Below, piece after piece: positions 1 through 64,000 of a DNA stretch of 64,000 bases; the first letter of the stretch is position 1, and every line of letters starts with the position of its first letter. Under the pieces are notes generated by a model, which saw nothing but the letters and a program-made list of their open reading frames with translations, searched no databases and was not told where the DNA came from. The DNA is from Chryseobacterium sp. (lineage in GTDB: Bacteria > Bacteroidota > Bacteroidia > Flavobacteriales > Weeksellaceae), in contig JAITUA010000007.1 in the NCBI GenBank assembly GCA_031286615.1, forward strand, positions 62,001 through 126,000, in the 5' to 3' direction. Both the position numbers and the translations under genes were made by a program.

Positions 1-326
1 CATTTGTTTCAGGATGCCCCAGTAAAGAAAGTATGCAGGCTATTACCAATGCAGAGCTGATTATCCTTAAAAAAGAAGCAGTAGATGAGTTGGTAAAGAA
101 TAGCATTAACTGGACAAAATTTTTAAAAATCATTGCTGAACAGGAATATCTTGAACTTGAAACACGTTTTTTTCAGCTTCAGAGAGACAGTGCGGCGCAA
201 CGGTATGAAACATTATTAAAAAATCATCCTGATTATATTCAAAATATTCCATTACAGTATTTATCTTCTTATCTGGGAATTACACAACGGCATTTGAGCC
301 GTATCAGAAAGGAAGTTTCTTTTTAG
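1..326 (+). CDS. Crp/Fnr family transcriptional regulator, C-terminal part (5' end outside window)
   Basis: The reading frame is open from base 3, so the gene begins before the window. The visible 100 or so residues hold the helical linker and the C-terminal DNA-binding end. The terminal YLSSYLGITQRHLSRIRKE stretch is the short helix-turn-helix typical of Bacteroidetes Crp/Fnr proteins, which usually total about 190 residues with an N-terminal cNMP-binding barrel. Two complete relatives lie at 17613-18191 and 61812-62396 with the same ending. It may regulate the saccharopine dehydrogenase-like and reductase genes just downstream on the same strand, but that is inferred from position only. Confidence 0.85.
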   Translation, partial: FVSGCPSKESMQAITNAELIILKKEAVDELVKNSINWTKFLKIIAEQEYLELETRFFQLQRDSAAQRYETLLKNHPDYIQNIPLQYLSSYLGITQRHLSRIRKEVSF

Positions 327-379
327 ACATTTGTCCTGTTCATTGAAGAAGGAGCGCTATACTTTTGTCAAAAAAAGTT

Positions 380-1402
380 ATGGAGCAAAATATTTTAATC
401 ATTGGAGGAAATGGATTGGTTGGAAAAACTATTTCCCGAATTCTGAAATCAAGAAACCCTCATCTTATTGTTTATATTGGAGGACGAAAAGGAGGACAGA
501 CGGATAAAGACCTGAGAATCGACGTTACAGATCCTTCTTCTTTTAAGGTTATTCCGGAAAAAAAAATAAACCTTATCATTCTTTCTGTGAATGACAGAGA
601 AGATAATGTCCTTCGTTTCGCAATTACTCATCACATAGATTATCTGGATATTACAAAACCTACTCCGGCATTGGTAAAAGCTTATGATATTGCCGGAAAA
701 GCAGAGGTAAACAGTAGAATTGTCTTCAGTTCAGGATGGATGGGCGGAATTGTACCGGGGTTGGTCAATACCCTTTCCCATTCAGATGATATTAAGGAAG
801 TAAAGGTTTTTGTATATTATTCTGTAAAAGATCTGGCAGGGGAGAGTTCAGCCCATTTTATGGCAGAAAATGTAGCCGTTCCTTTTGTTCATTATAAGAA
901 TGATAAACCCGTTTCTATCAGACACTTTTTGGATACAGAATCTTTTAAATTCGCTTTTGGAATAGGAAAGAGAAAAGCTTATAATTTTGATGTGCCGGAT
1001 CTCTATATCCTTAACAAAGTAGAACGAATTCCCGGAGTAAGTGTAAAAATGACTTATAATTCTAAATTCATTACCTGGCTGCTGGGATCTTTTCAGTATC
1101 TGAGAATCTTTAATATTCTATCATTAAAAGAAAGAAAAATGATTTTTGGGTCCAGTGGAAACGGAGATCAGTCTGTGTTTGAAATTGTGGTAAAAGATAA
1201 AGAAGGTCAGAAGAAACTGAGTTTACGAAGTATGAAAGGGCAGGCGGAACTTACTGCTTTATCTGCTGTTCTGCATACCGAAGAACTGCTGAGAAATCCG
1301 CATGAAAATAATGTGTATTTCAGCCATCAGCTACATGAGCCTTTATCATTAATGGCACAGCTTCATACCTATGAAACCATCAATATCAATGTCATACAAT
1401 GA
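380..1402 (+). CDS. Saccharopine dehydrogenase-like NAD(P)-binding protein
   Basis: About 340 residues with an N-terminal Rossmann fold. The glycine-rich loop IIGGNGLVGKTI lies at the very start, followed by a beta-alpha pattern and an RxDVTD segment expected after beta-strand 3. The overall form fits the saccharopine dehydrogenase NADP-binding family, whose members reduce or oxidise varied substrates, so the substrate cannot be given. Two starts are possible: ATG at 380, or TTG at 365, which adds five residues and has a GGAG motif about 11 bases upstream. I prefer the ATG because it places the dinucleotide loop normally. The stop codon overlaps the start of the flavodoxin-fold reductase by four bases, so the pair is probably co-translated. 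Confidence 0.75.
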   Translation: MEQNILIIGGNGLVGKTISRILKSRNPHLIVYIGGRKGGQTDKDLRIDVTDPSSFKVIPEKKINLIILSVNDREDNVLRFAITHHIDYLDITKPTPALVKAYDIAGKAEVNSRIVFSSGWMGGIVPGLVNTLSHSDDIKEVKVFVYYSVKDLAGESSAHFMAENVAVPFVHYKNDKPVSIRHFLDTESFKFAFGIGKRKAYNFDVPDLYILNKVERIPGVSVKMTYNSKFITWLLGSFQYLRIFNILSLKERKMIFGSSGNGDQSVFEIVVKDKEGQKKLSLRSMKGQAELTALSAVLHTEELLRNPHENNVYFSHQLHEPLSLMAQLHTYETININVIQ

Positions 1403-1977
1403 AAAAAATAGCAATTATCAACGGACATCCCAATAAAGATTCTTTCAACTTTGGAATCGCAGACGCTTACAGGGCAGGAGCAGTAGAAACAGGAGCAGAA
1501 GTTAAGGAAATTGTCATAAGAGAGTTGAAATTTAATCCTAATCTGCAGTTTGGATACCAGAAAAGAATGGAACTTGAACCGGATTTGATGAAAGCATGGG
1601 AAATTATTCAGTGGGCTGATCATTTGGTTTGGGTGCATCCTGTCTGGTGGGGAGGATTTCCAGCCTTGATGAAAGGATTTATAGACCGTCTTTTCTTGCC
1701 GGGAATGGCTTATAAATACCGTGAGAATTCTGTGTGGTGGGATAAACTTTTAAAAGGTAAAACAGCACATATAATTACCACATTAGACCAACCGGGTTGG
1801 TATTACCGTATGTTTTTTGGCAGACCCAGCGTGAATCAGCTTAAGAAATCCATACTGGAATATTGTGGGGTAAAACCTGTAAAACTGACTTATATCGGAA
1901 TCATCCGAAACTCTAAGGACGAACAGCGGTCTCAATGGCTGAGAAAAGCAAAGGTATTAGGAAGGAAACAGAAATAA
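1399..1977 (+). CDS. NAD(P)H-dependent oxidoreductase, flavodoxin-like fold
   Basis: This 192-residue protein starts MKKIAIINGHPNKDSF, the phosphate-binding loop of the MdaB/KefF/NQO type of flavodoxin-fold NAD(P)H quinone oxidoreductases. The central WADHLVWVHPVWWGGFPALMK segment with GFIDRLF after it is the family's FMN and active-site region. Such enzymes carry out two-electron reduction of quinones or electrophiles in the cytoplasm using FMN. The length matches the family. It overlaps the dehydrogenase-like gene upstream by an ATGA junction, so the two are one transcription unit, possibly a small redox stress module under the Crp/Fnr regulator at the window start. Confidence 0.88.
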   Translation: MKKIAIINGHPNKDSFNFGIADAYRAGAVETGAEVKEIVIRELKFNPNLQFGYQKRMELEPDLMKAWEIIQWADHLVWVHPVWWGGFPALMKGFIDRLFLPGMAYKYRENSVWWDKLLKGKTAHIITTLDQPGWYYRMFFGRPSVNQLKKSILEYCGVKPVKLTYIGIIRNSKDEQRSQWLRKAKVLGRKQK

Positions 1978-2002
1978 TTTAAATTTTAGGATGTGTAATG
2001 AT

Positions 2003-2042
2003 AACTTTATCCGGCAATAATTTCCTATTGTCAGATAAAGTT
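2003..2042. terminator. Bidirectional hairpin terminator between convergent genes
   Basis: A 16-base stem (2003-2018 pairing with 2027-2042, with two imperfect positions) encloses an 8-base loop. The arms begin AACTTTAT and end ATAAAGTT, giving T-rich tails on both strands. It sits between the reductase on the plus strand and the FAD protein on the minus strand and could serve both. Confidence 0.6.
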
Positions 2043-2077
2043 TCATTGTTATAGTGAAATAGCGTTGTCTTGCCATT

Positions 2078-2800
2078 TTACAGTCCTTTTTTCCCCTCAA
2101 TCCAATACGCCTGCGATTTGATACATTTGGGAGAAACTCCTCTGGCCTTAAGAAATTTCCTGATCAGAGACATTCTTCCTCCATTTCCGGTGAGGTAGAA
2201 AACAGCATCATCATTATAAATAGCTTCTTTTTCTTCCCTCAGAAAATCATTCAGCGCTTCAATCATTCTCATGGTATTGTTTTTGGGGCAATGATAGCCG
2301 TATAAATTCAGTTTTTCAAGAGCAGAACACTCTTCCAGTTCATGAAGACAGATGAATAAAGAACCATTTTCTTCCACGGCCTCTTTGATTGAAAGAGAAC
2401 TTCCCAGTGAAGTTTCGTCACCCACAGAAAAATGAATTTTCGCGTTGGGAGCAAAGAATTGTTTTCCTCTGGGCATTAAAAGCTTTATAGAATCTCCGGC
2501 AGAAAGCTGGGTCACGAAATGACTTCCGGCAGCAGAAGAGTCATGCAGATGAAATAAAACATCAAAAGTTCCTGCTTCCTGATTGAAGTTGAAGGGAGAA
2601 TAATTCCGGAAATCGCGGCCATTGATTCTTATCCCTATTGCATATGCGGGTTCATAAGAAACATCCTGTAAATCTGTTTGAAAGCGTATAAGACGAAGAT
2701 CTTTCGTGATTTTTTCTATATGGATAACCGTACAGTCTTTAAATTTTGAGGACCAGACATTTTCTACTGTGTCATTGATCCATTTTGGTAAACTCGGCAT
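2078..2800 (-). CDS. Siderophore-interacting protein-like FAD-binding reductase
   Basis: A 240-residue protein of the ferredoxin-reductase/SIP type. An RNYS motif (residues 65-68) fits the FAD-binding RxYS signature. A flavin-binding barrel (about 20-115) is followed by an NAD(P)-binding half containing GDETSLGSSL (about 127-136) and a C-terminal FYLTGNGGRM segment. Family members reduce ferric siderophores or pass electrons from NAD(P)H. The AraC-family regulator just upstream on the same strand (81 bases away) is a plausible controller, since SIP-like genes often sit beside AraC genes in Bacteroidetes. No siderophore receptor is in the window, so iron use is not proven. Confidence 0.72.
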   Translation of the reverse strand: MPSLPKWINDTVENVWSSKFKDCTVIHIEKITKDLRLIRFQTDLQDVSYEPAYAIGIRINGRDFRNYSPFNFNQEAGTFDVLFHLHDSSAAGSHFVTQLSAGDSIKLLMPRGKQFFAPNAKIHFSVGDETSLGSSLSIKEAVEENGSLFICLHELEECSALEKLNLYGYHCPKNNTMRMIEALNDFLREEKEAIYNDDAVFYLTGNGGRMSLIRKFLKARGVSPKCIKSQAYWIEGKKGL

Positions 2801-2881
2801 AAATCATTTTTATTGCAAAGGACGTTGCAAAATCAGAAAATACCGATAGCTGTTTCGTGGGAATAATTGGACTATTCGTGG

Positions 2882-3754
2882 TTAATGTTTGTTGTGATGC
2901 AGATTCCGGAATTCTGATGGAGATTGGTCTTCCAGTTTGGAAAATAAGCGGCTGAAATAAGCGTGGTCGCTATATCCTAACTCATAGGCGATTTCTTTTA
3001 CACTCAGACTCGTAAAGACCAGCAATCTTTTAGCTTCAATTAAAATTTCCTGGTGAATCCAGTGCTGTGCAGGTTTTCCGGTTGCTTCCCGGACTGCCTC
3101 TGTTAAATATCCTCTTGTAATATTTAAAATCTCTGCATATTCAGATGGACTTTTCGAGGTTTTAAAATCCTTCCTAACCAAGCTTCTGAATGTTCTGGAT
3201 AGTTGTAAAGTCCGGCTTTCACTGGAAGCAGGAGATAGATTATTCCGGGAATAGATGAGGGCAAACATTCCCAGGAACGCATTAAGCAATGACTGTACAA
3301 CCAGAAATCCTTCTTTAGAGGAAAGCATCTCGTCTGTATAAGAAGCATGGAGCATACCGGCTGTGGTATTTATTTCTTTAATGAGGCTTTTATCTATCAA
3401 TAGTGGCTGTATTTCACTCAGAGATTCATCAAAAAAAGAACGTACCGTATCAGGAACAAGCTCCGCTTTTACAGCTACAAACCATCCGCAAACGTCTTTC
3501 ATCAAAAGTCCCTGATGTACCTGTCCCGGCAATACACAGAAAATACCGGAATCTTTTGATTCAATCATTTTAAAATCTACCATCATTTTTACATGGCCGC
3601 TTTCCATACAGGTGAAAATATAATGACTGTCCCGGTGTATTCCTTTGTCCAAAAGAATATCTTCAGCATCCTGAGTACGCTCATCCATTCTTTTGACATG
3701 GAATTTGTGATGAGAAATGCCGTTTAAATCATAAGTAGGAATTGTCTGCTTCAT
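2882..3754 (-). CDS. AraC family transcriptional regulator
   Basis: A 290-residue regulator. The N-terminal two thirds resembles a cupin-type sensing domain with HKFHVKR at the start and a FCVLPGQVH strand. The last 100 residues form the double helix-turn-helix of AraC/XylS: one motif around EYAEILNITRGYLTEAVRE and the second around VKEIAYELGYSDHAYFSRLFSK, which closely matches the family signature. The sensed compound is unknown. It lies directly upstream of the SIP-like gene in the same direction. A palindrome at 3787-3814, 33-60 bases before the start codon, is a candidate operator. Confidence 0.9.
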   Translation of the reverse strand: MKQTIPTYDLNGISHHKFHVKRMDERTQDAEDILLDKGIHRDSHYIFTCMESGHVKMMVDFKMIESKDSGIFCVLPGQVHQGLLMKDVCGWFVAVKAELVPDTVRSFFDESLSEIQPLLIDKSLIKEINTTAGMLHASYTDEMLSSKEGFLVVQSLLNAFLGMFALIYSRNNLSPASSESRTLQLSRTFRSLVRKDFKTSKSPSEYAEILNITRGYLTEAVREATGKPAQHWIHQEILIEAKRLLVFTSLSVKEIAYELGYSDHAYFSRLFSKLEDQSPSEFRNLHHNKH

Positions 3755-3786
3755 CTGTAAACCTGTTGTTATGAGGATAAATACGC

Positions 3787-3814
3787 AACCGTAAAATTAC
3801 GTATTTTCACGGTT
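3787..3814. promoter_or_regulatory. Palindrome upstream of the AraC gene, candidate operator
   Basis: The arms AACCGTAAAAT (3787-3797) and ATTTTCACGGTT (3803-3814) are near-perfect inverted repeats with one extra base and a five-base centre. The position fits a promoter-proximal operator for the regulator. No T-run follows, so a terminator is less likely. Confidence 0.35.
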
Positions 3815-3930
3815 TTACAGTCGGAATATTAATCTCAAATTCGCGGTGCATAATGATAATGTTTTCTTTAGATCAGATTTTATATGAATATACACCGGAA
3901 TTCGGAACAGAAAGAAACCTGTTCCGGATT

Positions 3931-4566
3931 TTATTTTGCTTTTGAAAGTGCCATTTTTATTGCTAAATAGGTTAACACGCTGGCCATAAACCATTTTTGA
4001 ACCTTTATCCAGACCGGATTATTGGAAAAGAACAGGGCAACTCTTGCAGCCGTTAATACAATGATAAAGTTAATGCTGAAGCTGATCAGAACCTGAATAA
4101 CTCCAAGTTCAAGGCTTTGAGTAAATATGGAACCATACTCAGGCTTGATGAACTGAGGAAAGAAAGACAGGTAAAAAACGGCTACTTTCGGATTTAATAC
4201 ATTCGTTAAGAAACCAATGGTAAAAAGCTTTTTAGGACTGTCATGAGCTACATTTCTATCAACATCAAAAATATTTCTGCTCCTGGGTTTTATAGCCTGA
4301 TAAGCCAGATATAAAAGATAGACAGTTCCTACGGCTTTAAGAACGGTATAAGCCAACGGAACGGCCAGCAAAACTGCAGTAAGACCAAAAGATACCATGA
4401 TAATGTGGAATAAAAACCCGCACACCACTCCTGCCAAGGAAATAAATCCGGACTTTTTCCCTTGTGTTATAGACTTTGAAATCAGGTAGATCATATTAGG
4501 ACCGGGACTGATCACTAGGATGAGTGCAGCCAGGATGAAAAATATAAGTTCGTGAAATGGAATCAT
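3931..4566 (-). CDS. LysE family amino-acid translocator
   Basis: A 211-residue inner-membrane protein with about six hydrophobic segments. It carries the family hallmark ISPGPNMIYLIS near the N-terminus (about residues 19-30), which is the RhtB/LysE signature. The conserved LNPKVAVFYLSFFPQF segment in the middle is also typical. RhtB/LysE proteins export amino acids or related small metabolites. The substrate cannot be told from sequence. The gene stands alone on the minus strand between the AraC gene and the divergent sensory operon. Confidence 0.9.
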   Translation of the reverse strand: MIPFHELIFFILAALILVISPGPNMIYLISKSITQGKKSGFISLAGVVCGFLFHIIMVSFGLTAVLLAVPLAYTVLKAVGTVYLLYLAYQAIKPRSRNIFDVDRNVAHDSPKKLFTIGFLTNVLNPKVAVFYLSFFPQFIKPEYGSIFTQSLELGVIQVLISFSINFIIVLTAARVALFFSNNPVWIKVQKWFMASVLTYLAIKMALSKAK

Positions 4567-4771
4567 TGGTAGTAGTTATTTAAATGGGCGTATTCCCGGC
4601 ACAAAGATACAGACTGTCCCTAATCCGATATTATAAAAAATTGAAGAAATATTAATTTTCACTCAATTGAATTTTATTTTCCACTTGAATGTGATTTAAA
4701 ATAAATACCAGTCTGTTTTTTTTGTAAATTTCAACACATAAAATAATTATCATTCACAAATAAATACTATC

Positions 4772-5482
4772 ATGACTACTGAAAACATCTTTGAAGCCAT
4801 CAGAAAATGGAAAAATCTTATTGATTCCTATAAAAACGGAATTGATATAAATGGGGCAGAAATTTTGAATTATTTAAATCAGGGAACTCATTTCAGTGTT
4901 TCAGGTGACGAAATTGAACAATGGAAACAGAACCTTGGAACAGTAGAATTTAAGACAATCCATGCATATGTAGGTATTCATGAAGAACAGCTGAAATTTT
5001 TTCTGATTGATTCTAAAAGTGATAAGGATGCCGATTTTAGTAACATCATTATTAAAGAATTTTCCCGAAACTTCACTGAAGAAAAGATGGAAAGCAGCAA
5101 TAACGAAGAAGTGGCTCCGCCTCCAATTACAGCTGAATCTGCCATTAACCGTAATTTCAGATGGAATATGTTTGGTACCTCATGGGTACTGGCCCAGAAA
5201 ACAGAAGATATTTTTCAGCTTATTTCTATTCCGTTTTCAGATTATGACAAAATGGGAATTACAGGAGAGCAGACCTGTACCAGTTTCTTCGGACTTACTG
5301 ATGATCTGGAGAAAAAAGATCCGGATTTTCCTTTTCATATCGAAATTATTACCGTGAAAAGTCTTGCGATTAATCATATGAGTGAGACTGCGGAAAATTA
5401 TTCTACCCCAAGACCTCCTTTTACCATTGATACTCTTAATGACTATCAACTTTTGAAGCAAAGCACTAGTGTTTTCGTATAA
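4772..5482 (+). CDS. Hypothetical protein, first gene of a sensory operon
   Basis: A 236-residue soluble protein that I do not recognise. It has no signal peptide or membrane segment. The N-terminal half is mixed charged helix and strand with YVGIHEEQLKFFLID near residues 70-85. The middle has an acidic and proline-containing linker (NNEEVAPPPITAES), and the C-terminal half is compact. It overlaps the following membrane-protein gene by 14 bases, which implies translational coupling. It is probably a component or input of the two-component system that follows. This role is inferred from operon position only. Confidence 0.7.
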   Translation: MTTENIFEAIRKWKNLIDSYKNGIDINGAEILNYLNQGTHFSVSGDEIEQWKQNLGTVEFKTIHAYVGIHEEQLKFFLIDSKSDKDADFSNIIIKEFSRNFTEEKMESSNNEEVAPPPITAESAINRNFRWNMFGTSWVLAQKTEDIFQLISIPFSDYDKMGITGEQTCTSFFGLTDDLEKKDPDFPFHIEIITVKSLAINHMSETAENYSTPRPPFTIDTLNDYQLLKQSTSVFV

Positions 5483-6113
5483 CAGTTTATCCCTGTATTT
5501 ACAAATTATTATTAACCTGGTCTTGTGTACAGGACTGATTTTATTGGTAAAAGAAGGGATAAAAACAAAACTTCCTGTGATTATACTTCTCTCAGGAGAG
5601 TTCATGCTGGAGCTGACGGACTTAGCGGACCGGATGATGAAATTAAATACACTCAATATTTACAACTATACATTGAGCCAGTTTTTTGGCTTAATGATCC
5701 TTACTGTGATTTATAGCAATTACTATATCCAGCTTTCCCGTGATTTAAAACGGATGATCTATGGATATGCAATATTAGCATTCATTATTAATTTGTTGTA
5801 TATGCAAGACGATGCACAGGTTACTTTTTATTCCAATATTATCACCAGTATTATTATTTGCAGTTATGCCGCCTCTTATTTTATGAAGATCATCAGGGAA
5901 GGTAGGGCAGACAGGGATATGTTTATTGTGAACATCATTGTTTTCCTGTTTTTTTCTATTGAATGTATCATATCCACGACCTTTAATTTTTTAATCAGCA
6001 ACCATCTGAACTGGGTAGCTCCTATCTGGCTTTTCAGAGGCCTCCTGCTATTGTCATTTTATATTGCTTTTATTAATCTGGGATGTGGCGTTGGGAAAAT
6101 CAGGATCAGATAG
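5469..6113 (+). CDS. Multi-pass membrane protein, probable sensory partner of the kinase
   Basis: A 214-residue integral membrane protein with about six or seven hydrophobic segments, starting with a GTG codon inside the end of the upstream gene. No enzymatic motif is seen. Its size, topology and place directly before a single-TM histidine kinase (31-base overlap) fit stand-alone membrane sensor modules that precede ComP/NarX-type kinases in Bacteroidetes. Together the two may act as one split receptor. The ligand is unknown. Confidence 0.7.
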   Translation: MFSYNSLSLYLQIIINLVLCTGLILLVKEGIKTKLPVIILLSGEFMLELTDLADRMMKLNTLNIYNYTLSQFFGLMILTVIYSNYYIQLSRDLKRMIYGYAILAFIINLLYMQDDAQVTFYSNIITSIIICSYAASYFMKIIREGRADRDMFIVNIIVFLFFSIECIISTTFNFLISNHLNWVAPIWLFRGLLLLSFYIAFINLGCGVGKIRIR

Positions 6114-6832
6114 TTCTATGGATATGGATCGGTATTGGACTATTTTTTTTAACAACGTTATTCATTACGTTATTGGTCATTAATTATTTGAAAAGTATAA
6201 AGAAAAATAAACAGAAAGTCTCTCAGCTGGTCCGGAACACAAAAAAGGAATATTGGGAGAATACACTGCTTTTACAGGAAAAGGACAGGGAGCGCCTGGC
6301 AGAAGAACTTCATGATAATATTATCTCACAGTTGAACCTCATCCGTCTGAATCTTACGGATAAAAATCCTGAAGAGCTTAATCGTGATCTGAAAAAATCT
6401 ATGCAGCTGATAAGGGAATTATCCCATAATCTTACACCACCGGACCTTGATGAGGTTGAGCTTGCAGATTTAATTGCAGATTATCTTGATCAGGTTAATA
6501 AAAATATAGAAGTCATTTTCCGCCATATTACCATAAAAACTCCAATCAGCAGTCCTGTAAAACTGAACCTTTTCAGAATCGTTCAGGAATTGGTCACCAA
6601 TATTTTGAAACATGCTGAAGCTACCAGAGTAGATGTATCGCTGAGAATATCTCTGAACTACCTGATGCTAACCATAGAAGATAACGGGCGGGGTTTTATC
6701 ATGGAAACCCATTCAGGAGGTATTGGATTGAGGAATATTCAGTCAAGAGCACAGAAAATTAAAGCCATTTATAAACTTAAAACACAGCCCGAAAAAGGCA
6801 CAAAATTCATAGCCTGTATGGCAATACAATAA
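6083..6832 (+). CDS. Sensor histidine kinase, HisKA_3/NarX type
   Basis: A 249-residue kinase with one transmembrane segment (about 11-35), no periplasmic sensor domain and a short coiled linker. The H-box RLAEELHDNIISQ puts the phosphoacceptor histidine at about residue 77. The HATPase_c part has the N-box ELVTNILKHAEATRV (about 175-190) and the G-box DNGRGF (about 219), ending GGIGLRNI. HisKA_3 kinases phosphorylate NarL/LuxR-type regulators, and one follows 8 bases downstream. The lack of its own sensor agrees with signal input from the membrane protein encoded just upstream. Confidence 0.88.
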   Translation: MWRWENQDQIVLWIWIGIGLFFLTTLFITLLVINYLKSIKKNKQKVSQLVRNTKKEYWENTLLLQEKDRERLAEELHDNIISQLNLIRLNLTDKNPEELNRDLKKSMQLIRELSHNLTPPDLDEVELADLIADYLDQVNKNIEVIFRHITIKTPISSPVKLNLFRIVQELVTNILKHAEATRVDVSLRISLNYLMLTIEDNGRGFIMETHSGGIGLRNIQSRAQKIKAIYKLKTQPEKGTKFIACMAIQ

Positions 6833-6840
6833 AAATAAAC

Positions 6841-7518
6841 ATGGAACACGCAAAAATTAAAATCGGAATTGTAGATGATGACCTGCTGTTTGTACAGCTT
6901 TTGAAAAACTATATTGATAATAATGGAGATTATCAGGTGACGCTGACCTCAACAGGCGGTTATCAATTTCTAACCGAGGATTCCGGATCTTTAGATATTC
7001 TGATTCTGGACCTTAGAATGACGAATGGTGACGGCCTTGAAGTCATGTCTGAACTGGCCAAAAGGGAAACTGAAACAAAAATCATTGTTCTTTCCAGTTT
7101 TTACCGCCGTTCATTTATGGGGCAGATGCTGAAAATGGGAGCCCATGCTTTTTTGCCTAAAGAAATTGAATTGGAAGAATTATTGGCTGTCATCAAAACC
7201 GTTCATCACACAGGACATTACTTTTCCAATGATCAGATTGATGTCATGAGAAGCCAGCTTTCCAACAAGCTTCCGGAGTTTCATGCCTTTTCTAAGAATG
7301 AGCTTACTGATAGAGAAGTGGATGTTCTCCGACTGGTTTGCCAGCAGCTCAGTACTAAGGAAATTGCAGATTCTCTTTTTATTTCTCCCAAAACGGTAGA
7401 AACCCATAAAACCAACCTGATGATCAAAACAGGAGTAAAAAATATGGCCGGGCTTGTGATTTACGCAGTGCAGAATCAGGTGATAGATCCGAACGAAATC
7501 GTATTATTTGATAAATAA
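6841..7518 (+). CDS. LuxR/NarL-type response regulator
   Basis: A 225-residue response regulator. The receiver domain has acidic residues IVDDD near residue 12 and the phosphoacceptor aspartate in LILDLRM (about D57). The C-terminal LuxR-type helix-turn-helix runs from about residue 155: LTDREVDVLRLVCQQLSTKEIADSLFISPKTVETH is the classic GerE motif. It is the cognate partner of the kinase upstream. Its targets are not visible; the convergent reb locus next door is only a possibility. Confidence 0.93.
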   Translation: MEHAKIKIGIVDDDLLFVQLLKNYIDNNGDYQVTLTSTGGYQFLTEDSGSLDILILDLRMTNGDGLEVMSELAKRETETKIIVLSSFYRRSFMGQMLKMGAHAFLPKEIELEELLAVIKTVHHTGHYFSNDQIDVMRSQLSNKLPEFHAFSKNELTDREVDVLRLVCQQLSTKEIADSLFISPKTVETHKTNLMIKTGVKNMAGLVIYAVQNQVIDPNEIVLFDK

Positions 7519-7534
7519 TTTTATCCAAAAAAGA

Positions 7535-7563
7535 ATCAGGGAGCACATGATGTACTCCCTGAT
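7535..7563. terminator. Hairpin terminator between the response regulator and the reb array
   Basis: A perfect 9-bp stem, ATCAGGGAG (7535-7543) and CTCCCTGAT (7555-7563), encloses an 11-base loop. It lies 16 bases after the regulator stop and 22 bases after the last reb gene stop, so it can end transcription from both sides. Confidence 0.6.
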
Positions 7564-7585
7564 AACAAGAAAATCTAAAAATACA

Positions 7586-7849
7586 CTATAATTTAGGATT
7601 CAATACTTTAGCAATAGAAACTGCATCTGCTACAGTGTCCAGGCTATAGATCTGCAGAATACCCTGAGTAGTCGCTGCCTGACCTAAAATGTTCTGTTGG
7701 TTTTGTGCATTTACTGCATTTTCAAACATGATTCCTGTAGAATGTGCAGCTGATTGATATACGTTACTTAAAGCCATTGCAGGAGATTCTGCTACTACTT
7801 TTACGTTCGATTGCGTTACTGCGTCTGTGATTTGTTCGTTTACTGGCAT
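7586..7849 (-). CDS. RebB family R-body protein, tandem copy 5
   Basis: An 87-residue protein of the RebB/R-body family ('killing trait' proteins). These small helical proteins polymerise into coiled ribbon R-bodies that unroll and rupture membranes. The recognisable core is TDAVTQSNVKVVAESPA followed by the central AAHSTGIMFENAVNAQNQQN stretch. It is the most distal of five tandem copies and differs in a two-residue C-terminal extension (KL). Its LGQAATTQGILQIYS variant matches copy 1 rather than the three middle copies, which suggests gene conversion or duplication between the array ends. The family assignment is from remembered motifs, not a search. Confidence 0.85.
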   Translation of the reverse strand: MPVNEQITDAVTQSNVKVVAESPAMALSNVYQSAAHSTGIMFENAVNAQNQQNILGQAATTQGILQIYSLDTVADAVSIAKVLNPKL

Positions 7850-7933
7850 AATGATTATTGTTTATTTGGGTTAAAAAATATCCGGGTTTACCGGTTGTTT
7901 GTATTAATTATTAAAGCTTTCCTTAAAAATGAA

Positions 7934-8191
7934 TTACGGATTAAGGATTTTCGCCATAGAAACAGCATCAGCAATGGTATCCAGACTGTAGATCTGTGCG
8001 ATACCCTGTGTAGTAGCTGCCTGAGTAACAATGTTCTGTTGGTTTTGTGCGCTCACGGCATTTTCAAACATTATCCCGGTAGAATGGGCTGCTGTCTGAT
8101 ATACGTTGCTTAAAGCTACTGCAGGAGATTCTGCAACTACCTTTACGTTCGACTGTGTTACTGCGTCTGTGATTTGTTCGTTTACTGGCAT
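7934..8191 (-). CDS. RebB family R-body protein, tandem copy 4
   Basis: An 85-residue RebB-like protein, nearly identical to its neighbours. It differs from copy 5 mainly at ESPAVALSNVYQT, NAVSAQNQ and the VTQAATTQGIAQ segment. No signal peptide or charged tail is seen. It starts with the MPVNEQITDAVTQ header common to the array and lies 84 bases upstream of copy 5, with a short CCGG hairpin in the spacer. It is presumably a structural subunit of an R-body, made in the cytoplasm. Which copies are major structural subunits cannot be told. Confidence 0.85.
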   Translation of the reverse strand: MPVNEQITDAVTQSNVKVVAESPAVALSNVYQTAAHSTGIMFENAVSAQNQQNIVTQAATTQGIAQIYSLDTIADAVSMAKILNP

Positions 8192-8273
8192 AATGATTAT
8201 TGTTTATTGGGTTAAAAACAACCGGATTTTCCGGTTGCTCGGACAATGGTATTTAAGCTGTTCGCAAAATGAA

Positions 8274-8531
8274 TTACGGATTAAGGATTTTAGCCATAGA
8301 AACAGCATCAGCAATGGTATCCAGACTGTAGATCTGAGTGATTCCCTGTGTAGTAGCTGCCTGAGTGACAATGTTTTGTTGGTTTTGTGTATTTACTGCA
8401 TTTTCAAACATGATTCCTGTAGAATGTGCGGCTGACTGATATACGTTGGCAAGTGCCATTGCAGGAGATTCTGCTACTACTTTTACGTTGGATTGAGTTA
8501 CTGCGTCTGTGATTTTTTCGTTTACTGGCAT
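8274..8531 (-). CDS. RebB family R-body protein, tandem copy 3
   Basis: An 85-residue RebB-like protein. It has the shared header with a Q to K change (MPVNEKITDAV), the STGIMFENAV core and the SLDTIADAVSMAKILNP tail that it shares with copy 4. The small alanine-, serine- and glutamine-rich helical composition is typical of R-body subunits. Spacing to copy 4 is 82 bases, and the copy-to-copy period is about 340 bases, as elsewhere in the array. Transcription runs leftward with its neighbours. Confidence 0.85.
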   Translation of the reverse strand: MPVNEKITDAVTQSNVKVVAESPAMALANVYQSAAHSTGIMFENAVNTQNQQNIVTQAATTQGITQIYSLDTIADAVSMAKILNP

Positions 8532-8612
8532 AATGATTATTGTTTATTTGGGTTAGAATAACCGGTTCTTCCGGCTTTTAAAAAAGTTTTATTTGCGGTC
8601 TGCAAAAATGAA

Positions 8613-8870
8613 TTAAGGTTTAAGGATTTTAGCAATTGAGATGGCATCAGCTATGGTATCTTTACTGTAGATTTGAGTGATCCCTTGTGTTGTAGCTGCT
8701 TGCGTTACGATGTTGTGCTGATTTTGAGCAGTCATCGCATTTTCAAACATAATTCCTGTAGAATGAGCTGCAGATTGATACACGTTACTCAAAGCCATTG
8801 CAGGAGATTCTGCAACTACCTTTACGTTCGACTGTGTTACTGCATCTGTGATTTGTTCGTTAACTGGCAT
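8613..8870 (-). CDS. RebB family R-body protein, tandem copy 2
   Basis: An 85-residue RebB-like protein and the most divergent of the five. It has ENAMTAQNQHNIV in the core and SKDTIADAISIAKILKP at the C-terminus. The conserved STGIMFENA motif and the MPVNEQITDAVTQSNVKVV header are intact, so it should still fold and polymerise like the others. The differences cluster in the second half, which could give a subunit with a distinct role in ribbon assembly. That is inference. Confidence 0.85.
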   Translation of the reverse strand: MPVNEQITDAVTQSNVKVVAESPAMALSNVYQSAAHSTGIMFENAMTAQNQHNIVTQAATTQGITQIYSKDTIADAISIAKILKP

Positions 8871-8948
8871 AATGATATTGTTTATTTAGGTTAAAAAACG
8901 ACCGGATTTTCCGGCTGAGAATTACTTTTTATCAAAAAAGCTTAAAAA

Positions 8949-9206
8949 TTAAGGCTTGAGAATCTTAGCAATAGATACCGCATCTGCTACCGTATCCAGG
9001 CTATAGATCTGCAGAATACCCTGAGTGGTAGCTGCCTGGCCTAAAATGTTCTGTTGGTTTTGTGCATTCACTGCATTTTCAAACATAATTCCTGTAGAAT
9101 GTGCTGCAGATTGGTACACGTTGGCCAAAGCCATTGCAGGAGATTCTCCTACTACTTTCACGTTAGATTGCGTTACTGCGTCTGTGATTTGTTCATTAAC
9201 TGGCAT
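8949..9206 (-). CDS. RebB family R-body protein, tandem copy 1 (promoter-proximal)
   Basis: An 85-residue RebB-like protein, first of the five-gene array in the direction of transcription. It has VVGESPAMALANVYQ where the others have VVAESPA, and shares NILGQAATTQGILQ with copy 5. Upstream of its ATG is a leader unlike those of copies 2-5, with a small GAGATGTGATCTC palindrome at 9226-9238. The 462-base gap before the previous gene suggests that this copy has its own promoter. I could not identify a clear promoter box. Confidence 0.85.
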   Translation of the reverse strand: MPVNEQITDAVTQSNVKVVGESPAMALANVYQSAAHSTGIMFENAVNAQNQQNILGQAATTQGILQIYSLDTVADAVSIAKILKP

Positions 9207-9278
9207 AATTGTTTTTGTTTTTGTTGAGATGTGATCTCGGTTAATAATTATTGAGGTAAACTAGTTTTATATTTTATT

Positions 9279-9414
9279 TTAAACTCACTACAGATCCTGC
9301 AGATGAATGCATTTCAAAAGCATTGATATTAACAGGTAATAAGTGATTGGATCTGAAGGGTGGCTCTGAATACAATGGTTGAAACCTAATCTGTAAAATC
9401 TGCGTGAGTTTAAA
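9279..9414. repeat. Small inverted-repeat element within the 9207-9668 gap
   Basis: The left end TTTAAACTCACTACAGAT (from 9279) and the right end, whose reverse complement reads TTTAAACTCACGCAGAT (ending 9414), form imperfect terminal inverted repeats of about 27 bases around 80 bases. CAGAT occurs as a short direct repeat inside each arm. I recall similar CTCACGCAGATT-type intergenic repeats from flavobacteria, but did not search. The element carries no convincing gene; an open frame on the minus strand at 9288-9497 looks spurious. The rest of the 462-base gap shows no gene and probably holds the array promoter. Confidence 0.5.
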
Positions 9415-9668
9415 GCATATTTCCTGAGAAAAAGGATGTGGCTTTTATTTTTAATATCTGTCTTAAAAATAAATTTCTGCTGCGGGTATACTGGCAATGC
9501 TGGATTCTTTTGGGCTAAAGATGAATTCTGAATGATTGCTTCTGCACATAGACAGCATCTGAAAGACGGTGCAAAATAAATGTTGACCTGATTGTATATA
9601 TATTGAGGGCACCGGCTTTCATCTTTGCATCGAAATAAGCCACATCCGTAGTTTGGGTTGAGCTGAAA

Positions 9669-9896
9669 TTAAAAGCGTTCTTTCCTGATGGCATCCAGGT
9701 CTTTTATTTTCATATTCTTTGGACTCATTTTTTTTACTCCCATGACGTAGTTGCTGATGGCGGTCATGTTATTTCGTTGTTGGTTCAAGGCAGAATTGAT
9801 CTGCATTGCACCCGTAGAATGTGCACTTACCTGTGTTGAAATAGCGTTAGGTACAGCGGTAGACATTCCCATAATTATAGTATCAATTTCGTTCAT
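9669..9896 (-). CDS. Divergent RebB-like protein
   Basis: A 75-residue protein with a RebB-like core: VSAHSTGAMQINSALNQQRNN corresponds to the AHSTGIMFENAVNAQNQQN core of the array genes. The C-terminus is different and basic (KKMSPKNMKIKDLDAIRKERF). In known reb clusters, divergent small paralogues assist or cap R-body assembly, so an accessory or minor-subunit role is plausible. It lies 23 bases downstream of the coiled-coil protein gene and ends the upstream part of the operon before the inverted-repeat gap. Confidence 0.7.
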   Translation of the reverse strand: MNEIDTIIMGMSTAVPNAISTQVSAHSTGAMQINSALNQQRNNMTAISNYVMGVKKMSPKNMKIKDLDAIRKERF

Positions 9897-9919
9897 AATA
9901 TCTTTTGGTTTTGGTGTTT

Positions 9920-10303
9920 CTATGGACGGATATTACCAAATCTGGCACTCAGCTTATTCATTCTGTCCATTATTTTGAGCTCTTTCTCCTTTACCTTTGC
10001 CGTAGATGCCTCCTGAAGTCTTTTCAATTGTTCTTCGTAGTTCATCATGGGAGGATCAGTCTGGGCAGGGGTGGCAGTCTGTACCTGAGGAATTTCTTGC
10101 TGTTTCACGGCTTCTTCCAGCTTTTCCAGTAGTGGAGCCAGTGATTTCATCGTCTCTTTGATAGCTTTATCCCTGATATAAGTAATGATTTCATCTTCAT
10201 GTCTTAAAACAAAAGGCATGATTTCTTTTTCGATGATTTCAGGTTCCGCTAATGGGATCGGAGGTTTGTGAGCGGGTGTCTTCTTGCGGATTCTTCTGCG
10301 CAT
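9920..10303 (-). CDS. Hypothetical coiled-coil protein of the reb locus
   Basis: A 127-residue protein that I do not recognise. It starts very basic (MRRRIRKKTPAHKPP) and continues with a proline-rich stretch and two helical, charged segments (about 40-70 and 88-120) with heptad-like spacing. A proline/threonine linker separates them. No signal peptide or membrane segment is seen. It is placed between the 276-residue gene and a RebB-like gene with short gaps, so it is almost certainly co-expressed with reb genes. A scaffold or regulator of R-body assembly is a guess from context. Confidence 0.65.
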   Translation of the reverse strand: MRRRIRKKTPAHKPPIPLAEPEIIEKEIMPFVLRHEDEIITYIRDKAIKETMKSLAPLLEKLEEAVKQQEIPQVQTATPAQTDPPMMNYEEQLKRLQEASTAKVKEKELKIMDRMNKLSARFGNIRP

Positions 10304-10341
10304 AAGTACTTTTTTATAAAGTTGAAAAATGAGCGTTTACC

Positions 10342-11172
10342 TTACAGCAGATAATTAATAAATGCCGCTGCAGCTCTCCAGTCGTGGTTAATATCTTTTA
10401 CTACATTATAACCGGTTATCTCCAAAGCTATACACGCTGAAATAGCAGCAGCTGACAACATTTCTTTTAACTGATTGGGAGGAAGGGTAAGGATATAATC
10501 ATCCGGAATCACAGGAAGTCTGCCGTTGTTTGGAGGGTTTTCATTCACTACAATACTCAGGATTTCCTGGAAATAATGCGCAATCAGTTTAGAAGCCTGG
10601 AATTCCAGTTCTCTTTTTAACTCAATTATTTCTTCCTGGGTTACCAATTCGGAAATAGCAGCTACATCCACATCATGTACCGAATACTGGGCTTCTCCCG
10701 TATCAGATGGAGTGATCGTGATATCAGTTTTGAGAATCCACTTTGCTTTTTCAAGATTAATCGTAAGAAGTTTTGAATCAAGATCTGAAACTGCAATTTC
10801 ATTTAAGGTGGTAAAAGGTAAAATTCTCACATTACAATAAAAAGCTTTCGGATCATCCAGCTTCACCATGATTACGGCAATACCTGTAGATTTATCTTTA
10901 GGTTCCACTACAAAAGACTGAAAATAATTATATCTTTTATTTCCCCTGTTGATGCAGTTGACCACTCTTATGGAAGGCTGAATATTAATGTTTGAGGTCT
11001 GAAGATTAAATACAGCTCGCTCTGCATTATGATCCGTCTTTTTAACATCAGCATTCTTTGTGTCATAATAAGAAATATCACTGCTTCGGGTCAGGTAAAG
11101 TCGTTCATTTAAATCATTTAGATTTTCTAGATTTAAAATTTTGGCGGGTTTTGTTGTTGAAGAATAATTCAT
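10342..11172 (-). CDS. Hypothetical protein of the reb locus
   Basis: A 276-residue soluble protein with no recognised domain. The sequence is a mix of beta-rich segments in the first half (for example YFQSFVVEPKDKSTGIAVIMVKL) and helices in the second (ELKRELEFQASKLIAHYFQEIL). It ends in an aromatic, alanine-rich HDWRAAAAFINYLL tail. No signal peptide is seen. Its start overlaps the stop of the 62-residue gene by four bases, implying coupling. It is the largest protein of the operon and lacks RebB motifs, so it may be an accessory factor specific to this type of locus. Confidence 0.65.
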   Translation of the reverse strand: MNYSSTTKPAKILNLENLNDLNERLYLTRSSDISYYDTKNADVKKTDHNAERAVFNLQTSNINIQPSIRVVNCINRGNKRYNYFQSFVVEPKDKSTGIAVIMVKLDDPKAFYCNVRILPFTTLNEIAVSDLDSKLLTINLEKAKWILKTDITITPSDTGEAQYSVHDVDVAAISELVTQEEIIELKRELEFQASKLIAHYFQEILSIVVNENPPNNGRLPVIPDDYILTLPPNQLKEMLSAAAISACIALEITGYNVVKDINHDWRAAAAFINYLL

Positions 11173-11357
11173 CTTTTATTTATTTTAATTTTTTCAAGGA
11201 GTTGGCTTATTATTGTTTTTTTATTTCGGTTAACTTCAGGTTCTACTGAAGGAATTACTGCTTCCTTAATCTCTGGTTTTACGAGTGGCTGTGTCAGTTT
11301 TACTGACTTTAATACTAATTTTCCCCCATGATCAGCCGTGATAAAGCTTTTTCTCAT
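11169..11357 (-). CDS. Small hypothetical protein of the reb locus
   Basis: A 62-residue, lysine-rich protein with no recognised domain. The first half contains HGGKLVLKSVKLTQPLVKP, and the C-terminal third is a basic helix (KKTIISQLLEKIKINKR). It overlaps the following 276-residue gene by four bases and sits 38 bases after the 171-residue RebB-like gene. The tight packing supports a real gene despite its size. Function unknown. Confidence 0.5.
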   Translation of the reverse strand: MRKSFITADHGGKLVLKSVKLTQPLVKPEIKEAVIPSVEPEVNRNKKTIISQLLEKIKINKR

Positions 11358-11395
11358 ACCTTCCTTTTCTGATGAGACTTCTTCCGGAACCGGAT

Positions 11396-11911
11396 CTACC
11401 CGTTTTTTTTTTCGAGGTCTTCAGTCTCAGGAGAAACTTCCGTAAACGGGGGAGGAGAAGGAAGAGCAACTGGAACCGGAGGCGTGTTGACATTATAAAT
11501 AGTATTGGAAATTTTAGCTTTCACCTCAGCATATTCACTTACCATTTTGAATAAATCCTTCATCATTTCATTTCCTTTTCCTGCATCCTGGCCTTGCAGA
11601 TGCTCTGCCAGCTGAGTGGAGGTTTCCTTACTTCCCGGAGCCGGCCCGAAAGTTGTTCCATACGTCAGTAGATTATTGGCCAATCTGCTTAATGCAATCA
11701 AACCTACCTGCTCAAATCCTTTCAAAAAAGACTGTAAATCCTGAACCATCATTCCTGTAGACTGCTCTATCATTACTTTTGTCACTCCGGTCATTGGGGA
11801 AGCCTTAGGAGGGGCCAGTACCTCACTGTTCACAAATACTACAGCTTTCTCCGCCGGAGTGGTAGCATTTGCCGCCTGGGATTGTTGGGTTTCACTGTTG
11901 TTTTCACTCAT
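11396..11911 (-). CDS. RebB-related protein with extended tail
   Basis: A 171-residue protein. The middle part (about 38-95) resembles the RebB core in layout: TGVTKVMIEQSTGMMVQDLQ carries the STG-M pattern, followed by a helical segment ending in NNLLTYG. The N-terminus is alanine- and threonine-rich and disordered, and the C-terminal part is proline-rich and acidic (VPVALPSPPPFTE, ETEDLEKKNG). The size suggests a fusion of an R-body-like core with flexible tails, perhaps a nucleation or end-cap component. The family link is weaker than for the array genes. Confidence 0.6.
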   Translation of the reverse strand: MSENNSETQQSQAANATTPAEKAVVFVNSEVLAPPKASPMTGVTKVMIEQSTGMMVQDLQSFLKGFEQVGLIALSRLANNLLTYGTTFGPAPGSKETSTQLAEHLQGQDAGKGNEMMKDLFKMVSEYAEVKAKISNTIYNVNTPPVPVALPSPPPFTEVSPETEDLEKKNG

Positions 11912-11928
11912 GATCGTAAGGTTTTATA

Positions 11929-12144
11929 TTATCCTTTTAAAATTTTAATGGCATCTGCAACAATCGCAGGGTTGAGCTGGTTCAAGTTCTGCTGATTGGT
12001 TACAGAATTCTGAATGGAAATTCCACTGGCATGGGTGGCCATCTGGTAAAGCATACTCATAGCCTGTGCGGGAGACTCACCAAGTACGGTAACATTGGTC
12101 TGCGTTACCGCATCTGTAGTCTGGGTGTTTACTGTTTCTGCCAT
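11929..12144 (-). CDS. RebB family protein, first gene of the reb locus
   Basis: A 71-residue RebB-like protein. TTDAVTQTNVTVLGESPAQAM aligns with the header of the five array proteins, and HASGISIQNSVTNQQN with their STGIMFENAVNAQNQQN core. It lacks the TQAATTQG segment, so it is shorter by about 14 residues. It is the first gene of the leftward operon and lies 17 bases upstream of the 171-residue RebB-related gene. The divergent promoter region 12145-12636 precedes it. Known reb clusters also combine short and long RebB-like paralogues. Confidence 0.82.
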   Translation of the reverse strand: MAETVNTQTTDAVTQTNVTVLGESPAQAMSMLYQMATHASGISIQNSVTNQQNLNQLNPAIVADAIKILKG

Positions 12145-12636
12145 ATTCTGGTTTTAATGGGTTATTATTATTTTTATTTTCAAACATCTTTTTTCAAAGA
12201 CTTTCTTTCAACTCAACCTTAATAGTATTTCTTGATTAAGTCTTAACTGTGAGACTGTTGATCTCTTTTGTCTGATACAAATTTCATCAAACAAAATAAA
12301 TCTTCATTAAGGGAAAAAACTGAATTTTAAAAAATAAGGGAATTCTCCTATGAGTGAAATTTTTAGATAGAACATTGGATTTATTAAATAATAGAATCCG
12401 GAAAAATAGGCCAGCACCCATGAGTGTATCTAATAATAATCAATACATGATACACAAATACGTCATTCGCCAATACGGGTAAACCCTTAATTTTTGAAAA
12501 TGGGGCTTTCCCCTTTGATGAATTCTAATGCTTACGCAGAAATTTGTGATGCAAATATTTATATAAGTTTTAGGAAGAAACCCCTGAGTTTGTATGATAT
12601 ATTAAAAAATAAATAATTCAATGTAAATCTATTATT
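12145..12636. other. Divergent intergenic region between reb and two unknown genes, with a 7-bp inverted repeat
   Basis: No gene is seen in these 492 bases. It must hold the promoters for the leftward reb operon and for the rightward pair at 12637-14218. A perfect inverted repeat GTGTATC (12424-12430) and GATACAC (12449-12455), separated by 18 bases, lies near the middle and is a candidate shared operator. A tiny GGGGCTTTCCCC hairpin lies near 12501-12512. I could not assign promoter boxes with confidence. Confidence 0.45.
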
Positions 12637-13098
12637 ATGAAAAAGAGATACTTACAGCTTTTACTTTCCGCAGCAGGTACCACCTGGGTGGGAAGAAATG
12701 AATACCAACAATACAAAGCATTGTTAGATACCGACAGCGTAGACCAGACCGGACGGCTTGGTGCGATGCTTGCCACCAGAGACTTTCCACCTGATCAGGT
12801 GGGATATGGTGTTTATCCTTCCATTAGATTTATTCATATGGTATTTGGAAATATAGGGGAACAGAAAATTGGTGAAATATTCAATGATCCGGAAATGCAG
12901 GAAATGCTGAAACAGCCTGGAACTCATGAAAATCATCAAAATGTAGGAAATAAAGAACAAAAATACTGGCAAAGTAAATGGGAGGAAGAAAACCATCCCG
13001 GTCGTAAACTGATGGCAGGATTAGGTGCTGCATTTGATGGCAATTCCAGGGCATATATACAGAAAACCGCAGCTAATCTGCGGGATGGAAATTCATAA
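12637..13098 (+). CDS. Hypothetical protein, divergent from the reb operon
   Basis: A 153-residue protein that I do not recognise. It starts MKKRYLQLLLSAAGTTWVGRNEYQQY, which is only weakly hydrophobic and not a convincing signal peptide. The middle contains acidic and glutamine-rich stretches, and the C-terminus reads AGLGAAFDGNSRAYIQKTAANLRDG. It is followed 49 bases later by a 356-residue unknown gene in the same direction, so the two probably form an operon. The shared promoter region with the reb operon invites, but does not prove, a functional link. Confidence 0.6.
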   Translation: MKKRYLQLLLSAAGTTWVGRNEYQQYKALLDTDSVDQTGRLGAMLATRDFPPDQVGYGVYPSIRFIHMVFGNIGEQKIGEIFNDPEMQEMLKQPGTHENHQNVGNKEQKYWQSKWEEENHPGRKLMAGLGAAFDGNSRAYIQKTAANLRDGNS

Positions 13099-13147
13099 TA
13101 ATCAGGAAGTAAAGAATTTGTATCAATTAACTTAAAATAAACCAATT

Positions 13148-14218
13148 ATGAACATTATAAAAGAATACAATGATCTGTATTTCAGCTCCAAAGGAACGAA
13201 TGATAAAGCGAAGATAGGGGTCAGAATGAAAAATGGGAAAATAAAAAAAATGACTGTGCAGGAAGTTTTCAATACCTATTTCATCGGCAGCAGGGAAGGA
13301 GAAAGGAAAATGCTTGTAACATTACAGCAACTAGGGGCAGGTGTTAAAGATATTATTCAGGTGCTTGATATTTATAATACCGATTATCAGTCTGAAGTAG
13401 ATTATAAATTTAATCAGGATCAATGGGAAAGTGACGAAAATGAAAGAGTAAGAAAAGAAAAGTATGGCGATATCAGTGAAAAGGAATTTAACGATGTCAA
13501 TACAATTATTAGTGCTCAGGGACTTACAGCCTCTGTATATCGGGATCTGAGGCAGCTGTTTTTCTTTGAGAAATTTCACGAAAGAAAATTAACCATGGGA
13601 GATAAAGAAAAAGAGTTTATGCAGCAGCGATTGAATTCCTTCGAAAATATAGCAGAACATGAGCCTTACCTCAGCAAGATGATGATCTACAGGACAATGG
13701 GAGAAACCGAATTTAAAGGGATAAGCCACTGGGCTAAAAAACACAAGAGAATGGGTGGAGACATTAAAAGTTACCTTAGCTTCAGGCATCCGATGATGCT
13801 TGAAAATGTACCCAATGAGGAAGATATCCCCGATGATATCCCTGTTCAGAATCATTTGGGAGGCTACAGCCAGGCAAAAGAGTATGCAAAACCTGATGCC
13901 GGCTATAAATTTCTTTTACGCTTTACATTGAATAAAAATGCAAGAGAGTTATTAGGAAATCCGGAGCAGCTTGTTTTACAAAAAATATCAAAAAATGCTA
14001 CCACAGCAAAGATTAAATCATGGTTTGACAATCGTGACATGCAGGTTGAGGAGATAAAAAGTGGCGAAGCACACAAAGCAGGTAAGATAGGTCTTAAAAA
14101 TGAAAATAAAGGAGGAGAAGCATTAAGTATTTCATTGGGAAGAAACAAAGAAACACAGCGAGTATTTCAACGTTTGCTCAATAGAGTAGATCTTATTGAT
14201 GTGATTGCTCCCAGATAA
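13148..14218 (+). CDS. Hypothetical protein, partner of the preceding gene
   Basis: A 356-residue soluble, lysine- and glutamate-rich protein with no domain I recognise and no signal peptide. The first 230 residues look mainly helical (for example EKEFMQQRLNSFENIAEHEPYLS). The last 100 residues look different: YKFLLRFTLNKNARELL, then NENKGGEALSISLGRNKETQRVFQRLLNRVDLIDVIAPR. This could be a separate C-terminal domain, as in polymorphic toxins or exported effectors, but no catalytic motif is evident. The clean terminator after it marks the end of the two-gene unit. Confidence 0.6.
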   Translation: MNIIKEYNDLYFSSKGTNDKAKIGVRMKNGKIKKMTVQEVFNTYFIGSREGERKMLVTLQQLGAGVKDIIQVLDIYNTDYQSEVDYKFNQDQWESDENERVRKEKYGDISEKEFNDVNTIISAQGLTASVYRDLRQLFFFEKFHERKLTMGDKEKEFMQQRLNSFENIAEHEPYLSKMMIYRTMGETEFKGISHWAKKHKRMGGDIKSYLSFRHPMMLENVPNEEDIPDDIPVQNHLGGYSQAKEYAKPDAGYKFLLRFTLNKNARELLGNPEQLVLQKISKNATTAKIKSWFDNRDMQVEEIKSGEAHKAGKIGLKNENKGGEALSISLGRNKETQRVFQRLLNRVDLIDVIAPR

Positions 14219-14250
14219 ACTTTCAGAAAAGCCAGAAAATAAATAATCGA

Positions 14251-14283
14251 AAAACAGTCTTCTACGCAGAAGGCTGTTTTTTT
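14251..14283. terminator. Rho-independent terminator
   Basis: The stem AAAACAGTCTTCT (14251-14263) pairs with AGAAGGCTGTTTT (14268-14280), with one G-U pair, around an ACGC tetraloop. A seven-T run follows on the plus strand. It lies 32 bases after the 356-residue gene and 11 bases before the stop of the convergent CPBP gene, so it can act in both directions. Confidence 0.85.
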
Positions 14284-14293
14284 GACTATAATA

Positions 14294-15187
14294 TTATGCA
14301 GAAAGAAGAGTGTCTTCAGCGTCCTTTTCGGGCAATTCCTTTCTCTTTCTCCAAAAGAAATAAGCTACAACAGCAGTTGCAATGGGCAGAGCAATACCAA
14401 ATTCATCAATATAATAATTGGTGTTTCCCGTATCTACAGTAAGCGGTGTAAAAATAGACTGTATAAAAAGGTTGTGGCTGGCATGTAAAATAGCACCAGT
14501 CCATAAACTTCCGGATTTTAACCGCAGCCAGGTGAAAATAAAGCAGGAAGCAAATATCATTACCGTAAAACATAAAAGAGCCAGCCATTTCGGACCGCCC
14601 GTGTTATAATTGGAAAACAGAAGAAGAGGATAATGATAAATAGCCCATATGAGACCCATCCAAAGAGAGGTAACAGTATAAGAATTAATCTTAGCCAACT
14701 GCGGAGTAAGAAGACCCCGCCAGCCTATTTCCTCACCCAATGCCGAGCCCACAGAACGTACCATACCAAAGCTGCTCATCAGAATGATATACAGGATGAT
14801 GGTCTGACCATCAGAAAGATCCCATCCCATCCCTTTACCGGCTTCTGCTACAAATTCGTGATTATAAAATCCGCCAGCTCCACTCATCCAGATGATAAGG
14901 TAAGGAACCAAAGCGTAGACAATAGGAATGCAGTAAGCCATGATCTGGTATTTCGTAAGGCCCCATTTCCAGCCCAGGGAAGAAACAGGAATTTTCCGGA
15001 TACGGCAGGTAAGAAGTGCTGCAATAGCCGGACACCACATTACAATGGTAGCGTAAGATATGATTCCGCCGCCGAGCTTCCCGGTACGAATACACATATA
15101 ATAGACCGGAAGACAGAAAAGCAACGTAAGGCACAGGTAAGTGGCAATATTCTTCCTGATTTCGGATTTGGATATTGTATTTTCCAT
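14294..15187 (-). CDS. CPBP family intramembrane metalloprotease
   Basis: A 297-residue membrane protein with about eight hydrophobic segments. It has the three CPBP (CAAX protease and bacteriocin-processing) motifs: EEIGWRG with glutamates at about 152-153, IWAIYHYP with histidine about 185, and LHASHNLF near 240. These form the metal-dependent active site within the membrane. Bacterial members process lipidated or peptide substrates, or serve in bacteriocin self-immunity. The substrate is unknown here. It stands alone between the unknown reb-adjacent genes and the divergent XRE regulator. Confidence 0.9.
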   Translation of the reverse strand: MENTISKSEIRKNIATYLCLTLLFCLPVYYMCIRTGKLGGGIISYATIVMWCPAIAALLTCRIRKIPVSSLGWKWGLTKYQIMAYCIPIVYALVPYLIIWMSGAGGFYNHEFVAEAGKGMGWDLSDGQTIILYIILMSSFGMVRSVGSALGEEIGWRGLLTPQLAKINSYTVTSLWMGLIWAIYHYPLLLFSNYNTGGPKWLALLCFTVMIFASCFIFTWLRLKSGSLWTGAILHASHNLFIQSIFTPLTVDTGNTNYYIDEFGIALPIATAVVAYFFWRKRKELPEKDAEDTLLSA

Positions 15188-15376
15188 AAACTGATCTGGT
15201 GTTGAAGTTTATAAACAGTTGAAAAATAGAAAGTTATTTTTTAATAAAAGTACACTTATTTCTTATATGAATAATAATTTTCAGCACTATTCAATTTAAA
15301 AAAAGAGGTCTTCTGTTTTTAATAATGGAAAACTGTAAATTAGCCAAAATATTTTTTTTCCGAATTACCCCAGAAC

Positions 15377-15949
15377 ATGTCCAGACTAAAAGCGATACGA
15401 GAACAAAAAAATCTGACTCAGGAAGAACTGTCAGAAAAATCAAAAATTTCTGTAAGAACCATTCAGCGGATAGAATCCGGAACAGAACCTAAAGGACATA
15501 CTTTAAGAGCGCTGGCGCAGACTTTGGAAATAGAGGAATCCTTATTACTGCAGGAAGAAGCCATCATTTCCCAGAAAGATAATGAGGTAGAAACTGAAGT
15601 TGCAGAAGAATCTGAAACGGTCAATTACTCTTTGATTAAAATGATCAATCTATCTTCCCTATTATTTGTAGTAGTACCACCACTAAATATTCTGGCTCCC
15701 TTTCTGTTGATGTTTATTACGAAACAGAGAAACAGTCTTACCAAACAGATTATTTCTCTGCAGATGTTTTGGACTGCTATAGCACCCATTGTATTTATAC
15801 TTGGTATCTTTTTAAAGCTCGGAAAAGAGTTTACACTTATTCTGATGATCCTTATTGCACTATCCAATGTATTCATGATCCTTCGGAATGCTGCTGAGAT
15901 TGACCGTAAAAAGAAATTGTATTTTAAACTGAAATTCAGTATGTTATAA
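15377..15949 (+). CDS. XRE-family regulator with C-terminal membrane segments
   Basis: A 190-residue protein. The N-terminal 60 residues form a Cro/C1-type helix-turn-helix (LKAIREQKNLTQEELSEKS, with VRTIQRIESG for the recognition helix). A charged linker follows, then three hydrophobic stretches (about 86-175) of the kind found in DUF4870-like tails of small membrane proteins. Membrane-anchored XRE regulators of this form are frequent in Bacteroidetes. It is divergent from the CPBP gene, with 189 bases between them, and may regulate it. The signal is unknown. Confidence 0.85.
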   Translation: MSRLKAIREQKNLTQEELSEKSKISVRTIQRIESGTEPKGHTLRALAQTLEIEESLLLQEEAIISQKDNEVETEVAEESETVNYSLIKMINLSSLLFVVVPPLNILAPFLLMFITKQRNSLTKQIISLQMFWTAIAPIVFILGIFLKLGKEFTLILMILIALSNVFMILRNAAEIDRKKKLYFKLKFSML

Positions 15950-16036
15950 TTCTTGTCGTGGCTTTGTCGGGTTATTGTCGGGTTCATTTTTATTTGAAAA
16001 ACAAAATGAAATTGAATCTTTGTCAAAAAAATAACA

Positions 16037-17524
16037 ATGACAAAACCGGCAAAGTTTATCCTTCCTTTTTTTATTCTGTTGATGAATATAGTTCATGCAC
16101 AGGCAGAAAAAACAGATCCACTTTACAAAACAATTATATCAAAAGACAGCGTGTTTTTTTCAACAGGGTACAATACCTGCAACATTGGGAAAATGGAAAG
16201 CATGTTAAGCGACGGGTTTGAATTTTATCACGATAAAGGCGGTTTTGAGGACAAAAAGAAATTCATCATTGATTTTAAAAACGGATTGTGTAAATCTCCG
16301 GAAACCTATCAGCTAAAAAGAGTCTTGGTGGATAAAAGTACTGAGATTTATCCCATGTATAGAGATGGGAAAATATATGCTGCCATTCAGAATGGAGACC
16401 ATCTGTTTTATGAAAAGACAGGAGATCAGGCTGAGAAATTAGTTGGGGAAGCAAAATTTACTCATCTGTGGATCCTGGAAAATAATGAATGGAAACTTAA
16501 GAATTCATTGAGTTTTGATCACCATCCTAAGCAGACTACCGATAGTGAAACAATGTTTGATAACGACCAGTCGATGCAAAGCTGGCTGAAAGAAAATAAT
16601 ATTCCAACCCTGGGATTAGGAATTATCGAAGGAGGAAAGCTGCAACAGGTAAAAGTTTTCGGAGATACAAAAAAAGGAGTTTCAGCTCCCGTCAATGCTT
16701 ATTTCAATGTGGCATCCCTTACTAAACCTGTCACTGCAATGGTAGCACTAAGACTGATTAGCTTAGGCAAATGGAAGCTGGACGAACCTTTAGATACCTA
16801 CTGGACAGATCCTGATATCATTAATGATCCCAGACATCAGAAACTGACAACCAGAACGGTTTTGACCCACCAGACCGGTTTTCCAAACTGGAGATGGATG
16901 AATCCTGACAAAAAACTGAATTTTCAGTTTGATCCCGGTACCAAATACCAATACTCAGGAGAAGGTTTTGAATACCTTAGGAAAGCGTTGGAAAAGAAGT
17001 TCGGAAAATCATTGGATCAGCTTGCAAAAGAACTTATTTTTCAACCCCTTAAAATGCATAACACCAACTATATCTGGGATCAGAATACAGATGAGTCAAG
17101 ATTTGTAACAGGATACAACGAAAAGGGAAATGCATATCCAATAGAAAAAATTAAAACGGCAAATGCTGCCGATGATCTGCATACTACGGTCGAAGATTAT
17201 GGAAATTTTATGATCAGCGTTATGAAAGGAAAAAATCTGAAGCCGGAAGTCTTTCAGGAAATGACCAAAAAACAGGTCAACGTAAAAGAAGGTAAATATT
17301 TCGGATTAGGCTTTGAAATCTATGATCTTGGAAATGGTGAATATGCACTATCTCACGGTGGGGCAGATCAGGGAACAAGATGTATTGCCATTGTACTTCC
17401 CAATTCAGGAAAGGGAATTGTGATATTTACTAATGTAGATGATGGTTATAAAGTCTATGAAAAACTGGTCCTTCATTACTTGGGAGAGCAGGGTCAAAAA
17501 ATTATTAAGATAGAAACTAAATGA
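16037..17524 (+). CDS. Serine hydrolase, beta-lactamase/class C fold, with N-terminal DUF4440-like domain
   Basis: A 495-residue exported protein. The signal peptide (about 1-23) ends at NIVHAQA. Residues 35-160 resemble an NTF2/DUF4440 domain. Residues 175-490 form a beta-lactamase-related hydrolase: the SLTK nucleophile motif at 227-230, YSGEGFEYL near 312 as the YxN-type tyrosine, and HGGADQG near 441 replacing the KTG motif. Such enzymes are peptidases or esterases and not necessarily lactamases. It acts in the periplasm or at the cell surface. The substrate is unknown, and the two-domain pairing is seen in other Bacteroidetes hydrolases. Confidence 0.88.
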   Translation: MTKPAKFILPFFILLMNIVHAQAEKTDPLYKTIISKDSVFFSTGYNTCNIGKMESMLSDGFEFYHDKGGFEDKKKFIIDFKNGLCKSPETYQLKRVLVDKSTEIYPMYRDGKIYAAIQNGDHLFYEKTGDQAEKLVGEAKFTHLWILENNEWKLKNSLSFDHHPKQTTDSETMFDNDQSMQSWLKENNIPTLGLGIIEGGKLQQVKVFGDTKKGVSAPVNAYFNVASLTKPVTAMVALRLISLGKWKLDEPLDTYWTDPDIINDPRHQKLTTRTVLTHQTGFPNWRWMNPDKKLNFQFDPGTKYQYSGEGFEYLRKALEKKFGKSLDQLAKELIFQPLKMHNTNYIWDQNTDESRFVTGYNEKGNAYPIEKIKTANAADDLHTTVEDYGNFMISVMKGKNLKPEVFQEMTKKQVNVKEGKYFGLGFEIYDLGNGEYALSHGGADQGTRCIAIVLPNSGKGIVIFTNVDDGYKVYEKLVLHYLGEQGQKIIKIETK

Positions 17525-17564
17525 TTATATCAGTAAAAAAGCTATTCTGGCAATGAGCATTGTG

Positions 17565-17572
17565 TATCTTTG
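17565..17572 (+). promoter_or_regulatory. Promoter -7 box for the Crp/Fnr gene
   Basis: TATCTTTG is an exact match to the Bacteroidetes TAnnTTTG box, 40 bases before the ATG at 17613. The upstream -33 TTTG is weak. Assigned by consensus only. Confidence 0.45.
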
Positions 17573-17612
17573 AAAGATTGGAAATACCGGATGTATAAAT
17601 AATTTCTATGAT

Positions 17613-18191
17613 ATGCTTTTAGAAAAATTACTTGAAGAGTTTGACGTAGACCCCAATACCTTTAGCTTGGAAGAATCTGCGTTATTTGATCAATATTTTG
17701 AACAGATCTCAGTCAGGAAAAATACATTTCTCATCAAAGAAGGAGAAACAGAAAAGTACAGCTATTTTGTTTTTGAGGGCTTATTGCGTTGTTGGATCAT
17801 TAATCATAAAGGAGACGAGCAAACCTTTTGGTTTTGTAAGAAAGGCACTTTTTCACTGTCGAATATATCATTTACACTACAGGAAAAATCTGCTTTTAAT
17901 GTGCAGACCATTGTAGACAGCGTTATCTATAGGATAGACAAGAAGAAGGCCGCCGAATTATATTCTGCTATTCCCAAATTAAAGACAGTTTTTGATGACC
18001 TGACGGCTATATTACTTAATAAAATCCTGAATAGAAATATCGACCTGATTAAGTATTCCCCCGAACAATACTACCTCCAGATGATGGATGAATATGGTGT
18101 CACTTTAAATTATATACCCCTAAAAGATATTGCCTCTTATCTGGGGATCACACCACAAGCGCTGAGCAGAATACGTAAACGCATTTTTTAA
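17613..18191 (+). CDS. Crp/Fnr family transcriptional regulator
   Basis: A complete 192-residue Bacteroidetes-type Crp/Fnr protein. The N-terminal cNMP-binding barrel spans about 15-115 (RKNTFLIKEGETEKYSYFVFEG). A dimerisation helix follows, and then a short C-terminal helix-turn-helix (LKDIASYLGITPQALSRIRKR). There are no conserved cysteines for an iron-sulphur cluster, and the effector is unknown. The GNAT acetyltransferase gene follows 59 bases downstream in the same direction. An upstream TAnnTTTG box suggests its own promoter. Confidence 0.92.
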   Translation: MLLEKLLEEFDVDPNTFSLEESALFDQYFEQISVRKNTFLIKEGETEKYSYFVFEGLLRCWIINHKGDEQTFWFCKKGTFSLSNISFTLQEKSAFNVQTIVDSVIYRIDKKKAAELYSAIPKLKTVFDDLTAILLNKILNRNIDLIKYSPEQYYLQMMDEYGVTLNYIPLKDIASYLGITPQALSRIRKRIF

Positions 18192-18250
18192 CCTGGGTTC
18201 AGTGTTTTAGATGAATAAGTTCTGACCTTTGTGATTCTAAATTTACAATT

Positions 18251-18673
18251 ATGATCAGAGAAATTACGGTAACAGATTATCCACGTTTGATTGAGATCTG
18301 GGAGAGTGCAGTGGTGAATACCCATGATTTTCTTAAAGAAGAAGACTTTGCATACTATAAAAAACAGCTTCCTGTCTACTTCCGGCATGTCACCCTTTCT
18401 GGGTTTGAGCAAGAAGGTATTTTAGTTGGATTTGCAGGCGTTGCAGAAGGAAACCTTGAAATGTTGTTTGTTGACAACAACTATCGGGGTACCGGAATCG
18501 GAAAAAAATTAATTGAATATGCAATATCTCACCTACAGGTAAACAAAGTGGATGTGAATGAGCAAAATACCCAGGCTGTTGGTTTTTACAAACATATGGG
18601 ATTCAATATACTGAAGAGATCCGAACTGGATGGAGAAGGTAAAGAATATCCTGTCCTGCACATGCAGCTATAG
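18251..18673 (+). CDS. GNAT family N-acetyltransferase
   Basis: A 140-residue single-domain GNAT. The acetyl-CoA pyrophosphate loop reads NYRGTGIGKKLIEYA (about 77-91), preceded by the strand NLEMLFVD and followed by VDVNEQNTQAVGFYKHMGF, typical of YjaB/PhnO-like enzymes. It acetylates a primary amine of a small molecule or protein N-terminus; the substrate is unknown. It is probably transcribed with the Crp/Fnr gene or from its own promoter in the 59-base gap, and ends at a strong hairpin. Confidence 0.9.
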   Translation: MIREITVTDYPRLIEIWESAVVNTHDFLKEEDFAYYKKQLPVYFRHVTLSGFEQEGILVGFAGVAEGNLEMLFVDNNYRGTGIGKKLIEYAISHLQVNKVDVNEQNTQAVGFYKHMGFNILKRSELDGEGKEYPVLHMQL

Positions 18674-18690
18674 CCACAAAATAAACAGAA

Positions 18691-18725
18691 AATCCCTGCT
18701 TTCAAAATAAATGAGAGCAGGGATT
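18691..18725. terminator. Hairpin terminator between convergent genes
   Basis: AATCCCTGCTTTC (18691-18703) pairs with GAGAGCAGGGATT (18713-18725), with one G-U pair and a T-rich tail after it. It lies between the GNAT gene and the convergent lipoprotein gene and can serve both. Confidence 0.75.
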
Positions 18726-18745
18726 ATTTTTATATAAATCTGAAT

Positions 18746-19291
18746 TTATTTTACTTTCTCCAGAAGATACAGCTTAGCTCCGGAAAATGCTAATTTTGGC
18801 ATCAGGTTTCCTTCCAGAATCATAGTCTTATTATTGGCATCTATGACAGAAATATAATTGTTGGAATTGTATTCTATATAATTCTCCTTTTCTTTTGTTG
18901 AAGGATTTTTTCCGAACTCCATAGAATATTTTACCCAGTCTTCATCCTGTGAACTGCAGTGTACCGGTTTGAATTTAGACTTTTTAGCCTTGAAAACAAT
19001 TTGATCAAAACCTTCCGTACAGTCTGAGGTGAATGAGCCGTCAGGATTCTGATCTTTTGAAAAATCCTCGAAAGAACCACGGTAAACACCTACCACTTTC
19101 CAGGTTCCGTCCAGACGGTCTTCATCAATCTTTCCTTTCGCTTTGCTTACCGCCCAGCTGATTCCGTTTACCGTTCCTTTTACTGCTTTATAACTTAAGC
19201 TTACAGCTCCCGATACTACTTTTGTAGCCGTTCTTACCACACATGAATTGAGAACAAGGACCGCCGAAACCAGAAATATTATTTTCTTCAT
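18746..19291 (-). CDS. Putative lipoprotein
   Basis: A 181-residue protein with a lipoprotein signal peptide: MKKIIFLVSAVLVLNSC places the lipobox cysteine at residue 17. The next stretch is glycine- and serine-containing with alternating hydrophobic residues, followed by a lipocalin-like layout: DRLDGTWKVVGVYRG near 59-73 starts the globular part, and MILEGNLMPKLAF lies near the end. The DGTW pattern followed by beta-strands is common in Bacteroidetes lipocalin-like lipoproteins. The ligand and role are unknown. It is a single gene ending at the shared hairpin. Confidence 0.75.
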   Translation of the reverse strand: MKKIIFLVSAVLVLNSCVVRTATKVVSGAVSLSYKAVKGTVNGISWAVSKAKGKIDEDRLDGTWKVVGVYRGSFEDFSKDQNPDGSFTSDCTEGFDQIVFKAKKSKFKPVHCSSQDEDWVKYSMEFGKNPSTKEKENYIEYNSNNYISVIDANNKTMILEGNLMPKLAFSGAKLYLLEKVK

Positions 19292-19518
19292 TTTGTCAAA
19301 TTTTTTCAGATACGAAGATAATGCTTTTAGAAAAACTGCTTGATGATTAATGATGGTTTACATATTTTAATACTAATGCTAGACATCTTTATGTATTCTG
19401 CTGTCCGGTTTACCGTTCGATAATCAGTATTCACCGTTCAATATGACCTGTTCAAAGTACTTACACTTATTCCTGGCTCTGTTTTACCATAATTTTACCA
19501 TCACAAAACATCACTATT

Positions 19519-20568
19519 ATGAATACTACATTGAATTTCAGTAAAAAAGTACAGGCCATTTTATCTTTGGTCATTTTTGTAGGAATGGGATTATGGTCTC
19601 TTAAAGCGCAGACTTATACCACAGGCGGGAAAGATTCAGAAAATACAGCTGTAAGATCAGCTTTCCAGAATACAAAGAAAATCAGAGCAGGACTGCTGGA
19701 TGTGGGCTATGCAGAAGTAGGGCCTGAAAACGGGAAACCTGTCATTCTTCTTCATGGATGGCCCTATGATATCCACAGTTTTGAAGAATCCACAGCTATC
19801 CTTGCTGAAAAAGGGTATCGTGTTTTAGTCCCTTATTTAAGAGGTTACGGTACAACCACATTTGTTTCACCCAATACAAAACGCAACGGCCAGCAGAGTG
19901 CAGTTGCATTGGATATCATTGCTTTTATGGATGCCCTGAAAATTGATAAAGCGATCATCGGTGGTTTTGACTGGGGAGCAAGAACTGCAGATATCATGGC
20001 AGCATTGTGGCCGGAACGTTGTACTGGCCTGGTTGCCGTAAGCGGATATTTAATTGGAAGTCCAAAGGCCAACGAAAAACCTCTCCCTCCAAATGCTGAA
20101 CTTTTATGGTGGTATCAGTATTACTTTTCAACTGAAAGAGGATATAAAGGCTATAAAGCCAATACTACAGCATTTAATAAACTGATCTGGAAAACAGCTT
20201 CACCAAAATGGGCTTTTGATGACCAGACCTACGAACGTTCTGCCGGAGCATTCAATAATCCTGACCATGTTGATATTGTGATCCACAATTACCGCTGGCG
20301 TCTTGGATTGGCGAAAGGAGAAAAACAATACGATGCGCTTGAAGCTAAACTGGCAAAATCTCCTTCCATTACAGTCCCAACAGTGACCCTGGAAGGTGAT
20401 GCCAACGGAGCTGCATTTCCTGCCCCGGAAAGTTATGCTTCCAGATATACAGGAAAATATGCCCATCATACCCTAACAGGCGGAATTGGACACAATCTGC
20501 CACAGGAAGCCCCAAAAGCATTTGCAGATGCAATTATAGAAGCAGACTCTATGTCACAGTCTAAATAA
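19519..20568 (+). CDS. Exported alpha/beta hydrolase, epoxide hydrolase-like
   Basis: A 349-residue protein with a signal peptide (about 1-31, ending SLKAQ). The hydrolase core has the oxyanion motif HGWP (79-82), the nucleophile elbow GGFDWGARTA with aspartate at about 151 and the catalytic histidine in GIGHNLPQ near the C-terminus. An aspartate nucleophile is the mark of epoxide hydrolases and haloalkane dehalogenases rather than serine esterases. The substrate is unknown; a periplasmic location is predicted. It is followed by a palindromic terminator shared with the convergent acyltransferase gene. Confidence 0.88.
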   Translation: MNTTLNFSKKVQAILSLVIFVGMGLWSLKAQTYTTGGKDSENTAVRSAFQNTKKIRAGLLDVGYAEVGPENGKPVILLHGWPYDIHSFEESTAILAEKGYRVLVPYLRGYGTTTFVSPNTKRNGQQSAVALDIIAFMDALKIDKAIIGGFDWGARTADIMAALWPERCTGLVAVSGYLIGSPKANEKPLPPNAELLWWYQYYFSTERGYKGYKANTTAFNKLIWKTASPKWAFDDQTYERSAGAFNNPDHVDIVIHNYRWRLGLAKGEKQYDALEAKLAKSPSITVPTVTLEGDANGAAFPAPESYASRYTGKYAHHTLTGGIGHNLPQEAPKAFADAIIEADSMSQSK

Positions 20569-20610
20569 AAATCTGTTGGGTTTAAGAGACTTTTTCAAAA
20601 GTGTCATGCT

Positions 20611-20650
20611 TACGAAGGAAGAATCTCATTAATAAAATTCTTCCTTCGTA
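20611..20650. terminator. Perfect 14-bp palindrome between convergent genes
   Basis: TACGAAGGAAGAAT (20611-20624) pairs perfectly with ATTCTTCCTTCGTA (20637-20650) around 12 bases. A second pair, AAGAGACT (20584-20591) and AGTCTCTT (20682-20689), encloses it. It is probably a bidirectional terminator, though the nested arms also resemble a small repeat element. Confidence 0.5.
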
Positions 20651-20701
20651 AAATGGCAGTCAAATGTTTAACTTATGAGACAGTCTCTTTCTTATCGTAA
20701 A

Positions 20702-21844
20702 CTATCCTTCAAAACCTTCTTCAAGCTTCAGTTTATTCACTAAAGGATTGGCATACATCGCCAGGAAATACTCCTTAGAAACAGGATCTGACGGGTCTAT
20801 ACGCATTTCAAGTCTTCGGATAAACAACTGTTTCTCCTGTTCAGTATATTGTGAAGCATACGTATCTGTATTATGAATCAGATCGTAAGCAATATATTTT
20901 GTCGGCCAAAGCTTATAATTCTTAATGATAGAATGGTCAATCACCTGTGCAACGGCCTGCAATTGTTTGTTTTTATTCTCTATCGTAGCGGCAATTTCAT
21001 CCAGTTCTGTGTCAATAACATTACCGGCATGCAGATGAATTCGTTTCTTTTGCCCTAATATTCCGCTGAGCATGGTAGTAAAATCTTCATTCTTACCTTT
21101 GATGTATTCCTCATCCCTGTGCTGTGCCAGAAGCTGAGGCATTTTCAAAGAATCTGTAGGATCATATTCGTAAGAAATAGATACAGGAACAATCTTTAAG
21201 GTTTTAAAATACTCTATCACTGACTGATCTCCTGATGCCATGGCAAGCATTTTTAAGACACCCTGCTGAGTGGCATCATTACCGTCTTTGGTACGGCCTT
21301 CACGCTGGGCGATCCATACAGAGCGGTTTTCGTGGTGTAATTGATGATCTATGTACTCAGACATCGTTTGAGAACTTTTAAGCTGATCACGAAGCGACAG
21401 TCCTCTTTGAACTAAAAAGTTACGGTTCAGTTTAGCCAATACATTCAAGAAGTTTCTTTTCACAAGATTATCACCAATGGCTGAAGCAGTCATAATGTGG
21501 CCGCTTTCCAGAAGAGCTAGATTAAGCAGGGAAGTATCCAGTACAATATCTCTGTGATTTGAAATGTAAAGGTATGGAGTGTTTTTATCAAGCTTATCGA
21601 AGCCTGAGGTCGTTAAACCTTCAGAACTTTTCGCAAGAATCTGACGAACGGTATGTGCTACAAAATGATGCTGAAAATCACTTATAGAGTGGATCTCTTT
21701 AAACTGTTCCAGCCAGATCTGCTCATCCACACCGGGAAAAGTAAAGTTCATCAGTGCTTTCATCATAGGATCACGGGCTACACTCTGCAATCTTTCATTT
21801 ACTTCATGATCATGAAAATACCGTATTTCATCAAACTTCGACAT
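20702..21844 (-). CDS. Glycerol-3-phosphate/1-acylglycerol-3-phosphate acyltransferase-like protein
   Basis: A 380-residue PlsC-superfamily acyltransferase. The catalytic segment SNHRDIVLD lies at 95-103. The glycerol-phosphate-binding part is VWIAQREGRTKDGND around 180-195, and KIVPVSISYEYDP follows as the third block. There are no clear transmembrane helices. It resembles the larger Bacteroidetes acyltransferases that sit near PlsB in function, so a role in phospholipid or other acyl-lipid synthesis at the inner membrane is likely. The precise acceptor is not certain. It is a single minus-strand gene, and the repeat array starts behind its promoter. Confidence 0.8.
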   Translation of the reverse strand: MSKFDEIRYFHDHEVNERLQSVARDPMMKALMNFTFPGVDEQIWLEQFKEIHSISDFQHHFVAHTVRQILAKSSEGLTTSGFDKLDKNTPYLYISNHRDIVLDTSLLNLALLESGHIMTASAIGDNLVKRNFLNVLAKLNRNFLVQRGLSLRDQLKSSQTMSEYIDHQLHHENRSVWIAQREGRTKDGNDATQQGVLKMLAMASGDQSVIEYFKTLKIVPVSISYEYDPTDSLKMPQLLAQHRDEEYIKGKNEDFTTMLSGILGQKKRIHLHAGNVIDTELDEIAATIENKNKQLQAVAQVIDHSIIKNYKLWPTKYIAYDLIHNTDTYASQYTEQEKQLFIRRLEMRIDPSDPVSKEYFLAMYANPLVNKLKLEEGFEG

Positions 21845-22015
21845 GCGATTATTTAAAAATTAAAACTTTTTGCAAAAGAACGAAAATTTATCTGGGGAAT
21901 GGGTATAATGCTTGTTAAAGTATTATGAAGGGCGTAGGAGTTAGTTGAAATAACCGTTTATAACAAAGAAATCCAGGTAACACCTCCCACCTTGTCACGC
22001 TATTAGAGTCCACCT

Positions 22016-22562
22016 TGTCATTCCGCAGGAATCTAAACTCCTATATTATCTTCATTTATTATCCAAAAGCTTTCTGAATCTGGATTCCTACGAAATGACA
22101 AGCTGTGTGGATAGTCTAAGTGAATAGTTTGTATTAATTTCTTGGATTAAATAAGTATCCACATACGCATCATACCCGCTCACCTTGTCATTCCGTAGGA
22201 ATCCAAACTCTTATATTATCATCATTTATTATCCAAAAACCTGTGTCTGGATTCCTACGGAATGACAAACTGTGTGGATAATCTAAGCGAATAGTTTGTA
22301 TTATAATCTAAAGCAAATAATTATTCATATAACGCATCATACCCGCTCACCTTGTCATTCCGCAGGAATCTAAGCTCTTATTTTATCCTCATTTATTATC
22401 CAAAAACCTGTGTCTGGATTCCTACGGAATGACAAACTGTGTGGATAATCTAAGCGAATAGTTTGTATCATAATCTAAAGCGAATAATTATTCATATAAC
22501 ACATCATACACGTTCGCCTCGTCATTCCGTAAGAGTCTAAACCGTTATTTTATAATCATTTA
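22016..22562. repeat. Tandem REP-like palindromic repeat array (three full units and one half unit)
   Basis: Each unit has an 18-bp inverted repeat, TGTCATTCCGTAGGAATC and its complement, around about 44 bases. A spacer of about 85 bases ending in CATACCCGCTCACCT follows. Units start at 22016, 22186, 22353 and 22520, a period of 167-170 bases. The fourth unit breaks off in the loop region near 22562, just before the 3' end of the GIY-YIG gene. Units differ by a few substitutions, some of them matched in both arms, as in REP-like elements under selection for pairing. Confidence 0.88.
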
Positions 22563-22577
22563 TGTGAACATTTCATA

Positions 22578-22898
22578 TCAAAGCCAATTTTCAAACAGGT
22601 AATTCAAAAATTCCAAATTAGGATTTGTTCTCCTTATGAGTTCAAGCTTCTTAATTCTTGACCAGTTTTTAATTTCCTTTTCTCTTTCAATGGCGTTATG
22701 AATCCAATCATATTTCTCATAATAAATTAAAAATTCAAGATTATATCTTGCCGTGAAGCTACTGGGGTTTAGCTTTGTTTTATGCTGATGCAATCTCCTG
22801 TGGAGGTTTCCTGTAACGCCGGTATAAAGTACTTTTCTATTTTTATTGGTGAGAATATAGATATAGTAGGTATATCTTCCTTTTGAAAATTCAATCAT
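22578..22898 (-). CDS. GIY-YIG nuclease family protein
   Basis: A small single-domain GIY-YIG nuclease, about 106 residues from the preferred start at 22898. The motif is YYIYIL followed by LYTGVTG, then the RRLHQHK arginine block, YYEKYD and the catalytic-helix glutamate region EREKEIKNW. Upstream in-frame starts at 22940 and 23027 would add a poorly conserved N-terminus, so 22898 is chosen. UvrC-like small GIY-YIG proteins of this kind are common in Bacteroidetes, and their function is unsettled. Here the gene sits inside the palindromic repeat array, replacing the second half of one unit. It may act on these repeats, as RAYT transposases act on REPs. Confidence 0.85.
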   Translation of the reverse strand: MIEFSKGRYTYYIYILTNKNRKVLYTGVTGNLHRRLHQHKTKLNPSSFTARYNLEFLIYYEKYDWIHNAIEREKEIKNWSRIKKLELIRRTNPNLEFLNYLFENWL

Positions 22899-23040
22899 TT
22901 GTGTGTTTGTTTTACAAAAGGTACAAAAAATATACTCCATTTCTTCTTTCAATGAGTATGAACTCTCATTTATATTTTTATGAAAAGGTGTAAAATTAGG
23001 ATGTACCTTCAACCTAAACAAAGTCATAAAACACAGTCTA

Positions 23041-23261
23041 TGTCATTCCGTAGGAATCTAAATTCTTATCTATTATCATTTATTATCCAAAAGCTTTTCT
23101 GTATCTGGATTCCTACGGAATGACAAACTGTGTGGGTAATCTGAGTGAATAGTTTGTATTATGGTCTAAAGCAAATAATTATTCATATAACGCATCATAC
23201 ACGCTCACCCTGTCATTCCGTAGGAATCTAAACTCTTATTTTATCATCATTTATTATCCAA
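23041..23261. repeat. Second part of the REP-like array: one full unit plus a half unit fused into mcrC
   Basis: A full unit has its inverted repeat at 23041-23058 and about 23107-23125, followed by the usual spacer. A half unit starts at 23211 and breaks after TTATTATCCAA near 23261. The half unit overlaps the 3' end of the McrC gene. No gene lies between 22899 and 23227 apart from this repeat DNA and the GIY-YIG leader. Confidence 0.88.
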
Positions 23262-24478
23262 TTTAAGATTTTTGATCCTATCTGATCGTTTAGTAGTTTA
23301 TTGCAATCTTTAAAAATAGAAACTTTCCCTAGACCACATGTATGATTATCAGTATTATCAAGTGCGACAAAATTCACATATCCATCAAAGTCATCATTAT
23401 TTGATGGATATAACAATAGTGATTTTTTACTTTCCCAATATTCATTATAAACATACATTTGTCTCAAATCATGTGTGGATGGCTTATTATTATCTATATT
23501 TTTCCATTTAGTATCAATAATAAATTGCTCTTTATTACTAACTAATACAATATCCGGACGTATTGAAATATTACTCCAAAATGTCCTCGAATTTTGTCCG
23601 TAAACCTGTATATTATTATCTCTGGCTACCTGTTTTAGCCGAACTAAAATATATTCTTCCCATAATTTATTCATATCAAATAATAATGCTAACATTTTTT
23701 CTGATCCATTGGAAATATTAGGAGCATAGTTTAATATGATCAGTCTGGCTATTGAAAGTACAGTTTCGTAAGGTGCAGTTTTTCTAGATTTAAGAAGCTT
23801 GGTAAATGTATTTTCATTGGCTTTAATTGATTTTACTTCCGGAAAATCTAACTGTACTGTTTTACATCTAGTGTAAAGATATGTACCCTTCGACAACCTA
23901 TTTATGATATCTAATGCCTGTCCTAAAATCTGATGAATAAGATGATCTTTTTCATATACCTGATGTGTAGTGTAAAAACGTTCTTTATGAACCAGATTTT
24001 TCTGAATATGACTGGCAAATTCCAGTTTTCCTTTTAATGCTTTTACATTTCCTGTTTGCTTATAATACTGTTTTATTAATCCCTGATGTATTAATAATTG
24101 CACCTCACTTAGGAACCATTCAAAATAGAGATCTAATAAATGAATAGATTGTTTGGAAACATGTGCCTGACCAACTTGTTGAATTTTTAATTTTTTAGTT
24201 ACCCTCAACATTTCTATAAGAACACTCTGCCATTTTTCTTTACTCTCGTGTGATTCATAACGATCTATCTTAGGAAGAATCTCTATAACAAGTCCTTCGA
24301 CTTGGATAACACCAACATATTGTTTGAACACAATGCCATTGTGCTTAAGATCAAAATATTTATAATCATGCAGAGCATTCAACTTTGACAACGCTACAAA
24401 ATGTAGAGTATCAAAATCTCTGTCACCTATTCGTAAAAAGCTATGTTCGTAGACTTGTATTCTTTTATGAGAAACCAT
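23228..24478 (-). CDS. mcrC: McrC-like subunit of a modification-dependent restriction system
   Basis: A 416-residue McrC. The N-terminal part (about 1-100) is the McrB-contacting domain. The C-terminal nuclease has a PD-(D/E)xK signature: the RPDIVL aspartate at about 309 and DTKWK at about 322-326. McrC docks onto the McrB GTPase ring and cleaves DNA when McrB translocates on DNA carrying modified cytosines. The gene follows McrB with a 5-base gap. Its last ten residues, WIINDDKIRV, and the stop codon are encoded by a half unit of the palindromic repeat, so the original C-terminus has been replaced. Confidence 0.9.
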   Translation of the reverse strand: MVSHKRIQVYEHSFLRIGDRDFDTLHFVALSKLNALHDYKYFDLKHNGIVFKQYVGVIQVEGLVIEILPKIDRYESHESKEKWQSVLIEMLRVTKKLKIQQVGQAHVSKQSIHLLDLYFEWFLSEVQLLIHQGLIKQYYKQTGNVKALKGKLEFASHIQKNLVHKERFYTTHQVYEKDHLIHQILGQALDIINRLSKGTYLYTRCKTVQLDFPEVKSIKANENTFTKLLKSRKTAPYETVLSIARLIILNYAPNISNGSEKMLALLFDMNKLWEEYILVRLKQVARDNNIQVYGQNSRTFWSNISIRPDIVLVSNKEQFIIDTKWKNIDNNKPSTHDLRQMYVYNEYWESKKSLLLYPSNNDDFDGYVNFVALDNTDNHTCGLGKVSIFKDCNKLLNDQIGSKILNWIINDDKIRV

Positions 24479-24483
24479 AATCT

Positions 24484-26568
24484 TTATAAAAGTTGTATTG
24501 CTTCGTCAAAATTTAATTCATCAAACGGAATCAGTTCAAATGTTTTTTGAATGTCAACATCATCTATACCATAAAAATCTGCAAAAACTTCTTTATGCTT
24601 AGGTCTTGCCTTTTCTCTAACAAATCCCCTTCCTAAAATTAATCCAATCTTGCTGTAATCATTGTAGAAATATTCCTGAAGCAAAGGTATTATCTCATTT
24701 TTGAAAGAGTTTTCAAAATTTTCTTTCATAAAGTACGAGTGTCCAAGAGTATAATTTCTATCTAAAAGGAGTTCAATTCGGTTGTTGATTTTGTCCATAA
24801 TATCTGCCCGTAGATAATCATTAAATCCTTTATCCTCAATAATACTTCTATCAGGAAGCATTTCTGTAAAACTGAATCGTCTTCTCAAAGCAGTATCTAA
24901 GGCTTCAACACTTCTGTCTGCGGTATTCATTGTTCCAATAATATATAGATTGGGAGGAACACTGAACTGAATTTCATTTTTAGAATAGGGCAGAGTAACC
25001 CTTGTTTCATTTACTTGCCCTAAGCGCTTATCTTTTTCAATTAAGGTAATGAGCTCTCCAAATATCTGAGAAATGTTTCCTCTGTTTATTTCATCAATAA
25101 AAAGATAAAATGGTTCACTCACTTCAAATTTTGCCTTTACAATTTCTTTTGGGCTTTTTAATGCGTCATTTAAATCTTCAAATCCGGCAAGATTTGCAGC
25201 TTTGTCACATGCAATTTTAAAGATACCGTCTTCAATAGTATACCTTAACTCATCATTTTCATCTAAATCTGGTTTGATTCCCTCAATGAAGTCTTCATAA
25301 GAGAAGGACTGATGAAAGGTTGTAAAAATACTATTAGTAGATTGTGGAATCAGTTTTACAGATTCAATAGTCGCTGTGTCATCAAAAACGATATTATTTT
25401 CCTGTAATGCCTGTATTAAGGAATTCCATCTTTTGCCTCCGTTCAATTTACCAAAGGTTGGAGTGTAAGAGGCAGACAATAATTCAGGAGTGTCAAAAAT
25501 TTTAATCCATTTTACTTCAATAGTCTGAAAATCAAAACCATTTACAATAGCTTTTGAGAAATCATAATTATGAAGAGCTTCAGCTATACCGTAAAACTTT
25601 TTACCGGAGATAATACATAGATAATCTCCTTGTTTTACATCTGAAAAATAGGTTCTCATTTTGAAATTTTCTGTCTGTTTTTTATCCAAATGATTTAGAT
25701 TACCAAGACTAACAGAACACCATTCATAGCCTAGTCTGGTACCATTTTTTAGATCATTCCACAAATACCCTCCTTGTCCCGGAGCCAGATGCCAGAATGT
25801 TTTATGACGATCAACTTTTATAGAAGTAATCGGTGTTTTGACCTCCGTCTTTTTAGTAGAGTTCAAAAAAGAATTTATTTTATGGGTTTTTCCGGTTCCG
25901 GGAGGTCCGAAGAAAATTTGATTAGGATAATTAAGATCAAAACTTTGGTTTTTCTCATTGTTTATGGTCTCGTTATTTTCTATTTCACTTTTATTCCATA
26001 AGAAGTGGGTGAAATCAAAGTAATCTTGGTTGGGATCTTTCTTTTGTAGAATAAAATTATTTAACGCTGAGTAACTTGTTGTGCCATTATTAAAACCTAA
26101 AAGCTCAGCTGCATTATATAAATTGTCCCATTTATAAATATTAACAATTTTAAAATCATTGTATAAAAAAGCAATTTTCCATTTATATGCATTACCCAGG
26201 TTAAGTTTATCTATACTTTCCAGATCATTATTTTGTGCACTTTCAACAATTTCTAATAAAATTAATTTGATTGTTGAAAATGCTTCTTCTCTTGTTTTAC
26301 CATATTTTGAATGCCAGGCGTACTCATCATCTGTCATTCTATTTCCATTAAGAACCTCTTTACTTTTGTCTCTGCGTTTGTATATACCAAACTTGTAAGC
26401 AGAACCACCCCAAATACTTCCCAAAAGATTGGTTTTTGCTTCAACCCAATAGCAGAATGACGTTTTATCAAGATTAGTATATTCCTCTAATTTTAAATTA
26501 TGAATTCTGGATAACGGCCATTCATTAAGAAATTCTTCTTTTAATTTGTAATACTCTAAGTTTTTCAT
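24484..26568 (-). CDS. mcrB: McrB-like AAA+ GTPase with an inserted EVE-like domain
   Basis: A 694-residue protein. An N-terminal domain (about 1-170) of unrecognised type with GSIWGGSAYKFGIY is followed by the Walker A motif FFGPPGTGKTH at 219-229. A segment at about 255-390 (HLAPGQGGYLWND, then MRTYFSDVKQGDYLCIISGKKFYGIAEA) resembles an EVE/PUA-like base-reading domain placed inside the motor. The McrB motor continues with FHQSFSYEDFIEG at 418-430, Walker B YLFIDEINRG at 488-497, IIGTMNTADRS at 543-553 and LRRRF near 561-565. The complex is expected to recognise modified DNA and translocate before McrC cleaves. The inserted domain would set specificity. Confidence 0.88.
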   Translation of the reverse strand: MKNLEYYKLKEEFLNEWPLSRIHNLKLEEYTNLDKTSFCYWVEAKTNLLGSIWGGSAYKFGIYKRRDKSKEVLNGNRMTDDEYAWHSKYGKTREEAFSTIKLILLEIVESAQNNDLESIDKLNLGNAYKWKIAFLYNDFKIVNIYKWDNLYNAAELLGFNNGTTSYSALNNFILQKKDPNQDYFDFTHFLWNKSEIENNETINNEKNQSFDLNYPNQIFFGPPGTGKTHKINSFLNSTKKTEVKTPITSIKVDRHKTFWHLAPGQGGYLWNDLKNGTRLGYEWCSVSLGNLNHLDKKQTENFKMRTYFSDVKQGDYLCIISGKKFYGIAEALHNYDFSKAIVNGFDFQTIEVKWIKIFDTPELLSASYTPTFGKLNGGKRWNSLIQALQENNIVFDDTATIESVKLIPQSTNSIFTTFHQSFSYEDFIEGIKPDLDENDELRYTIEDGIFKIACDKAANLAGFEDLNDALKSPKEIVKAKFEVSEPFYLFIDEINRGNISQIFGELITLIEKDKRLGQVNETRVTLPYSKNEIQFSVPPNLYIIGTMNTADRSVEALDTALRRRFSFTEMLPDRSIIEDKGFNDYLRADIMDKINNRIELLLDRNYTLGHSYFMKENFENSFKNEIIPLLQEYFYNDYSKIGLILGRGFVREKARPKHKEVFADFYGIDDVDIQKTFELIPFDELNFDEAIQLL

Positions 26569-27130
26569 TGGTTTTTTGTGTAAATAATTTAATGTATAAG
26601 TGGTAAAGTAATTATGTTTTCAATTCCTTATCACTTGTTGTAATCTTGGAATGCTATGGTATAATAAATTGAATTGAAAATAAGAAATAGAAATGCGAGG
26701 TATGTAAATGTTAAATATGCTGATACTATCATGTATGACATGAAATAGTATTTGTTTTCATGGGTTTATAATTATAGAATACAATAATAATAAAAATCTC
26801 CAGTTTCTGTTTACGGGAAAGCGTAAATTTTATAGAATAGTCATTACAGGTACTTATAAAAGTGGCCATAAGTATTTCTTAAGAACCAAAAGTAAGGTGG
26901 GTAAGCCCCTGAAACACGTGGTTAATATATCGAAAGCCGGTCTTGAAATAGCGGCAACAAGTTGATTAAGTGTCTGTAGGTATTTCAGAATAAACCGAAG
27001 CCACTTTACTCATTGTCTGCAGGCAGTTTTTAAATGATAATACCCCCTTAGGGAAGGGGGTATTGATACTTATTGAAATAGGTGTTTGAACTTCAGAACC
27101 GCCTATTGATACTTGCTTAACCGATTGCTA
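26569..27130. other. Intergenic region with a short palindrome and a possible gene fragment
   Basis: These 562 bases hold the McrB promoter region and no intact gene. A hairpin AATACCCCC (27039-27047) and GGGGGTATT (27056-27064) lies near the end. On the plus strand an open frame without a start codon ends at about 26964 with a basic peptide containing YRIVITGTYKSGHKYFLR. It may be a remnant of a lost gene, but I do not recognise it. An 8-bp inverted repeat AAAGTGGC/GCCACTTT brackets 26859-27007. Confidence 0.35.
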
Positions 27131-27832
27131 TCAGTTCTTTACGTCATTAGAGGGAGTTGCCGGAGGGGTTGAAGACCCTGTTGTCACAAAAAACTGTTTC
27201 ATATCTTCATAAATGACATTCGTACCCGGGACATTTTCTCCTGAAAGGAATTTCATGTTTCTATAGAAGGTGAGGGCGTTGTGATAGTTATCATGATCCA
27301 GCAGAACTTTAGTATCAGACAGCTGTTCTGTTAATGAACCCATTATTTGCAGACGTTGTTCTACCTGTTCTCTTCCCAGATAATCCTTATCGAATTCCGC
27401 CTTATCTAAGAAATTCGGAACATGCTGGGGATACTGCTCCATGTAGATTTTGGCTTTATTGACGAAGAGTTTGTTCTGTTCTGCAATACTTCCATACTGT
27501 TGTCTTTCTTCGTGAGTAAGATTGATGGTCTTTCCTGATAAAACCGTTTCAATAGTCTGTAATGCCTGATCAAGCTTACTAAGTTCTTCAGCGGTAAAAC
27601 TTATACTGATTAAATTGTCTAGTGCCGTACGCTTGTGTTTTTGGTTGTTAATCTGATCAAATATAGGAAGTGTAAAGAGTAGAAAAATAGGGTGTTGTAA
27701 GATTTTCAGAGCGTGTTCATCAGAAAGTGAAAACGGGATAATAGGGTTTGTTTTTTCTGATTTTTTGAAGAAAAAAAGAATATGTTTAGAAAGAAATGAT
27801 GAAATAGGAGAGGTTGCTTGAAAAGAGATAAA
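27131..27832 (-). pseudogene. Start-less remnant of a Bacteroidetes hypothetical protein
   Basis: The frame is open for about 233 codons, but the first ATG is at 27442, well inside coding-like sequence; no ATG, GTG or TTG precedes it. The upstream part is clearly protein-like: FTAEELSKLDQALQTIETVLSG, then LTHEERQQYGSIAEQNKLFVNKAK, then the region from 27442 (MEQYPQHVPNFLDKAEFDKDY). I recall similar proteins of about 190 residues, with EERQQYGSIAEQNKLFVNK, as common hypotheticals in Chryseobacterium. The 5' end was probably lost when the restriction-modification cassette joined here. If not a pseudogene, a non-standard start would be needed. Confidence 0.55.
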
Positions 27833-27843
27833 TTAAGATATAG

Positions 27844-27874
27844 AAAAAGGTTCAGTTGCTGCTGAACCTTTTTT
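27844..27874. terminator. Strong orphan hairpin terminator
   Basis: AAAAAGGTTCAG (27844-27855) pairs perfectly with CTGAACCTTTTT (27862-27873) around TTGCTG, followed by Ts. No intact plus-strand gene ends here, and the minus-strand remnant begins just left of it, so the terminator seems to have lost its gene. It may mark a junction of the defence island. Confidence 0.7.
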
Positions 27875-27997
27875 GTTATGGTTGTTAAAATTTATCTTAT
27901 GATTATTTAAAGTTGAAACTAATGTTTTTAATTTACTATCTTTAAGTGTGAAAAAAGAATAATATTCAAATAAACATCTGGATTTTAACAAATATAA

Positions 27998-28420
27998 ATG
28001 GATAATCTAACCAAAGAACAGAGAAGAAAGAATATGCAGGCAATAAAATCTGTTGGCTCAAAGGCAGAAGTAATTTTAGCTAAGGCTTTATTTGCAAAAG
28101 GTTATAGATATCGTAAAAATAATAGTTCTGTTCTTGGAAAACCTGATCTAACTTTCAAAAAAATAAAACTAGCAATATTTGTTGATGGAGAGTTTTGGCA
28201 TGGGAAAGATTGGGAAATAAGAAAGAATAACCTTAAAACAAATCAGGAATATTGGATTCCTAAAATCGAAAGAAATATGCAAAGAGATATTGAAGTCAAT
28301 TTAAAGTTATCTGAGCAAGGTTGGAGAATTTTAAGATTTTGGTCTAGAGAAGTTGAAAAGAATTTAGATACTTGTATTTCACAGATCGAACATGAAATCA
28401 ATAAATTAAAAAACAAATAA
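27998..28420 (+). CDS. vsr: Vsr-like very short patch repair endonuclease
   Basis: A 140-residue Vsr-family nickase. It starts MDNLTKEQRRKNMQAIKS, the usual Vsr N-terminus with a serine-glycine segment after it. The PD-(D/E)xK-like core has GKPDLTF with aspartate about 50, then LAIFVDGEFWHG (58-69) and the RRDIE-like RNMQRDIEVN helix. Vsr enzymes nick at T:G mismatches made by deamination of 5-methylcytosine and so protect the target sites of a cytosine methyltransferase. It is the first gene of the restriction-modification cassette, 10 bases before the B3-like gene. Confidence 0.9.
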   Translation: MDNLTKEQRRKNMQAIKSVGSKAEVILAKALFAKGYRYRKNNSSVLGKPDLTFKKIKLAIFVDGEFWHGKDWEIRKNNLKTNQEYWIPKIERNMQRDIEVNLKLSEQGWRILRFWSREVEKNLDTCISQIEHEINKLKNK

Positions 28421-28430
28421 ATAACCAGAT

Positions 28431-28823
28431 ATGCCAAACACAGGAGATACATTTTCAGTTCCTTTAAAAAAAACTCATTTAGGCTGGGGAACTTATAGAA
28501 AAACTAATACACGTCGTAGAATTAGCAATGAAGGATATCTTCCAATTCCTATAAAATTTGCAAGATTGTTTAATATTACTAATATGCACAATAAAAGACA
28601 AAGTAATGTGTATAAATTTAGTACTAGTGATGGTTTTTTTAAAGATAAAGAATTAAAAGCATCTGGAAATAGGAAAAAAGGAGATATGTATGCGAAGAAT
28701 TTACATGGAAATGGAGATCTTAAATTATTAGGAACTTGGTTTAATAATTTACATTTACAAGTTGGAGATGTTATTAAAATTGAATTTGTCAGTCCAAATG
28801 AAATCCTTCTCACCAAAGTTTAA
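28431..28823 (+). CDS. Small B3-like DNA-binding protein of the R-M cassette
   Basis: A 130-residue protein without nuclease motifs. Its central EGYLPIPIKFARLFNI and preceding LGWGTYRKTNTRRRIS resemble the C-terminal DNA-recognition domain of NgoFVII-type restriction enzymes. The restriction enzyme encoded downstream has a matching segment (EVYIPIPREFHKKNPNFF). The C-terminus (WFNNLHLQVGDVIKIEFVSPNEILLTKV) also follows the B3-like layout. It may be a stand-alone specificity or control subunit. The B3 assignment is from pattern memory, not a search. Confidence 0.65.
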   Translation: MPNTGDTFSVPLKKTHLGWGTYRKTNTRRRISNEGYLPIPIKFARLFNITNMHNKRQSNVYKFSTSDGFFKDKELKASGNRKKGDMYAKNLHGNGDLKLLGTWFNNLHLQVGDVIKIEFVSPNEILLTKV

Positions 28824-28869
28824 AATTTTAAACCTCTTTTTTGTAAATTGCGCTTTGATTTAGAAAGAA

Positions 28870-30099
28870 ATGAAGCTAGCAAAAAATATCAGTGTTGAAG
28901 AACTAAATACTAGAGCTTACCAAACAGAAGTTCTCAAGAATATTGAGGATGGAGAGGCTGTATTAACTCATTACCTCCATAATATACACAATGGGATATC
29001 CTCGCATTATAAAGAAGATGCCATGCAGGTAATAAAAAACTATATAGAATACAAACAGAATAATAATGTATCAATAGTTGAGGAAGAAGCCATTCAGCAA
29101 TTTCTATTTGAAGTAGAAAATGTTCCTTTTCCTACCCCTGAAAATTATTCATTTAGATTCATTGATTTATTTGCTGGTATAGGTGGTTTTAGAATTGCTA
29201 TGCAAAATGTTGGCGGGAAATGTATTTACACCAGCGAATGGAATAAGGATGCAAAAATAACTTATAGAGAAAACTTTGGAGAAACTCCATTTGGAGATAT
29301 AACAAAAGAAGAAGTTAAAAACAGAATTCCCAAAGGAGGATTTGATGTTCTATGCGGAGGTTTTCCTTGTCAAGCCTTTTCAATAGCAGGATATCAAAAA
29401 GGTTTTTCCGATACTAGAGGAACTTTGTTTTTTGATATTGAACAAATCATTGAAAAGCATAGACCGAAAGTTGTGTTTTTAGAGAATGTAAAAAACTTAG
29501 TCTCACACGATAAAGGAAATACATTTAAAGTGATTATTGAAATTTTAGAAGAAAAGCTAGGATATAAAGCATTCTATAAAGTTCTAAATTCAATGACACA
29601 TGGAAATGTTCCACAGAATCGTGAAAGAATTTTTATTGTTGCTTTTGATCCGAATCAGGTTCCTAATTATGAAAATTTTGAATTTCCTACAGAAATTAAA
29701 CTTACTAAAACGATCCATGATTTTTTAGAGAAAGGAAAACAAGATGAAAAGTTTTATTACCCTGAAACACATCAGTATTATCCAGAACTTGAAAGAACAA
29801 TGACAAGTAAGGATACTGTTTATCAATGGAGACGTGTTTATGTTAGAGAGAATAAAAATAACGTTTGTCCTACATTAACAGCTAATATGGGAGCTGGAGG
29901 ACATAATGTACCTTTAATAAAAGATGGCTTTGGCATTAGGAAGCTGACTCCAAAAGAATGTTTTGCTTTCCAGGGATACCCTATGGATAAATTTATACTA
30001 CCTAATATTGCAAACAGCAAACTATATATGCAGGCAGGAAACTCAGTAACCACAAGTTTAGTGGAAAGAATAAGTGAACAAATTATAAAGGTTTTGTAA
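28870..30099 (+). CDS. DNA (cytosine-5-)-methyltransferase
   Basis: A 409-residue C5 methyltransferase. After an N-terminal extension of about 90 residues come motif I FIDLFAGIGGFR (97-108), motif IV GGFPCQAFSIAG with the catalytic cysteine at about 167, motif VI ENVKNL (about 202), motif VIII QNRERIF (about 250) and motif X QAGNSV near the C-terminus. It transfers a methyl group from S-adenosylmethionine to cytosine C5 at an unknown site, protecting it from the enzyme encoded next. Its stop codon abuts the ATG of the restriction enzyme directly. The extension may help in target or partner binding. Confidence 0.95.
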   Translation: MKLAKNISVEELNTRAYQTEVLKNIEDGEAVLTHYLHNIHNGISSHYKEDAMQVIKNYIEYKQNNNVSIVEEEAIQQFLFEVENVPFPTPENYSFRFIDLFAGIGGFRIAMQNVGGKCIYTSEWNKDAKITYRENFGETPFGDITKEEVKNRIPKGGFDVLCGGFPCQAFSIAGYQKGFSDTRGTLFFDIEQIIEKHRPKVVFLENVKNLVSHDKGNTFKVIIEILEEKLGYKAFYKVLNSMTHGNVPQNRERIFIVAFDPNQVPNYENFEFPTEIKLTKTIHDFLEKGKQDEKFYYPETHQYYPELERTMTSKDTVYQWRRVYVRENKNNVCPTLTANMGAGGHNVPLIKDGFGIRKLTPKECFAFQGYPMDKFILPNIANSKLYMQAGNSVTTSLVERISEQIIKVL

Positions 30100-31401
30100 A
30101 TGAGTGTTTGGGACAGGTATTCTGATGAACAACGTAGTGAATATATCCAATTCTTACAGGTCTATGGTGCTCTTTCAAATTTGTTTAGACAGAAGAAGGG
30201 GGAAGATATTCCCCACCTTGACTCAAAGTTTCAAGAAACCATTTTTGCAAAAATATTCAATTGTCAAAATGTAGATATTGGAAATACACCCCATGATGTA
30301 TTATCTATTTTTGGGGATAAAAGAATAGGTATAGGTTTAAAGACCTGGATGGCAAGTAAGCCATCTTTTCAAAAAGTTATGCAGCTAAAACGATATCAAA
30401 AAGAAATAAATAATTTCAAAGATGATAAAGAAGCCCTTGCATATAAAGTTTCTGAAATAAAAAATGAAAGAATGACCAGCGATTATGAACGTCTGGGATT
30501 ATCAGAAACGGATAATATATATCACTACGTAACTCGGGACAAAGGACTTTTTAATATTCATGAATGTGCATATCCGCTTATTGATCTATCTAATTTACAA
30601 ATAACTGATTCTACAAATTCTGCATTAACTTGGACTGATGGACAAAAGGATTATAGGTATACTTATGGGGACTCTCAAATATGGCAAAAATTTGATGCAG
30701 GTAAGAAAGATACATTTTTATTAAATCGTTTTGATATTAAAATTATAGAGGACCCCTTTACTTTTTTATTACAATCTTATTTAAATCTTACAGAATCAGT
30801 TCATCAGGTTGAAGATGATATCGTAGAAATTTATTTGCCTCTATATTCATATAGAAGTAAAGAAGTAGAAGAAAAGTCAGGATTGAATGCATGGAATGCC
30901 GCACCAAAGAGTAAGGGAAGCGATACTTTAAGGCCATTAAACGAAGTCTATATTCCAATTCCAAGAGAGTTTCACAAAAAAAATCCCAATTTTTTTATTG
31001 AAAATATTTTCGAATTTGAAAATTATAGAAACGCTTATCAAGGCGATAAAAAAGATAGACCAGAGGTCCGCTTTCGTCTTCTGTTACCGAATGGAAAAGA
31101 AATTCCGGCATTAGTCACTCAAGATAATATGAAAGGACTGCAATCCGGAAGCAATATAGAATATGATGAAAATGGAAAAAGATTTGGACAATCTGCATTG
31201 GGACAATGGCTACTAGTTGACGTTTTAGGTTTAAAGGAACGAAAGTTGGTAACACGCGAATGGTTACAAATGAAAGAAACAGATTCTGTCCGATTATGGC
31301 GAAAAAAAAATGATTATTCCTTAATTAATATAGATTTTGCTCCTATTGGCGCATTTGAAGCTTTTATGAATGGTGACCCTATTCCACAAAATGAAGAATA
31401 A
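30100..31401 (+). CDS. Type II restriction endonuclease with C-terminal B3-like DNA-binding domain
   Basis: A 433-residue protein starting at the base after the methyltransferase stop. The C-terminal part (about 260-420) resembles the NgoFVII-type DNA-binding domain: SGLNAWNAAPKSK, then EVYIPIPREFH and FRLLLPNGKEIPALVTQDNMKGLQSGS. The N-terminal 200 residues should hold the nuclease. The stretch HDVLSIFGDKRIGIGLKTW (about 68-86) has a spaced acid and a GLK pattern that could be a PD-(D/E)xK-like core, but this is uncertain. Position next to the methyltransferase and Vsr makes a restriction role likely. The target site is unknown. Confidence 0.78.
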   Translation: MSVWDRYSDEQRSEYIQFLQVYGALSNLFRQKKGEDIPHLDSKFQETIFAKIFNCQNVDIGNTPHDVLSIFGDKRIGIGLKTWMASKPSFQKVMQLKRYQKEINNFKDDKEALAYKVSEIKNERMTSDYERLGLSETDNIYHYVTRDKGLFNIHECAYPLIDLSNLQITDSTNSALTWTDGQKDYRYTYGDSQIWQKFDAGKKDTFLLNRFDIKIIEDPFTFLLQSYLNLTESVHQVEDDIVEIYLPLYSYRSKEVEEKSGLNAWNAAPKSKGSDTLRPLNEVYIPIPREFHKKNPNFFIENIFEFENYRNAYQGDKKDRPEVRFRLLLPNGKEIPALVTQDNMKGLQSGSNIEYDENGKRFGQSALGQWLLVDVLGLKERKLVTREWLQMKETDSVRLWRKKNDYSLINIDFAPIGAFEAFMNGDPIPQNEE

Positions 31402-31408
31402 TATTTTG

Positions 31409-31957
31409 TTAAGCTTCAATTATACTTTCAAGCTCGCTAAGACTATTAAAGACTATAAGATGATTAAACCCATAAAAACTCCCTTTAATAGCCTCTTTTG
31501 ATCCAAAACCATATTTTTTGATATTTAGTAGATTATCTTTAATAATTTGTGAAGATGCATAACCGCAGAGCTGTAATGTGGAATTTTCTGTTGAATGAAT
31601 GAATATACAAGGATGAACATTATTAATATCAATCAATGGCAAGTTTGAACCAAACATAACTATATTGATTACTTGATCAGCTATGATAATCTCTGATAAA
31701 AACTTATCTACACTAATGTTTTCAAAATCTATAAAAGTATTTTTTAAATATTTTTGTATGCCTATAATAGGGATTGATTTGTAAAGAAAGTTGTCCAAAA
31801 ATGCCTGACCTTCAAATTTATCTCTAAGCTCACTCATATCACGTACTTTGAGATGATTAATAACTAACTTTTCGAGAGTGACAACCTCTCTTCTTGAGAG
31901 ATTAATTGTCTGAAAGGATTTCTTATAAGGTAATAGGTATTTAATATAATCTTTCAT
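31409..31957 (-). CDS. Hypothetical protein at the edge of the defence island
   Basis: A 182-residue protein that I do not recognise. It has no signal peptide or membrane segments. The middle and C-terminal parts alternate strands and helices (for example FENISVDKFLSEIIIADQVINIVMFG). The gene is AT-rich like the restriction-modification genes and is convergent with the restriction enzyme, with only 7 bases between the two stops. That closeness suggests that it arrived with, or was trapped next to, the cassette. A regulatory or defence role is only a guess. Confidence 0.6.
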   Translation of the reverse strand: MKDYIKYLLPYKKSFQTINLSRREVVTLEKLVINHLKVRDMSELRDKFEGQAFLDNFLYKSIPIIGIQKYLKNTFIDFENISVDKFLSEIIIADQVINIVMFGSNLPLIDINNVHPCIFIHSTENSTLQLCGYASSQIIKDNLLNIKKYGFGSKEAIKGSFYGFNHLIVFNSLSELESIIEA

Positions 31958-32118
31958 AATTGCTACAAAGTAATGAAAAAGAAGCGTATTATCAGAATTG
32001 GCTAATCGAATCTCATGTTTTAAATAATTATTATATTAAATAAAGCTATTAATTGTTTCCGAATTAGAAGTTACTAAAAATAAAATCCGCTTGTAATGGA
32101 ATAAGGTATTAAAATAAA

Positions 32119-32670
32119 TTATGCATTTAAGTCAACAACCACGGTCTGAGCTCTCCTACACATCCACCTCCTCAATCTCCACACCGGCAAATACACAAAT
32201 ACCACAGACAAAATCCCAGCCAGCACACCCACCACCACAGCCATTGCCGTAGCATCCAGCTTATACTCTTTTGAGAAATTATACTGTCCTATAAAGAGTA
32301 GGGAGAGTACTAATGAACCTGTAATCAGGCCGTGTAAGATGCTTAGTTTGGTCATTAACTTTTTAATATTCAGCTGTTCGTCTACGGTAAACTCTATGGC
32401 TTCCTGGCTGGCGGCATCGGTTACTCTTTTGATGATATCAATGGTAAGGACTACCGGAAGGAAGATAGCCATCGGCAGGGTAAGGCGGGCCAGGTTTTGG
32501 GTTCCTGAGAAAAAATGCGTGTAGCCTAACTCTTTGAAACTGGCATACGCGATGATGAAATTAAAAAATACATTCGGGAGGACATAGTAAATTGTACGCT
32601 TGATGAGAAAGCGTTTCAGGGTGGTTTTCTTGATGGGTTTTGGCTTCGGAGGCTTTATTTTAAATTTCAT
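32119..32670 (-). CDS. Small multi-pass membrane protein, last gene of the PKS operon
   Basis: A 183-residue protein with a basic, proline-rich N-terminus (KPPKPKPIKKTTLKR) and about four hydrophobic segments (about 28-46, 62-80, 112-128, 142-162). No catalytic motif is evident. It overlaps the preceding acyltransferase gene by four bases (ATGA), so it belongs to the operon. A role as membrane anchor or in movement of the lipid product across the inner membrane is inferred from position. It is too small to be an MmpL-type exporter. Confidence 0.72.
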   Translation of the reverse strand: MKFKIKPPKPKPIKKTTLKRFLIKRTIYYVLPNVFFNFIIAYASFKELGYTHFFSGTQNLARLTLPMAIFLPVVLTIDIIKRVTDAASQEAIEFTVDEQLNIKKLMTKLSILHGLITGSLVLSLLFIGQYNFSKEYKLDATAMAVVVGVLAGILSVVFVYLPVWRLRRWMCRRAQTVVVDLNA

Positions 32671-33920
32671 AGAGAGGTGGTCAATAGCTCAATCGCTTTA
32701 TCTTTTATCAGATGGGCTTCTTCTTTGGGAAGAAAATTTTCATTGGACATGAAGGTGAAGTCCATTTGCTGGTTGTACGTACTGGTCACAAGGGTGGTTG
32801 AGTTCAGCCATGGGAAAGCCACGGTAGGACTGAACACGGTTTCCAGGTTGAAATTGGTGTAATCATTCGGGATATTCACCTTTCCCATATTGGATAGGGT
32901 CACATCATGTCCGCCTTCGCTGGATTTCAGCATCCTGATCATGCGGCTTACAATAGGATGCATACGTTCTCCCATCCAAAGGAGTTCACGGGCTTCAAGC
33001 TTACTGATTTTCTCAATAAGGTCTCTTTTGATCTGTTTGGCATTGTCCAGAACATCCTTGCTGTCTTTTTTGATGGAAAGCTCCACCGTTGGGGCAAAAG
33101 CAAACAAATGATCTTCTTTGATTTCCGGAATAAAATGACGTACATCTACAGGACTGATCACCTTACCCTTGGCACGGTCTCCCTGAATATCACGGAAAGC
33201 CTGCATCACCGAAGAGCATAGCAAAGCATGGACGGAGATTCCGTTGGCCTTACATTTTTCAGTAATCAGTTTCGTATCCTCCGGAGTCATTTTCCAGTGG
33301 ATCGCGTAGCTTTTTCCAAGGTTTCTCTTTTTGATTTTTCGCTGGATAGAAAAGAATATTCTGGCGAACAGCAGATAAAGACCGGCCTTATATTTTTTAA
33401 TCCCTGTATTAAAATCCGAAGGAAGAAAATCATCCACAGATTCAAAAGCAACATAAGGAATTAACGGTGAATAAGGATTGTCCAGCAAACTCAGAAGTTC
33501 ACGCATTAAAGTTACTCCGGTGGTTCCGTCTGAAATGCAGTGAGGCATGATCCAGAGGATTTCGGAAGTATCCTGTCCTTTCACCCATACTACTTCGGCC
33601 AGAGGCTTTTTGGGTTGGTCAAAGAGTTGAAACCATCCTTTTTCAGATTCTTTAAACCAGTCATCGTCCGTATTTCGTTCTACAATACGGAGTGGAATAG
33701 GTTCAATATCTCTCTGTCCCATAAAATAAGGATACCGCCCGACTTTATGATCAACGATAGCCCTCAGCATGGGATGTTTCTGCTGGATTTTGATCAGAGC
33801 TGTTTTAAAAGTTTCCTCAGAAACCTGTCCTTTGATCTTTGCGGTATAAATACAGTTTAAAGGCGTTTCAGGATCTACATACATGATCCTTTCCACCATC
33901 ATTAAAGGTCTTTTGATCAT
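32667..33920 (-). CDS. PapA-like acyltransferase (HxxxD condensation-type fold), second copy
   Basis: A 417-residue member of the condensation/PapA/WS-DGAT fold. The catalytic HCISDGTTG motif lies at about 126-134, with the usual upstream substrate-tunnel half and downstream DVRHFI and SNMGKVNIP segments. PapA proteins in mycobacteria esterify polyketide-derived acyl chains to alcohols or sugars. Here two paralogues lie behind a PKS and glycosyltransferases, so transfer of acyl groups onto the glycolipid is likely. It overlaps the genes on both sides by four bases. Acyl donor and acceptor are unknown. Confidence 0.85.
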   Translation of the reverse strand: MIKRPLMMVERIMYVDPETPLNCIYTAKIKGQVSEETFKTALIKIQQKHPMLRAIVDHKVGRYPYFMGQRDIEPIPLRIVERNTDDDWFKESEKGWFQLFDQPKKPLAEVVWVKGQDTSEILWIMPHCISDGTTGVTLMRELLSLLDNPYSPLIPYVAFESVDDFLPSDFNTGIKKYKAGLYLLFARIFFSIQRKIKKRNLGKSYAIHWKMTPEDTKLITEKCKANGISVHALLCSSVMQAFRDIQGDRAKGKVISPVDVRHFIPEIKEDHLFAFAPTVELSIKKDSKDVLDNAKQIKRDLIEKISKLEARELLWMGERMHPIVSRMIRMLKSSEGGHDVTLSNMGKVNIPNDYTNFNLETVFSPTVAFPWLNSTTLVTSTYNQQMDFTFMSNENFLPKEEAHLIKDKAIELLTTSL

Positions 33921-35188
33921 GATACTGCTTTCTGTTTAATTTGTGAATAAATTGTCCTCAGAACCTCATCACGGATGGCCGTTACTTCAGCATATGGTAT
34001 ATAGCCTTCGCTTCCCATGATGGAAAAATCCATTCTTCCACGATAGGTTGAAACCACAAGGGTAGTGGTATTTCCTAATGGACCAATGACCGATGGACTG
34101 AAGATGGTCTCTACCGAAAACTCTTTATATTCATGAGGAATCTGAAGAGGTCCCAGATTAGAAAACATACAGTCGTTGGAGGACTTTCCGTTCTTTAACA
34201 GTCTGGTGAAGCTTTTCAGGGCATCATGTCCGGATTCCATTACCATCATAGTGATGTACGGATCCAGTTTTGAGGCTTTTTGCTCCACCGATTTCTGCAT
34301 TGCACGGAGATTCTCTGTAAAGCTTAGCTTTTCATCAGAAGAAATCACGATCATCAGCCCGAAAGCGAAAATGTGGTCTTCTTTAATCTGCTTGGCAAAA
34401 CGTCTGATGTCTACGGGACAGGAAACTTTGTTGAAGGATTTTTTACCTCTCACTTTTTTAAATGCATGCAATAGCGCTACACTCAAAAATGTATTGACGG
34501 TCACTTCCTGAGATTTGCAATAAGCAATGACCTCCTGACTTGTAGCTTCATCCAGTTTACCATGGATCAGATAGTCATTCTGTCTTTCAACAGGTTTTTT
34601 GTTTACCGGAAGCCATTTGATCGCTGTTGCTGCAAGTCTTCCGATAAATTTAGCTTTCAGTTTCTGTTTTCTGCTGTTCAGAATATGGGCTGGAACTACA
34701 TCTTCAATACCTAATATTGGGTTTTCTATCCCGATATCGGTTGCAGGATTGTCCAGAACGATGAGAAACTCTTTTAAGAAAGCCATTGCAGAACCGCCAT
34801 CGCATAAGCAATGGTGAAATGCAAACAGCATATCGGAAACCTCTTCCCCTTTGATCCAGATAAACCGGATCAGGGGTAATTTTTCGTAATTAAAGGTGGT
34901 GTTCCATTCTTTCCTGGATTCTTCCTGCCACTGATCTTCACTCTGTCTGGTGATGATTCTTACAGGAATGGAAACAGGTTTTTCCGGAACATTGAACCAC
35001 GGAATATTTTTTTCATCATGGCTGATTAATGCTTTCAGCCAGGGGTGTTTATTTTGAATTTTGGCTAATGCCTGCTGGATCTCTTTTAATGTAAAAGTTC
35101 CTCTCAGTCTGAACGGAATGACCGCATTAAAAGGTTCTGTTCCATCTCCCAGTAACATGCGCTCACCAAATAGCAATCTTCTTTTCAT
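33917..35188 (-). CDS. PapA-like acyltransferase (HxxxD condensation-type fold), first copy
   Basis: A 423-residue paralogue of the preceding entry. The motif HHCLCDGGSAMAF (about 122-134) has the HxxxDG catalytic residues intact. CPVDIRRFA and SNLGPLQIP correspond to the second-half motifs. The two copies differ throughout, so they likely use different positions or donors. An 84-base gap separates this gene from the glycosyltransferase gene upstream, the largest gap inside the operon apart from the one between the PKS genes and the leader, so a secondary promoter is possible. Confidence 0.85.
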   Translation of the reverse strand: MKRRLLFGERMLLGDGTEPFNAVIPFRLRGTFTLKEIQQALAKIQNKHPWLKALISHDEKNIPWFNVPEKPVSIPVRIITRQSEDQWQEESRKEWNTTFNYEKLPLIRFIWIKGEEVSDMLFAFHHCLCDGGSAMAFLKEFLIVLDNPATDIGIENPILGIEDVVPAHILNSRKQKLKAKFIGRLAATAIKWLPVNKKPVERQNDYLIHGKLDEATSQEVIAYCKSQEVTVNTFLSVALLHAFKKVRGKKSFNKVSCPVDIRRFAKQIKEDHIFAFGLMIVISSDEKLSFTENLRAMQKSVEQKASKLDPYITMMVMESGHDALKSFTRLLKNGKSSNDCMFSNLGPLQIPHEYKEFSVETIFSPSVIGPLGNTTTLVVSTYRGRMDFSIMGSEGYIPYAEVTAIRDEVLRTIYSQIKQKAVS

Positions 35189-35272
35189 ATGCTGATATCT
35201 ATCTTTTTAAGGTCTTATGAAGCACCAGGTCTTCATCTGCCTTTGTGTTTACAAATCATTGCGATTTCATAA

Positions 35273-37675
35273 TTATACGGAAGCTAGTGTTGAATGTTCC
35301 TGTACAAAAGTTTCTAATAACTCTACTGCTTTATCATTACCGCCGGCAAGGGTAAATGTATTTCTGACTTCCTGAGCAGCGGTTCTGTATTTTGGATTTT
35401 CCAATAATTCAAAAACGGTTTCACGAAGGGCATCTACACGCAGTCTCTTGTATCGGATACTGATTCCGCAGCCTGCCTGCTCAATCAGTTTTGCAATATG
35501 GAAATGATCGTAAGCAATAGGTGTGATCAGCATCGGTAAACCGTTACGGAAAGTATCGTTTACAGTATTGAAACCACCGTGGCAGATTACCATGTCCATT
35601 TGCTGCATCACCGCTGACTGAGGAACAAAGCTGTTCACGATAAAATTGTCCGGCCATTCTTCAAAGATTTCAGGTGGAGTAGCGGCAATCACTGTTACCG
35701 GCTGGTCTTTGAACGCAGCGATAATTTTTTCAAAGAAAGCTTTTCTGATATCTACGAGCAGCGTTCCCAATGATACGAAAATCTTTGGAGTGGTAGACGC
35801 GTTTAATTTATCCCAGTCAAATGGAGCATCATTAGGACGCCCTTTTACCGGACCTACGAATTTCATATGAGACGGAACGGTTTCAAATCCGGCGAAAGCC
35901 TGTGAAGTGAACACCATATTCAGTTTGTGAGAATGGATATAAATTCCTTCCTCATGAATTCCTACTTCTTTTTGCAGGTCTTTGATGAGGTTTTGCTGCC
36001 ATTCCCAGATTTTTGGAGCACTTTTTTCCGTATCTCCCATCACATCCGGTGGAACCGGAGTTGTTGTTACACAAGGAATATTATGTTTGTGAGCGAAAAG
36101 AGCCCCTCCGAAAGTGATACAGTCGTTCACAATAACATCCGGCATCCAGCTTTCTGTCAGTCTGGTTAATCCCGGCATCATCATTTTAGCGAAAGGAACA
36201 TAGGTTTCTTCCAGTGCCAGTTTCATTACTTCGGGTCCGGAACAGGCCGGGCCGTCATCCTGTCTTTTTAAAATGCGGGCAATTTCCTCCTGATACGGAA
36301 CAAGATCTTCTTCAGGATAGAAATAAGAACCTCCTTCAGGAATGTGTTTGCTGTCTAAAGGGGTAATTCCGAACCATTTTACTTCATGTCCGCGGGCAAT
36401 TAAACTTGCTCCTACACTTAAAGTAGGGCTCACATGTCCGAAAAACGGAGGAACTACGAATAAAAACTTAGACGGTTTTTCAGGTTTTGAAGCCTTTGAT
36501 ATAGCCTGTTCCAATAGGTTCGCTGCTGTAGCTGCACCTCCGGCTTCTACAAAAGACTGTCCTACCTTCTGAGCTGCTTCACGGTAGCTTGGATTATTTA
36601 AAATCTTGTGTACTGCTTCTCTCAGGTGATTGGCTTTAAATCTGTTAAAATTAAGACGCTCACCCGCTTCTGTACGCACAACACGTCCTGCAACGTGTGA
36701 CTGGTCATAGGCAATCGGGATCACCACTAAAGGAATACCGTGTGATAGTGTTTCAGATACGGTATTGTGACCGCCATGGCATACCACGCCGTCAAGATGA
36801 GGTAACAGATCCAGCTGAGGAACCTGCTGATAGACCATAAAATTTTCCGGCCACTGCTCGAAAAGCTGTGGATCAGAAACCACTACAACGGTTAAATTTT
36901 CATCCTTAAAGGAATCAATGACCTTTTGGAAGAATGCTTTTTTATGATCATGATCGAAGGTAGTCCCAATGCTTACCAGGATCTTTTTATTGTCATTACT
37001 TTTTAATTTCTCCCAGTCAAACTCACATGAAACACGTCTTTCAGTAAGAACCGGACCTGTGAACTGATATTGAGAAGGGAGATCATCCATCTCACCAAAG
37101 AAATAGTTGGAAGTCAGAACAAGGGCCAACAGGTCTGAAGTCGCCAGAGAACGTTCTTCGTTGATCCCTAATTCTTTCTGCAGAGCCACAATCTGATTCA
37201 CTTCCCATTCGTGTACTTTAGGCAGCTCATTCATGATTTTAATGGCAGCCGGAGCGGTAACGGAAGTGGCATAAGGAATTCCCAGTGTTTTCGCTGCAAC
37301 AGGGGCTGCAAATAACTGATGATCCCCGATAACCAAATCAGGCTGATATGTTTTCAGTAAAGCAACAACTCCGTTATAGCAATGTCTGTTCAGTGGGATA
37401 AGAACCTCTTCGTAAAGGAACTTCACGCTGTCTATACCGTACACTACTTTCTTTGAAATAATATCGAGATATTGTTCACTTTCTTTTTTTTCTTCGTCGG
37501 TCTGATCGTACTGGATCAGTAATAATTTTCCTCCTTCAGGAAGTTTAGCCTCTAAAGTAGGGTCAAGGCTGATCCAGGCTACTTCATGTCCTCTTTCCAA
37601 AAGAGTAGCACCGATGCTTAAGGTAGGATTGACATGTCCTGTCAATGGTGGAACTATAAATGCAAATTTAGCCAT
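35273..37675 (-). CDS. Tandem-domain glycosyltransferase (two UGT/MGT-type GT1 domains)
   Basis: An 800-residue fusion of two GT-B glycosyltransferases of the macrolide/UGT type. Domain 1 (about 1-395) starts FIVPPLTGHVNPTLS, with the catalytic-type histidine at about 14, and ends with the donor motif CHGGHNTVSETLSHG. Domain 2 (about 398-790) repeats this with FVVPPFFGHVSPTLS and CHGGFNTVNDTFRNG. Both keep their histidine and donor-binding glycines, so both are probably active. Sequential addition of two sugars, or a sugar pair, to a lipid alcohol is a reasonable inference. It overlaps the hydrolase gene by 8 bases. Confidence 0.9.
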   Translation of the reverse strand: MAKFAFIVPPLTGHVNPTLSIGATLLERGHEVAWISLDPTLEAKLPEGGKLLLIQYDQTDEEKKESEQYLDIISKKVVYGIDSVKFLYEEVLIPLNRHCYNGVVALLKTYQPDLVIGDHQLFAAPVAAKTLGIPYATSVTAPAAIKIMNELPKVHEWEVNQIVALQKELGINEERSLATSDLLALVLTSNYFFGEMDDLPSQYQFTGPVLTERRVSCEFDWEKLKSNDNKKILVSIGTTFDHDHKKAFFQKVIDSFKDENLTVVVVSDPQLFEQWPENFMVYQQVPQLDLLPHLDGVVCHGGHNTVSETLSHGIPLVVIPIAYDQSHVAGRVVRTEAGERLNFNRFKANHLREAVHKILNNPSYREAAQKVGQSFVEAGGAATAANLLEQAISKASKPEKPSKFLFVVPPFFGHVSPTLSVGASLIARGHEVKWFGITPLDSKHIPEGGSYFYPEEDLVPYQEEIARILKRQDDGPACSGPEVMKLALEETYVPFAKMMMPGLTRLTESWMPDVIVNDCITFGGALFAHKHNIPCVTTTPVPPDVMGDTEKSAPKIWEWQQNLIKDLQKEVGIHEEGIYIHSHKLNMVFTSQAFAGFETVPSHMKFVGPVKGRPNDAPFDWDKLNASTTPKIFVSLGTLLVDIRKAFFEKIIAAFKDQPVTVIAATPPEIFEEWPDNFIVNSFVPQSAVMQQMDMVICHGGFNTVNDTFRNGLPMLITPIAYDHFHIAKLIEQAGCGISIRYKRLRVDALRETVFELLENPKYRTAAQEVRNTFTLAGGNDKAVELLETFVQEHSTLASV

Positions 37676-38450
37676 GGTTTTGTGTTAAAATTTTAGATAA
37701 AAATTGAGCGATCGTTTCTGCTATCAGATTCGGTTCCTGGATAGGAATATTGTGATCGCCCGGGATTAATTCAAGTTCAGATCCGCTGATTTGAGACTGA
37801 AGCCGCTCACCCGTAGGTCTGCAGTTGGAATCAGCGCCATAAAGCAATAGAGTAGGAGCCGCTAATCCAGTGAAACGTGCTTCACCAAGGAAATGTTTTT
37901 CTCTTATCATATCTGCTTTAATGGTAGTTTGATTAAACAGAAATTCATACATACGGTGGTTCTTTTCCATTTGTCTTTTCCCCATCTGTACTTTGGTGGT
38001 ATCTGTAAAGTTGGCTACATAGTGCTCAAGAAATTCTTTGCTGTATTCATCAATGATGTTACGGGCTTTTTCGTCCTGGGGATCCGGAGCTTCAGTCACT
38101 ACGAGCTGATTCACGCGGTCAGGATATTCTAAAGCTGTTTTCAGCGCAATAAGACCTCCGAAGCTATAGCCTACAAGGTGTACTTTTTCCAGTTGAAGGT
38201 GATCTATTAAACCTATTAAATCGGATGACATATTGTCAAGATCGTACCCATCCAAAAAGCGTTCACTCATACCGTGGCTTTTCAGATCGTACATCACCAC
38301 ATGGAAATGCTTGGCCAGCACAGGGGCAATATTAAAATAATAAATGGACAGGTTACTGAACATACCGTGGATGAGTACCACGGTTTGTTCGGCTCCTTTG
38401 TTGAGTTCCTGTATATGAACTTGTCTGTTATTGACAGTGATTATTGGCAT
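37668..38450 (-). CDS. Alpha/beta hydrolase of the PKS operon
   Basis: A 260-residue alpha/beta hydrolase without a signal peptide. HGMFSNLS near residue 28 is the oxyanion strand, VGYSFGGL holds the nucleophile serine at about 95, and LIPGDHNIPI holds the histidine near 236. It overlaps both the ACP gene (10 bases) and the glycosyltransferase gene (8 bases). In such operons, a stand-alone hydrolase often releases the finished chain from the ACP or removes stalled chains. Both options are open. Confidence 0.85.
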   Translation of the reverse strand: MPIITVNNRQVHIQELNKGAEQTVVLIHGMFSNLSIYYFNIAPVLAKHFHVVMYDLKSHGMSERFLDGYDLDNMSSDLIGLIDHLQLEKVHLVGYSFGGLIALKTALEYPDRVNQLVVTEAPDPQDEKARNIIDEYSKEFLEHYVANFTDTTKVQMGKRQMEKNHRMYEFLFNQTTIKADMIREKHFLGEARFTGLAAPTLLLYGADSNCRPTGERLQSQISGSELELIPGDHNIPIQEPNLIAETIAQFLSKILTQNHG

Positions 38451-38740
38451 TCGTAGATATAATTGATGATCATACTAAGGTCAAGATTAATAAGCTGGTC
38501 AAGATCCATAGAAGATAACCAACCTGTAAAGTCGATCTGATCGCCAAAATGCGCTTTGATCTTTTCAGAGAAAGAGACAATCTCGATGCTGTCCATTTCA
38601 AGATCTTTGGTGAATGAACTTTCAGGAGTAATGTCCATCTCTTCTACAAATTCAGCACCTATCACTTCAGTAATAAAACCTTTTAATAAAGTAAAAAGTT
38701 CTTCGTGGTTCATTTTTAATGTTGCGTTTACAGTGTCCAT
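38441..38740 (-). CDS. Discrete acyl carrier protein
   Basis: A 99-residue acyl carrier protein. The phosphopantetheine site is in DLEMDSIEIVSF, serine at about 51, with the acidic surface helices typical of ACPs (AEFVEEMDITPESSF). If translation starts at the overlapping ATG (38740), it shares 13 bases with the megasynthase end; an alternative ATG at 38713 gives a 90-residue protein. It is likely loaded by the PPTase domain fused to the second megasynthase. It may carry the chain to the hydrolase or the PapA-like enzymes, or supply the starter. Confidence 0.85.
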   Translation of the reverse strand: MDTVNATLKMNHEELFTLLKGFITEVIGAEFVEEMDITPESSFTKDLEMDSIEIVSFSEKIKAHFGDQIDFTGWLSSMDLDQLINLDLSMIINYIYECQ

Positions 38741-41700
38741 CCGATAATATAATTTTTATGTTTAATAGTTTTGATTTCAATATTGTTGATCCACAGGTGA
38801 TCGTCTTTTATCATTTCGACTTCGAAGGCTTTAGGATTTCCTTTCAGTCCTGTTCCCAGGAACTTTCCGTAAGCTTCCTTGGCTACCCAGAAACGGGTGG
38901 TCCATTCTGCCTGATCTCTGTCTTTTAATAATGCTAATTCGTTGTCGGTAAATACCATGTCGTAGAATCCGGCGCTGCGTTCTTCCATCAGTTCCATATC
39001 GATTCCTACAGATTTTCCATATCTCGCGATTCCCACGGCTTCTTTGCCTTTATGAGCCAATGAAATGTGAATATCTTCTGTAAAATCACTGATGAGGTAA
39101 GGTTTCCCCACTTCATCGGAACGGATTTCAAACGTAATAGGGAAGCAGGCTTGATTTTTTTCCTGACGGAGAAGATTTCTTACGGCATCTTTCACCGCCA
39201 CACGGCTTACCATCCAGTTTTTCTTTTTGTTCGGTAGTAACTGTTGGTGATGCTGTTTTTCCGTCTGGTTGAAGTACCTTTTCAGGATAAAATCCCATGA
39301 AGCGACTCTGGTGTAGGCCTGATGGAAAAAGAAAACTTCAGGAGCAATCTCTTCCGAAAGTCTGTTGTGCAGCGGTGACATGGAAACATTCCATAAAGCG
39401 GCATCAATCTCCAGTCTTCTGTTCTGCCAGCCCGTAATGGCACACCATACTTTTCCGTCTCTTTTCAGGATGATATCTGCGATGGCGAATTCATCATTAA
39501 GCTCGGTCAGCATACAGGTACATTCAAAAATACCTTCCTGATCATGCATATTACCGAAGAATTCAATATCTCTGATTTTTACCGGGAATGCAATACGGTC
39601 TTTTACCAAAGTAAGCTGAAGCCAAAGCCCGAATAACTGTCCGGCATTGTCGAGTAATGAACCTTTACCGCCGTTTCCTTTTATTTTTCCGATGATTCCT
39701 TTATCTCCAACGGCTGAAATTTCAGTAATTCCCTGGTATTTTTCTCCATGAAACATGTGCATGTCATAGATTTCTTCAGGTGTTCTTCCAATGGGTAAAA
39801 GATTACCGATGGAAAGATTGAAATCTGGTGTTGGAACAGGACCCGATTTTAAAACTACTTCTGCGTTGGCAAAGTTTTCAATGTCGAGATAAGCATGGTT
39901 TGATGAACGCCATTCTCCTTTTACCGTTTTTTCAAAAGGTTTGGCAACATTCATCCATTGGAATACGCTTACATTCATGATTTTATGAACCTGTGTTCCC
40001 GGAATTTCTGCCTCTGCAATTTCTGCCAGCTGTTCAAAAATCATGGTCATCGGAATTACCGGCTCCATATCAGCTACATGAGCCCATCCTTTAGGCTGTC
40101 TCAATAAACTGTGATCGATCAGGTAAGGATGACTTTCCAGGGTGACATACAAATCTTTTGAGAAGGTTGTACTTCTTGGTGCTTTTTGGGCAGCAGGAAC
40201 TACTGGTGAAGGTCTTTGGATTGTGATTTCCGGACGGTTTTGGAATAAAGTCAATACTTCTTCCTGCATACGGATCATATCGGCTACATTATCCTGGAAT
40301 GCCTGTACCAGCGGATGACCGCTTTTAGTGGCAATGGATGAAGCATTAGCGGTATATTGTTTTGGCGCATCAAAGGATTGGGCCAAAGCTTTCACTTCTT
40401 TAAAATTACGGATAATAGGAGAACCTAATTCCAGTTTAATGCCTTTTCCTGATACTCTTTTCGAGTGATTCTGAATCTCTAAAAAGTCAAGGGCAATTGT
40501 TTTTCCTTCTACGAATAGTGAAGCGACTACACGTTGTAACTGCGCTAATGCAGAACGGGTAGGAACGCTGGAAGCAATGGTACTGAAAGCTTTTCCTTTT
40601 AAGGTATCATCAATAAATCCGATTAGTCCTCCGGTACCCACCTGAATGAATACTCTTGCACCTTCTTCGTATAATTTATCAGTCAGTTCACGGAAACGAA
40701 CTGGCTGAACCAAATGCTCTGCACTCAGTTTTCTGATCGCTGCCTGATCTGCAGGATAAGGTTCTAATGTTGTGGCAGACCACAATGGGATTTTTGTCTG
40801 CTGGAACTGTGCTTTTTCCATTCCTGCAAGAATCACATCCAGTTTATCGGCGATAAAAGGAGAGTGGAATCCTGACTGGAACGGCAATACCTGATGAAAG
40901 ATCTGCTTTGCTTTTAACAAAGGAACCAATTCACCCAAAGCAGCATTGCTTGCACAAAGAATCACCTGATTAGGGCAGTTGTCATTAGATATATACAGGT
41001 TTGAAATTTCGTCAATAAAAGGTTTTATTGCTTCAATACCTGCTCCTATGGCAATGAATTTGGAATCTTTTAATTCAAAAGTTTCGGGATTCAGCACGTC
41101 AATTAAAGCTTTTACAGAATTTGCTTCTGCCAGCTCAGATGAATATCCTGCCAGCCATTCTCCTAAACTGTGCCCTGCATTCATATCTGGAATAATTCCC
41201 AGTTTTTTTAGTGAATTGTCAAGGATACTGCAATTGTTGAAGATATTTAAAGCGTCAGTTAAAAGACCTTCACCTTCTGTTTCAATAGGAGCTGTCAGTC
41301 TAAAATAACGGCTAACGGTATCTACTTCACCTTTTGCCAGACCGTCTAAGCCGGGAAATACAAAGGCTACTTTCCCTCCATCCTTTAATAATGGGGTAGA
41401 AGTGTACCAGATATCCTGTTTGTTTTTCCAGATGATATTCTTGGAAACAATTTTAATCGCTTTTTCTATTCTTGCCGTGGTTGGATTGAAGATGGCTACT
41501 CTGAAATCTCCTTCACCAATGGCTGTTTCATTATTTTGTAATGCTGAAAGCAGTGCTTCATGGGTAGGTCTGGCCAATATCAGTACGTGATCTTTTTTCG
41601 GCATATCATAGCCTTCCAAAACAACATGTGCATTGATTCCTCCAAATCCGAAAGCATTCACTGCTGCTACTTTTGGCAGTCCTGTTTTTGACCAGTTTTT

Positions 41701-42981
41701 GGCTTCCTGTACCGGTTCAAACCTAGTGTTCTGCATCTCTGCAGTTGGGTTCTCACAATATAATGTTGGCGGCAAAGTGTCATGGTGTAATGCCAGACAG
41801 GTTTTGATCAGTCCTGCAATTCCTGCAGCGGGCATAGCATGTCCTATATTGGATTTCACAGATCCGATTCCAGCTGCCGGAGTTTCTTCTTCTTTGCCAA
41901 AGAACTGTGCTAAGGTCTGAAGTTCTGTTTTATCTCCAAGCGGTGTTCCTGTGCCATGAGCTTCAAGATAACCGACTTTATTTTTATCTAAATCAGCATT
42001 GATCCAGGCTTGCTCCAATGCTTTCAGCTGACCTTTTACGGATGGGCTCATCACACTGGTTCCGGTACCATCACTGCTTACTCCTACACCTTTGATTACT
42101 GCATAAATTTTATCCTGATCGCGAACGGCATCTTCCAATCGTTTTAACACGACAAAGCCACAACCTTCACCGATCAGCAATCCGTCAGCATCCATACTGA
42201 AGGGTTTGATCTGCTGCTGACGAGACATTGCTCCCAATTGGGCAAAAATACTCCAGAAAGCAGCATTTTGTCCTGTGTGTACGCCTCCTGCAATCATAAT
42301 ATCGGAACGACCTCTCTGAAGTTCCTGTACAGCGTGATCTACAGCGATTAAAGCGGATGCACAAGCGGCATCTACCGTAAATGCAGCACCTCCCAAATTG
42401 AATCGGTTGGCGACAAGAGAGGCAACAAGATTGGGAATTAATCCCATCGCAGTATCTGCTGCAAAACGGCCTTTACGCTCCTGAAAAGCATGTTTTACCT
42501 TTTCAATATCGGAGGAAGAAACATGAGGCAACAATTCCTGTAGTAATGAGGAAATCTGTTCTCCGGTTCTTACAATTTCGATAGCGCGGGTAGCTCCAGG
42601 ACCGGTATAGTTTCCTTTACCGATGATGATTCCTGCTTTCTCAAGAGAAGTATTCTTTTGAAATATGCCTGCATCTTCCAGTGCTTTCTGTACCAGATCA
42701 AGAGTAAGCAAATGGTCAGGTTCTGTTCCTTCAACAGCCAGTGGCAAAATACCAAATGCTGTAGGATCGAATGTATAATCAGGGATAAACCCTCCACGCT
42801 GACAGTAAAAACGGTCAACGGGACTTGTGGCATCACTGAAATGAACCGGATCTATCCGATCAGCCGGAGCCAGCTCGGTAGAATCGACTTTATTGACAAT
42901 ATTCTGCCAAAAAGTGTTGGCATCCTGTGCCCCGGGAAAGACACAGGATAGGCCAATTACAGCAACATCTGTTTTTTTCAT
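38728..42981 (-). CDS. PUFA-synthase-like megasynthase 2: KS-AT-DH-PPTase
   Basis: A 1417-residue polyketide synthase. KS (about 5-460) has VDAACASAL with the active cysteine at about 206, EAHGTGT and NIGHAMP histidines. The AT-like domain (about 555-855) has GHSLGEW with serine near 603, but its oxyanion loop reads FPGLDG instead of the usual GQGxQ. A dehydratase hot-dog region (about 935-1230) has HPYLIDHSLL with the catalytic-type histidine at about 949. The C-terminus (about 1255-1417) is a phosphopantetheinyl transferase with GIDMEL and WVAKEAYGK. There is no ACP in this chain, so it must work with the ACPs of megasynthase 1 or the discrete one. The layout resembles PfaC plus PfaE of PUFA synthases. 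The built-in PPTase makes the system self-activating. Confidence 0.9.
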   Translation of the reverse strand: MKKTDVAVIGLSCVFPGAQDANTFWQNIVNKVDSTELAPADRIDPVHFSDATSPVDRFYCQRGGFIPDYTFDPTAFGILPLAVEGTEPDHLLTLDLVQKALEDAGIFQKNTSLEKAGIIIGKGNYTGPGATRAIEIVRTGEQISSLLQELLPHVSSSDIEKVKHAFQERKGRFAADTAMGLIPNLVASLVANRFNLGGAAFTVDAACASALIAVDHAVQELQRGRSDIMIAGGVHTGQNAAFWSIFAQLGAMSRQQQIKPFSMDADGLLIGEGCGFVVLKRLEDAVRDQDKIYAVIKGVGVSSDGTGTSVMSPSVKGQLKALEQAWINADLDKNKVGYLEAHGTGTPLGDKTELQTLAQFFGKEEETPAAGIGSVKSNIGHAMPAAGIAGLIKTCLALHHDTLPPTLYCENPTAEMQNTRFEPVQEAKNWSKTGLPKVAAVNAFGFGGINAHVVLEGYDMPKKDHVLILARPTHEALLSALQNNETAIGEGDFRVAIFNPTTARIEKAIKIVSKNIIWKNKQDIWYTSTPLLKDGGKVAFVFPGLDGLAKGEVDTVSRYFRLTAPIETEGEGLLTDALNIFNNCSILDNSLKKLGIIPDMNAGHSLGEWLAGYSSELAEANSVKALIDVLNPETFELKDSKFIAIGAGIEAIKPFIDEISNLYISNDNCPNQVILCASNAALGELVPLLKAKQIFHQVLPFQSGFHSPFIADKLDVILAGMEKAQFQQTKIPLWSATTLEPYPADQAAIRKLSAEHLVQPVRFRELTDKLYEEGARVFIQVGTGGLIGFIDDTLKGKAFSTIASSVPTRSALAQLQRVVASLFVEGKTIALDFLEIQNHSKRVSGKGIKLELGSPIIRNFKEVKALAQSFDAPKQYTANASSIATKSGHPLVQAFQDNVADMIRMQEEVLTLFQNRPEITIQRPSPVVPAAQKAPRSTTFSKDLYVTLESHPYLIDHSLLRQPKGWAHVADMEPVIPMTMIFEQLAEIAEAEIPGTQVHKIMNVSVFQWMNVAKPFEKTVKGEWRSSNHAYLDIENFANAEVVLKSGPVPTPDFNLSIGNLLPIGRTPEEIYDMHMFHGEKYQGITEISAVGDKGIIGKIKGNGGKGSLLDNAGQLFGLWLQLTLVKDRIAFPVKIRDIEFFGNMHDQEGIFECTCMLTELNDEFAIADIILKRDGKVWCAITGWQNRRLEIDAALWNVSMSPLHNRLSEEIAPEVFFFHQAYTRVASWDFILKRYFNQTEKQHHQQLLPNKKKNWMVSRVAVKDAVRNLLRQEKNQACFPITFEIRSDEVGKPYLISDFTEDIHISLAHKGKEAVGIARYGKSVGIDMELMEERSAGFYDMVFTDNELALLKDRDQAEWTTRFWVAKEAYGKFLGTGLKGNPKAFEVEMIKDDHLWINNIEIKTIKHKNYIIGWTL

Positions 42982-43000
42982 ACTTAGTTTATACAGAGTT

Positions 43001-46000
43001 TTACCAATTATTTCCTGACATGATCAGCACCTGGCTTTCAGTTCCGTATTTAATCTCATTAAGGAAGATTTCTTTCCCTTCATCCAATGGAATCATGGAA
43101 ATACCTCTGCGTTCGTATTCTGATTCAAGGGTGGAAGAAACCATTCCGGCTCCTTTCCATGGTCCCCAGTTGATAGAGATTACTTTTCCTTTTAATCTTT
43201 TATTTAAAGCATTTGCGTAATCATCCAGTACGCTGTTAGCAGCCGCATAATCTGTCTGACCTTTGTTACCATATACGGAAGCAATACTTGAGAATAATAC
43301 TACAAACTGACAGTCTGTACGAAGTTGTTCAGCCAATACACGAAGTGGTTTCACTTTGGTATCAAATACACGTCCGAAAGAGCTTGTTGTCTTTTGTTTG
43401 AATAATTTATCTTCTAAAAGACCTGCCCCGTGGATTACTCCGTCAAGACGGTCATATTTTTCATAGATATTGCTAATCAGCTTACTTAAACCTTCTTCGT
43501 CACAAAGATCTAATGATTGATAAACAATGGTATTTCCAAGTTCTTCCATATCACGGATGGTACGAAGAATCTGATTGTTTTTGAAAATCTTGGTGGTTTC
43601 TTTTTCTATTTCTGCAGGAGAAGTGAATTGTCCGGATCTGATCAGGAAACTTCTGATTTCTTCTTTGGTTTTCATTCCTTCAAAATCTTTTGCAGAAATT
43701 TCATTTCTTGGGTCTGCAGATCTTCCTACCAGAATATAAGTGCATGGATAAGCCTGGGACATGTGTTTTACCAATTCAGCAGTGATTCCCTGTGCTCCTC
43801 CAAGTACCAATACTACAGATTTCTGATCCAGCTGGATGTGGGCTTCATTTAAACTTGTTGACAATGGGGAAGGGATGATATCTACTTTGTGTCTCTGATC
43901 ATTTTTGTAAATAATTTCAGCAGGTTTATCGTTGGTAAGGATCTCCTTTAAGGTAATTTCCGCAATCTGATCCACTTCCTGAGGAGTACTCAAGCTGATG
44001 AGTCTGCAGGTTATGTTATCGAATTCTCTGGCCAGACTTTTGAAAAGTCCCGGATATCCCTGATGATGACGCAATACGCTTACATCAGTAATTTCCTGAA
44101 GGTGAGCCGGAATATCTGAGATCAGGTATACCCATTTTGCTTTATCAAAGTCCAGTTTTTTAATCAGATCTACGTGATCGATAATGCTTGGTTTATCGGC
44201 TGCTGAGAACAGGTCCAGCATAATTAATCCGTCAATGTCTGAAAGATCTTTTTCTGTATCTACTATTTCTACGATGGCTCCATGTTTTTCCAGAGCTTCT
44301 TTGATTGCAGAAGTTTGTTTGCTGTCATCTTGTGTAATGGCAAAACGTTTTCCCTGCAATACTTCTGTATTTTGAACTAAAGAAGCGTCAGTAGGCGTGA
44401 TATCAAAACGAAGACGTGAAAGTACATTTTGAGTTGGCTCTGCGGTGTTGTTTTCTTTTGTTTCCTGAGTAGTTTCGTTGGTCTCACCATTCATTTCGCT
44501 GATCCAGCTTGCCAAACCGCGAAGTGTTTTAATGGCAGCCAGTTTTTCCATGACATCATCTGCCTGCTCAAGGTTTTGACCAAAACCGATTTTGGTTTTA
44601 AGATCACCAATGATTTCCATACGTTTGATGGAGTCTATACTCAAATCTGCTTCCAGATCAAGATCAAGACCTAACATTTCTTTCGGATATCCTGTTTTTT
44701 CACTTACGATATTCAGAATAGCATTTTGAAGATCTTCAAGAGAGAATGCCGGTTGAGCTTGTGGTTTTGAAGCTGTTGATTCAACAGTAGATCCGTTTTT
44801 TTCAGGGGCAGCAGCTGTTTCAGCTCCTGAGAATTCAGTAAGCCATGAAACGAGACCGCTTAAGGTTTTTATTCCTGCTAGTTGCTCCATAACGGTATCT
44901 TCACTGGTGTTTCCGTTACCTAAAGTTCCCAGTTCGTTACGAAGTGTTCCGATGATTTCAACTCTTTTAATAGAATCAATACTTAAGTCAGCTTCCAGAT
45001 CCATTTCCATGCCCAGCATTTCCTGAGGATATCCTGTTTTGTCACTTACCACCTGTAGTAATAAGGATTTGATATCTCTTGATGGAGCTTGTTTCACAGC
45101 TGCAACGGCTACCGGTCTTTCCTGTTGAACAGGCTGAACGGGAATGGTAGATATCGGCTGGTGGACCGGAGTCTGTACTGGTGAATTGTATACAGGAGCA
45201 GGGAACGCCTGAGGATTCTGTCCCATAAAGGAAAGCATCACATCGCGTTGTGCCTGTATCATTAATTTCATACTGTTTAAATATTCCTGCAGCATACGTT
45301 CAGCAGTAGACTGAGCTTCAGTTGCAGGGGCCTGTGGATTATTAGTAAAATTGTTCATGGGAATAGGGTTTATGAGTGGTAAAGCACCATTAGATGGCAG
45401 ATTACCATGAGTTGGGTGGGCTGTCTGCCCGTTAACACGCCAGATGGCAGGGCTTTTCTTGTAAAGCTCAGGTTGGTTAAGGTCAATAACCTTAACGCTT
45501 CGGCCATCGAAAAGTTTATCAATATTGAAGCTTCGGCCTGTTCCTAAGTATTGTGCCAGCATACAAAGCAGGTGGCTGAATTTATTACGGCTGTTGTCTT
45601 CAACATATAAGGTCAGCTGATCTTTTTCAAGGCAGGATTTTGTCAGTCCGGTAAGAACTTTTCCTGGTCCTACTTCGATGAATATTCTTGCACCGTCATT
45701 ATACATTGCCTGAAGCTGTTCTACAAATCTTACAGGCTGTACCAGATGGTCAGTAAGTCTTTCTTTTATTTCTGATGGGTTCGCAGGATATACTTCTGCT
45801 GTGGTATTAGACCATACAGGAATCTGCATTTCCCCGAAAGGAACATTTTTCAACACCTCAGCATATAGATCCTTGGATTTTGCTAATAACGGACTGTGGA
45901 ATGCACATGCAACTTCAAGTTTTTTAGCAGAAATACCTTCCTGTTTAAGAACTTCCAGCAATTTATTGATCGCTTCGGTACTTCCGGCAATTACGCATTG

Positions 46001-49000
46001 TGTAGGAGCGTTAAAGTTCACAGGATAACATCCTTCTACTTTAGCAATGATCGGTTGTAAACGTTCCGCAGTAGCACTTGCTGCCAGCATTGAACCCGGA
46101 TCTCCACCTTCCACTGAGTCTAAAATAGACTGAGCTCTCTGAACACTTAAATTAACAAGTTGATCTTCTCCAAATACTCCAGCAAAGCATAAAGCCGGAA
46201 TTTCACCGTAGCTATGACCTGCCAGCATATCAGGAATAATACCTAATGATTCTAAGAATTTAGCCAATGCAAGGTCTACAATTCCTAAAAGAGGTTGTGC
46301 TAAATGGGTATCTTTAATGGTTTCTTTTTGTTGTTTTAAATCAGCTTCATTAAAGGTTTTTGATGGGAAAACTACTTTTTCAAGTTCCGGATATTCATCA
46401 ATAATCTTACGCATTGCCGGGAAAACTACAAATAAGTCACGAGCCATATTGATTCTCTGACTGCCTTGTCCAGGGAAGGTGAAAGCTACTTTACCTTCTT
46501 TTTTATTCACAGTAAACGTATCTTTTGTCTCAATCCCTAGCAATACCAGTTCGAGCTTCATCATCAGGTCTTCAGCGGTGTCTGCAACAATACTGAACTG
46601 GATTGGCTTTTCTGAACTGATGCTTAAACTGTAAGCGATATCTTTTAATGGAATACCATCGTTAATTTCTAATAAAGCCTTGATCTGACTTGATTGTCCT
46701 TTTGCTTCTTCATAAGTGTCTCCACGGAAAACAAACAATTCTGAAGGCCATGACTGCATTGCAATTGAATTATCCTGCTTAGGATGATTGGCAATTACGG
46801 TATGGAAGTTTGTTCCTCCAAATCCGAAAGCACTGATTCCTGCATAACGGTTTTTCTCGGTCCATAATCCACTTTCTGCATGGAATGAGAATGGACTGGT
46901 TTCTGCATTATAATACGCATTAGGCTGCTGAAGGTGAAGGGTAGGTGGTTTTACACCATGATAAACGGCAAGGGAAGCCTTGATTAATCCTGCTAATCCT
47001 GCCGCACATTTTGTATGCCCGATCTGGGTTTTCACAGAACCTAAATGAGTCTGCCCAGGTAATGCCCCTGAACGGCTGAATAAATTCGTTAATGCACTTA
47101 ATTCAGTTTTGTCACCCACTACAGTTCCTGTACCGTGAGCTTCCACTAAACCTACAGAAGCAGCACTGATGCCCGCTTGAGAATAAGCACGTTCTAATGC
47201 TCTTACCTGGCCAATCTGTCTTGGAGCAGTCAATCCCAGCGCTTTACCGTCACTGGATCCTCCAACTCCTTTAATCACCGAATAAATACGGTCACCATCA
47301 CGTACCGCGTCTTCATATCTTTTTAAGACAAGGATCGCAATACCTTCTCCTAGGGCGATACCGTCTGCTTCACCGTCAAAAGTAGCACATCTTCCTTTTC
47401 TGGAAAGAGCGTGAGTACTAGAGAACATCAGGTAATCGTTGATTCCGTTGTGTAAATCTGCTCCACCTGCAAGAACCATATCGGATTTTCCTAATACAAG
47501 TTCCTGGCAAGCCAGATCAATAGCAGCTAATGAAGAAGCACAAGCTGCGTCTACGGTAAAGTTTCTACCGCCAAGATCCAGTCGGTTTGTAATCCTGCCT
47601 GCAATAACATTGGCAAGAATACCCGGGAATGAGTCTTCTGTGGTATGTGGAAAGGCTTCTTTTACTTCTTCATGAAGTTCTCCGAAAACCTGTTTATAAT
47701 ATCCTCTGAAACTATAGCTGTTGGCAAGGTCATTACCTCCTTCAGCCCCTATAATAACAGAAATGTTTTCTCTGTTGATATATTTTTCACCATATCCTGC
47801 ATCTTCCATTGCACGCTTGGCAACCAGTAAAGTTAATAGCTGTGTAGGTTCAATGGCAGCAAGAGATTGTGGTGGAATTCCGAATGCCAATGGATCGAAA
47901 TCAATTTTAGGAATAAATCCTCCCCATTTGGAATGAGATACATCGGGTCCGTCAGAATCAGGATGGTAATACAATTCTTTATTCCATCTTTCATCCGGTA
48001 CTTCGGTAACGCTGTCTTTCCCTAAAATGATATTTCTCCAGTATTCATCAAGGTTTTTAGCTCCCGGGAAAATACATCCCATTCCTACGATAGCGATGTC
48101 AAGAGGTTTTTCTGTTGAAACCGGTTCTTCCGGTAATGCTGCATCCTGAATATGCTCGTAATTGTCTACAACACTTTGATGAAGAGCTGCTAATGAGATC
48201 ACCCGATTGTGCATTGTAGCTACCTGACCGATCATGTACATGCCTAAGTCTAGTTGATCATCTTTAGGAATGCTGACAAGTTTATCACCTTGACGCTCTA
48301 TACCTTTAGCCGCAATTCTTAAACGGCCTACATTTAATTTTTCAAGCTGTTCCCATACTTGTTTTTTATCCATTCCGGCAGCAAGAAGCTTTGCTTTTTC
48401 TGTATTGAAATGGTGGGCAAATGCTGTATTTAAACAACGGGTCTCATGTCCCGGAGTTGTTTCCAATAAGACAGTATCTTTTGCCTGCATGGCCTGAGAC
48501 TGGAATTCTTCCTGAATAGCTCCCGTCTGTACTGCTTCATGGGTATAAAGGTAAGCAGTACCCATCAGTACTCCAAGTTTCACTCCTCTTGCAGCTAATG
48601 GAGCGGCCATGATGGAAACAAACGCTGTTGAAAATGCGTTATGAATTCCTCCTGCAAAAAAGACACTGATATTTTCCGGGTTTTCTTCTTTTAAGATACG
48701 TTCAATTTGTTTTTCCCAAAGAACCATACTTGAAAGCGGACCTACGTGACCTCCGCACTCACGTCCTTCAAAAATGAAGTTTCTGGCACCTTCTTTCAGG
48801 AAAATATCCAGAAGGGCAGGGGAAGGAACGTGTAAGAATGATTTTATTCCCGCTTTTTCAAATACTTTAGCCTGAGCCGGTCTTCCGCCTGCGATCAAAA
48901 CTACAGGAGGTTTGGCTTCTAATATATAAGAGGTCTGTTCTTCTCTTAATTCCTGTGGAGCGAATCCCAGAATACCTACACCCCATGTTTTTTCACCAGC

Positions 49001-50026
49001 CAGTTTTTTGGTATCCATTACCAGAGACTTTGCAGATTCTCCTTTCAATAAGGATAAGGCAACAAAAGGTAAAGCTCCGGCTTCTGCTACAGCATTGGCA
49101 AATAGCGGAACATCACTTACACGGGTCATCGGACCTTGAGCGATAGGATAATGAAGACCCAGTTCCTGAGCTAAAGAGTTTTTTTTATCAATTACTTTAA
49201 GTGCTTTTGCCTGCTTCAGGTGCCCATACATAGCTTCTTTAAATCCGAAAACAAGTTTTTTCAGGGTTTTGAAATCTTCATACAGGTCTATTGCCAGCGA
49301 AATGTCTTGTCCCATAGGGATATAACATGTACTAAGGTCCAGACCGGTGAAGTACTGTTTCAGGTCTTCAGCAGTTGTGTTTTCAGGTAATACCGGAGAA
49401 TTGGGTCTTACCAGTACACGATGGTTAGCAATCACCTTAGTTTCTGTACCATTCAGTTTTGAGCATACTTCTTTCAAGTCCTTAGGAACTGAACTTTCAG
49501 GGAACAGGGCCAGCTGGCTGTCCAGTACAACTCCTGTTGCTCCCAATGCTTTTGATGCCGCTGCAGTATGGAGACCTATTCCTCCCTGTACCCACACCGG
49601 AATGTTCTGAATTTCTTTGATCACACGCTGAAATAATACAAACGTGGATTCATAGCCTACCCATCCACCTGCTTCATTTCCTTTGATAATGATTCCTTCT
49701 GCTCCCGATTGTTCAGCTTGTCTGGCTTCTTCCAGGCTGCTTACCTGATAAACGGCTGGCAGATTGGAAGGCTTCGACATTCCGAACGGAAGGATAGCAA
49801 ACCTTACTTTTTCAGGAATTTGAAGAGCGGTAAAATTGTCATTAGAAAAATAAATACCATATGATGGTACGTCTATCTGATCAAGTTGATGTAACGCTTC
49901 CTGGGCAGTCGCTAATTCATTTCCTAAACTTAGAACGGGAAATGCACCCGCCTGATGCAGTCTAGGAATAAGGTTAACGTCCGGCTTTTCAAAAGGCGTT
50001 AGTCCAATAATGGTTAAGTTCTTCAT
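43001..50026 (-). CDS. PUFA-synthase-like megasynthase 1: ER-like TIM barrels-KS-AT-ACP-ACP-KR
   Basis: A protein of about 2340 residues from the start at 50026; an in-frame ATG at 50062 would add 12 residues. Residues are counted from 50062. Two PfaD/nitronate-monooxygenase-like barrels come first (about 20-290 and 300-630; the second has YPIAQGPMTRVSD and ECGGHVGPLSS). KS starts near 654 with the active cysteine (DAACASSL) near 839. AT has GQGSQ near 1197 and GHSYGE near 1282. Two ACPs follow at about 1694 and 1808 (DLSIDSIKR in both), then a KR with LGGAQGIT near 2084 and YAAAN near 2272. This resembles PfaA with PfaD fused in front. Iterative synthesis of a partly reduced or polyunsaturated chain is likely. 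The gap to megasynthase 2 is 19 bases. Confidence 0.92.
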   Translation of the reverse strand: MKNLTIIGLTPFEKPDVNLIPRLHQAGAFPVLSLGNELATAQEALHQLDQIDVPSYGIYFSNDNFTALQIPEKVRFAILPFGMSKPSNLPAVYQVSSLEEARQAEQSGAEGIIIKGNEAGGWVGYESTFVLFQRVIKEIQNIPVWVQGGIGLHTAAASKALGATGVVLDSQLALFPESSVPKDLKEVCSKLNGTETKVIANHRVLVRPNSPVLPENTTAEDLKQYFTGLDLSTCYIPMGQDISLAIDLYEDFKTLKKLVFGFKEAMYGHLKQAKALKVIDKKNSLAQELGLHYPIAQGPMTRVSDVPLFANAVAEAGALPFVALSLLKGESAKSLVMDTKKLAGEKTWGVGILGFAPQELREEQTSYILEAKPPVVLIAGGRPAQAKVFEKAGIKSFLHVPSPALLDIFLKEGARNFIFEGRECGGHVGPLSSMVLWEKQIERILKEENPENISVFFAGGIHNAFSTAFVSIMAAPLAARGVKLGVLMGTAYLYTHEAVQTGAIQEEFQSQAMQAKDTVLLETTPGHETRCLNTAFAHHFNTEKAKLLAAGMDKKQVWEQLEKLNVGRLRIAAKGIERQGDKLVSIPKDDQLDLGMYMIGQVATMHNRVISLAALHQSVVDNYEHIQDAALPEEPVSTEKPLDIAIVGMGCIFPGAKNLDEYWRNIILGKDSVTEVPDERWNKELYYHPDSDGPDVSHSKWGGFIPKIDFDPLAFGIPPQSLAAIEPTQLLTLLVAKRAMEDAGYGEKYINRENISVIIGAEGGNDLANSYSFRGYYKQVFGELHEEVKEAFPHTTEDSFPGILANVIAGRITNRLDLGGRNFTVDAACASSLAAIDLACQELVLGKSDMVLAGGADLHNGINDYLMFSSTHALSRKGRCATFDGEADGIALGEGIAILVLKRYEDAVRDGDRIYSVIKGVGGSSDGKALGLTAPRQIGQVRALERAYSQAGISAASVGLVEAHGTGTVVGDKTELSALTNLFSRSGALPGQTHLGSVKTQIGHTKCAAGLAGLIKASLAVYHGVKPPTLHLQQPNAYYNAETSPFSFHAESGLWTEKNRYAGISAFGFGGTNFHTVIANHPKQDNSIAMQSWPSELFVFRGDTYEEAKGQSSQIKALLEINDGIPLKDIAYSLSISSEKPIQFSIVADTAEDLMMKLELVLLGIETKDTFTVNKKEGKVAFTFPGQGSQRINMARDLFVVFPAMRKIIDEYPELEKVVFPSKTFNEADLKQQKETIKDTHLAQPLLGIVDLALAKFLESLGIIPDMLAGHSYGEIPALCFAGVFGEDQLVNLSVQRAQSILDSVEGGDPGSMLAASATAERLQPIIAKVEGCYPVNFNAPTQCVIAGSTEAINKLLEVLKQEGISAKKLEVACAFHSPLLAKSKDLYAEVLKNVPFGEMQIPVWSNTTAEVYPANPSEIKERLTDHLVQPVRFVEQLQAMYNDGARIFIEVGPGKVLTGLTKSCLEKDQLTLYVEDNSRNKFSHLLCMLAQYLGTGRSFNIDKLFDGRSVKVIDLNQPELYKKSPAIWRVNGQTAHPTHGNLPSNGALPLINPIPMNNFTNNPQAPATEAQSTAERMLQEYLNSMKLMIQAQRDVMLSFMGQNPQAFPAPVYNSPVQTPVHQPISTIPVQPVQQERPVAVAAVKQAPSRDIKSLLLQVVSDKTGYPQEMLGMEMDLEADLSIDSIKRVEIIGTLRNELGTLGNGNTSEDTVMEQLAGIKTLSGLVSWLTEFSGAETAAAPEKNGSTVESTASKPQAQPAFSLEDLQNAILNIVSEKTGYPKEMLGLDLDLEADLSIDSIKRMEIIGDLKTKIGFGQNLEQADDVMEKLAAIKTLRGLASWISEMNGETNETTQETKENNTAEPTQNVLSRLRFDITPTDASLVQNTEVLQGKRFAITQDDSKQTSAIKEALEKHGAIVEIVDTEKDLSDIDGLIMLDLFSAADKPSIIDHVDLIKKLDFDKAKWVYLISDIPAHLQEITDVSVLRHHQGYPGLFKSLAREFDNITCRLISLSTPQEVDQIAEITLKEILTNDKPAEIIYKNDQRHKVDIIPSPLSTSLNEAHIQLDQKSVVLVLGGAQGITAELVKHMSQAYPCTYILVGRSADPRNEISAKDFEGMKTKEEIRSFLIRSGQFTSPAEIEKETTKIFKNNQILRTIRDMEELGNTIVYQSLDLCDEEGLSKLISNIYEKYDRLDGVIHGAGLLEDKLFKQKTTSSFGRVFDTKVKPLRVLAEQLRTDCQFVVLFSSIASVYGNKGQTDYAAANSVLDDYANALNKRLKGKVISINWGPWKGAGMVSSTLESEYERRGISMIPLDEGKEIFLNEIKYGTESQVLIMSGNNW

Positions 50027-50105
50027 GGCGTGATAATTATTGAATGATAGCAAGAGTTTCATAACAAAATGCAGAGCCTTTCGGTAATAAGGCGATTGCT
50101 TTTTG

Positions 50106-50264
50106 CTACGATATAATAAAATTGGTTTTTGTTAAATCGTTAACGATGTGTATCGTTTTATGGTAATTATTCAAGGATCTATTATTTGTTAATAGATTAT
50201 ATGATATAAGGTTGATGTCCGGCTTTTCAAAAGGCATTAGCCTGATTTTGGTCAAGTTTTTCAT
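50106..50264 (-). CDS. Short upstream ORF beginning with a copy of the megasynthase 1 N-terminus
   Basis: This 52-codon ORF starts MKNLTKIRLMPFEKPDINLI, against MKNLTIIGLTPFEKPDVNLI in megasynthase 1. At DNA level 50203-50264 aligns with 49965-50026 with only scattered changes. After about 20 codons the match stops and the ORF runs on through unrelated sequence to a TAG at 50106. It is probably a partial duplication. It could be a leader peptide, an upstream regulatory ORF or simply debris. It may not be translated. Confidence 0.55.
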   Translation of the reverse strand: MKNLTKIRLMPFEKPDINLISYNLLTNNRSLNNYHKTIHIVNDLTKTNFIIS

Positions 50265-50539
50265 AGCATTTACGGTATAGTAATAGTTAATGATATCTCA
50301 TAGCAAAACACTAATACCATCGGTATAAATCGCGATTTGCTGTTATGAGGGAATAAAAATAATAAAACTATGATATATCTTTAATCATAAATGTAATTTG
50401 ATAATAATTTCTTAATAGAAAAACATCAATTATTTAAATGCTATTAAAGTATATTTATTGTTTACTTATTCTTATAAACATGGCCGGTACAATCTTATTA
50501 ACTATAACTATAAATATTTATAGTTAAAAAAATGTTAAG

Positions 50540-50572
50540 CAAATATAGGAATAAAAAATAAAATATTTCAAA
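50540..50572 (-). promoter_or_regulatory. Promoter candidate for the PKS operon
   Basis: On the minus strand TTTG (50569-50572) is followed after 21 bases by TATATTTG (50540-50547), an exact TAnnTTTG box. Spacing fits the Bacteroidetes -33/-7 promoter. Transcription would start near 50533, about 270 bases before the short ORF and 500 before the megasynthase start. Confidence 0.5.
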
Positions 50573-50803
50573 AATGAGAGATTTGTTTTGGGGTATATTA
50601 CAAAAAAATAATATACTATGAATAGGGTCCGAAATTGTAAGAATAGCCTTTATCAATCTGATAAAACGGATAAGCGAATTTATGTAAAATTAATCAATAT
50701 ATTGTGATTTAATTTGAATTATTTGTGAACTTTATCTATCTTTTTGATAAATAAACAGATAGATATTTTAATGAATAATTAAAATATGTTTCCGAAATTC
50801 ATA

Positions 50804-50841
50804 AAAAAACAGTAAGTATCTGATATACTTACTGTTTTTTA
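50804..50841 (-). terminator. Terminator of the glutaminase gene
   Basis: AAAAAACAGTAAGTAT pairs with ATACTTACTGTTTTTT around a short CTGAT-type loop, giving A and T runs on each side. It lies about 110 bases after the glutaminase stop on the minus strand and insulates it from the PKS promoter. Confidence 0.75.
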
Positions 50842-50948
50842 ATAGGTTGACCATTAAGGTTTTTCTGATAAATTAGCCTTTTAAAGATTCTTGACTAATA
50901 TAATTGTATTATCGGTGAGTGATTTTTTAATTAACAGGCTGTTAAAAT

Positions 50949-51977
50949 TTAAAATATACTTAATCCGTATTGTTTTGCAAGGTCTAAAATCATGTGATAT
51001 CCTGCCAGGGAATTGCCATGCTGATCCAGTGATGGACTGAATACGCCAATTCCAATTTTTCCCGGAACACTTACGGTAATTCCGCCTCCGACACCGGATT
51101 TGCTTGGAAGACCTACGGTTCTGGAGTATTCACCACTGAATTCATACATGCCGGCAGTCAGCATTTGCGACTCTACCAATTTTGCCATATCTGCATTCTT
51201 ATAAGTAGCGTCTCCGTCAAACCTTACACATTGGTTGGCAAAGAAATAACCAATTTTTGCAAGATCTTCAGCAGTAAGCTCAATAGAACATTGCTTGAAA
51301 TAATTATCCAGCTGGTCTTCATTTCCGGAAATCAGCCCGCTGTTTTTCATTATATAGAACATACCTCTGTTGCGGTGTCCGGTTGCTTTTTCAGATTCGT
51401 AAACAGATTTGTTATACTCAGTTGTCTGATTTTTGGTGATGTATCTTACCATATCCAGAATCTTAAGGAAAGGTTTCTCGCCATCTCCTGAAATTAATGA
51501 AGTAGTAAGGATAGCTCCTGCGTTCATCATAGGGTTGAGCGGTTTACCTGTGGTTTCAAGGTTTGAAAAATGGTTGAAAGGCTTGTCGGAGCCAAAATAT
51601 CCCATCTTATCAAAAATATGGGCTTCACCCTTTTCGTTAACGGCTACCATTAATGATATGATCTTGGAAATACTCTGCATTGTAAACTTTTTACTCACAT
51701 CACCTGTGTTGAATACTTTTCCGTTTTTATCTACTACTGAAAAAGCAATTGCTTTAGCATCCATTTTTCCCAGTTCGGGAATATAATCTGCCACTTTACC
51801 TTGCGTATAATAAGCTCTGTTTTTTTCCAGAATGGTGTTTAGTGTTTTTTCAGAAATTGTTGAAATATCTGCAGTTTTCTGAGCATAAATTATTGTGTTT
51901 AAGGAAAGAAAAGCTGCTGTACAAATTCCTTTTGCAGAAAATAAAAAGCTGTTGTTTTTCATAGGGAAGATCTTCAA
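50949..51977 (-). CDS. glsA: Glutaminase, exported
   Basis: A 342-residue serine-dependent glutaminase of the beta-lactamase-like fold. FTMQSISKIISL carries the SxxK catalytic pair, MNAGAILTTSLI is the family block that follows, and SGVGGGITVSVPGKIGIGVFSP near the C-terminus is the substrate pocket. It hydrolyses L-glutamine to glutamate and ammonia. Unlike most GlsA enzymes it has an N-terminal signal peptide (about 1-33, ending IIYAQK), so it acts in the periplasm. ATG codons at 51977 and 51962 are both possible. A promoter box lies at 52007. Confidence 0.9.
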   Translation of the reverse strand: MKIFPMKNNSFLFSAKGICTAAFLSLNTIIYAQKTADISTISEKTLNTILEKNRAYYTQGKVADYIPELGKMDAKAIAFSVVDKNGKVFNTGDVSKKFTMQSISKIISLMVAVNEKGEAHIFDKMGYFGSDKPFNHFSNLETTGKPLNPMMNAGAILTTSLISGDGEKPFLKILDMVRYITKNQTTEYNKSVYESEKATGHRNRGMFYIMKNSGLISGNEDQLDNYFKQCSIELTAEDLAKIGYFFANQCVRFDGDATYKNADMAKLVESQMLTAGMYEFSGEYSRTVGLPSKSGVGGGITVSVPGKIGIGVFSPSLDQHGNSLAGYHMILDLAKQYGLSIF

Positions 51978-52006
51978 ATAAAATGTTTATGATAAGCCTC
52001 GAAAAA

Positions 52007-52014
52007 CAAAGATA
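52007..52014 (-). promoter_or_regulatory. Promoter -7 box for the glutaminase gene
   Basis: TATCTTTG on the minus strand is an exact TAnnTTTG match, about 30 bases before the start at 51977. The -33 element is only GTTG near 52035. It would give a leader of about 23 bases. Confidence 0.45.
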
Positions 52015-52340
52015 AAGTATTTTGATCTTGTCGGCAACGCTCATTTATTATACGGGTTAATGTTTGTATTGCCAGTGAGAAATTTAATCTGAAAATTGAT
52101 TCAGTTTTAATGGTTTTAAAAGTTATTAATTTTAATTTAAAATCTATTTATGTAGAAAAATATAAACAATTTGTGTTTTTGGTTATTGATTTGGTTGATT
52201 TAATGATGGAAATTATGGATTTTATTTTGCTAAAAGCCTTGTGAATCCTCTGATCGTGAGAAAGTATATATTTTTTTTATATAACTAATATGTGGGTGAA
52301 ATAACATATAATCATGAATTTGTCTATATCGTTGGAATTC

Positions 52341-52371
52341 AATAGTGAAATAATGTTGTTTTTTCACTATT
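52341..52371. promoter_or_regulatory. Inverted repeat upstream of the giant T9SS gene, operator candidate
   Basis: AATAGTGAAA (52341-52350) and TTTCACTATT (52362-52371) are perfect 10-base arms around 11 bases. They lie 19 bases upstream of the TATTTTTG box at 52390-52397. No gene ends here on either strand, so a terminator is unlikely and an operator is the better reading. Confidence 0.45.
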
Positions 52372-52436
52372 AAATGATTTTTGTATTATTATTTTTGTTA
52401 ATTTGACAAAAAATTAATAACACTTTTTTAATAACT

Positions 52437-55400
52437 ATGAAAAACAACACCTATTTTGGTAGGGAGCACATCTTTAGATGGCTGCTACTATGTTGGCTTT
52501 TGGTACCCTGGGTACTACAAGCACAAGCTCGAATTACATGGACTGAACAGGTCGGATGCCAGGAATTCCGTGGCGAAAAAGAAGACCAGATTCCTGACAA
52601 CGGAGTCGCTGTTTCCTACATCAATTCTTCCCAATGTCTACGTGTTTGTGAGAAATCATTAGATCCTGTCAAATATCTTGTTCAGGGACCGAACGTTTCT
52701 AATGTACAATGGACTATTTCGGGAGGAACTTTAGTACCTTCAGGACCAGGAAATACCGCAGCGTATGTTACCTGGGGAGCTGCAGGTAATGGCTCTTTAC
52801 AGGCTGTGATTACTTATAATGACGGAACTGTTGAAACCCAGACCATCTGTATTGAGAAAATCAACAGACCGATTGCTAATTTTGAATTGTTAAACCTGGA
52901 TTATACTGTATGTAAAAATACAACGGTGTATTTTGATAACCTTTCCGAACAAAACGGAGGATCGGATATTATCAATTATTTCTGGGAGTTTGGAGATGGA
53001 ATTACTTCTACTTCAACTGCTTTTGAACCCTCTCATGTGTATACTAATCCTGGAAACTTTACTGTTAAGCTGACTGTGACTAACAAGTGTGGCTGCCAGA
53101 GTATATACAAAAAAGAAATCAAGGTATTAAAGTCAGATCCTGTACAGATCAACTGTGCATCCGTAGTATGTGAAGGCAGTGTTGAAAAATACAGCGCACA
53201 GGACGGATGTGGTAAAGGACAATGGAAAGTCATTGGAGGATCTATTGTGAATAATTACGGCAGCGAAATCGAAGTGAAGTGGGATCAGGTAGATCCGCTT
53301 GATGGTTTCGGCTATGTAATGTACTTATCTGAATGTGCTTGTCCTGAGTGGACTACTATCAAAATTCCTGTCGTTTTAGCGCATGCAAAAGTGAAAGGAC
53401 AGGCGGTAGTATGTGCAGGTAAACAATATACGTATTCAATTCCTCAATGGCCTACAACCAGCGTTCAATGGAGCGTAAGTGGTCCTGCGGGAGGACAGTT
53501 GTATTATACTCAACAGAGAAACGAAGCTATTTTCTCTGCTACTCAACCTGGTACTTATCACCTTGTAGCCAATTATCACAATACCTTATTACCATGTGAA
53601 GGTCAGGCTTCTATTGATATTCTAGTGGAAGCTCCGGTAGAAGTGAGTGGTGGTACGGATGAAATCTGTGCAGGAACAAGCCAGGTGTTTACGACTAATC
53701 CTAACGTGCCTGTTACCTGGAAAGTAACTACAGGCGGATCTTCTTTTGTATCTGGAGTAACGACAGGTCCATTTAGCTACACTTTTGCAGCAGCTGGTAC
53801 TTATACTATTACGGCTACTAAACAAGGTGGAGGTTGTGAAAGTAATGCAAGAATCATTAAGGTATTACCAATTCCGCAGGCACCTACAGGTACTATTTCC
53901 GGAGAAACAAAAGTATGTTCGGGAAGACCTTACGTGTATACGATCAGCCCTGTTGATGCCGGAATGGTTCCGGTTTGGAGTGTTACCAACGGAACAATTC
54001 AGGGAAGTAACGCAGGTTCTTCTGTAACGGTTATCTTTAATGCCGGTGCTTCATCATATACGGTGTCTGCACAGAATAAATCAATCAGCAGCGCAGGATG
54101 TCTTTCGGCTCCAACTTCGTTCAGTGTGGCGCCTTTAGATCTTAACTCTATTACAATTAACCCTAATCCAGGACCTTTCTGTCCGAGTAGTACTCAGACT
54201 TTCAGTGCTAATCTGAATGGAATTGTTCCGGAATTTATGGAATGGACATTTGGAAGTTCCAACTTCGGAAGTGTGATAGGAGGGCAGGGTACAGCTAATA
54301 TTACTGTAAACTTCAATGAAATCTCTTCTACAAGCAGCACAACTCTGAATTTAAGAATTGTAAAATGCGGGGTAACAAAAATTATCAGCATACCGGTATC
54401 TTTAATACCTCTTCCGGTAGTCAACTTTACAAGTGTGGGTGGAGTTTGTCTAGGTTCAAACCTTTCTTTCACGGTAAATCAGGGTACAATTACTTCAGCT
54501 ACAAATGTTACTTTCACATTTGCTAACGGAACAACTTATACTACAGCTTTTAACCCGTCAGGAAACTATAGCTTCCCAAATAATGGGTATATCTCAAATA
54601 ATACAGGAGGTAATATTTCTCAGGTAGTTACTGTAACGTATACAGGAACTAACGGATGTAGTTATAACCCAACGGCAAGTGCCAACTTTACAATTTATCC
54701 AGAGACTATTATTACAATTTCTCCGGTATATAATATTACGGTTTGTGACCCGACAACAATGACACCGTATACTCTTACGGCCAACAGTTCTACAGGGCTT
54801 ACGAATATTAATTCATGGCAATGGTATAAAAATAATTCACTTATACCAGGTGCTAATACAAACTCATATACTATATCGGGGGCAGGTGCTTTCGGAACAT
54901 ATAAAGTACGTGCAGTAGATATTAATAACTGTGTGGTTTATTCTCAGAATGTTAACGTAACTCAGTTATGTCCAAGCAGCGGCGGTTGTACAACAGATCC
55001 TCAGATCAGTTTTGTTCCACAGTGGTCAGGTTGTAATACAATTTCTGTTACAGGTTTATCTTACATTGGAACTCCTGATGAGATCCAGTGGTTATCAGAC
55101 AGTGTACTTACTTTGTCTTCCGGACAGGGAACGGCTACACCAATATATCAGACGACTCTTGCTGGTGCACACATTGTTTTTGTGCGTCTAAGATATGGTA
55201 CATGCTGGTACAGCAAAGGAGTAGAAGTAAGAAAGAACTACGAGCCTAAATTCAATGTAAGTACAGTATGTAATGGAGGAGGTTACAATGTTACTCTTTT
55301 CAATACATCAACTATCTTTGAAATCAATCCGGCATCTATCACTTACACATTCTCCAGCCCGGGTCAGCCAAATCAAACAGGACAGACAGCCACTTATAAC

Positions 55401-57326
55401 AATCTGGCGCCAGGTACTTATACCTTTACAATGACAATGTCTGCACCTGGAAAACCAACGTGTACTACTACGCAGACTATTACATTAGCTCCTGTTCCTA
55501 GTACCAGCTTCCTGGTTCCGGCATGGATCTGTGTGCGTGAAGCAATTACGTTCTCTCCTCTGTCATATGTTCCTGGAAATACATATACCTGGATCTTTGA
55601 CGGTACGTCTTATGTAACCGGAGGACCGAATGCTACTATAACATACAATACGAGCGGAACGAAAACAATACAGCTGAGAATTAAAACTCCTAATGGATGT
55701 GAATATACTTCTGCTGTTATTAATATCAGCGTGAAAGAGGCTACTCTTGATGGTAATATGGCACCTCCGGCTCTTGTTGCTTGTATAGGAAGTGCTCCTA
55801 ATATCTTGTTTACAAGTACTCTTGGAACGCCAAGTCATTATATCTGGATGAATGGTTCTCAGCCCGTGGCTGGAGCACCGGACTCTCCGGTCTTCACTCC
55901 AACTCAATCAGGAAGCTACTGGCCGGTGCTTGTATCTTCAGATGGATGTAGAACAAGTATCATGAGTACGAAAGCAATACCTGTGACGCTTAAAAATCCT
56001 CCATATGTTAATATATCCGGAAAAGCTAATATCTGTGAAGGATCTTCTACAATTCTTAGCGGTCTTGTAACGGATACAACATTGGAATACCAATGGAAGA
56101 AAAACGGAGGATTGGCATCAGCTCCATGGAGTGCTGGTCCATATCCGATCGTTTTCGATACAGGATCATTATCTGCAGGTACATATGTTTATACGCTGGA
56201 AGTAAGAACTCCGGGTGCATCAGGATGTACAAGTTCTAAAAACTTTACCGTTACGGTAAGTCCTCCACCATCACCGGTTACGGTAACTTACAGTTTGGTG
56301 AGCTGCCAGCCTTATAAAATTAAGTTAACAGCATCAGGACCATCTGCAGGAGATTACAACTGGAGTAATGGAATGACTGGTCAGTCTATTACAGTAAATG
56401 AAGGTGGTGCTTATCAGGTTATTTATACTGCACCTAGCGGATGTAAAGTAAGTAATTATACAGAAGTTCCATTAAGTCTTGAGAGTCTGATGTGGGTATT
56501 CCCTACAGGATGCTATGATGAATGTCTTAGAAAGAATTATATTTTAGGACCAAAAGGAATCTTTGATCATCATGACTGGCAGCTGTTCGGAAACAGTATC
56601 CAAAGCGGAAACAATGCTTTCATTAATCCGTTATATATTGGTGCTCCGGGAACATATCAGCTACAGATCTCTCATTTAGGATGTGTATTTACTTCCGGAA
56701 CGATGAATTACTATCCTGGTAAAGAATGTGGATTTGAATCAGAATGTAAGGTTGAGACAAATATCAAAGGCATGAAGTGGGTTGGAGATCATTACGAAGT
56801 GAGTGGTATTCTTCAAAATATGGGAAGCCAGCCGATAAGTCTTACAGTTTCGAGTCTTAATGGATATGGAAGTTATATTCCGTCTATCATCACTATTCCG
56901 GCAGGAGGAGTGTATGATATGAATGCTAATCCGTTGGCGTTTTATCCAAACTCAAACTTCCAGGGTACAGACGAGATCTTATTCTCAAATGAAACCTGTA
57001 AGTTTACTACTAAAGCATCAGATCCGGACTGGATGGGTATGAGAAGTGCTGGAAGAAGCGTAATTGCTGCTTCAGTTTCTTCTCTGAAAATGATACCAAA
57101 TCCTGCGAAGGAAAAAGTGAACATCTCGTATAATACGGGCAGTGAAAAATTACTTGCAAAACAGATTACAGTTTTTGATGCCATGGGCAATATCAAATTC
57201 CGTAAAGAACTGAAAGCGGCTTCCGGAGAGGTAGACGTAGAAGTTAGCAGCTGGCTGCAAGGTGTTTACATTGTCATTGTACAAACGGGAGACACATCAT
57301 TACAAGGAAAACTAATTAAAAATTAG
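52437..57326 (+). CDS. Giant surface protein with PKD/Ig-like repeats and T9SS sorting domain
   Basis: A 1629-residue exported protein. The signal peptide (about 1-31) ends at WVLQAQA. A clear PKD domain lies near 150-230 (INYFWEFGDGITSTSTAFEPSHVYTNPGNF). After it come many beta-sandwich units of 80-100 residues, each rich in Gly, Thr, Ser and paired cysteines (for example VCAGKQYTYSI and EICAGTSQVFT). The C-terminal 75 residues are a type A T9SS sorting domain: MIPNPAKEKVNISYN followed by ITVFDAMGNI and LQGVYIVIVQTG. It is expected to cross the outer membrane through T9SS and stay attached as an adhesin-like surface protein. The ligand is unknown. It is likely its own transcription unit, with the terminator at 57339. 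Confidence 0.9.
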   Translation: MKNNTYFGREHIFRWLLLCWLLVPWVLQAQARITWTEQVGCQEFRGEKEDQIPDNGVAVSYINSSQCLRVCEKSLDPVKYLVQGPNVSNVQWTISGGTLVPSGPGNTAAYVTWGAAGNGSLQAVITYNDGTVETQTICIEKINRPIANFELLNLDYTVCKNTTVYFDNLSEQNGGSDIINYFWEFGDGITSTSTAFEPSHVYTNPGNFTVKLTVTNKCGCQSIYKKEIKVLKSDPVQINCASVVCEGSVEKYSAQDGCGKGQWKVIGGSIVNNYGSEIEVKWDQVDPLDGFGYVMYLSECACPEWTTIKIPVVLAHAKVKGQAVVCAGKQYTYSIPQWPTTSVQWSVSGPAGGQLYYTQQRNEAIFSATQPGTYHLVANYHNTLLPCEGQASIDILVEAPVEVSGGTDEICAGTSQVFTTNPNVPVTWKVTTGGSSFVSGVTTGPFSYTFAAAGTYTITATKQGGGCESNARIIKVLPIPQAPTGTISGETKVCSGRPYVYTISPVDAGMVPVWSVTNGTIQGSNAGSSVTVIFNAGASSYTVSAQNKSISSAGCLSAPTSFSVAPLDLNSITINPNPGPFCPSSTQTFSANLNGIVPEFMEWTFGSSNFGSVIGGQGTANITVNFNEISSTSSTTLNLRIVKCGVTKIISIPVSLIPLPVVNFTSVGGVCLGSNLSFTVNQGTITSATNVTFTFANGTTYTTAFNPSGNYSFPNNGYISNNTGGNISQVVTVTYTGTNGCSYNPTASANFTIYPETIITISPVYNITVCDPTTMTPYTLTANSSTGLTNINSWQWYKNNSLIPGANTNSYTISGAGAFGTYKVRAVDINNCVVYSQNVNVTQLCPSSGGCTTDPQISFVPQWSGCNTISVTGLSYIGTPDEIQWLSDSVLTLSSGQGTATPIYQTTLAGAHIVFVRLRYGTCWYSKGVEVRKNYEPKFNVSTVCNGGGYNVTLFNTSTIFEINPASITYTFSSPGQPNQTGQTATYNNLAPGTYTFTMTMSAPGKPTCTTTQTITLAPVPSTSFLVPAWICVREAITFSPLSYVPGNTYTWIFDGTSYVTGGPNATITYNTSGTKTIQLRIKTPNGCEYTSAVINISVKEATLDGNMAPPALVACIGSAPNILFTSTLGTPSHYIWMNGSQPVAGAPDSPVFTPTQSGSYWPVLVSSDGCRTSIMSTKAIPVTLKNPPYVNISGKANICEGSSTILSGLVTDTTLEYQWKKNGGLASAPWSAGPYPIVFDTGSLSAGTYVYTLEVRTPGASGCTSSKNFTVTVSPPPSPVTVTYSLVSCQPYKIKLTASGPSAGDYNWSNGMTGQSITVNEGGAYQVIYTAPSGCKVSNYTEVPLSLESLMWVFPTGCYDECLRKNYILGPKGIFDHHDWQLFGNSIQSGNNAFINPLYIGAPGTYQLQISHLGCVFTSGTMNYYPGKECGFESECKVETNIKGMKWVGDHYEVSGILQNMGSQPISLTVSSLNGYGSYIPSIITIPAGGVYDMNANPLAFYPNSNFQGTDEILFSNETCKFTTKASDPDWMGMRSAGRSVIAASVSSLKMIPNPAKEKVNISYNTGSEKLLAKQITVFDAMGNIKFRKELKAASGEVDVEVSSWLQGVYIVIVQTGDTSLQGKLIKN

Positions 57327-57338
57327 TAGCTTATAAAG

Positions 57339-57369
57339 CAGTGTTCTCTTCGGAGAGCACTGTTTTTTT
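57339..57369 (+). terminator. Rho-independent terminator
   Basis: CAGTGTTCTC pairs with GAGAGCACTG around a TTCG tetraloop (57339-57362), followed by a run of seven Ts. It lies 12 bases after the stop of the giant surface protein gene. Confidence 0.9.
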
Positions 57370-57397
57370 ATAGTATGTGAAAACTAAAAGAATTTTT

Positions 57398-59263
57398 ATG
57401 ATACAATTAAAAAACAAACTGTGGGGACTGCTTCTGATACTGCCGGCATTATCTTTTAGCCAGACTTATCAGTGGCAATGGGGAAAACAGGCCGGAGGAA
57501 TAACAGGCTCGGCTGATCCTGGGTTTCATTATGTATTTGATGAATCCATAAGGGATATTGTAGTGGATAACAACAACAATACTTATTATCTTGCAACCAT
57601 GCGTGAGCAGGGACAAAACCTGAATGGTACCTCTGTAAACAATTATGGGCTTAGTGACCTTTTCCTGTTCTCTGCCGATTGTGAAGGGAATATAAGATGG
57701 TCCAGACCAATAGGAGGTTCCGGAGACGGAGAAAATGCATGGCATATTAAATTGGACAATAATGGAGGGTTATATATGATAGCTACCATTTATAATAATT
57801 CTTATATAGGAGATCCTACTGCCGTTCCGGTACATTTTGATGACACTCATACATTACCTCTGTATACCCATTATGATCAAACGATAGATCCTGCCCATAA
57901 AGCAGCCTTTCTTTTGAAATATAATACTTCAGACGGTACATTGGCGTGGAGTAAGCCTTTGCAGGGAGACGTTAATTATTCCTCCCGTATGTGTGATGTC
58001 CAGATGATGTATATGGATTCTTCCAAAAACATTCATGCTGTTATGGGATTCCGGGCGGGAACTCATCTGAATGGTTTAATTACAGTACCTTCAACATTTA
58101 CCTCAACCTATCAGTATTATGCAGTTAAGTTCAACTATGATAATGGTAATATGACGCCTGCAGCACCTGTATTTCTTCCTATTACAGGAGATGCAGTATA
58201 TGCAGTGGGAAGAGAGGGAAAAGTAAATCTGGTATACGATGAAAGCTTGAACCGTTATTATATTGCAGGGAAGAGAATGGATGCCGGGTTTAGCACCTTG
58301 CTCGATCTTTCCTATAATAATATACCCTTTACGAAAGCTGCTTATTTATTAGCTCTTGATGGAACTACCGGACAGGAGGTGTGGAGAAGAGAAATCAATA
58401 ACGGCGTTACAAGTACGGATGATGAAATTCATTCCATCATAAAAGATCCAATGACTTCAGATATCTACATTTCAGGGCGTTATTTCAATGGGATAACAGT
58501 GCCTGCAACTTTTGGGAGTTATACTTTTCCTTTAAGAAGTTATGTGGAAGCCGTTCCGTTTGTCATGAAGCTTAATGCTCTTGGCTCGGTACAATGGGCA
58601 AGAACCCCTGAAGGAATGTCAGGTCTTCAGTTTGGATATCGTTTTACGAAGGGAACCCTTGCTGTTAATGGAAATGAAATCGCCTTTGCCAAAGGAAGCT
58701 GGTCTGATATCTGGGGCAGCTATACAATGACACGACCTGATGGAGACAGATCAGATCCATTATTGGTTAGGCTTAATAAAGATACGGGAGATGTTCTGGG
58801 AACAGGAGAGATCCGCAGTAATTTTAATGTGATAGATGAATTTACGGCAGTTGCTGCAGATAAAGATGGTAATTATATTGTGGGTGGTTTTTTCCATGAC
58901 CAATTGTTTACAGATTCTAATGACAATGTCAATACAATGGCTGTCAATGTAGCAGGTGGAAAATCTCAGTCATTTTTTACAAAATACGCTAAATCGGCAT
59001 GCAGTCAGATGTCGGTAGAAGAAACAGCTATTCAGGCGGGAATACAATTATATCCGAATCCTGTTCAGGATGTACTTACAATCAGAAGTAAAGAGCCTTT
59101 GGTTTCCTACGAAATCTTTGGTGCTGCAGGACAACTGGTAAAACAGGGAACTTTGAATTTGATGCAGGAGCAGGTGGTATTATCTTCTCTTCAGACAGGA
59201 GTGTATTACATTAAACTTAAAACAAAATCTTCTACAGTAACAGAAAAAATATTGAAGAAGTAA
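57398..59263 (+). CDS. T9SS-exported protein with beta-propeller-like repeats
   Basis: A protein of about 620 residues from ATG at 57398; a GTG at 57377 would add seven residues before a normal signal peptide, which ends near PALSFSQ. The body has repeated YYLATMREQG, GNIRWSRPIGG and YYIAGKRMD-type strands, as in SBBP-like beta-propellers. The C-terminus is a type A T9SS sorting domain: IQLYPNPVQDVLTIRS followed by YEIFGAAGQLVKQG and LQTGVYYIKLKTKSS. It is probably secreted or surface-bound. It lies downstream of the giant surface protein gene, separated by a strong terminator, and has its own terminator. The role is unknown. Confidence 0.85.
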   Translation: MIQLKNKLWGLLLILPALSFSQTYQWQWGKQAGGITGSADPGFHYVFDESIRDIVVDNNNNTYYLATMREQGQNLNGTSVNNYGLSDLFLFSADCEGNIRWSRPIGGSGDGENAWHIKLDNNGGLYMIATIYNNSYIGDPTAVPVHFDDTHTLPLYTHYDQTIDPAHKAAFLLKYNTSDGTLAWSKPLQGDVNYSSRMCDVQMMYMDSSKNIHAVMGFRAGTHLNGLITVPSTFTSTYQYYAVKFNYDNGNMTPAAPVFLPITGDAVYAVGREGKVNLVYDESLNRYYIAGKRMDAGFSTLLDLSYNNIPFTKAAYLLALDGTTGQEVWRREINNGVTSTDDEIHSIIKDPMTSDIYISGRYFNGITVPATFGSYTFPLRSYVEAVPFVMKLNALGSVQWARTPEGMSGLQFGYRFTKGTLAVNGNEIAFAKGSWSDIWGSYTMTRPDGDRSDPLLVRLNKDTGDVLGTGEIRSNFNVIDEFTAVAADKDGNYIVGGFFHDQLFTDSNDNVNTMAVNVAGGKSQSFFTKYAKSACSQMSVEETAIQAGIQLYPNPVQDVLTIRSKEPLVSYEIFGAAGQLVKQGTLNLMQEQVVLSSLQTGVYYIKLKTKSSTVTEKILKK

Positions 59264-59298
59264 AAAAAACAAAACTGAAAATTAATAACCTTATATAT

Positions 59299-59334
59299 AA
59301 AACAGCGTTCTCAAGAAGTGGGCGCTGTTTTTTA
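59299..59334 (+). terminator. Hairpin terminator
   Basis: AAACAGCG pairs with CGCTGTTT around a 15-base loop, with a T-rich tail after it, about 36 bases downstream of the propeller-like T9SS gene. Confidence 0.75.
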
Positions 59335-59424
59335 TAGATTAATTGGGGTAAAAAATATATTTGAAATATAAATCCGGATACCCAAAAGTGATTTTGAAGG
59401 AGTGATTTAAAATAACTTATTCCG

Positions 59425-59432
59425 TATTTTTG
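59425..59432 (+). promoter_or_regulatory. Promoter -7 box for the DUF1826 gene
   Basis: TATTTTTG is an exact TAnnTTTG match 37 bases before ATG 59469. It includes the TTG at 59430, which therefore cannot serve as a start codon on a transcript from this promoter. No clear -33 box at normal distance. Confidence 0.5.
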
Positions 59433-59468
59433 CAGATTATTAAACAATTAAACGGTTTATTTCAAAAC

Positions 59469-60167
59469 ATGAGCAATATATTTTCTGACAATCAGCAAAT
59501 AAATGTGGTATCTTCTTTCTCAGAACTTGTCAATACCAATTTTCATGGGGCTATGAATGCAATTTGCTGGCATCGGAATTTAGTTGGTGATTTTAAAGAA
59601 ATTGTTTCTCAGCTTGAGTTAAATGATGATATAACGGTAATTTCCGCTCAGGATCTTTTACCATTACAATTATCAGAAGAAGGCGATAAAGCAAGAAAAA
59701 TAATCTTAAATGATTTACAGTTATTAACCGATTTTGGAGCATCTCCGGTTCTTAATTTGCTTAAATGTTATGAACGGGATGAAGAACTCGGTTTCATTTC
59801 AACAGATGTATATTCATATCATGTAGACCGTTCACCTATTGGAACAGATACTTTTTTATGTACCTATCATGGAACAGCAAGTGATATCATTCCCAATGAT
59901 CAGGTGGAACAGAAAATTTTGATTCCTGAAATCCGGGAACAATTAAAAAAACTGCATGATGGTCCCGAAGAAGAATTTGAAGACTTCCTCAAAGAATATT
60001 TCTTTGATCTTCACTATCAGCCTAAACCCAATGCACAACCAGTAAATTTAGGAATAGGCCATCTATGGAGAATTGCTGTAGATCATCCGGAGCAGCAGGC
60101 GTTGCCATGTGTTCATAGAGCTCCCATAGAAAACGATGGTGAATATCGGTTGCTGTTGATTTGCTGA
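59469..60167 (+). CDS. DUF1826 family protein
   Basis: A 232-residue soluble protein that I place in DUF1826. The middle FISTDVYSYHVDRSPIGTDTFLCTYHGTASDII and the C-terminal block GIGHLWRIAVDHPEQQALPCVHRAPIENDGEYRLLLI fit that family as I remember it. DUF1826 genes occur in zinc-regulated (Zur) clusters next to ZigA-type GTPases in other bacteria; no such partner is seen here. The start is set at 59469 because a promoter box covers the earlier TTG. Function unknown. Confidence 0.7.
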   Translation: MSNIFSDNQQINVVSSFSELVNTNFHGAMNAICWHRNLVGDFKEIVSQLELNDDITVISAQDLLPLQLSEEGDKARKIILNDLQLLTDFGASPVLNLLKCYERDEELGFISTDVYSYHVDRSPIGTDTFLCTYHGTASDIIPNDQVEQKILIPEIREQLKKLHDGPEEEFEDFLKEYFFDLHYQPKPNAQPVNLGIGHLWRIAVDHPEQQALPCVHRAPIENDGEYRLLLIC

Positions 60168-60203
60168 TATATTACGTACTGAAATAATAAACAGGATGTC
60201 CTT

Positions 60204-61052
60204 TTACTCTTGCCCTATGGCTGTTATTTGCATTAAATAATCCTTACCTTCAATATTTCCAAGGGCAAATTCGTATTCCAGCAGTTTGATTTTTTCGGTT
60301 TTGGTATAAGGACGATTATAGATTTCATTCAAAATATCATTTTCATCAATGCCGGGGTTCAGAAGATGTTTTAAATCACGATAAGCACAATAATATCTGA
60401 TTCCTAATAATCTTTGTGAATGCGCATTGAAATGAATGCCGTCTGGATTGGCCGTAAGCCCTTTTGCGGTAACAAAATAACAGTTTTCATGAGATTGGGT
60501 AAAATTTTCAAGTTCCTTGTTGATCAAAGAATAATGCGTGAAATACTGACCAAATATTCCATTGGGTAAATAATCTCCCAATCCTCCAATGATAAGAGGA
60601 ACTTCAGGAATATTGAGTTCCTGGCGTAAAGCATCGATAATCTTAGAAAACTTTTCCTGATATTGATCTGCCTTTTCAGGAGAACAGTCACTTTCGCCCT
60701 GATGCCATAAGATTCCTTTAATCTCGCTTGTTCGCTGGGCAAGTCTGGCTTGTGAAACAGCATTCTCAAACAGAGCATTTCCTACGGCCCAGTCATCAAG
60801 GCTTGTTCCTCCATCAGCACATGGAATCAATCCGATTTCATCCTGTTGATGATCCCGTCTCCAGAAGGCGGCAAATGATGAAGCAAGCCCCACACCAGAA
60901 CTGGGACGGTCAAAATTAATGGGTTCTGACATGATCTGCCATAAGCCGTTTCTCAACATTTTAATATGTTCATCAAAAATAGGCGGGACTTCTTTTGCAT
61001 AACCACGCCCGGCCATATTGGATTGGCCTATCATTAAAAAAGAATGTATCAT
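60204..61052 (-). CDS. Sialate O-acetylesterase-like SGNH hydrolase
   Basis: A 282-residue protein of the SASA/SGNH type. It begins with the catalytic block MIGQSNMAGRGYAKE holding the nucleophile serine near residue 11. The block GILWHQGESDCS lies near 112-123, and a DGIHFN segment near 208-213 supplies the aspartate-histidine pair. Family members remove O-acetyl groups from sialic acids or other glycans; no signal peptide is seen, so this one is probably cytoplasmic. Its start overlaps the stop of the TetR gene by four bases, so it is co-transcribed with its likely regulator. Confidence 0.85.
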   Translation of the reverse strand: MIHSFLMIGQSNMAGRGYAKEVPPIFDEHIKMLRNGLWQIMSEPINFDRPSSGVGLASSFAAFWRRDHQQDEIGLIPCADGGTSLDDWAVGNALFENAVSQARLAQRTSEIKGILWHQGESDCSPEKADQYQEKFSKIIDALRQELNIPEVPLIIGGLGDYLPNGIFGQYFTHYSLINKELENFTQSHENCYFVTAKGLTANPDGIHFNAHSQRLLGIRYYCAYRDLKHLLNPGIDENDILNEIYNRPYTKTEKIKLLEYEFALGNIEGKDYLMQITAIGQE

Positions 61053-61609
61053 TTTTGTTTATTTAATACTAAGCCTATACTTCTGCTGAATGAATTCCAG
61101 GCTAGTTTTTTTACTTCATTAGGTGCAATATCTCCGGATCTGTATGCTGTGATGGTTGCTGTTATAACGTTGGTGAACAGAATTCTTATCCATGCTAATG
61201 GTAGTTCGCTGTCAATCAATTGTTCTTTTTGCAGAGTTTCTATTGCACTGAATATATCGTTTCTTGTTTTTAAATAATCCTTACTTGTTTCAGTGGTATA
61301 AGTAGGCTTTATTTCGTTCAGCTTAATTAAAAAGGCATATTTCGTTCCGCTGTCAATACCGGCATATAATAAGTTTTCCAGCTGTATCAAAGGATTGGTA
61401 GAGCTGTTGAAAGCTTTTATGGCCGCTTCTTCCCACGCCTTCATCATATTGGAATTGCAGGCTTCTAATAATTCATTTCGGTTTTTAAAGTACCGGTGCA
61501 ATGTCCTGCGGTTAAGGTTGCAACGTTCTGCAATCTCTTCAAATGTTGCCGAAAAATCATCATTAAAGACAGATATCGCTGCATTAATAATCTTTTGTTG
61601 GGTATTCAT
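61049..61609 (-). CDS. TetR family transcriptional regulator
   Basis: A TetR-type repressor of about 186 residues from ATG 61609. The DNA-binding domain has QQKIINAAISVFNDDFSATFEEIAERCNLNRRTLHRYFKNR within the first 45 residues, which is a good TetR helix-turn-helix. The rest is the helical ligand-binding domain. An upstream ATG at 61660 would add 17 residues ahead of the normal N-terminus and lies in the operator, so 61609 is preferred. It overlaps the esterase gene by four bases and probably represses the pair; the ligand is unknown. Confidence 0.9.
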   Translation of the reverse strand: MNTQQKIINAAISVFNDDFSATFEEIAERCNLNRRTLHRYFKNRNELLEACNSNMMKAWEEAAIKAFNSSTNPLIQLENLLYAGIDSGTKYAFLIKLNEIKPTYTTETSKDYLKTRNDIFSAIETLQKEQLIDSELPLAWIRILFTNVITATITAYRSGDIAPNEVKKLAWNSFSRSIGLVLNKQK

Positions 61610-61626
61610 TATTTTTTTCAATGCCT

Positions 61627-61661
61627 CAAATATAAGATAAATGTCTCTATTTTGAGACATT
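61627..61661 (-). promoter_or_regulatory. TetR promoter and operator palindrome
   Basis: AATGTCTC (61640-61647) and GAGACATT (61654-61661) form a perfect 8-bp inverted repeat with six bases between. Directly downstream on the minus strand is TATATTTG (61627-61634), an exact -7 box, 18 bases before ATG 61609. A repressor on the palindrome would block the promoter, so autorepression is likely. Confidence 0.6.
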
Positions 61662-61811
61662 TTATTTGTGAAGAATTTGAAAATGAAATTAAAGCTTTTG
61701 TGAAAATCTGAACAAAAATGTGAAAATAATGAACCATTACGATAGGGGATTGGATGTCTGAAGTCCGATGTTTACAGACTTTTTCCTAATTTGCAGCTGT
61801 AAAATAAATTT

Positions 61812-62396
61812 ATGTTTCAAAATATCATTAAAAATATTTCGCGGTTCGTTAGCTTAACCCCTGAAGAGGAAAAAATTTATGAGGATTTGCTGACGCTTCA
61901 GAAATTCCCGAAGAAAACACATCTTTTGCGCGAAGGAGAGATTTGCCAGTTCGAGGGTTTTATAAAAGAGGGGTGTGTGCGAACTTATTATCTTGATGAA
62001 AATGGTTTTGAAGTAACACTTCTGTTTGCCGTTGAAGATTGGTGGATTACCGATATTGATTCGTTTAACAACAAAACGCCTTCAAAGATTTTTATCGAAA
62101 CTTTGGAAGATACAGAAATTTATATGCTGAATCCGGAAACGAAGGAGGAGCTATTACAGAAAGTTCCAAAATTTGAAAGAGCTTTCCGACTGATGATGCA
62201 AAGGTATGTGGTGACACTTCAAAACCGCCTGGTTAATACTATTTCTCAACCTGCAACAGACCGTTATCTCGAATTTATAAGAGTTTATCCAACGATTCCG
62301 CAGCGTGTGGCGCAGTATTATATTGCATCCTATCTTGGTGTTTCAAAAGAGTTTGTAAGTACAATCAGGAAACGTTTGGCGAATAAGCAGAAATAA
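61812..62396 (+). CDS. Crp/Fnr family transcriptional regulator
   Basis: A complete 194-residue Bacteroidetes-type Crp/Fnr protein. The cNMP-binding barrel starts with KKTHLLREGEICQFEGFIKEGCVRTYY, and the C-terminus ends in the short helix-turn-helix YYIASYLGVSKEFVSTIRKRL. It is divergent from the TetR gene, with 202 bases to the TetR ATG at 61609. A small truncated ORF lies downstream, so its original partner gene may be lost. Effector and targets are unknown. Confidence 0.92.
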   Translation: MFQNIIKNISRFVSLTPEEEKIYEDLLTLQKFPKKTHLLREGEICQFEGFIKEGCVRTYYLDENGFEVTLLFAVEDWWITDIDSFNNKTPSKIFIETLEDTEIYMLNPETKEELLQKVPKFERAFRLMMQRYVVTLQNRLVNTISQPATDRYLEFIRVYPTIPQRVAQYYIASYLGVSKEFVSTIRKRLANKQK

Positions 62397-62416
62397 ATCA
62401 ATACATTTAAAATTAT

Positions 62417-62450
62417 AAAATGTCGGATATAAAAATATTCGACATTTTTT
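62417..62450 (+). terminator. Terminator of the Crp/Fnr gene
   Basis: AAAATGTCGGATAT (62417-62430) pairs with ATATTCGACATTTT (62435-62448), with one mismatch around an AAAA loop. A run of Ts follows. It lies 20 bases after the stop of the Crp/Fnr gene. Confidence 0.85.
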
Positions 62451-62522
62451 TGTCGGAAACACTTTTATTAAACTAGTTCCTTATGTTCATAGTTCTGAAT
62501 TTTGTCATGGAAATAAAAAAGG

Positions 62523-62603
62523 ATGAACATTTTTAAAATATTAACGACAGCAGCACTAATGAACTCTATAGTCACTTTTAAAGATTATCGGCAGTGCACA
62601 TAG
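62523..62603 (+). pseudogene. Signal-peptide-like gene fragment
   Basis: A 26-residue ORF starts MNIFKILTTAALMNSIVTF, which looks like the beginning of a Sec signal peptide, and then stops within eight codons. It lies after the Crp/Fnr terminator and ends just before the HxlR gene. It may be the 5' remnant of an exported-protein gene removed by a deletion. The call is weak because of its size. Confidence 0.25.
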
Positions 62604-62618
62604 CCAATGAGACAGGAG

Positions 62619-62978
62619 CTATTTTTCCGTCTGTCTCAAAATTACGTTTCGCAGACGTTTTTCATGTTCATCGCCCCAATTACCTAAAGCCAAAATAACA
62701 GGAATTAAAGTCTTACCAAAATCTGTTAAACTGTATTCTACTTTGGGTGGTACGATTGGATAAACTTTTTTTGTGATCAATTCGTGTTCTTCTAATTCTT
62801 TCATCTGTATATTCAAAACCCTGCGTGAAGCGTCGGGGATTTTACGCTGGAGTTCGCTTGGACGCTTGTGGCCCTCGTTAATAAACCACAGCAAACGGAT
62901 TTTCCATTTCCCATAAAGTACTTCACCAATCAAATCAAGGCCACAATTTAGGTTCAAAGGAATTTTTCGCTTATACAT
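62619..62978 (-). CDS. HxlR family winged-helix regulator
   Basis: A 119-residue HxlR protein from ATG 62978. The family core is intact: LDLIGEVLYGKWKIRLLWFI, then RPSELQRKIPDASRRVLNIQMKELEEHELI and YSLTDFGKTLIPVI. In-frame ATG at 63089 would add 37 unconserved residues and reach almost to the divergent SDR start, so it is rejected. A TACATTTG box only 5 bases upstream (62983-62990) would give a nearly leaderless transcript. It is divergent from the SDR gene, which it probably controls, as is usual for HxlR-oxidoreductase pairs. Confidence 0.9.
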   Translation of the reverse strand: MYKRKIPLNLNCGLDLIGEVLYGKWKIRLLWFINEGHKRPSELQRKIPDASRRVLNIQMKELEEHELITKKVYPIVPPKVEYSLTDFGKTLIPVILALGNWGDEHEKRLRNVILRQTEK

Positions 62979-63012
62979 TTTGCAAATGTAGCGCAATGCT
63001 TTAAAACTAACA

Positions 63013-63034
63013 ATAGGGAGGAATTTATCCCTAT
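63013..63034. promoter_or_regulatory. Palindrome between hxlR-like and SDR genes, operator candidate
   Basis: ATAGGGA (63013-63019) and TCCCTAT (63028-63034) form a perfect 7-bp inverted repeat with eight bases between, centred in the divergent promoter region, 35-56 bases before the regulator ATG. It suits a dimeric HxlR protein. Confidence 0.45.
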
Positions 63035-63100
63035 GCAATTCTATTTTCCGTACTTGCAAGAACTCAACATACTTCTCAACTTTGTACAAAATATTAGTAA

Positions 63101-63895
63101 ATGGAACATGAATTTAATTTCAACAATGAGCTGCAAAATAAAATTGCACTCGTAACAGGCGGGACAAAAGGGACAGGAAAAGCCATTGCCGAAAGATTAT
63201 TAAACGCTGGTGCAACAGTCATCATCACAGCAAGAAACGCTCCCGAAAAACCTGATGAAAACCTGCATTTTATTTCCGCCGATTTAAGCAAATCCGAAGG
63301 AACAAAAAAAGTGGTTTCGGAAGTTTTACAAAAATTTGGGAAACTGGATATTTTGATAAACACTTTAGGAGGCTCTGAAGCCCCGGGAGGAGGTTTTGCT
63401 GTTTTAAATGACGAAGACTGGGAACATTCCATACAGACCAATTTGCTGGCTCCTGTCCGTTTAGACAGAGGATTTTTACCACAAATGATAAACCGAAAAA
63501 GTGGCGTTATCATTCACATTGCCTCTATTCAGGGGAAATTACCTTTATATGATTCCACTTTGCCTTATGCTGCGGCAAAAGCCGGTTTAATTAACTACAG
63601 CAAAGGTTTATCAAAAGAAGTTTCACCAAAAGGTGTAAGAGTTTTAACGGTATCACCGGGCTGGATTATGACAACTTCAGCAACAAGAATGATGGAACGT
63701 ATTGCTGAAAGTTCAAATACGACGGTAGAACAAGCCACACAAAGTGTAATGGACGCATTGGGTGGAATACCAATGGGCAGACCTGCAGAACCCACAGAAA
63801 TCGCCGAACTGGTTGGCTTCCTTTCTTCGCCGAGAGCGGATTATTTATCCGGTACTGAATTTGTAATTGACGGTGGCACAATTCCAACAACCTAA
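63101..63895 (+). CDS. Short-chain dehydrogenase/reductase (SDR)
   Basis: A 264-residue classical SDR. The NAD(P) loop TGGTKGTGKAIAE lies near 19-31 (TGxxxGxG), NTLGGSEA replaces the NNAG motif near 86, the active-site serine is in HIASIQG (about 141-147), and YAAAKAG holds the YxxxK pair near 156-160. The C-terminal LSGTEFVIDGG is typical. The substrate is unknown; an arginine after the loop region (ITARNAP) suggests NADPH use. It is divergent from an HxlR regulator and followed 9 bases later by a DUF1330 gene, together a likely small stress-response unit. Confidence 0.93.
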   Translation: MEHEFNFNNELQNKIALVTGGTKGTGKAIAERLLNAGATVIITARNAPEKPDENLHFISADLSKSEGTKKVVSEVLQKFGKLDILINTLGGSEAPGGGFAVLNDEDWEHSIQTNLLAPVRLDRGFLPQMINRKSGVIIHIASIQGKLPLYDSTLPYAAAKAGLINYSKGLSKEVSPKGVRVLTVSPGWIMTTSATRMMERIAESSNTTVEQATQSVMDALGGIPMGRPAEPTEIAELVGFLSSPRADYLSGTEFVIDGGTIPTT

Positions 63896-63904
63896 TAAAA
63901 AACT

Positions 63905-64000
63905 ATGCCAGCATATATTGTATTTACCAGAATAAAAACGCTCAACATAAAAGAGTTAGAAATATATTGGGCAATGATTCAGGAAACAATGAAAGGATAT
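63905..64000 (+). CDS. DUF1330-like protein, N-terminal part (cut by window end)
   Basis: The frame from ATG 63905 stays open to the window end and gives MPAYIVFTRIKTLNIKEL followed by a short helix (EIYWAMIQETMKGY). Start and spacing fit DUF1330 proteins, which are small dimeric ferredoxin-like-fold proteins of about 95 residues. It lies 9 bases after the SDR stop and is probably co-transcribed with it. The assignment rests on 32 residues. Confidence 0.6.
   Translation, partial: MPAYIVFTRIKTLNIKELEIYWAMIQETMKGY

Follow-up and report, generated by a model that had tools for sequence, protein, structure and literature searches.

Pfa-like secondary-lipid synthases are the described systems closest to the operon reported here. 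In the accessible part of Shulse and Allen 2011 (PMC3098273), Type N is listed for Chryseobacterium gleum and Chitinophaga pinensis with no product given, and Type F (hgl) is described as Pfa-like but free of DH/I domains, its chain ending up in a glycolipid. In 2023, region 2.2 of Chryseobacterium herbae (495,527-554,653) appeared in the accessible part of PMC10459008 under the antiSMASH label hglE-KS, T1PKS, terpene. The locus that we compared from a C. herbae strain (L031) occupies 512548-536777 of contig 2, which places it within region 2.2 if that name means contig 2.

Searches of an open-access library, judged largely from their listings, showed no product of the operon, and to this extent the initial annotation, which knew of no described product, still stands; against it, the core is probably the Type N synthase of 2011 and the C. 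herbae locus had been flagged by antiSMASH in 2023. The terms Chryseobacterium, PUFA and hglE are absent from the accessible part of Brinkmann et al. 2022 (PMC9248904), as are Chryseobacterium and Bacteroid- from that of PMC13291983. The core having probably been catalogued already, what is added here is the eight-gene definition, the corrections to the domains, the history of the PapA and GT genes and a sign of transfer.

A conserved, patchily distributed unit of eight genes

The window, the whole stretch of 64,000 nucleotides that was analyzed, comes from a Chryseobacterium sp. genome of 4.88 Mb. It contains eight minus-strand genes arranged as a tight unit from about 50026 down to 32119 (Table 1), and the parts first proposed for positions 32119-50062 are all present: two megasynthases, an ACP, a hydrolase, a double GT, two PapA-like acyltransferases and a membrane protein. 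Neighboring genes overlap by 4-13 bases at five of the seven junctions, and gaps of 19 and 84 bases separate them at the remaining two. Elsewhere in this genome neither P0005 nor the PapA_C family has a match.

Table 1. Genes of the operon and its putative promoter (window positions).
Feature	Position	Strand	Content
P0001, megasynthase 1	43001..50062, likely true start 50026	-	Decayed NPD1-NPD2-KS-AT-ACP-ACP-KR, 2353 aa
P0002, megasynthase 2	38728..42981	-	KS-AT-predicted PKS-type DH (double hotdog)-phosphopantetheinyl transferase, 1417 aa
P0003, discrete acyl carrier protein	38441..38740	-	PP-binding Pfam, 99 aa
P0004, alpha/beta hydrolase	37668..38450	-	Abhydrolase_1 and Thioesterase Pfam, 260 aa
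P0005, tandem GT1 (MGT-type) glycosyltransferase	35273..37675	-	TIGR01426, 800 aa
P0006, PapA/AATase-like O-acyltransferase 1	33917..35188	-	Condensation and AATase Pfam, HHxxxDG, 423 aa
P0007, PapA-like O-acyltransferase 2	32667..33920	-	PapA_C Pfam, PHxxxDG, 417 aa
P0008, small membrane protein, last gene of unit	32119..32670	-	183 aa
Putative operon promoter, Bacteroidota type	50540..50572	-	TTTG-N21-TATATTTG

All eight genes occur in the same order in 64 of 68 named loci, which were drawn from the best 80 of 113 matches and belong to four genera; among those 80, the closest named relatives by the second synthase are Chryseobacterium strains with 97% identity. The script returned 61 ordered loci, to which L019, L029 and L048 were added, as they failed its order test only, each having an extra hydrolase-like match elsewhere, and are in order on the locus maps. 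L072 was counted as complete although a contig end cuts its first synthase. The exceptions are a locus at a contig end (L021), one with the first synthase in two frames (L024), one in which no ACP frame was found (L066) and one with broken frames (L076). From the second synthase onward, the seven genes keep their order in 20 of 20 distant Sphingobacteriales loci, and the first synthase is complete or nearly so in all 11 of the distant upstream stretches fetched (L131-L141). Because content and order are conserved across the named and distant loci while the flanking genes vary, the arrangement is beyond chance, and the operon is a real, conserved, patchily distributed biosynthetic unit. Values of dN/dS against 12 relatives lie between 0.00 and 0.17 where computable, saturated or missing values being left out, and therefore indicate purifying selection on the operon genes; values for the PapA genes mostly lie towards the upper end and those for the ACP towards the lower.

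Within Chryseobacterium, 89 of 148 genomes, that of the window included, have a best P0002 match at E = 0. The second synthase gene is in pieces or carries stops in four Chryseobacterium genomes (G063, G104, G118, G127), through either decay or sequencing error. In a sample of 300 Sphingobacteriales genomes, 59 match at E <= 1e-100; judged by coordinates, four of these are the ones that carry the named loci L045, L056, L057 and L063. At E <= 1e-150 the tandem GT has matches in 11 of 246 genomes from the same order as the window (own genome included). Phylum-wide, P0002 matches 4 of 395 sampled genomes at E <= 1e-80 and the NPD pair 4 of 395 at E <= 1e-40; the two samples overlap, three of the four NPD-pair genomes being P0002 genomes by coordinates.

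In a tree of the second synthase made by a quick method, the copy of Flavobacterium seoulense (L037) branches inside Chryseobacterium with starred support, a placement that we regard as a sign of transfer between families. In the PapA tree described below, its PapA2 also lies inside the Chryseobacterium copies and its PapA1 lies outside them; since the second synthase and PapA2 group with Chryseobacterium and PapA1 does not, the F. seoulense operon may be a mosaic.

A glutaminase gene (50949-51977) lies upstream of the operon, and past it, at 52437-57326, the window encodes a 1629-aa protein that has a PKD domain and ends in a Por-type secretion tail. On its downstream side the operon is followed by a low-GC restriction-modification stretch (23228-31401, about 31% GC), which holds an McrBC component, an AAA protein, a Vsr endonuclease, a C5 cytosine methylase and, in two more genes, weak NgoFVII-type C-terminal matches. 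P0009 (31409-31957) was considered as a ninth member and rejected, since the 68 loci yielded no homologue of it at E <= 1e-5. Base composition does not support a recent foreign origin: the operon genes have 35-44% GC vs 37-43% in eight other genes of the window, and the low-GC genes of the window are those of the restriction stretch, not of the operon.

Domains of the two synthases

P0001 carries, by Pfam, two NMO domains, KS, AT, two PP-binding domains and KR, and its score of 1048.9 bits against the NCBIfam PfaA model TIGR02813 exceeds the cut-off of 1010.1, so that the PfaA-like order KS-AT-tandem ACP-KR is present. The KS cysteine (DAACAS), first His and last His motifs are each retained in 76 of 76 full-length homologues, as are the AT, KR and ACP motifs. 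The two N-terminal NPD domains differ. NPD2 was matched by FabK structures and has the GGH histidine in 76/76 homologues at the aligned column; with these two features it qualifies as an FMN enoyl reductase of the FabK/PfaD type, a name that covers both families. According to the accessible part of PMC13311796, this histidine has been proposed to be catalytic in FabK and PfaD. NPD1 (P0001 residues 13-290; window 49193-50026) has it in one homologue only (L021) and lacks it in the other 75 of 76, where Leu, Lys, Gln, Trp, Ser, Asn or Arg takes its place. It is a conserved pseudo-enoyl-reductase, and since the catalytic His described for FabK/PfaD is missing, NPD1 is probably structural rather than catalytic.

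P0002 has Pfam matches to KS, AT and ACPS, the last marking a C-terminal PPTase, and the stretch between AT and PPTase has no Pfam match. An AlphaFold2 model of this stretch, of modest confidence (mean pLDDT 67.5, pTM 0.67), was matched by Foldseek to polyketide-synthase dehydratases with a best E of 7.3e-12, and all 50 fold matches listed were of PKS type; neither the candidate catalytic His nor the candidate Asp varies among 29 sequences. A PKS-type double-hotdog DH is thus supported by prediction. The best match of the stretch to solved structures by sequence was lysostaphin at E 0.079, which we took as chance. The active Cys (DAACAS) and first His of the KS are retained in 87/87 full-length homologues, as is the AT serine motif; the pattern used for the last His motif recovered it from 79/87 and missed it in the other eight.

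The first proposal had described both megasynthases as PfaA/PfaC-like. For P0001 this agrees with the PfaA cut-off; a PfaC likeness is not supported for P0002, with its retained KS Cys and PKS-type DH model. The parts that it named are there, and it had made no mention of the N-terminal NPD/FabK pair of P0001, the PPTase of P0002 or the double-hotdog DH. Its suggestion of PUFA-synthase-like chemistry is not supported, as Pfam detects no FabA-like domain in either synthase at E <= 0.001 and the DH model is of PKS type; on the same grounds we rejected an assignment as a PUFA synthase.

The start of P0001 is more likely at 50026 than at 50062, because 10 of the 11 distant copies fetched align from residue 13 or residue 10 (the other from residue 5). 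Upstream of it, the motif TTTG-N21-TATATTTG, which we take to be the Bacteroidota-type promoter consensus, was found in 38 of 62 upstream regions, after 15 further loci in which the start pattern was not found had been dropped. When the window's 900 bases were shuffled 200 times by mononucleotide, the motif turned up in 2.5% of the shuffles. A scan for sigma-70 promoters stayed at chance level (11 seen vs 9.3 expected). About 240 bases upstream of the P0001 start there is a 62-base copy of the beginning of the gene (50206-50267 vs 49968-50029; 82% identical, E 7e-14). The copy begins a 52-codon frame, and a similar start was found by pattern in 20 of the 62 upstream regions; either a decaying duplication or a leader peptide would fit it.

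Tailoring genes and the proposed pathway

The discrete ACP (P0003) just exceeds the PP-binding cut-off (21.2 bits vs 20.8), and its DSIE motif is retained in 86/86 full-length homologues. P0004, with GYSFGG in 87/88 homologues and GDH in 86/88, is likely a thioesterase or a transacylase. P0005 matches the TIGR01426 MGT family in two stretches (389.3 bits, cut-off 260), its halves being 38% identical to each other; the N-terminal His of each half, within GH[VI]NP and GH[VI]SP, is found in 65/65 full-length fused rows. A single gene encodes the GT pair in the loci of Flavobacterium and Sphingobacterium, in L130 and in those Chryseobacterium loci whose frames are intact, whereas the three Pedobacter loci (L056, L057, L063) and 19 of 20 distant loci have two adjacent genes instead.

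The PapA likeness claimed for the two acyltransferases is upheld by matches to solved structures: the best solved structure for both is the PapA5-type 8s6l (E 3.3e-16 for P0006, 2.5e-19 for P0007), and P0007 exceeds the PapA_C cut-off (37.3 bits vs 30), though both are far below the cut-off of 396 bits for curated PapA5 (PRK09294; 25.7 and 35.5 bits). Their kinship with PapA is distant. HHxxxDG is present in 91/92 PapA1 (P0006) homologues, extra copies counted, and PHxxxDG, in which the second His of the pair alone is retained, in 84/86 PapA2 (P0007) homologues. A tree of 61 rows from 27 loci and the window separates PapA1 from PapA2 with 100/100 support. A third PapA gene is present in L043, L044 and L053 and in L111 and L112; because the extra copies of these two groups sit in different places on the PapA1 side, with some weak forks, it was probably gained separately in two lineages.

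P0008 has no NCBIfam match, and its single Pfam match falls below the cut-off. Its place is conserved, the membrane protein always being the last gene of complete units. The model has four long helices and low confidence (pLDDT 66.1), and a fold search with it gave no match at E <= 0.001; a function read from the fold was therefore discarded.

In our best reading the product is an acylated, glycosylated, reduced-polyketide lipid, and we put the probability of the full pathway, from iterative synthases through a GT1 pair and a PapA pair to an O-acylated glycolipid, at about 0.5. Domain content, conserved synteny, retained catalytic motifs and purifying selection support it, along with the DH fold by prediction. 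The two synthases would act as one iterative complex, extending a malonyl-derived chain on the tandem ACPs, with the carriers activated by the built-in PPTase of P0002. KR, the PKS-type DH and NPD2, the single intact FMN enoyl reductase, would reduce the chain, and some keto-reduced positions would escape dehydration, leaving a hydroxy-acyl chain that is long and mostly saturated; such a chain is favored over a PUFA by the full reducing set and the absence of a FabA-like isomerase. The hydrolase and the discrete ACP may release the chain or pass it on. Since GT1 enzymes need an acceptor, the hydroxylated chain is the simplest one in the unit, and the GT1 pair would add one sugar each, the first onto a chain hydroxyl, before the PapA pair O-acylates the glycoside and P0008 helps to anchor or move the product. 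MGT-type GT1 enzymes glycosylate macrolides as well, which counts against a glycolipid; so do the lack of a product in the searches above, the distant PapA kinship, the modest confidence of the DH model, a membrane protein with no assigned function and the eight P0002 homologues in which the last KS His motif was missed. The annotation had envisaged an acyl chain bearing one or two sugars and acylated; domains and synteny agree with a reduced chain decorated by GT1 and PapA enzymes, and we infer the presence of one or two sugars, as well as their nature, the chain length, saturation, malonyl use, order of steps and place in the cell envelope. The conserved unit has no thioester reductase, acyl-CoA ligase, NDP-sugar gene, exporter or regulator, and loading, release and export are therefore unaccounted for.

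The main alternative to a chain serving as aglycone follows the logic of mycobacterial sulfolipids and LOS. Here the GT pair would build sugars on a separate acceptor and the PapAs would move synthase chains onto them from the discrete ACP, the polyketide being an acyl group. The PapA5-type structure matches of both acyltransferases, the extra ACP with its invariant serine and a PapA number of two or three among loci, as the number of acyl groups might vary, are what one would expect of it. However, the GTs are of the MGT type, which act mostly on small hydroxylated acceptors, and no gene of the unit supplies a separate acceptor; we consider this scheme unlikely, at roughly one chance in four.

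A diffusible glycosylated polyketide, antibiotic-like or a macrolactone, for which the hydrolase would act as a cyclase or in release, seems to us a good deal less probable than a membrane lipid. The macrolide-type GT family and the oleandomycin GT structures among the solved-structure matches of P0005 suit such a compound, as do the patchy distribution and the one sign of transfer between families; a PfaA-type synthase with a full reducing set and a unit that always ends in a membrane protein do not, nor does the conserved unit contain an exporter, a regulator or, in the named and distant loci compared, a resistance gene. Synthesis of a polyunsaturated fatty acid that is glycosylated later is very improbable, for although P0001 passes the PfaA cut-off and has FabK/PfaD-type domains, neither synthase has a FabA-like domain at E <= 0.001, the DH model matches PKS double-hotdog dehydratases and the second KS keeps its active Cys.

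Returning to the acylated glycolipid, we offer with some reserve a broader reading: the operon could define a new class of glycolipid in the Gram-negative envelope, one that moves horizontally and is made of a reduced polyketide, two sugars and two to three acyl groups by a mycobacterial-like PKS-GT-PapA logic. It is equally tentative that the PapA number sets the acylation pattern and that the class extends over more than half of the Chryseobacterium species sampled (89/148) and roughly one in five of the Sphingobacteriales sampled (59/300). If the pathway is right, many Chryseobacterium and Sphingobacteriales species share a glycolipid, and the Type N synthase of 2011 would probably gain a product. 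The constant set of eight genes points a chemist to the deletions worth making and to the compounds to seek. The operon joins PfaA-type with PapA-type chemistry in Bacteroidota, and each step can be tested in environmental strains; Pedobacter psychrotolerans and Flavobacterium seoulense are among the carriers of the unit.

Comparison with known systems

The core of the operon is probably the Type N synthase, in the accessible part of PMC3098273 named for Chryseobacterium gleum: of 11 KS matches in this genome, only the two in the operon are long (frames of 2376 and 1431 aa), and from these we infer the identity. C. gleum itself is not among the named loci, which come from the best 80 of 113 matches. 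The operon differs in that the Type N description, in the same part of that paper, names no GT, PapA, hydrolase or membrane-protein genes.

With the PUFA synthase PfaABCDE the operon shares the KS-AT-ACPn-KR order, a PfaD-like ER and a PPTase. Unlike it, the operon shows no FabA-like DH/I and no chain-length factor lacking the active Cys, DAACAS being present in 76/76 P0001 and 87/87 P0002 homologues.

The heterocyst glycolipid (hgl) synthase, as far as the sources cited above describe it, is likewise Pfa-like and without DH/I, with a glycolipid as the end product, as proposed for the operon; the C. herbae locus has received the antiSMASH label hglE-KS. The operon differs from it in having fused NPD domains and a PPTase, a predicted PKS-type DH, tandem GT1, two PapAs and a hydrolase. 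The hgl system has a thioester reductase, which the operon does not. In the sophorolipid pathway of yeasts, a hydroxy fatty acid undergoes two GT1 sugar transfers and O-acylation, and an esterase takes part; the operon differs in its dedicated iterative synthase and PapA-type acyltransferases and has no P450.

The mycobacterial systems for PDIM/PGL, LOS and SL-1 combine PKS and PapA proteins with GT1 enzymes and a small membrane protein, as the operon does, and a PapA5-type structure is the best match of its acyltransferases. In contrast to them, the operon has no FadD or MmpL gene, is built around a PfaA-type synthase and resides in a Bacteroidota host.
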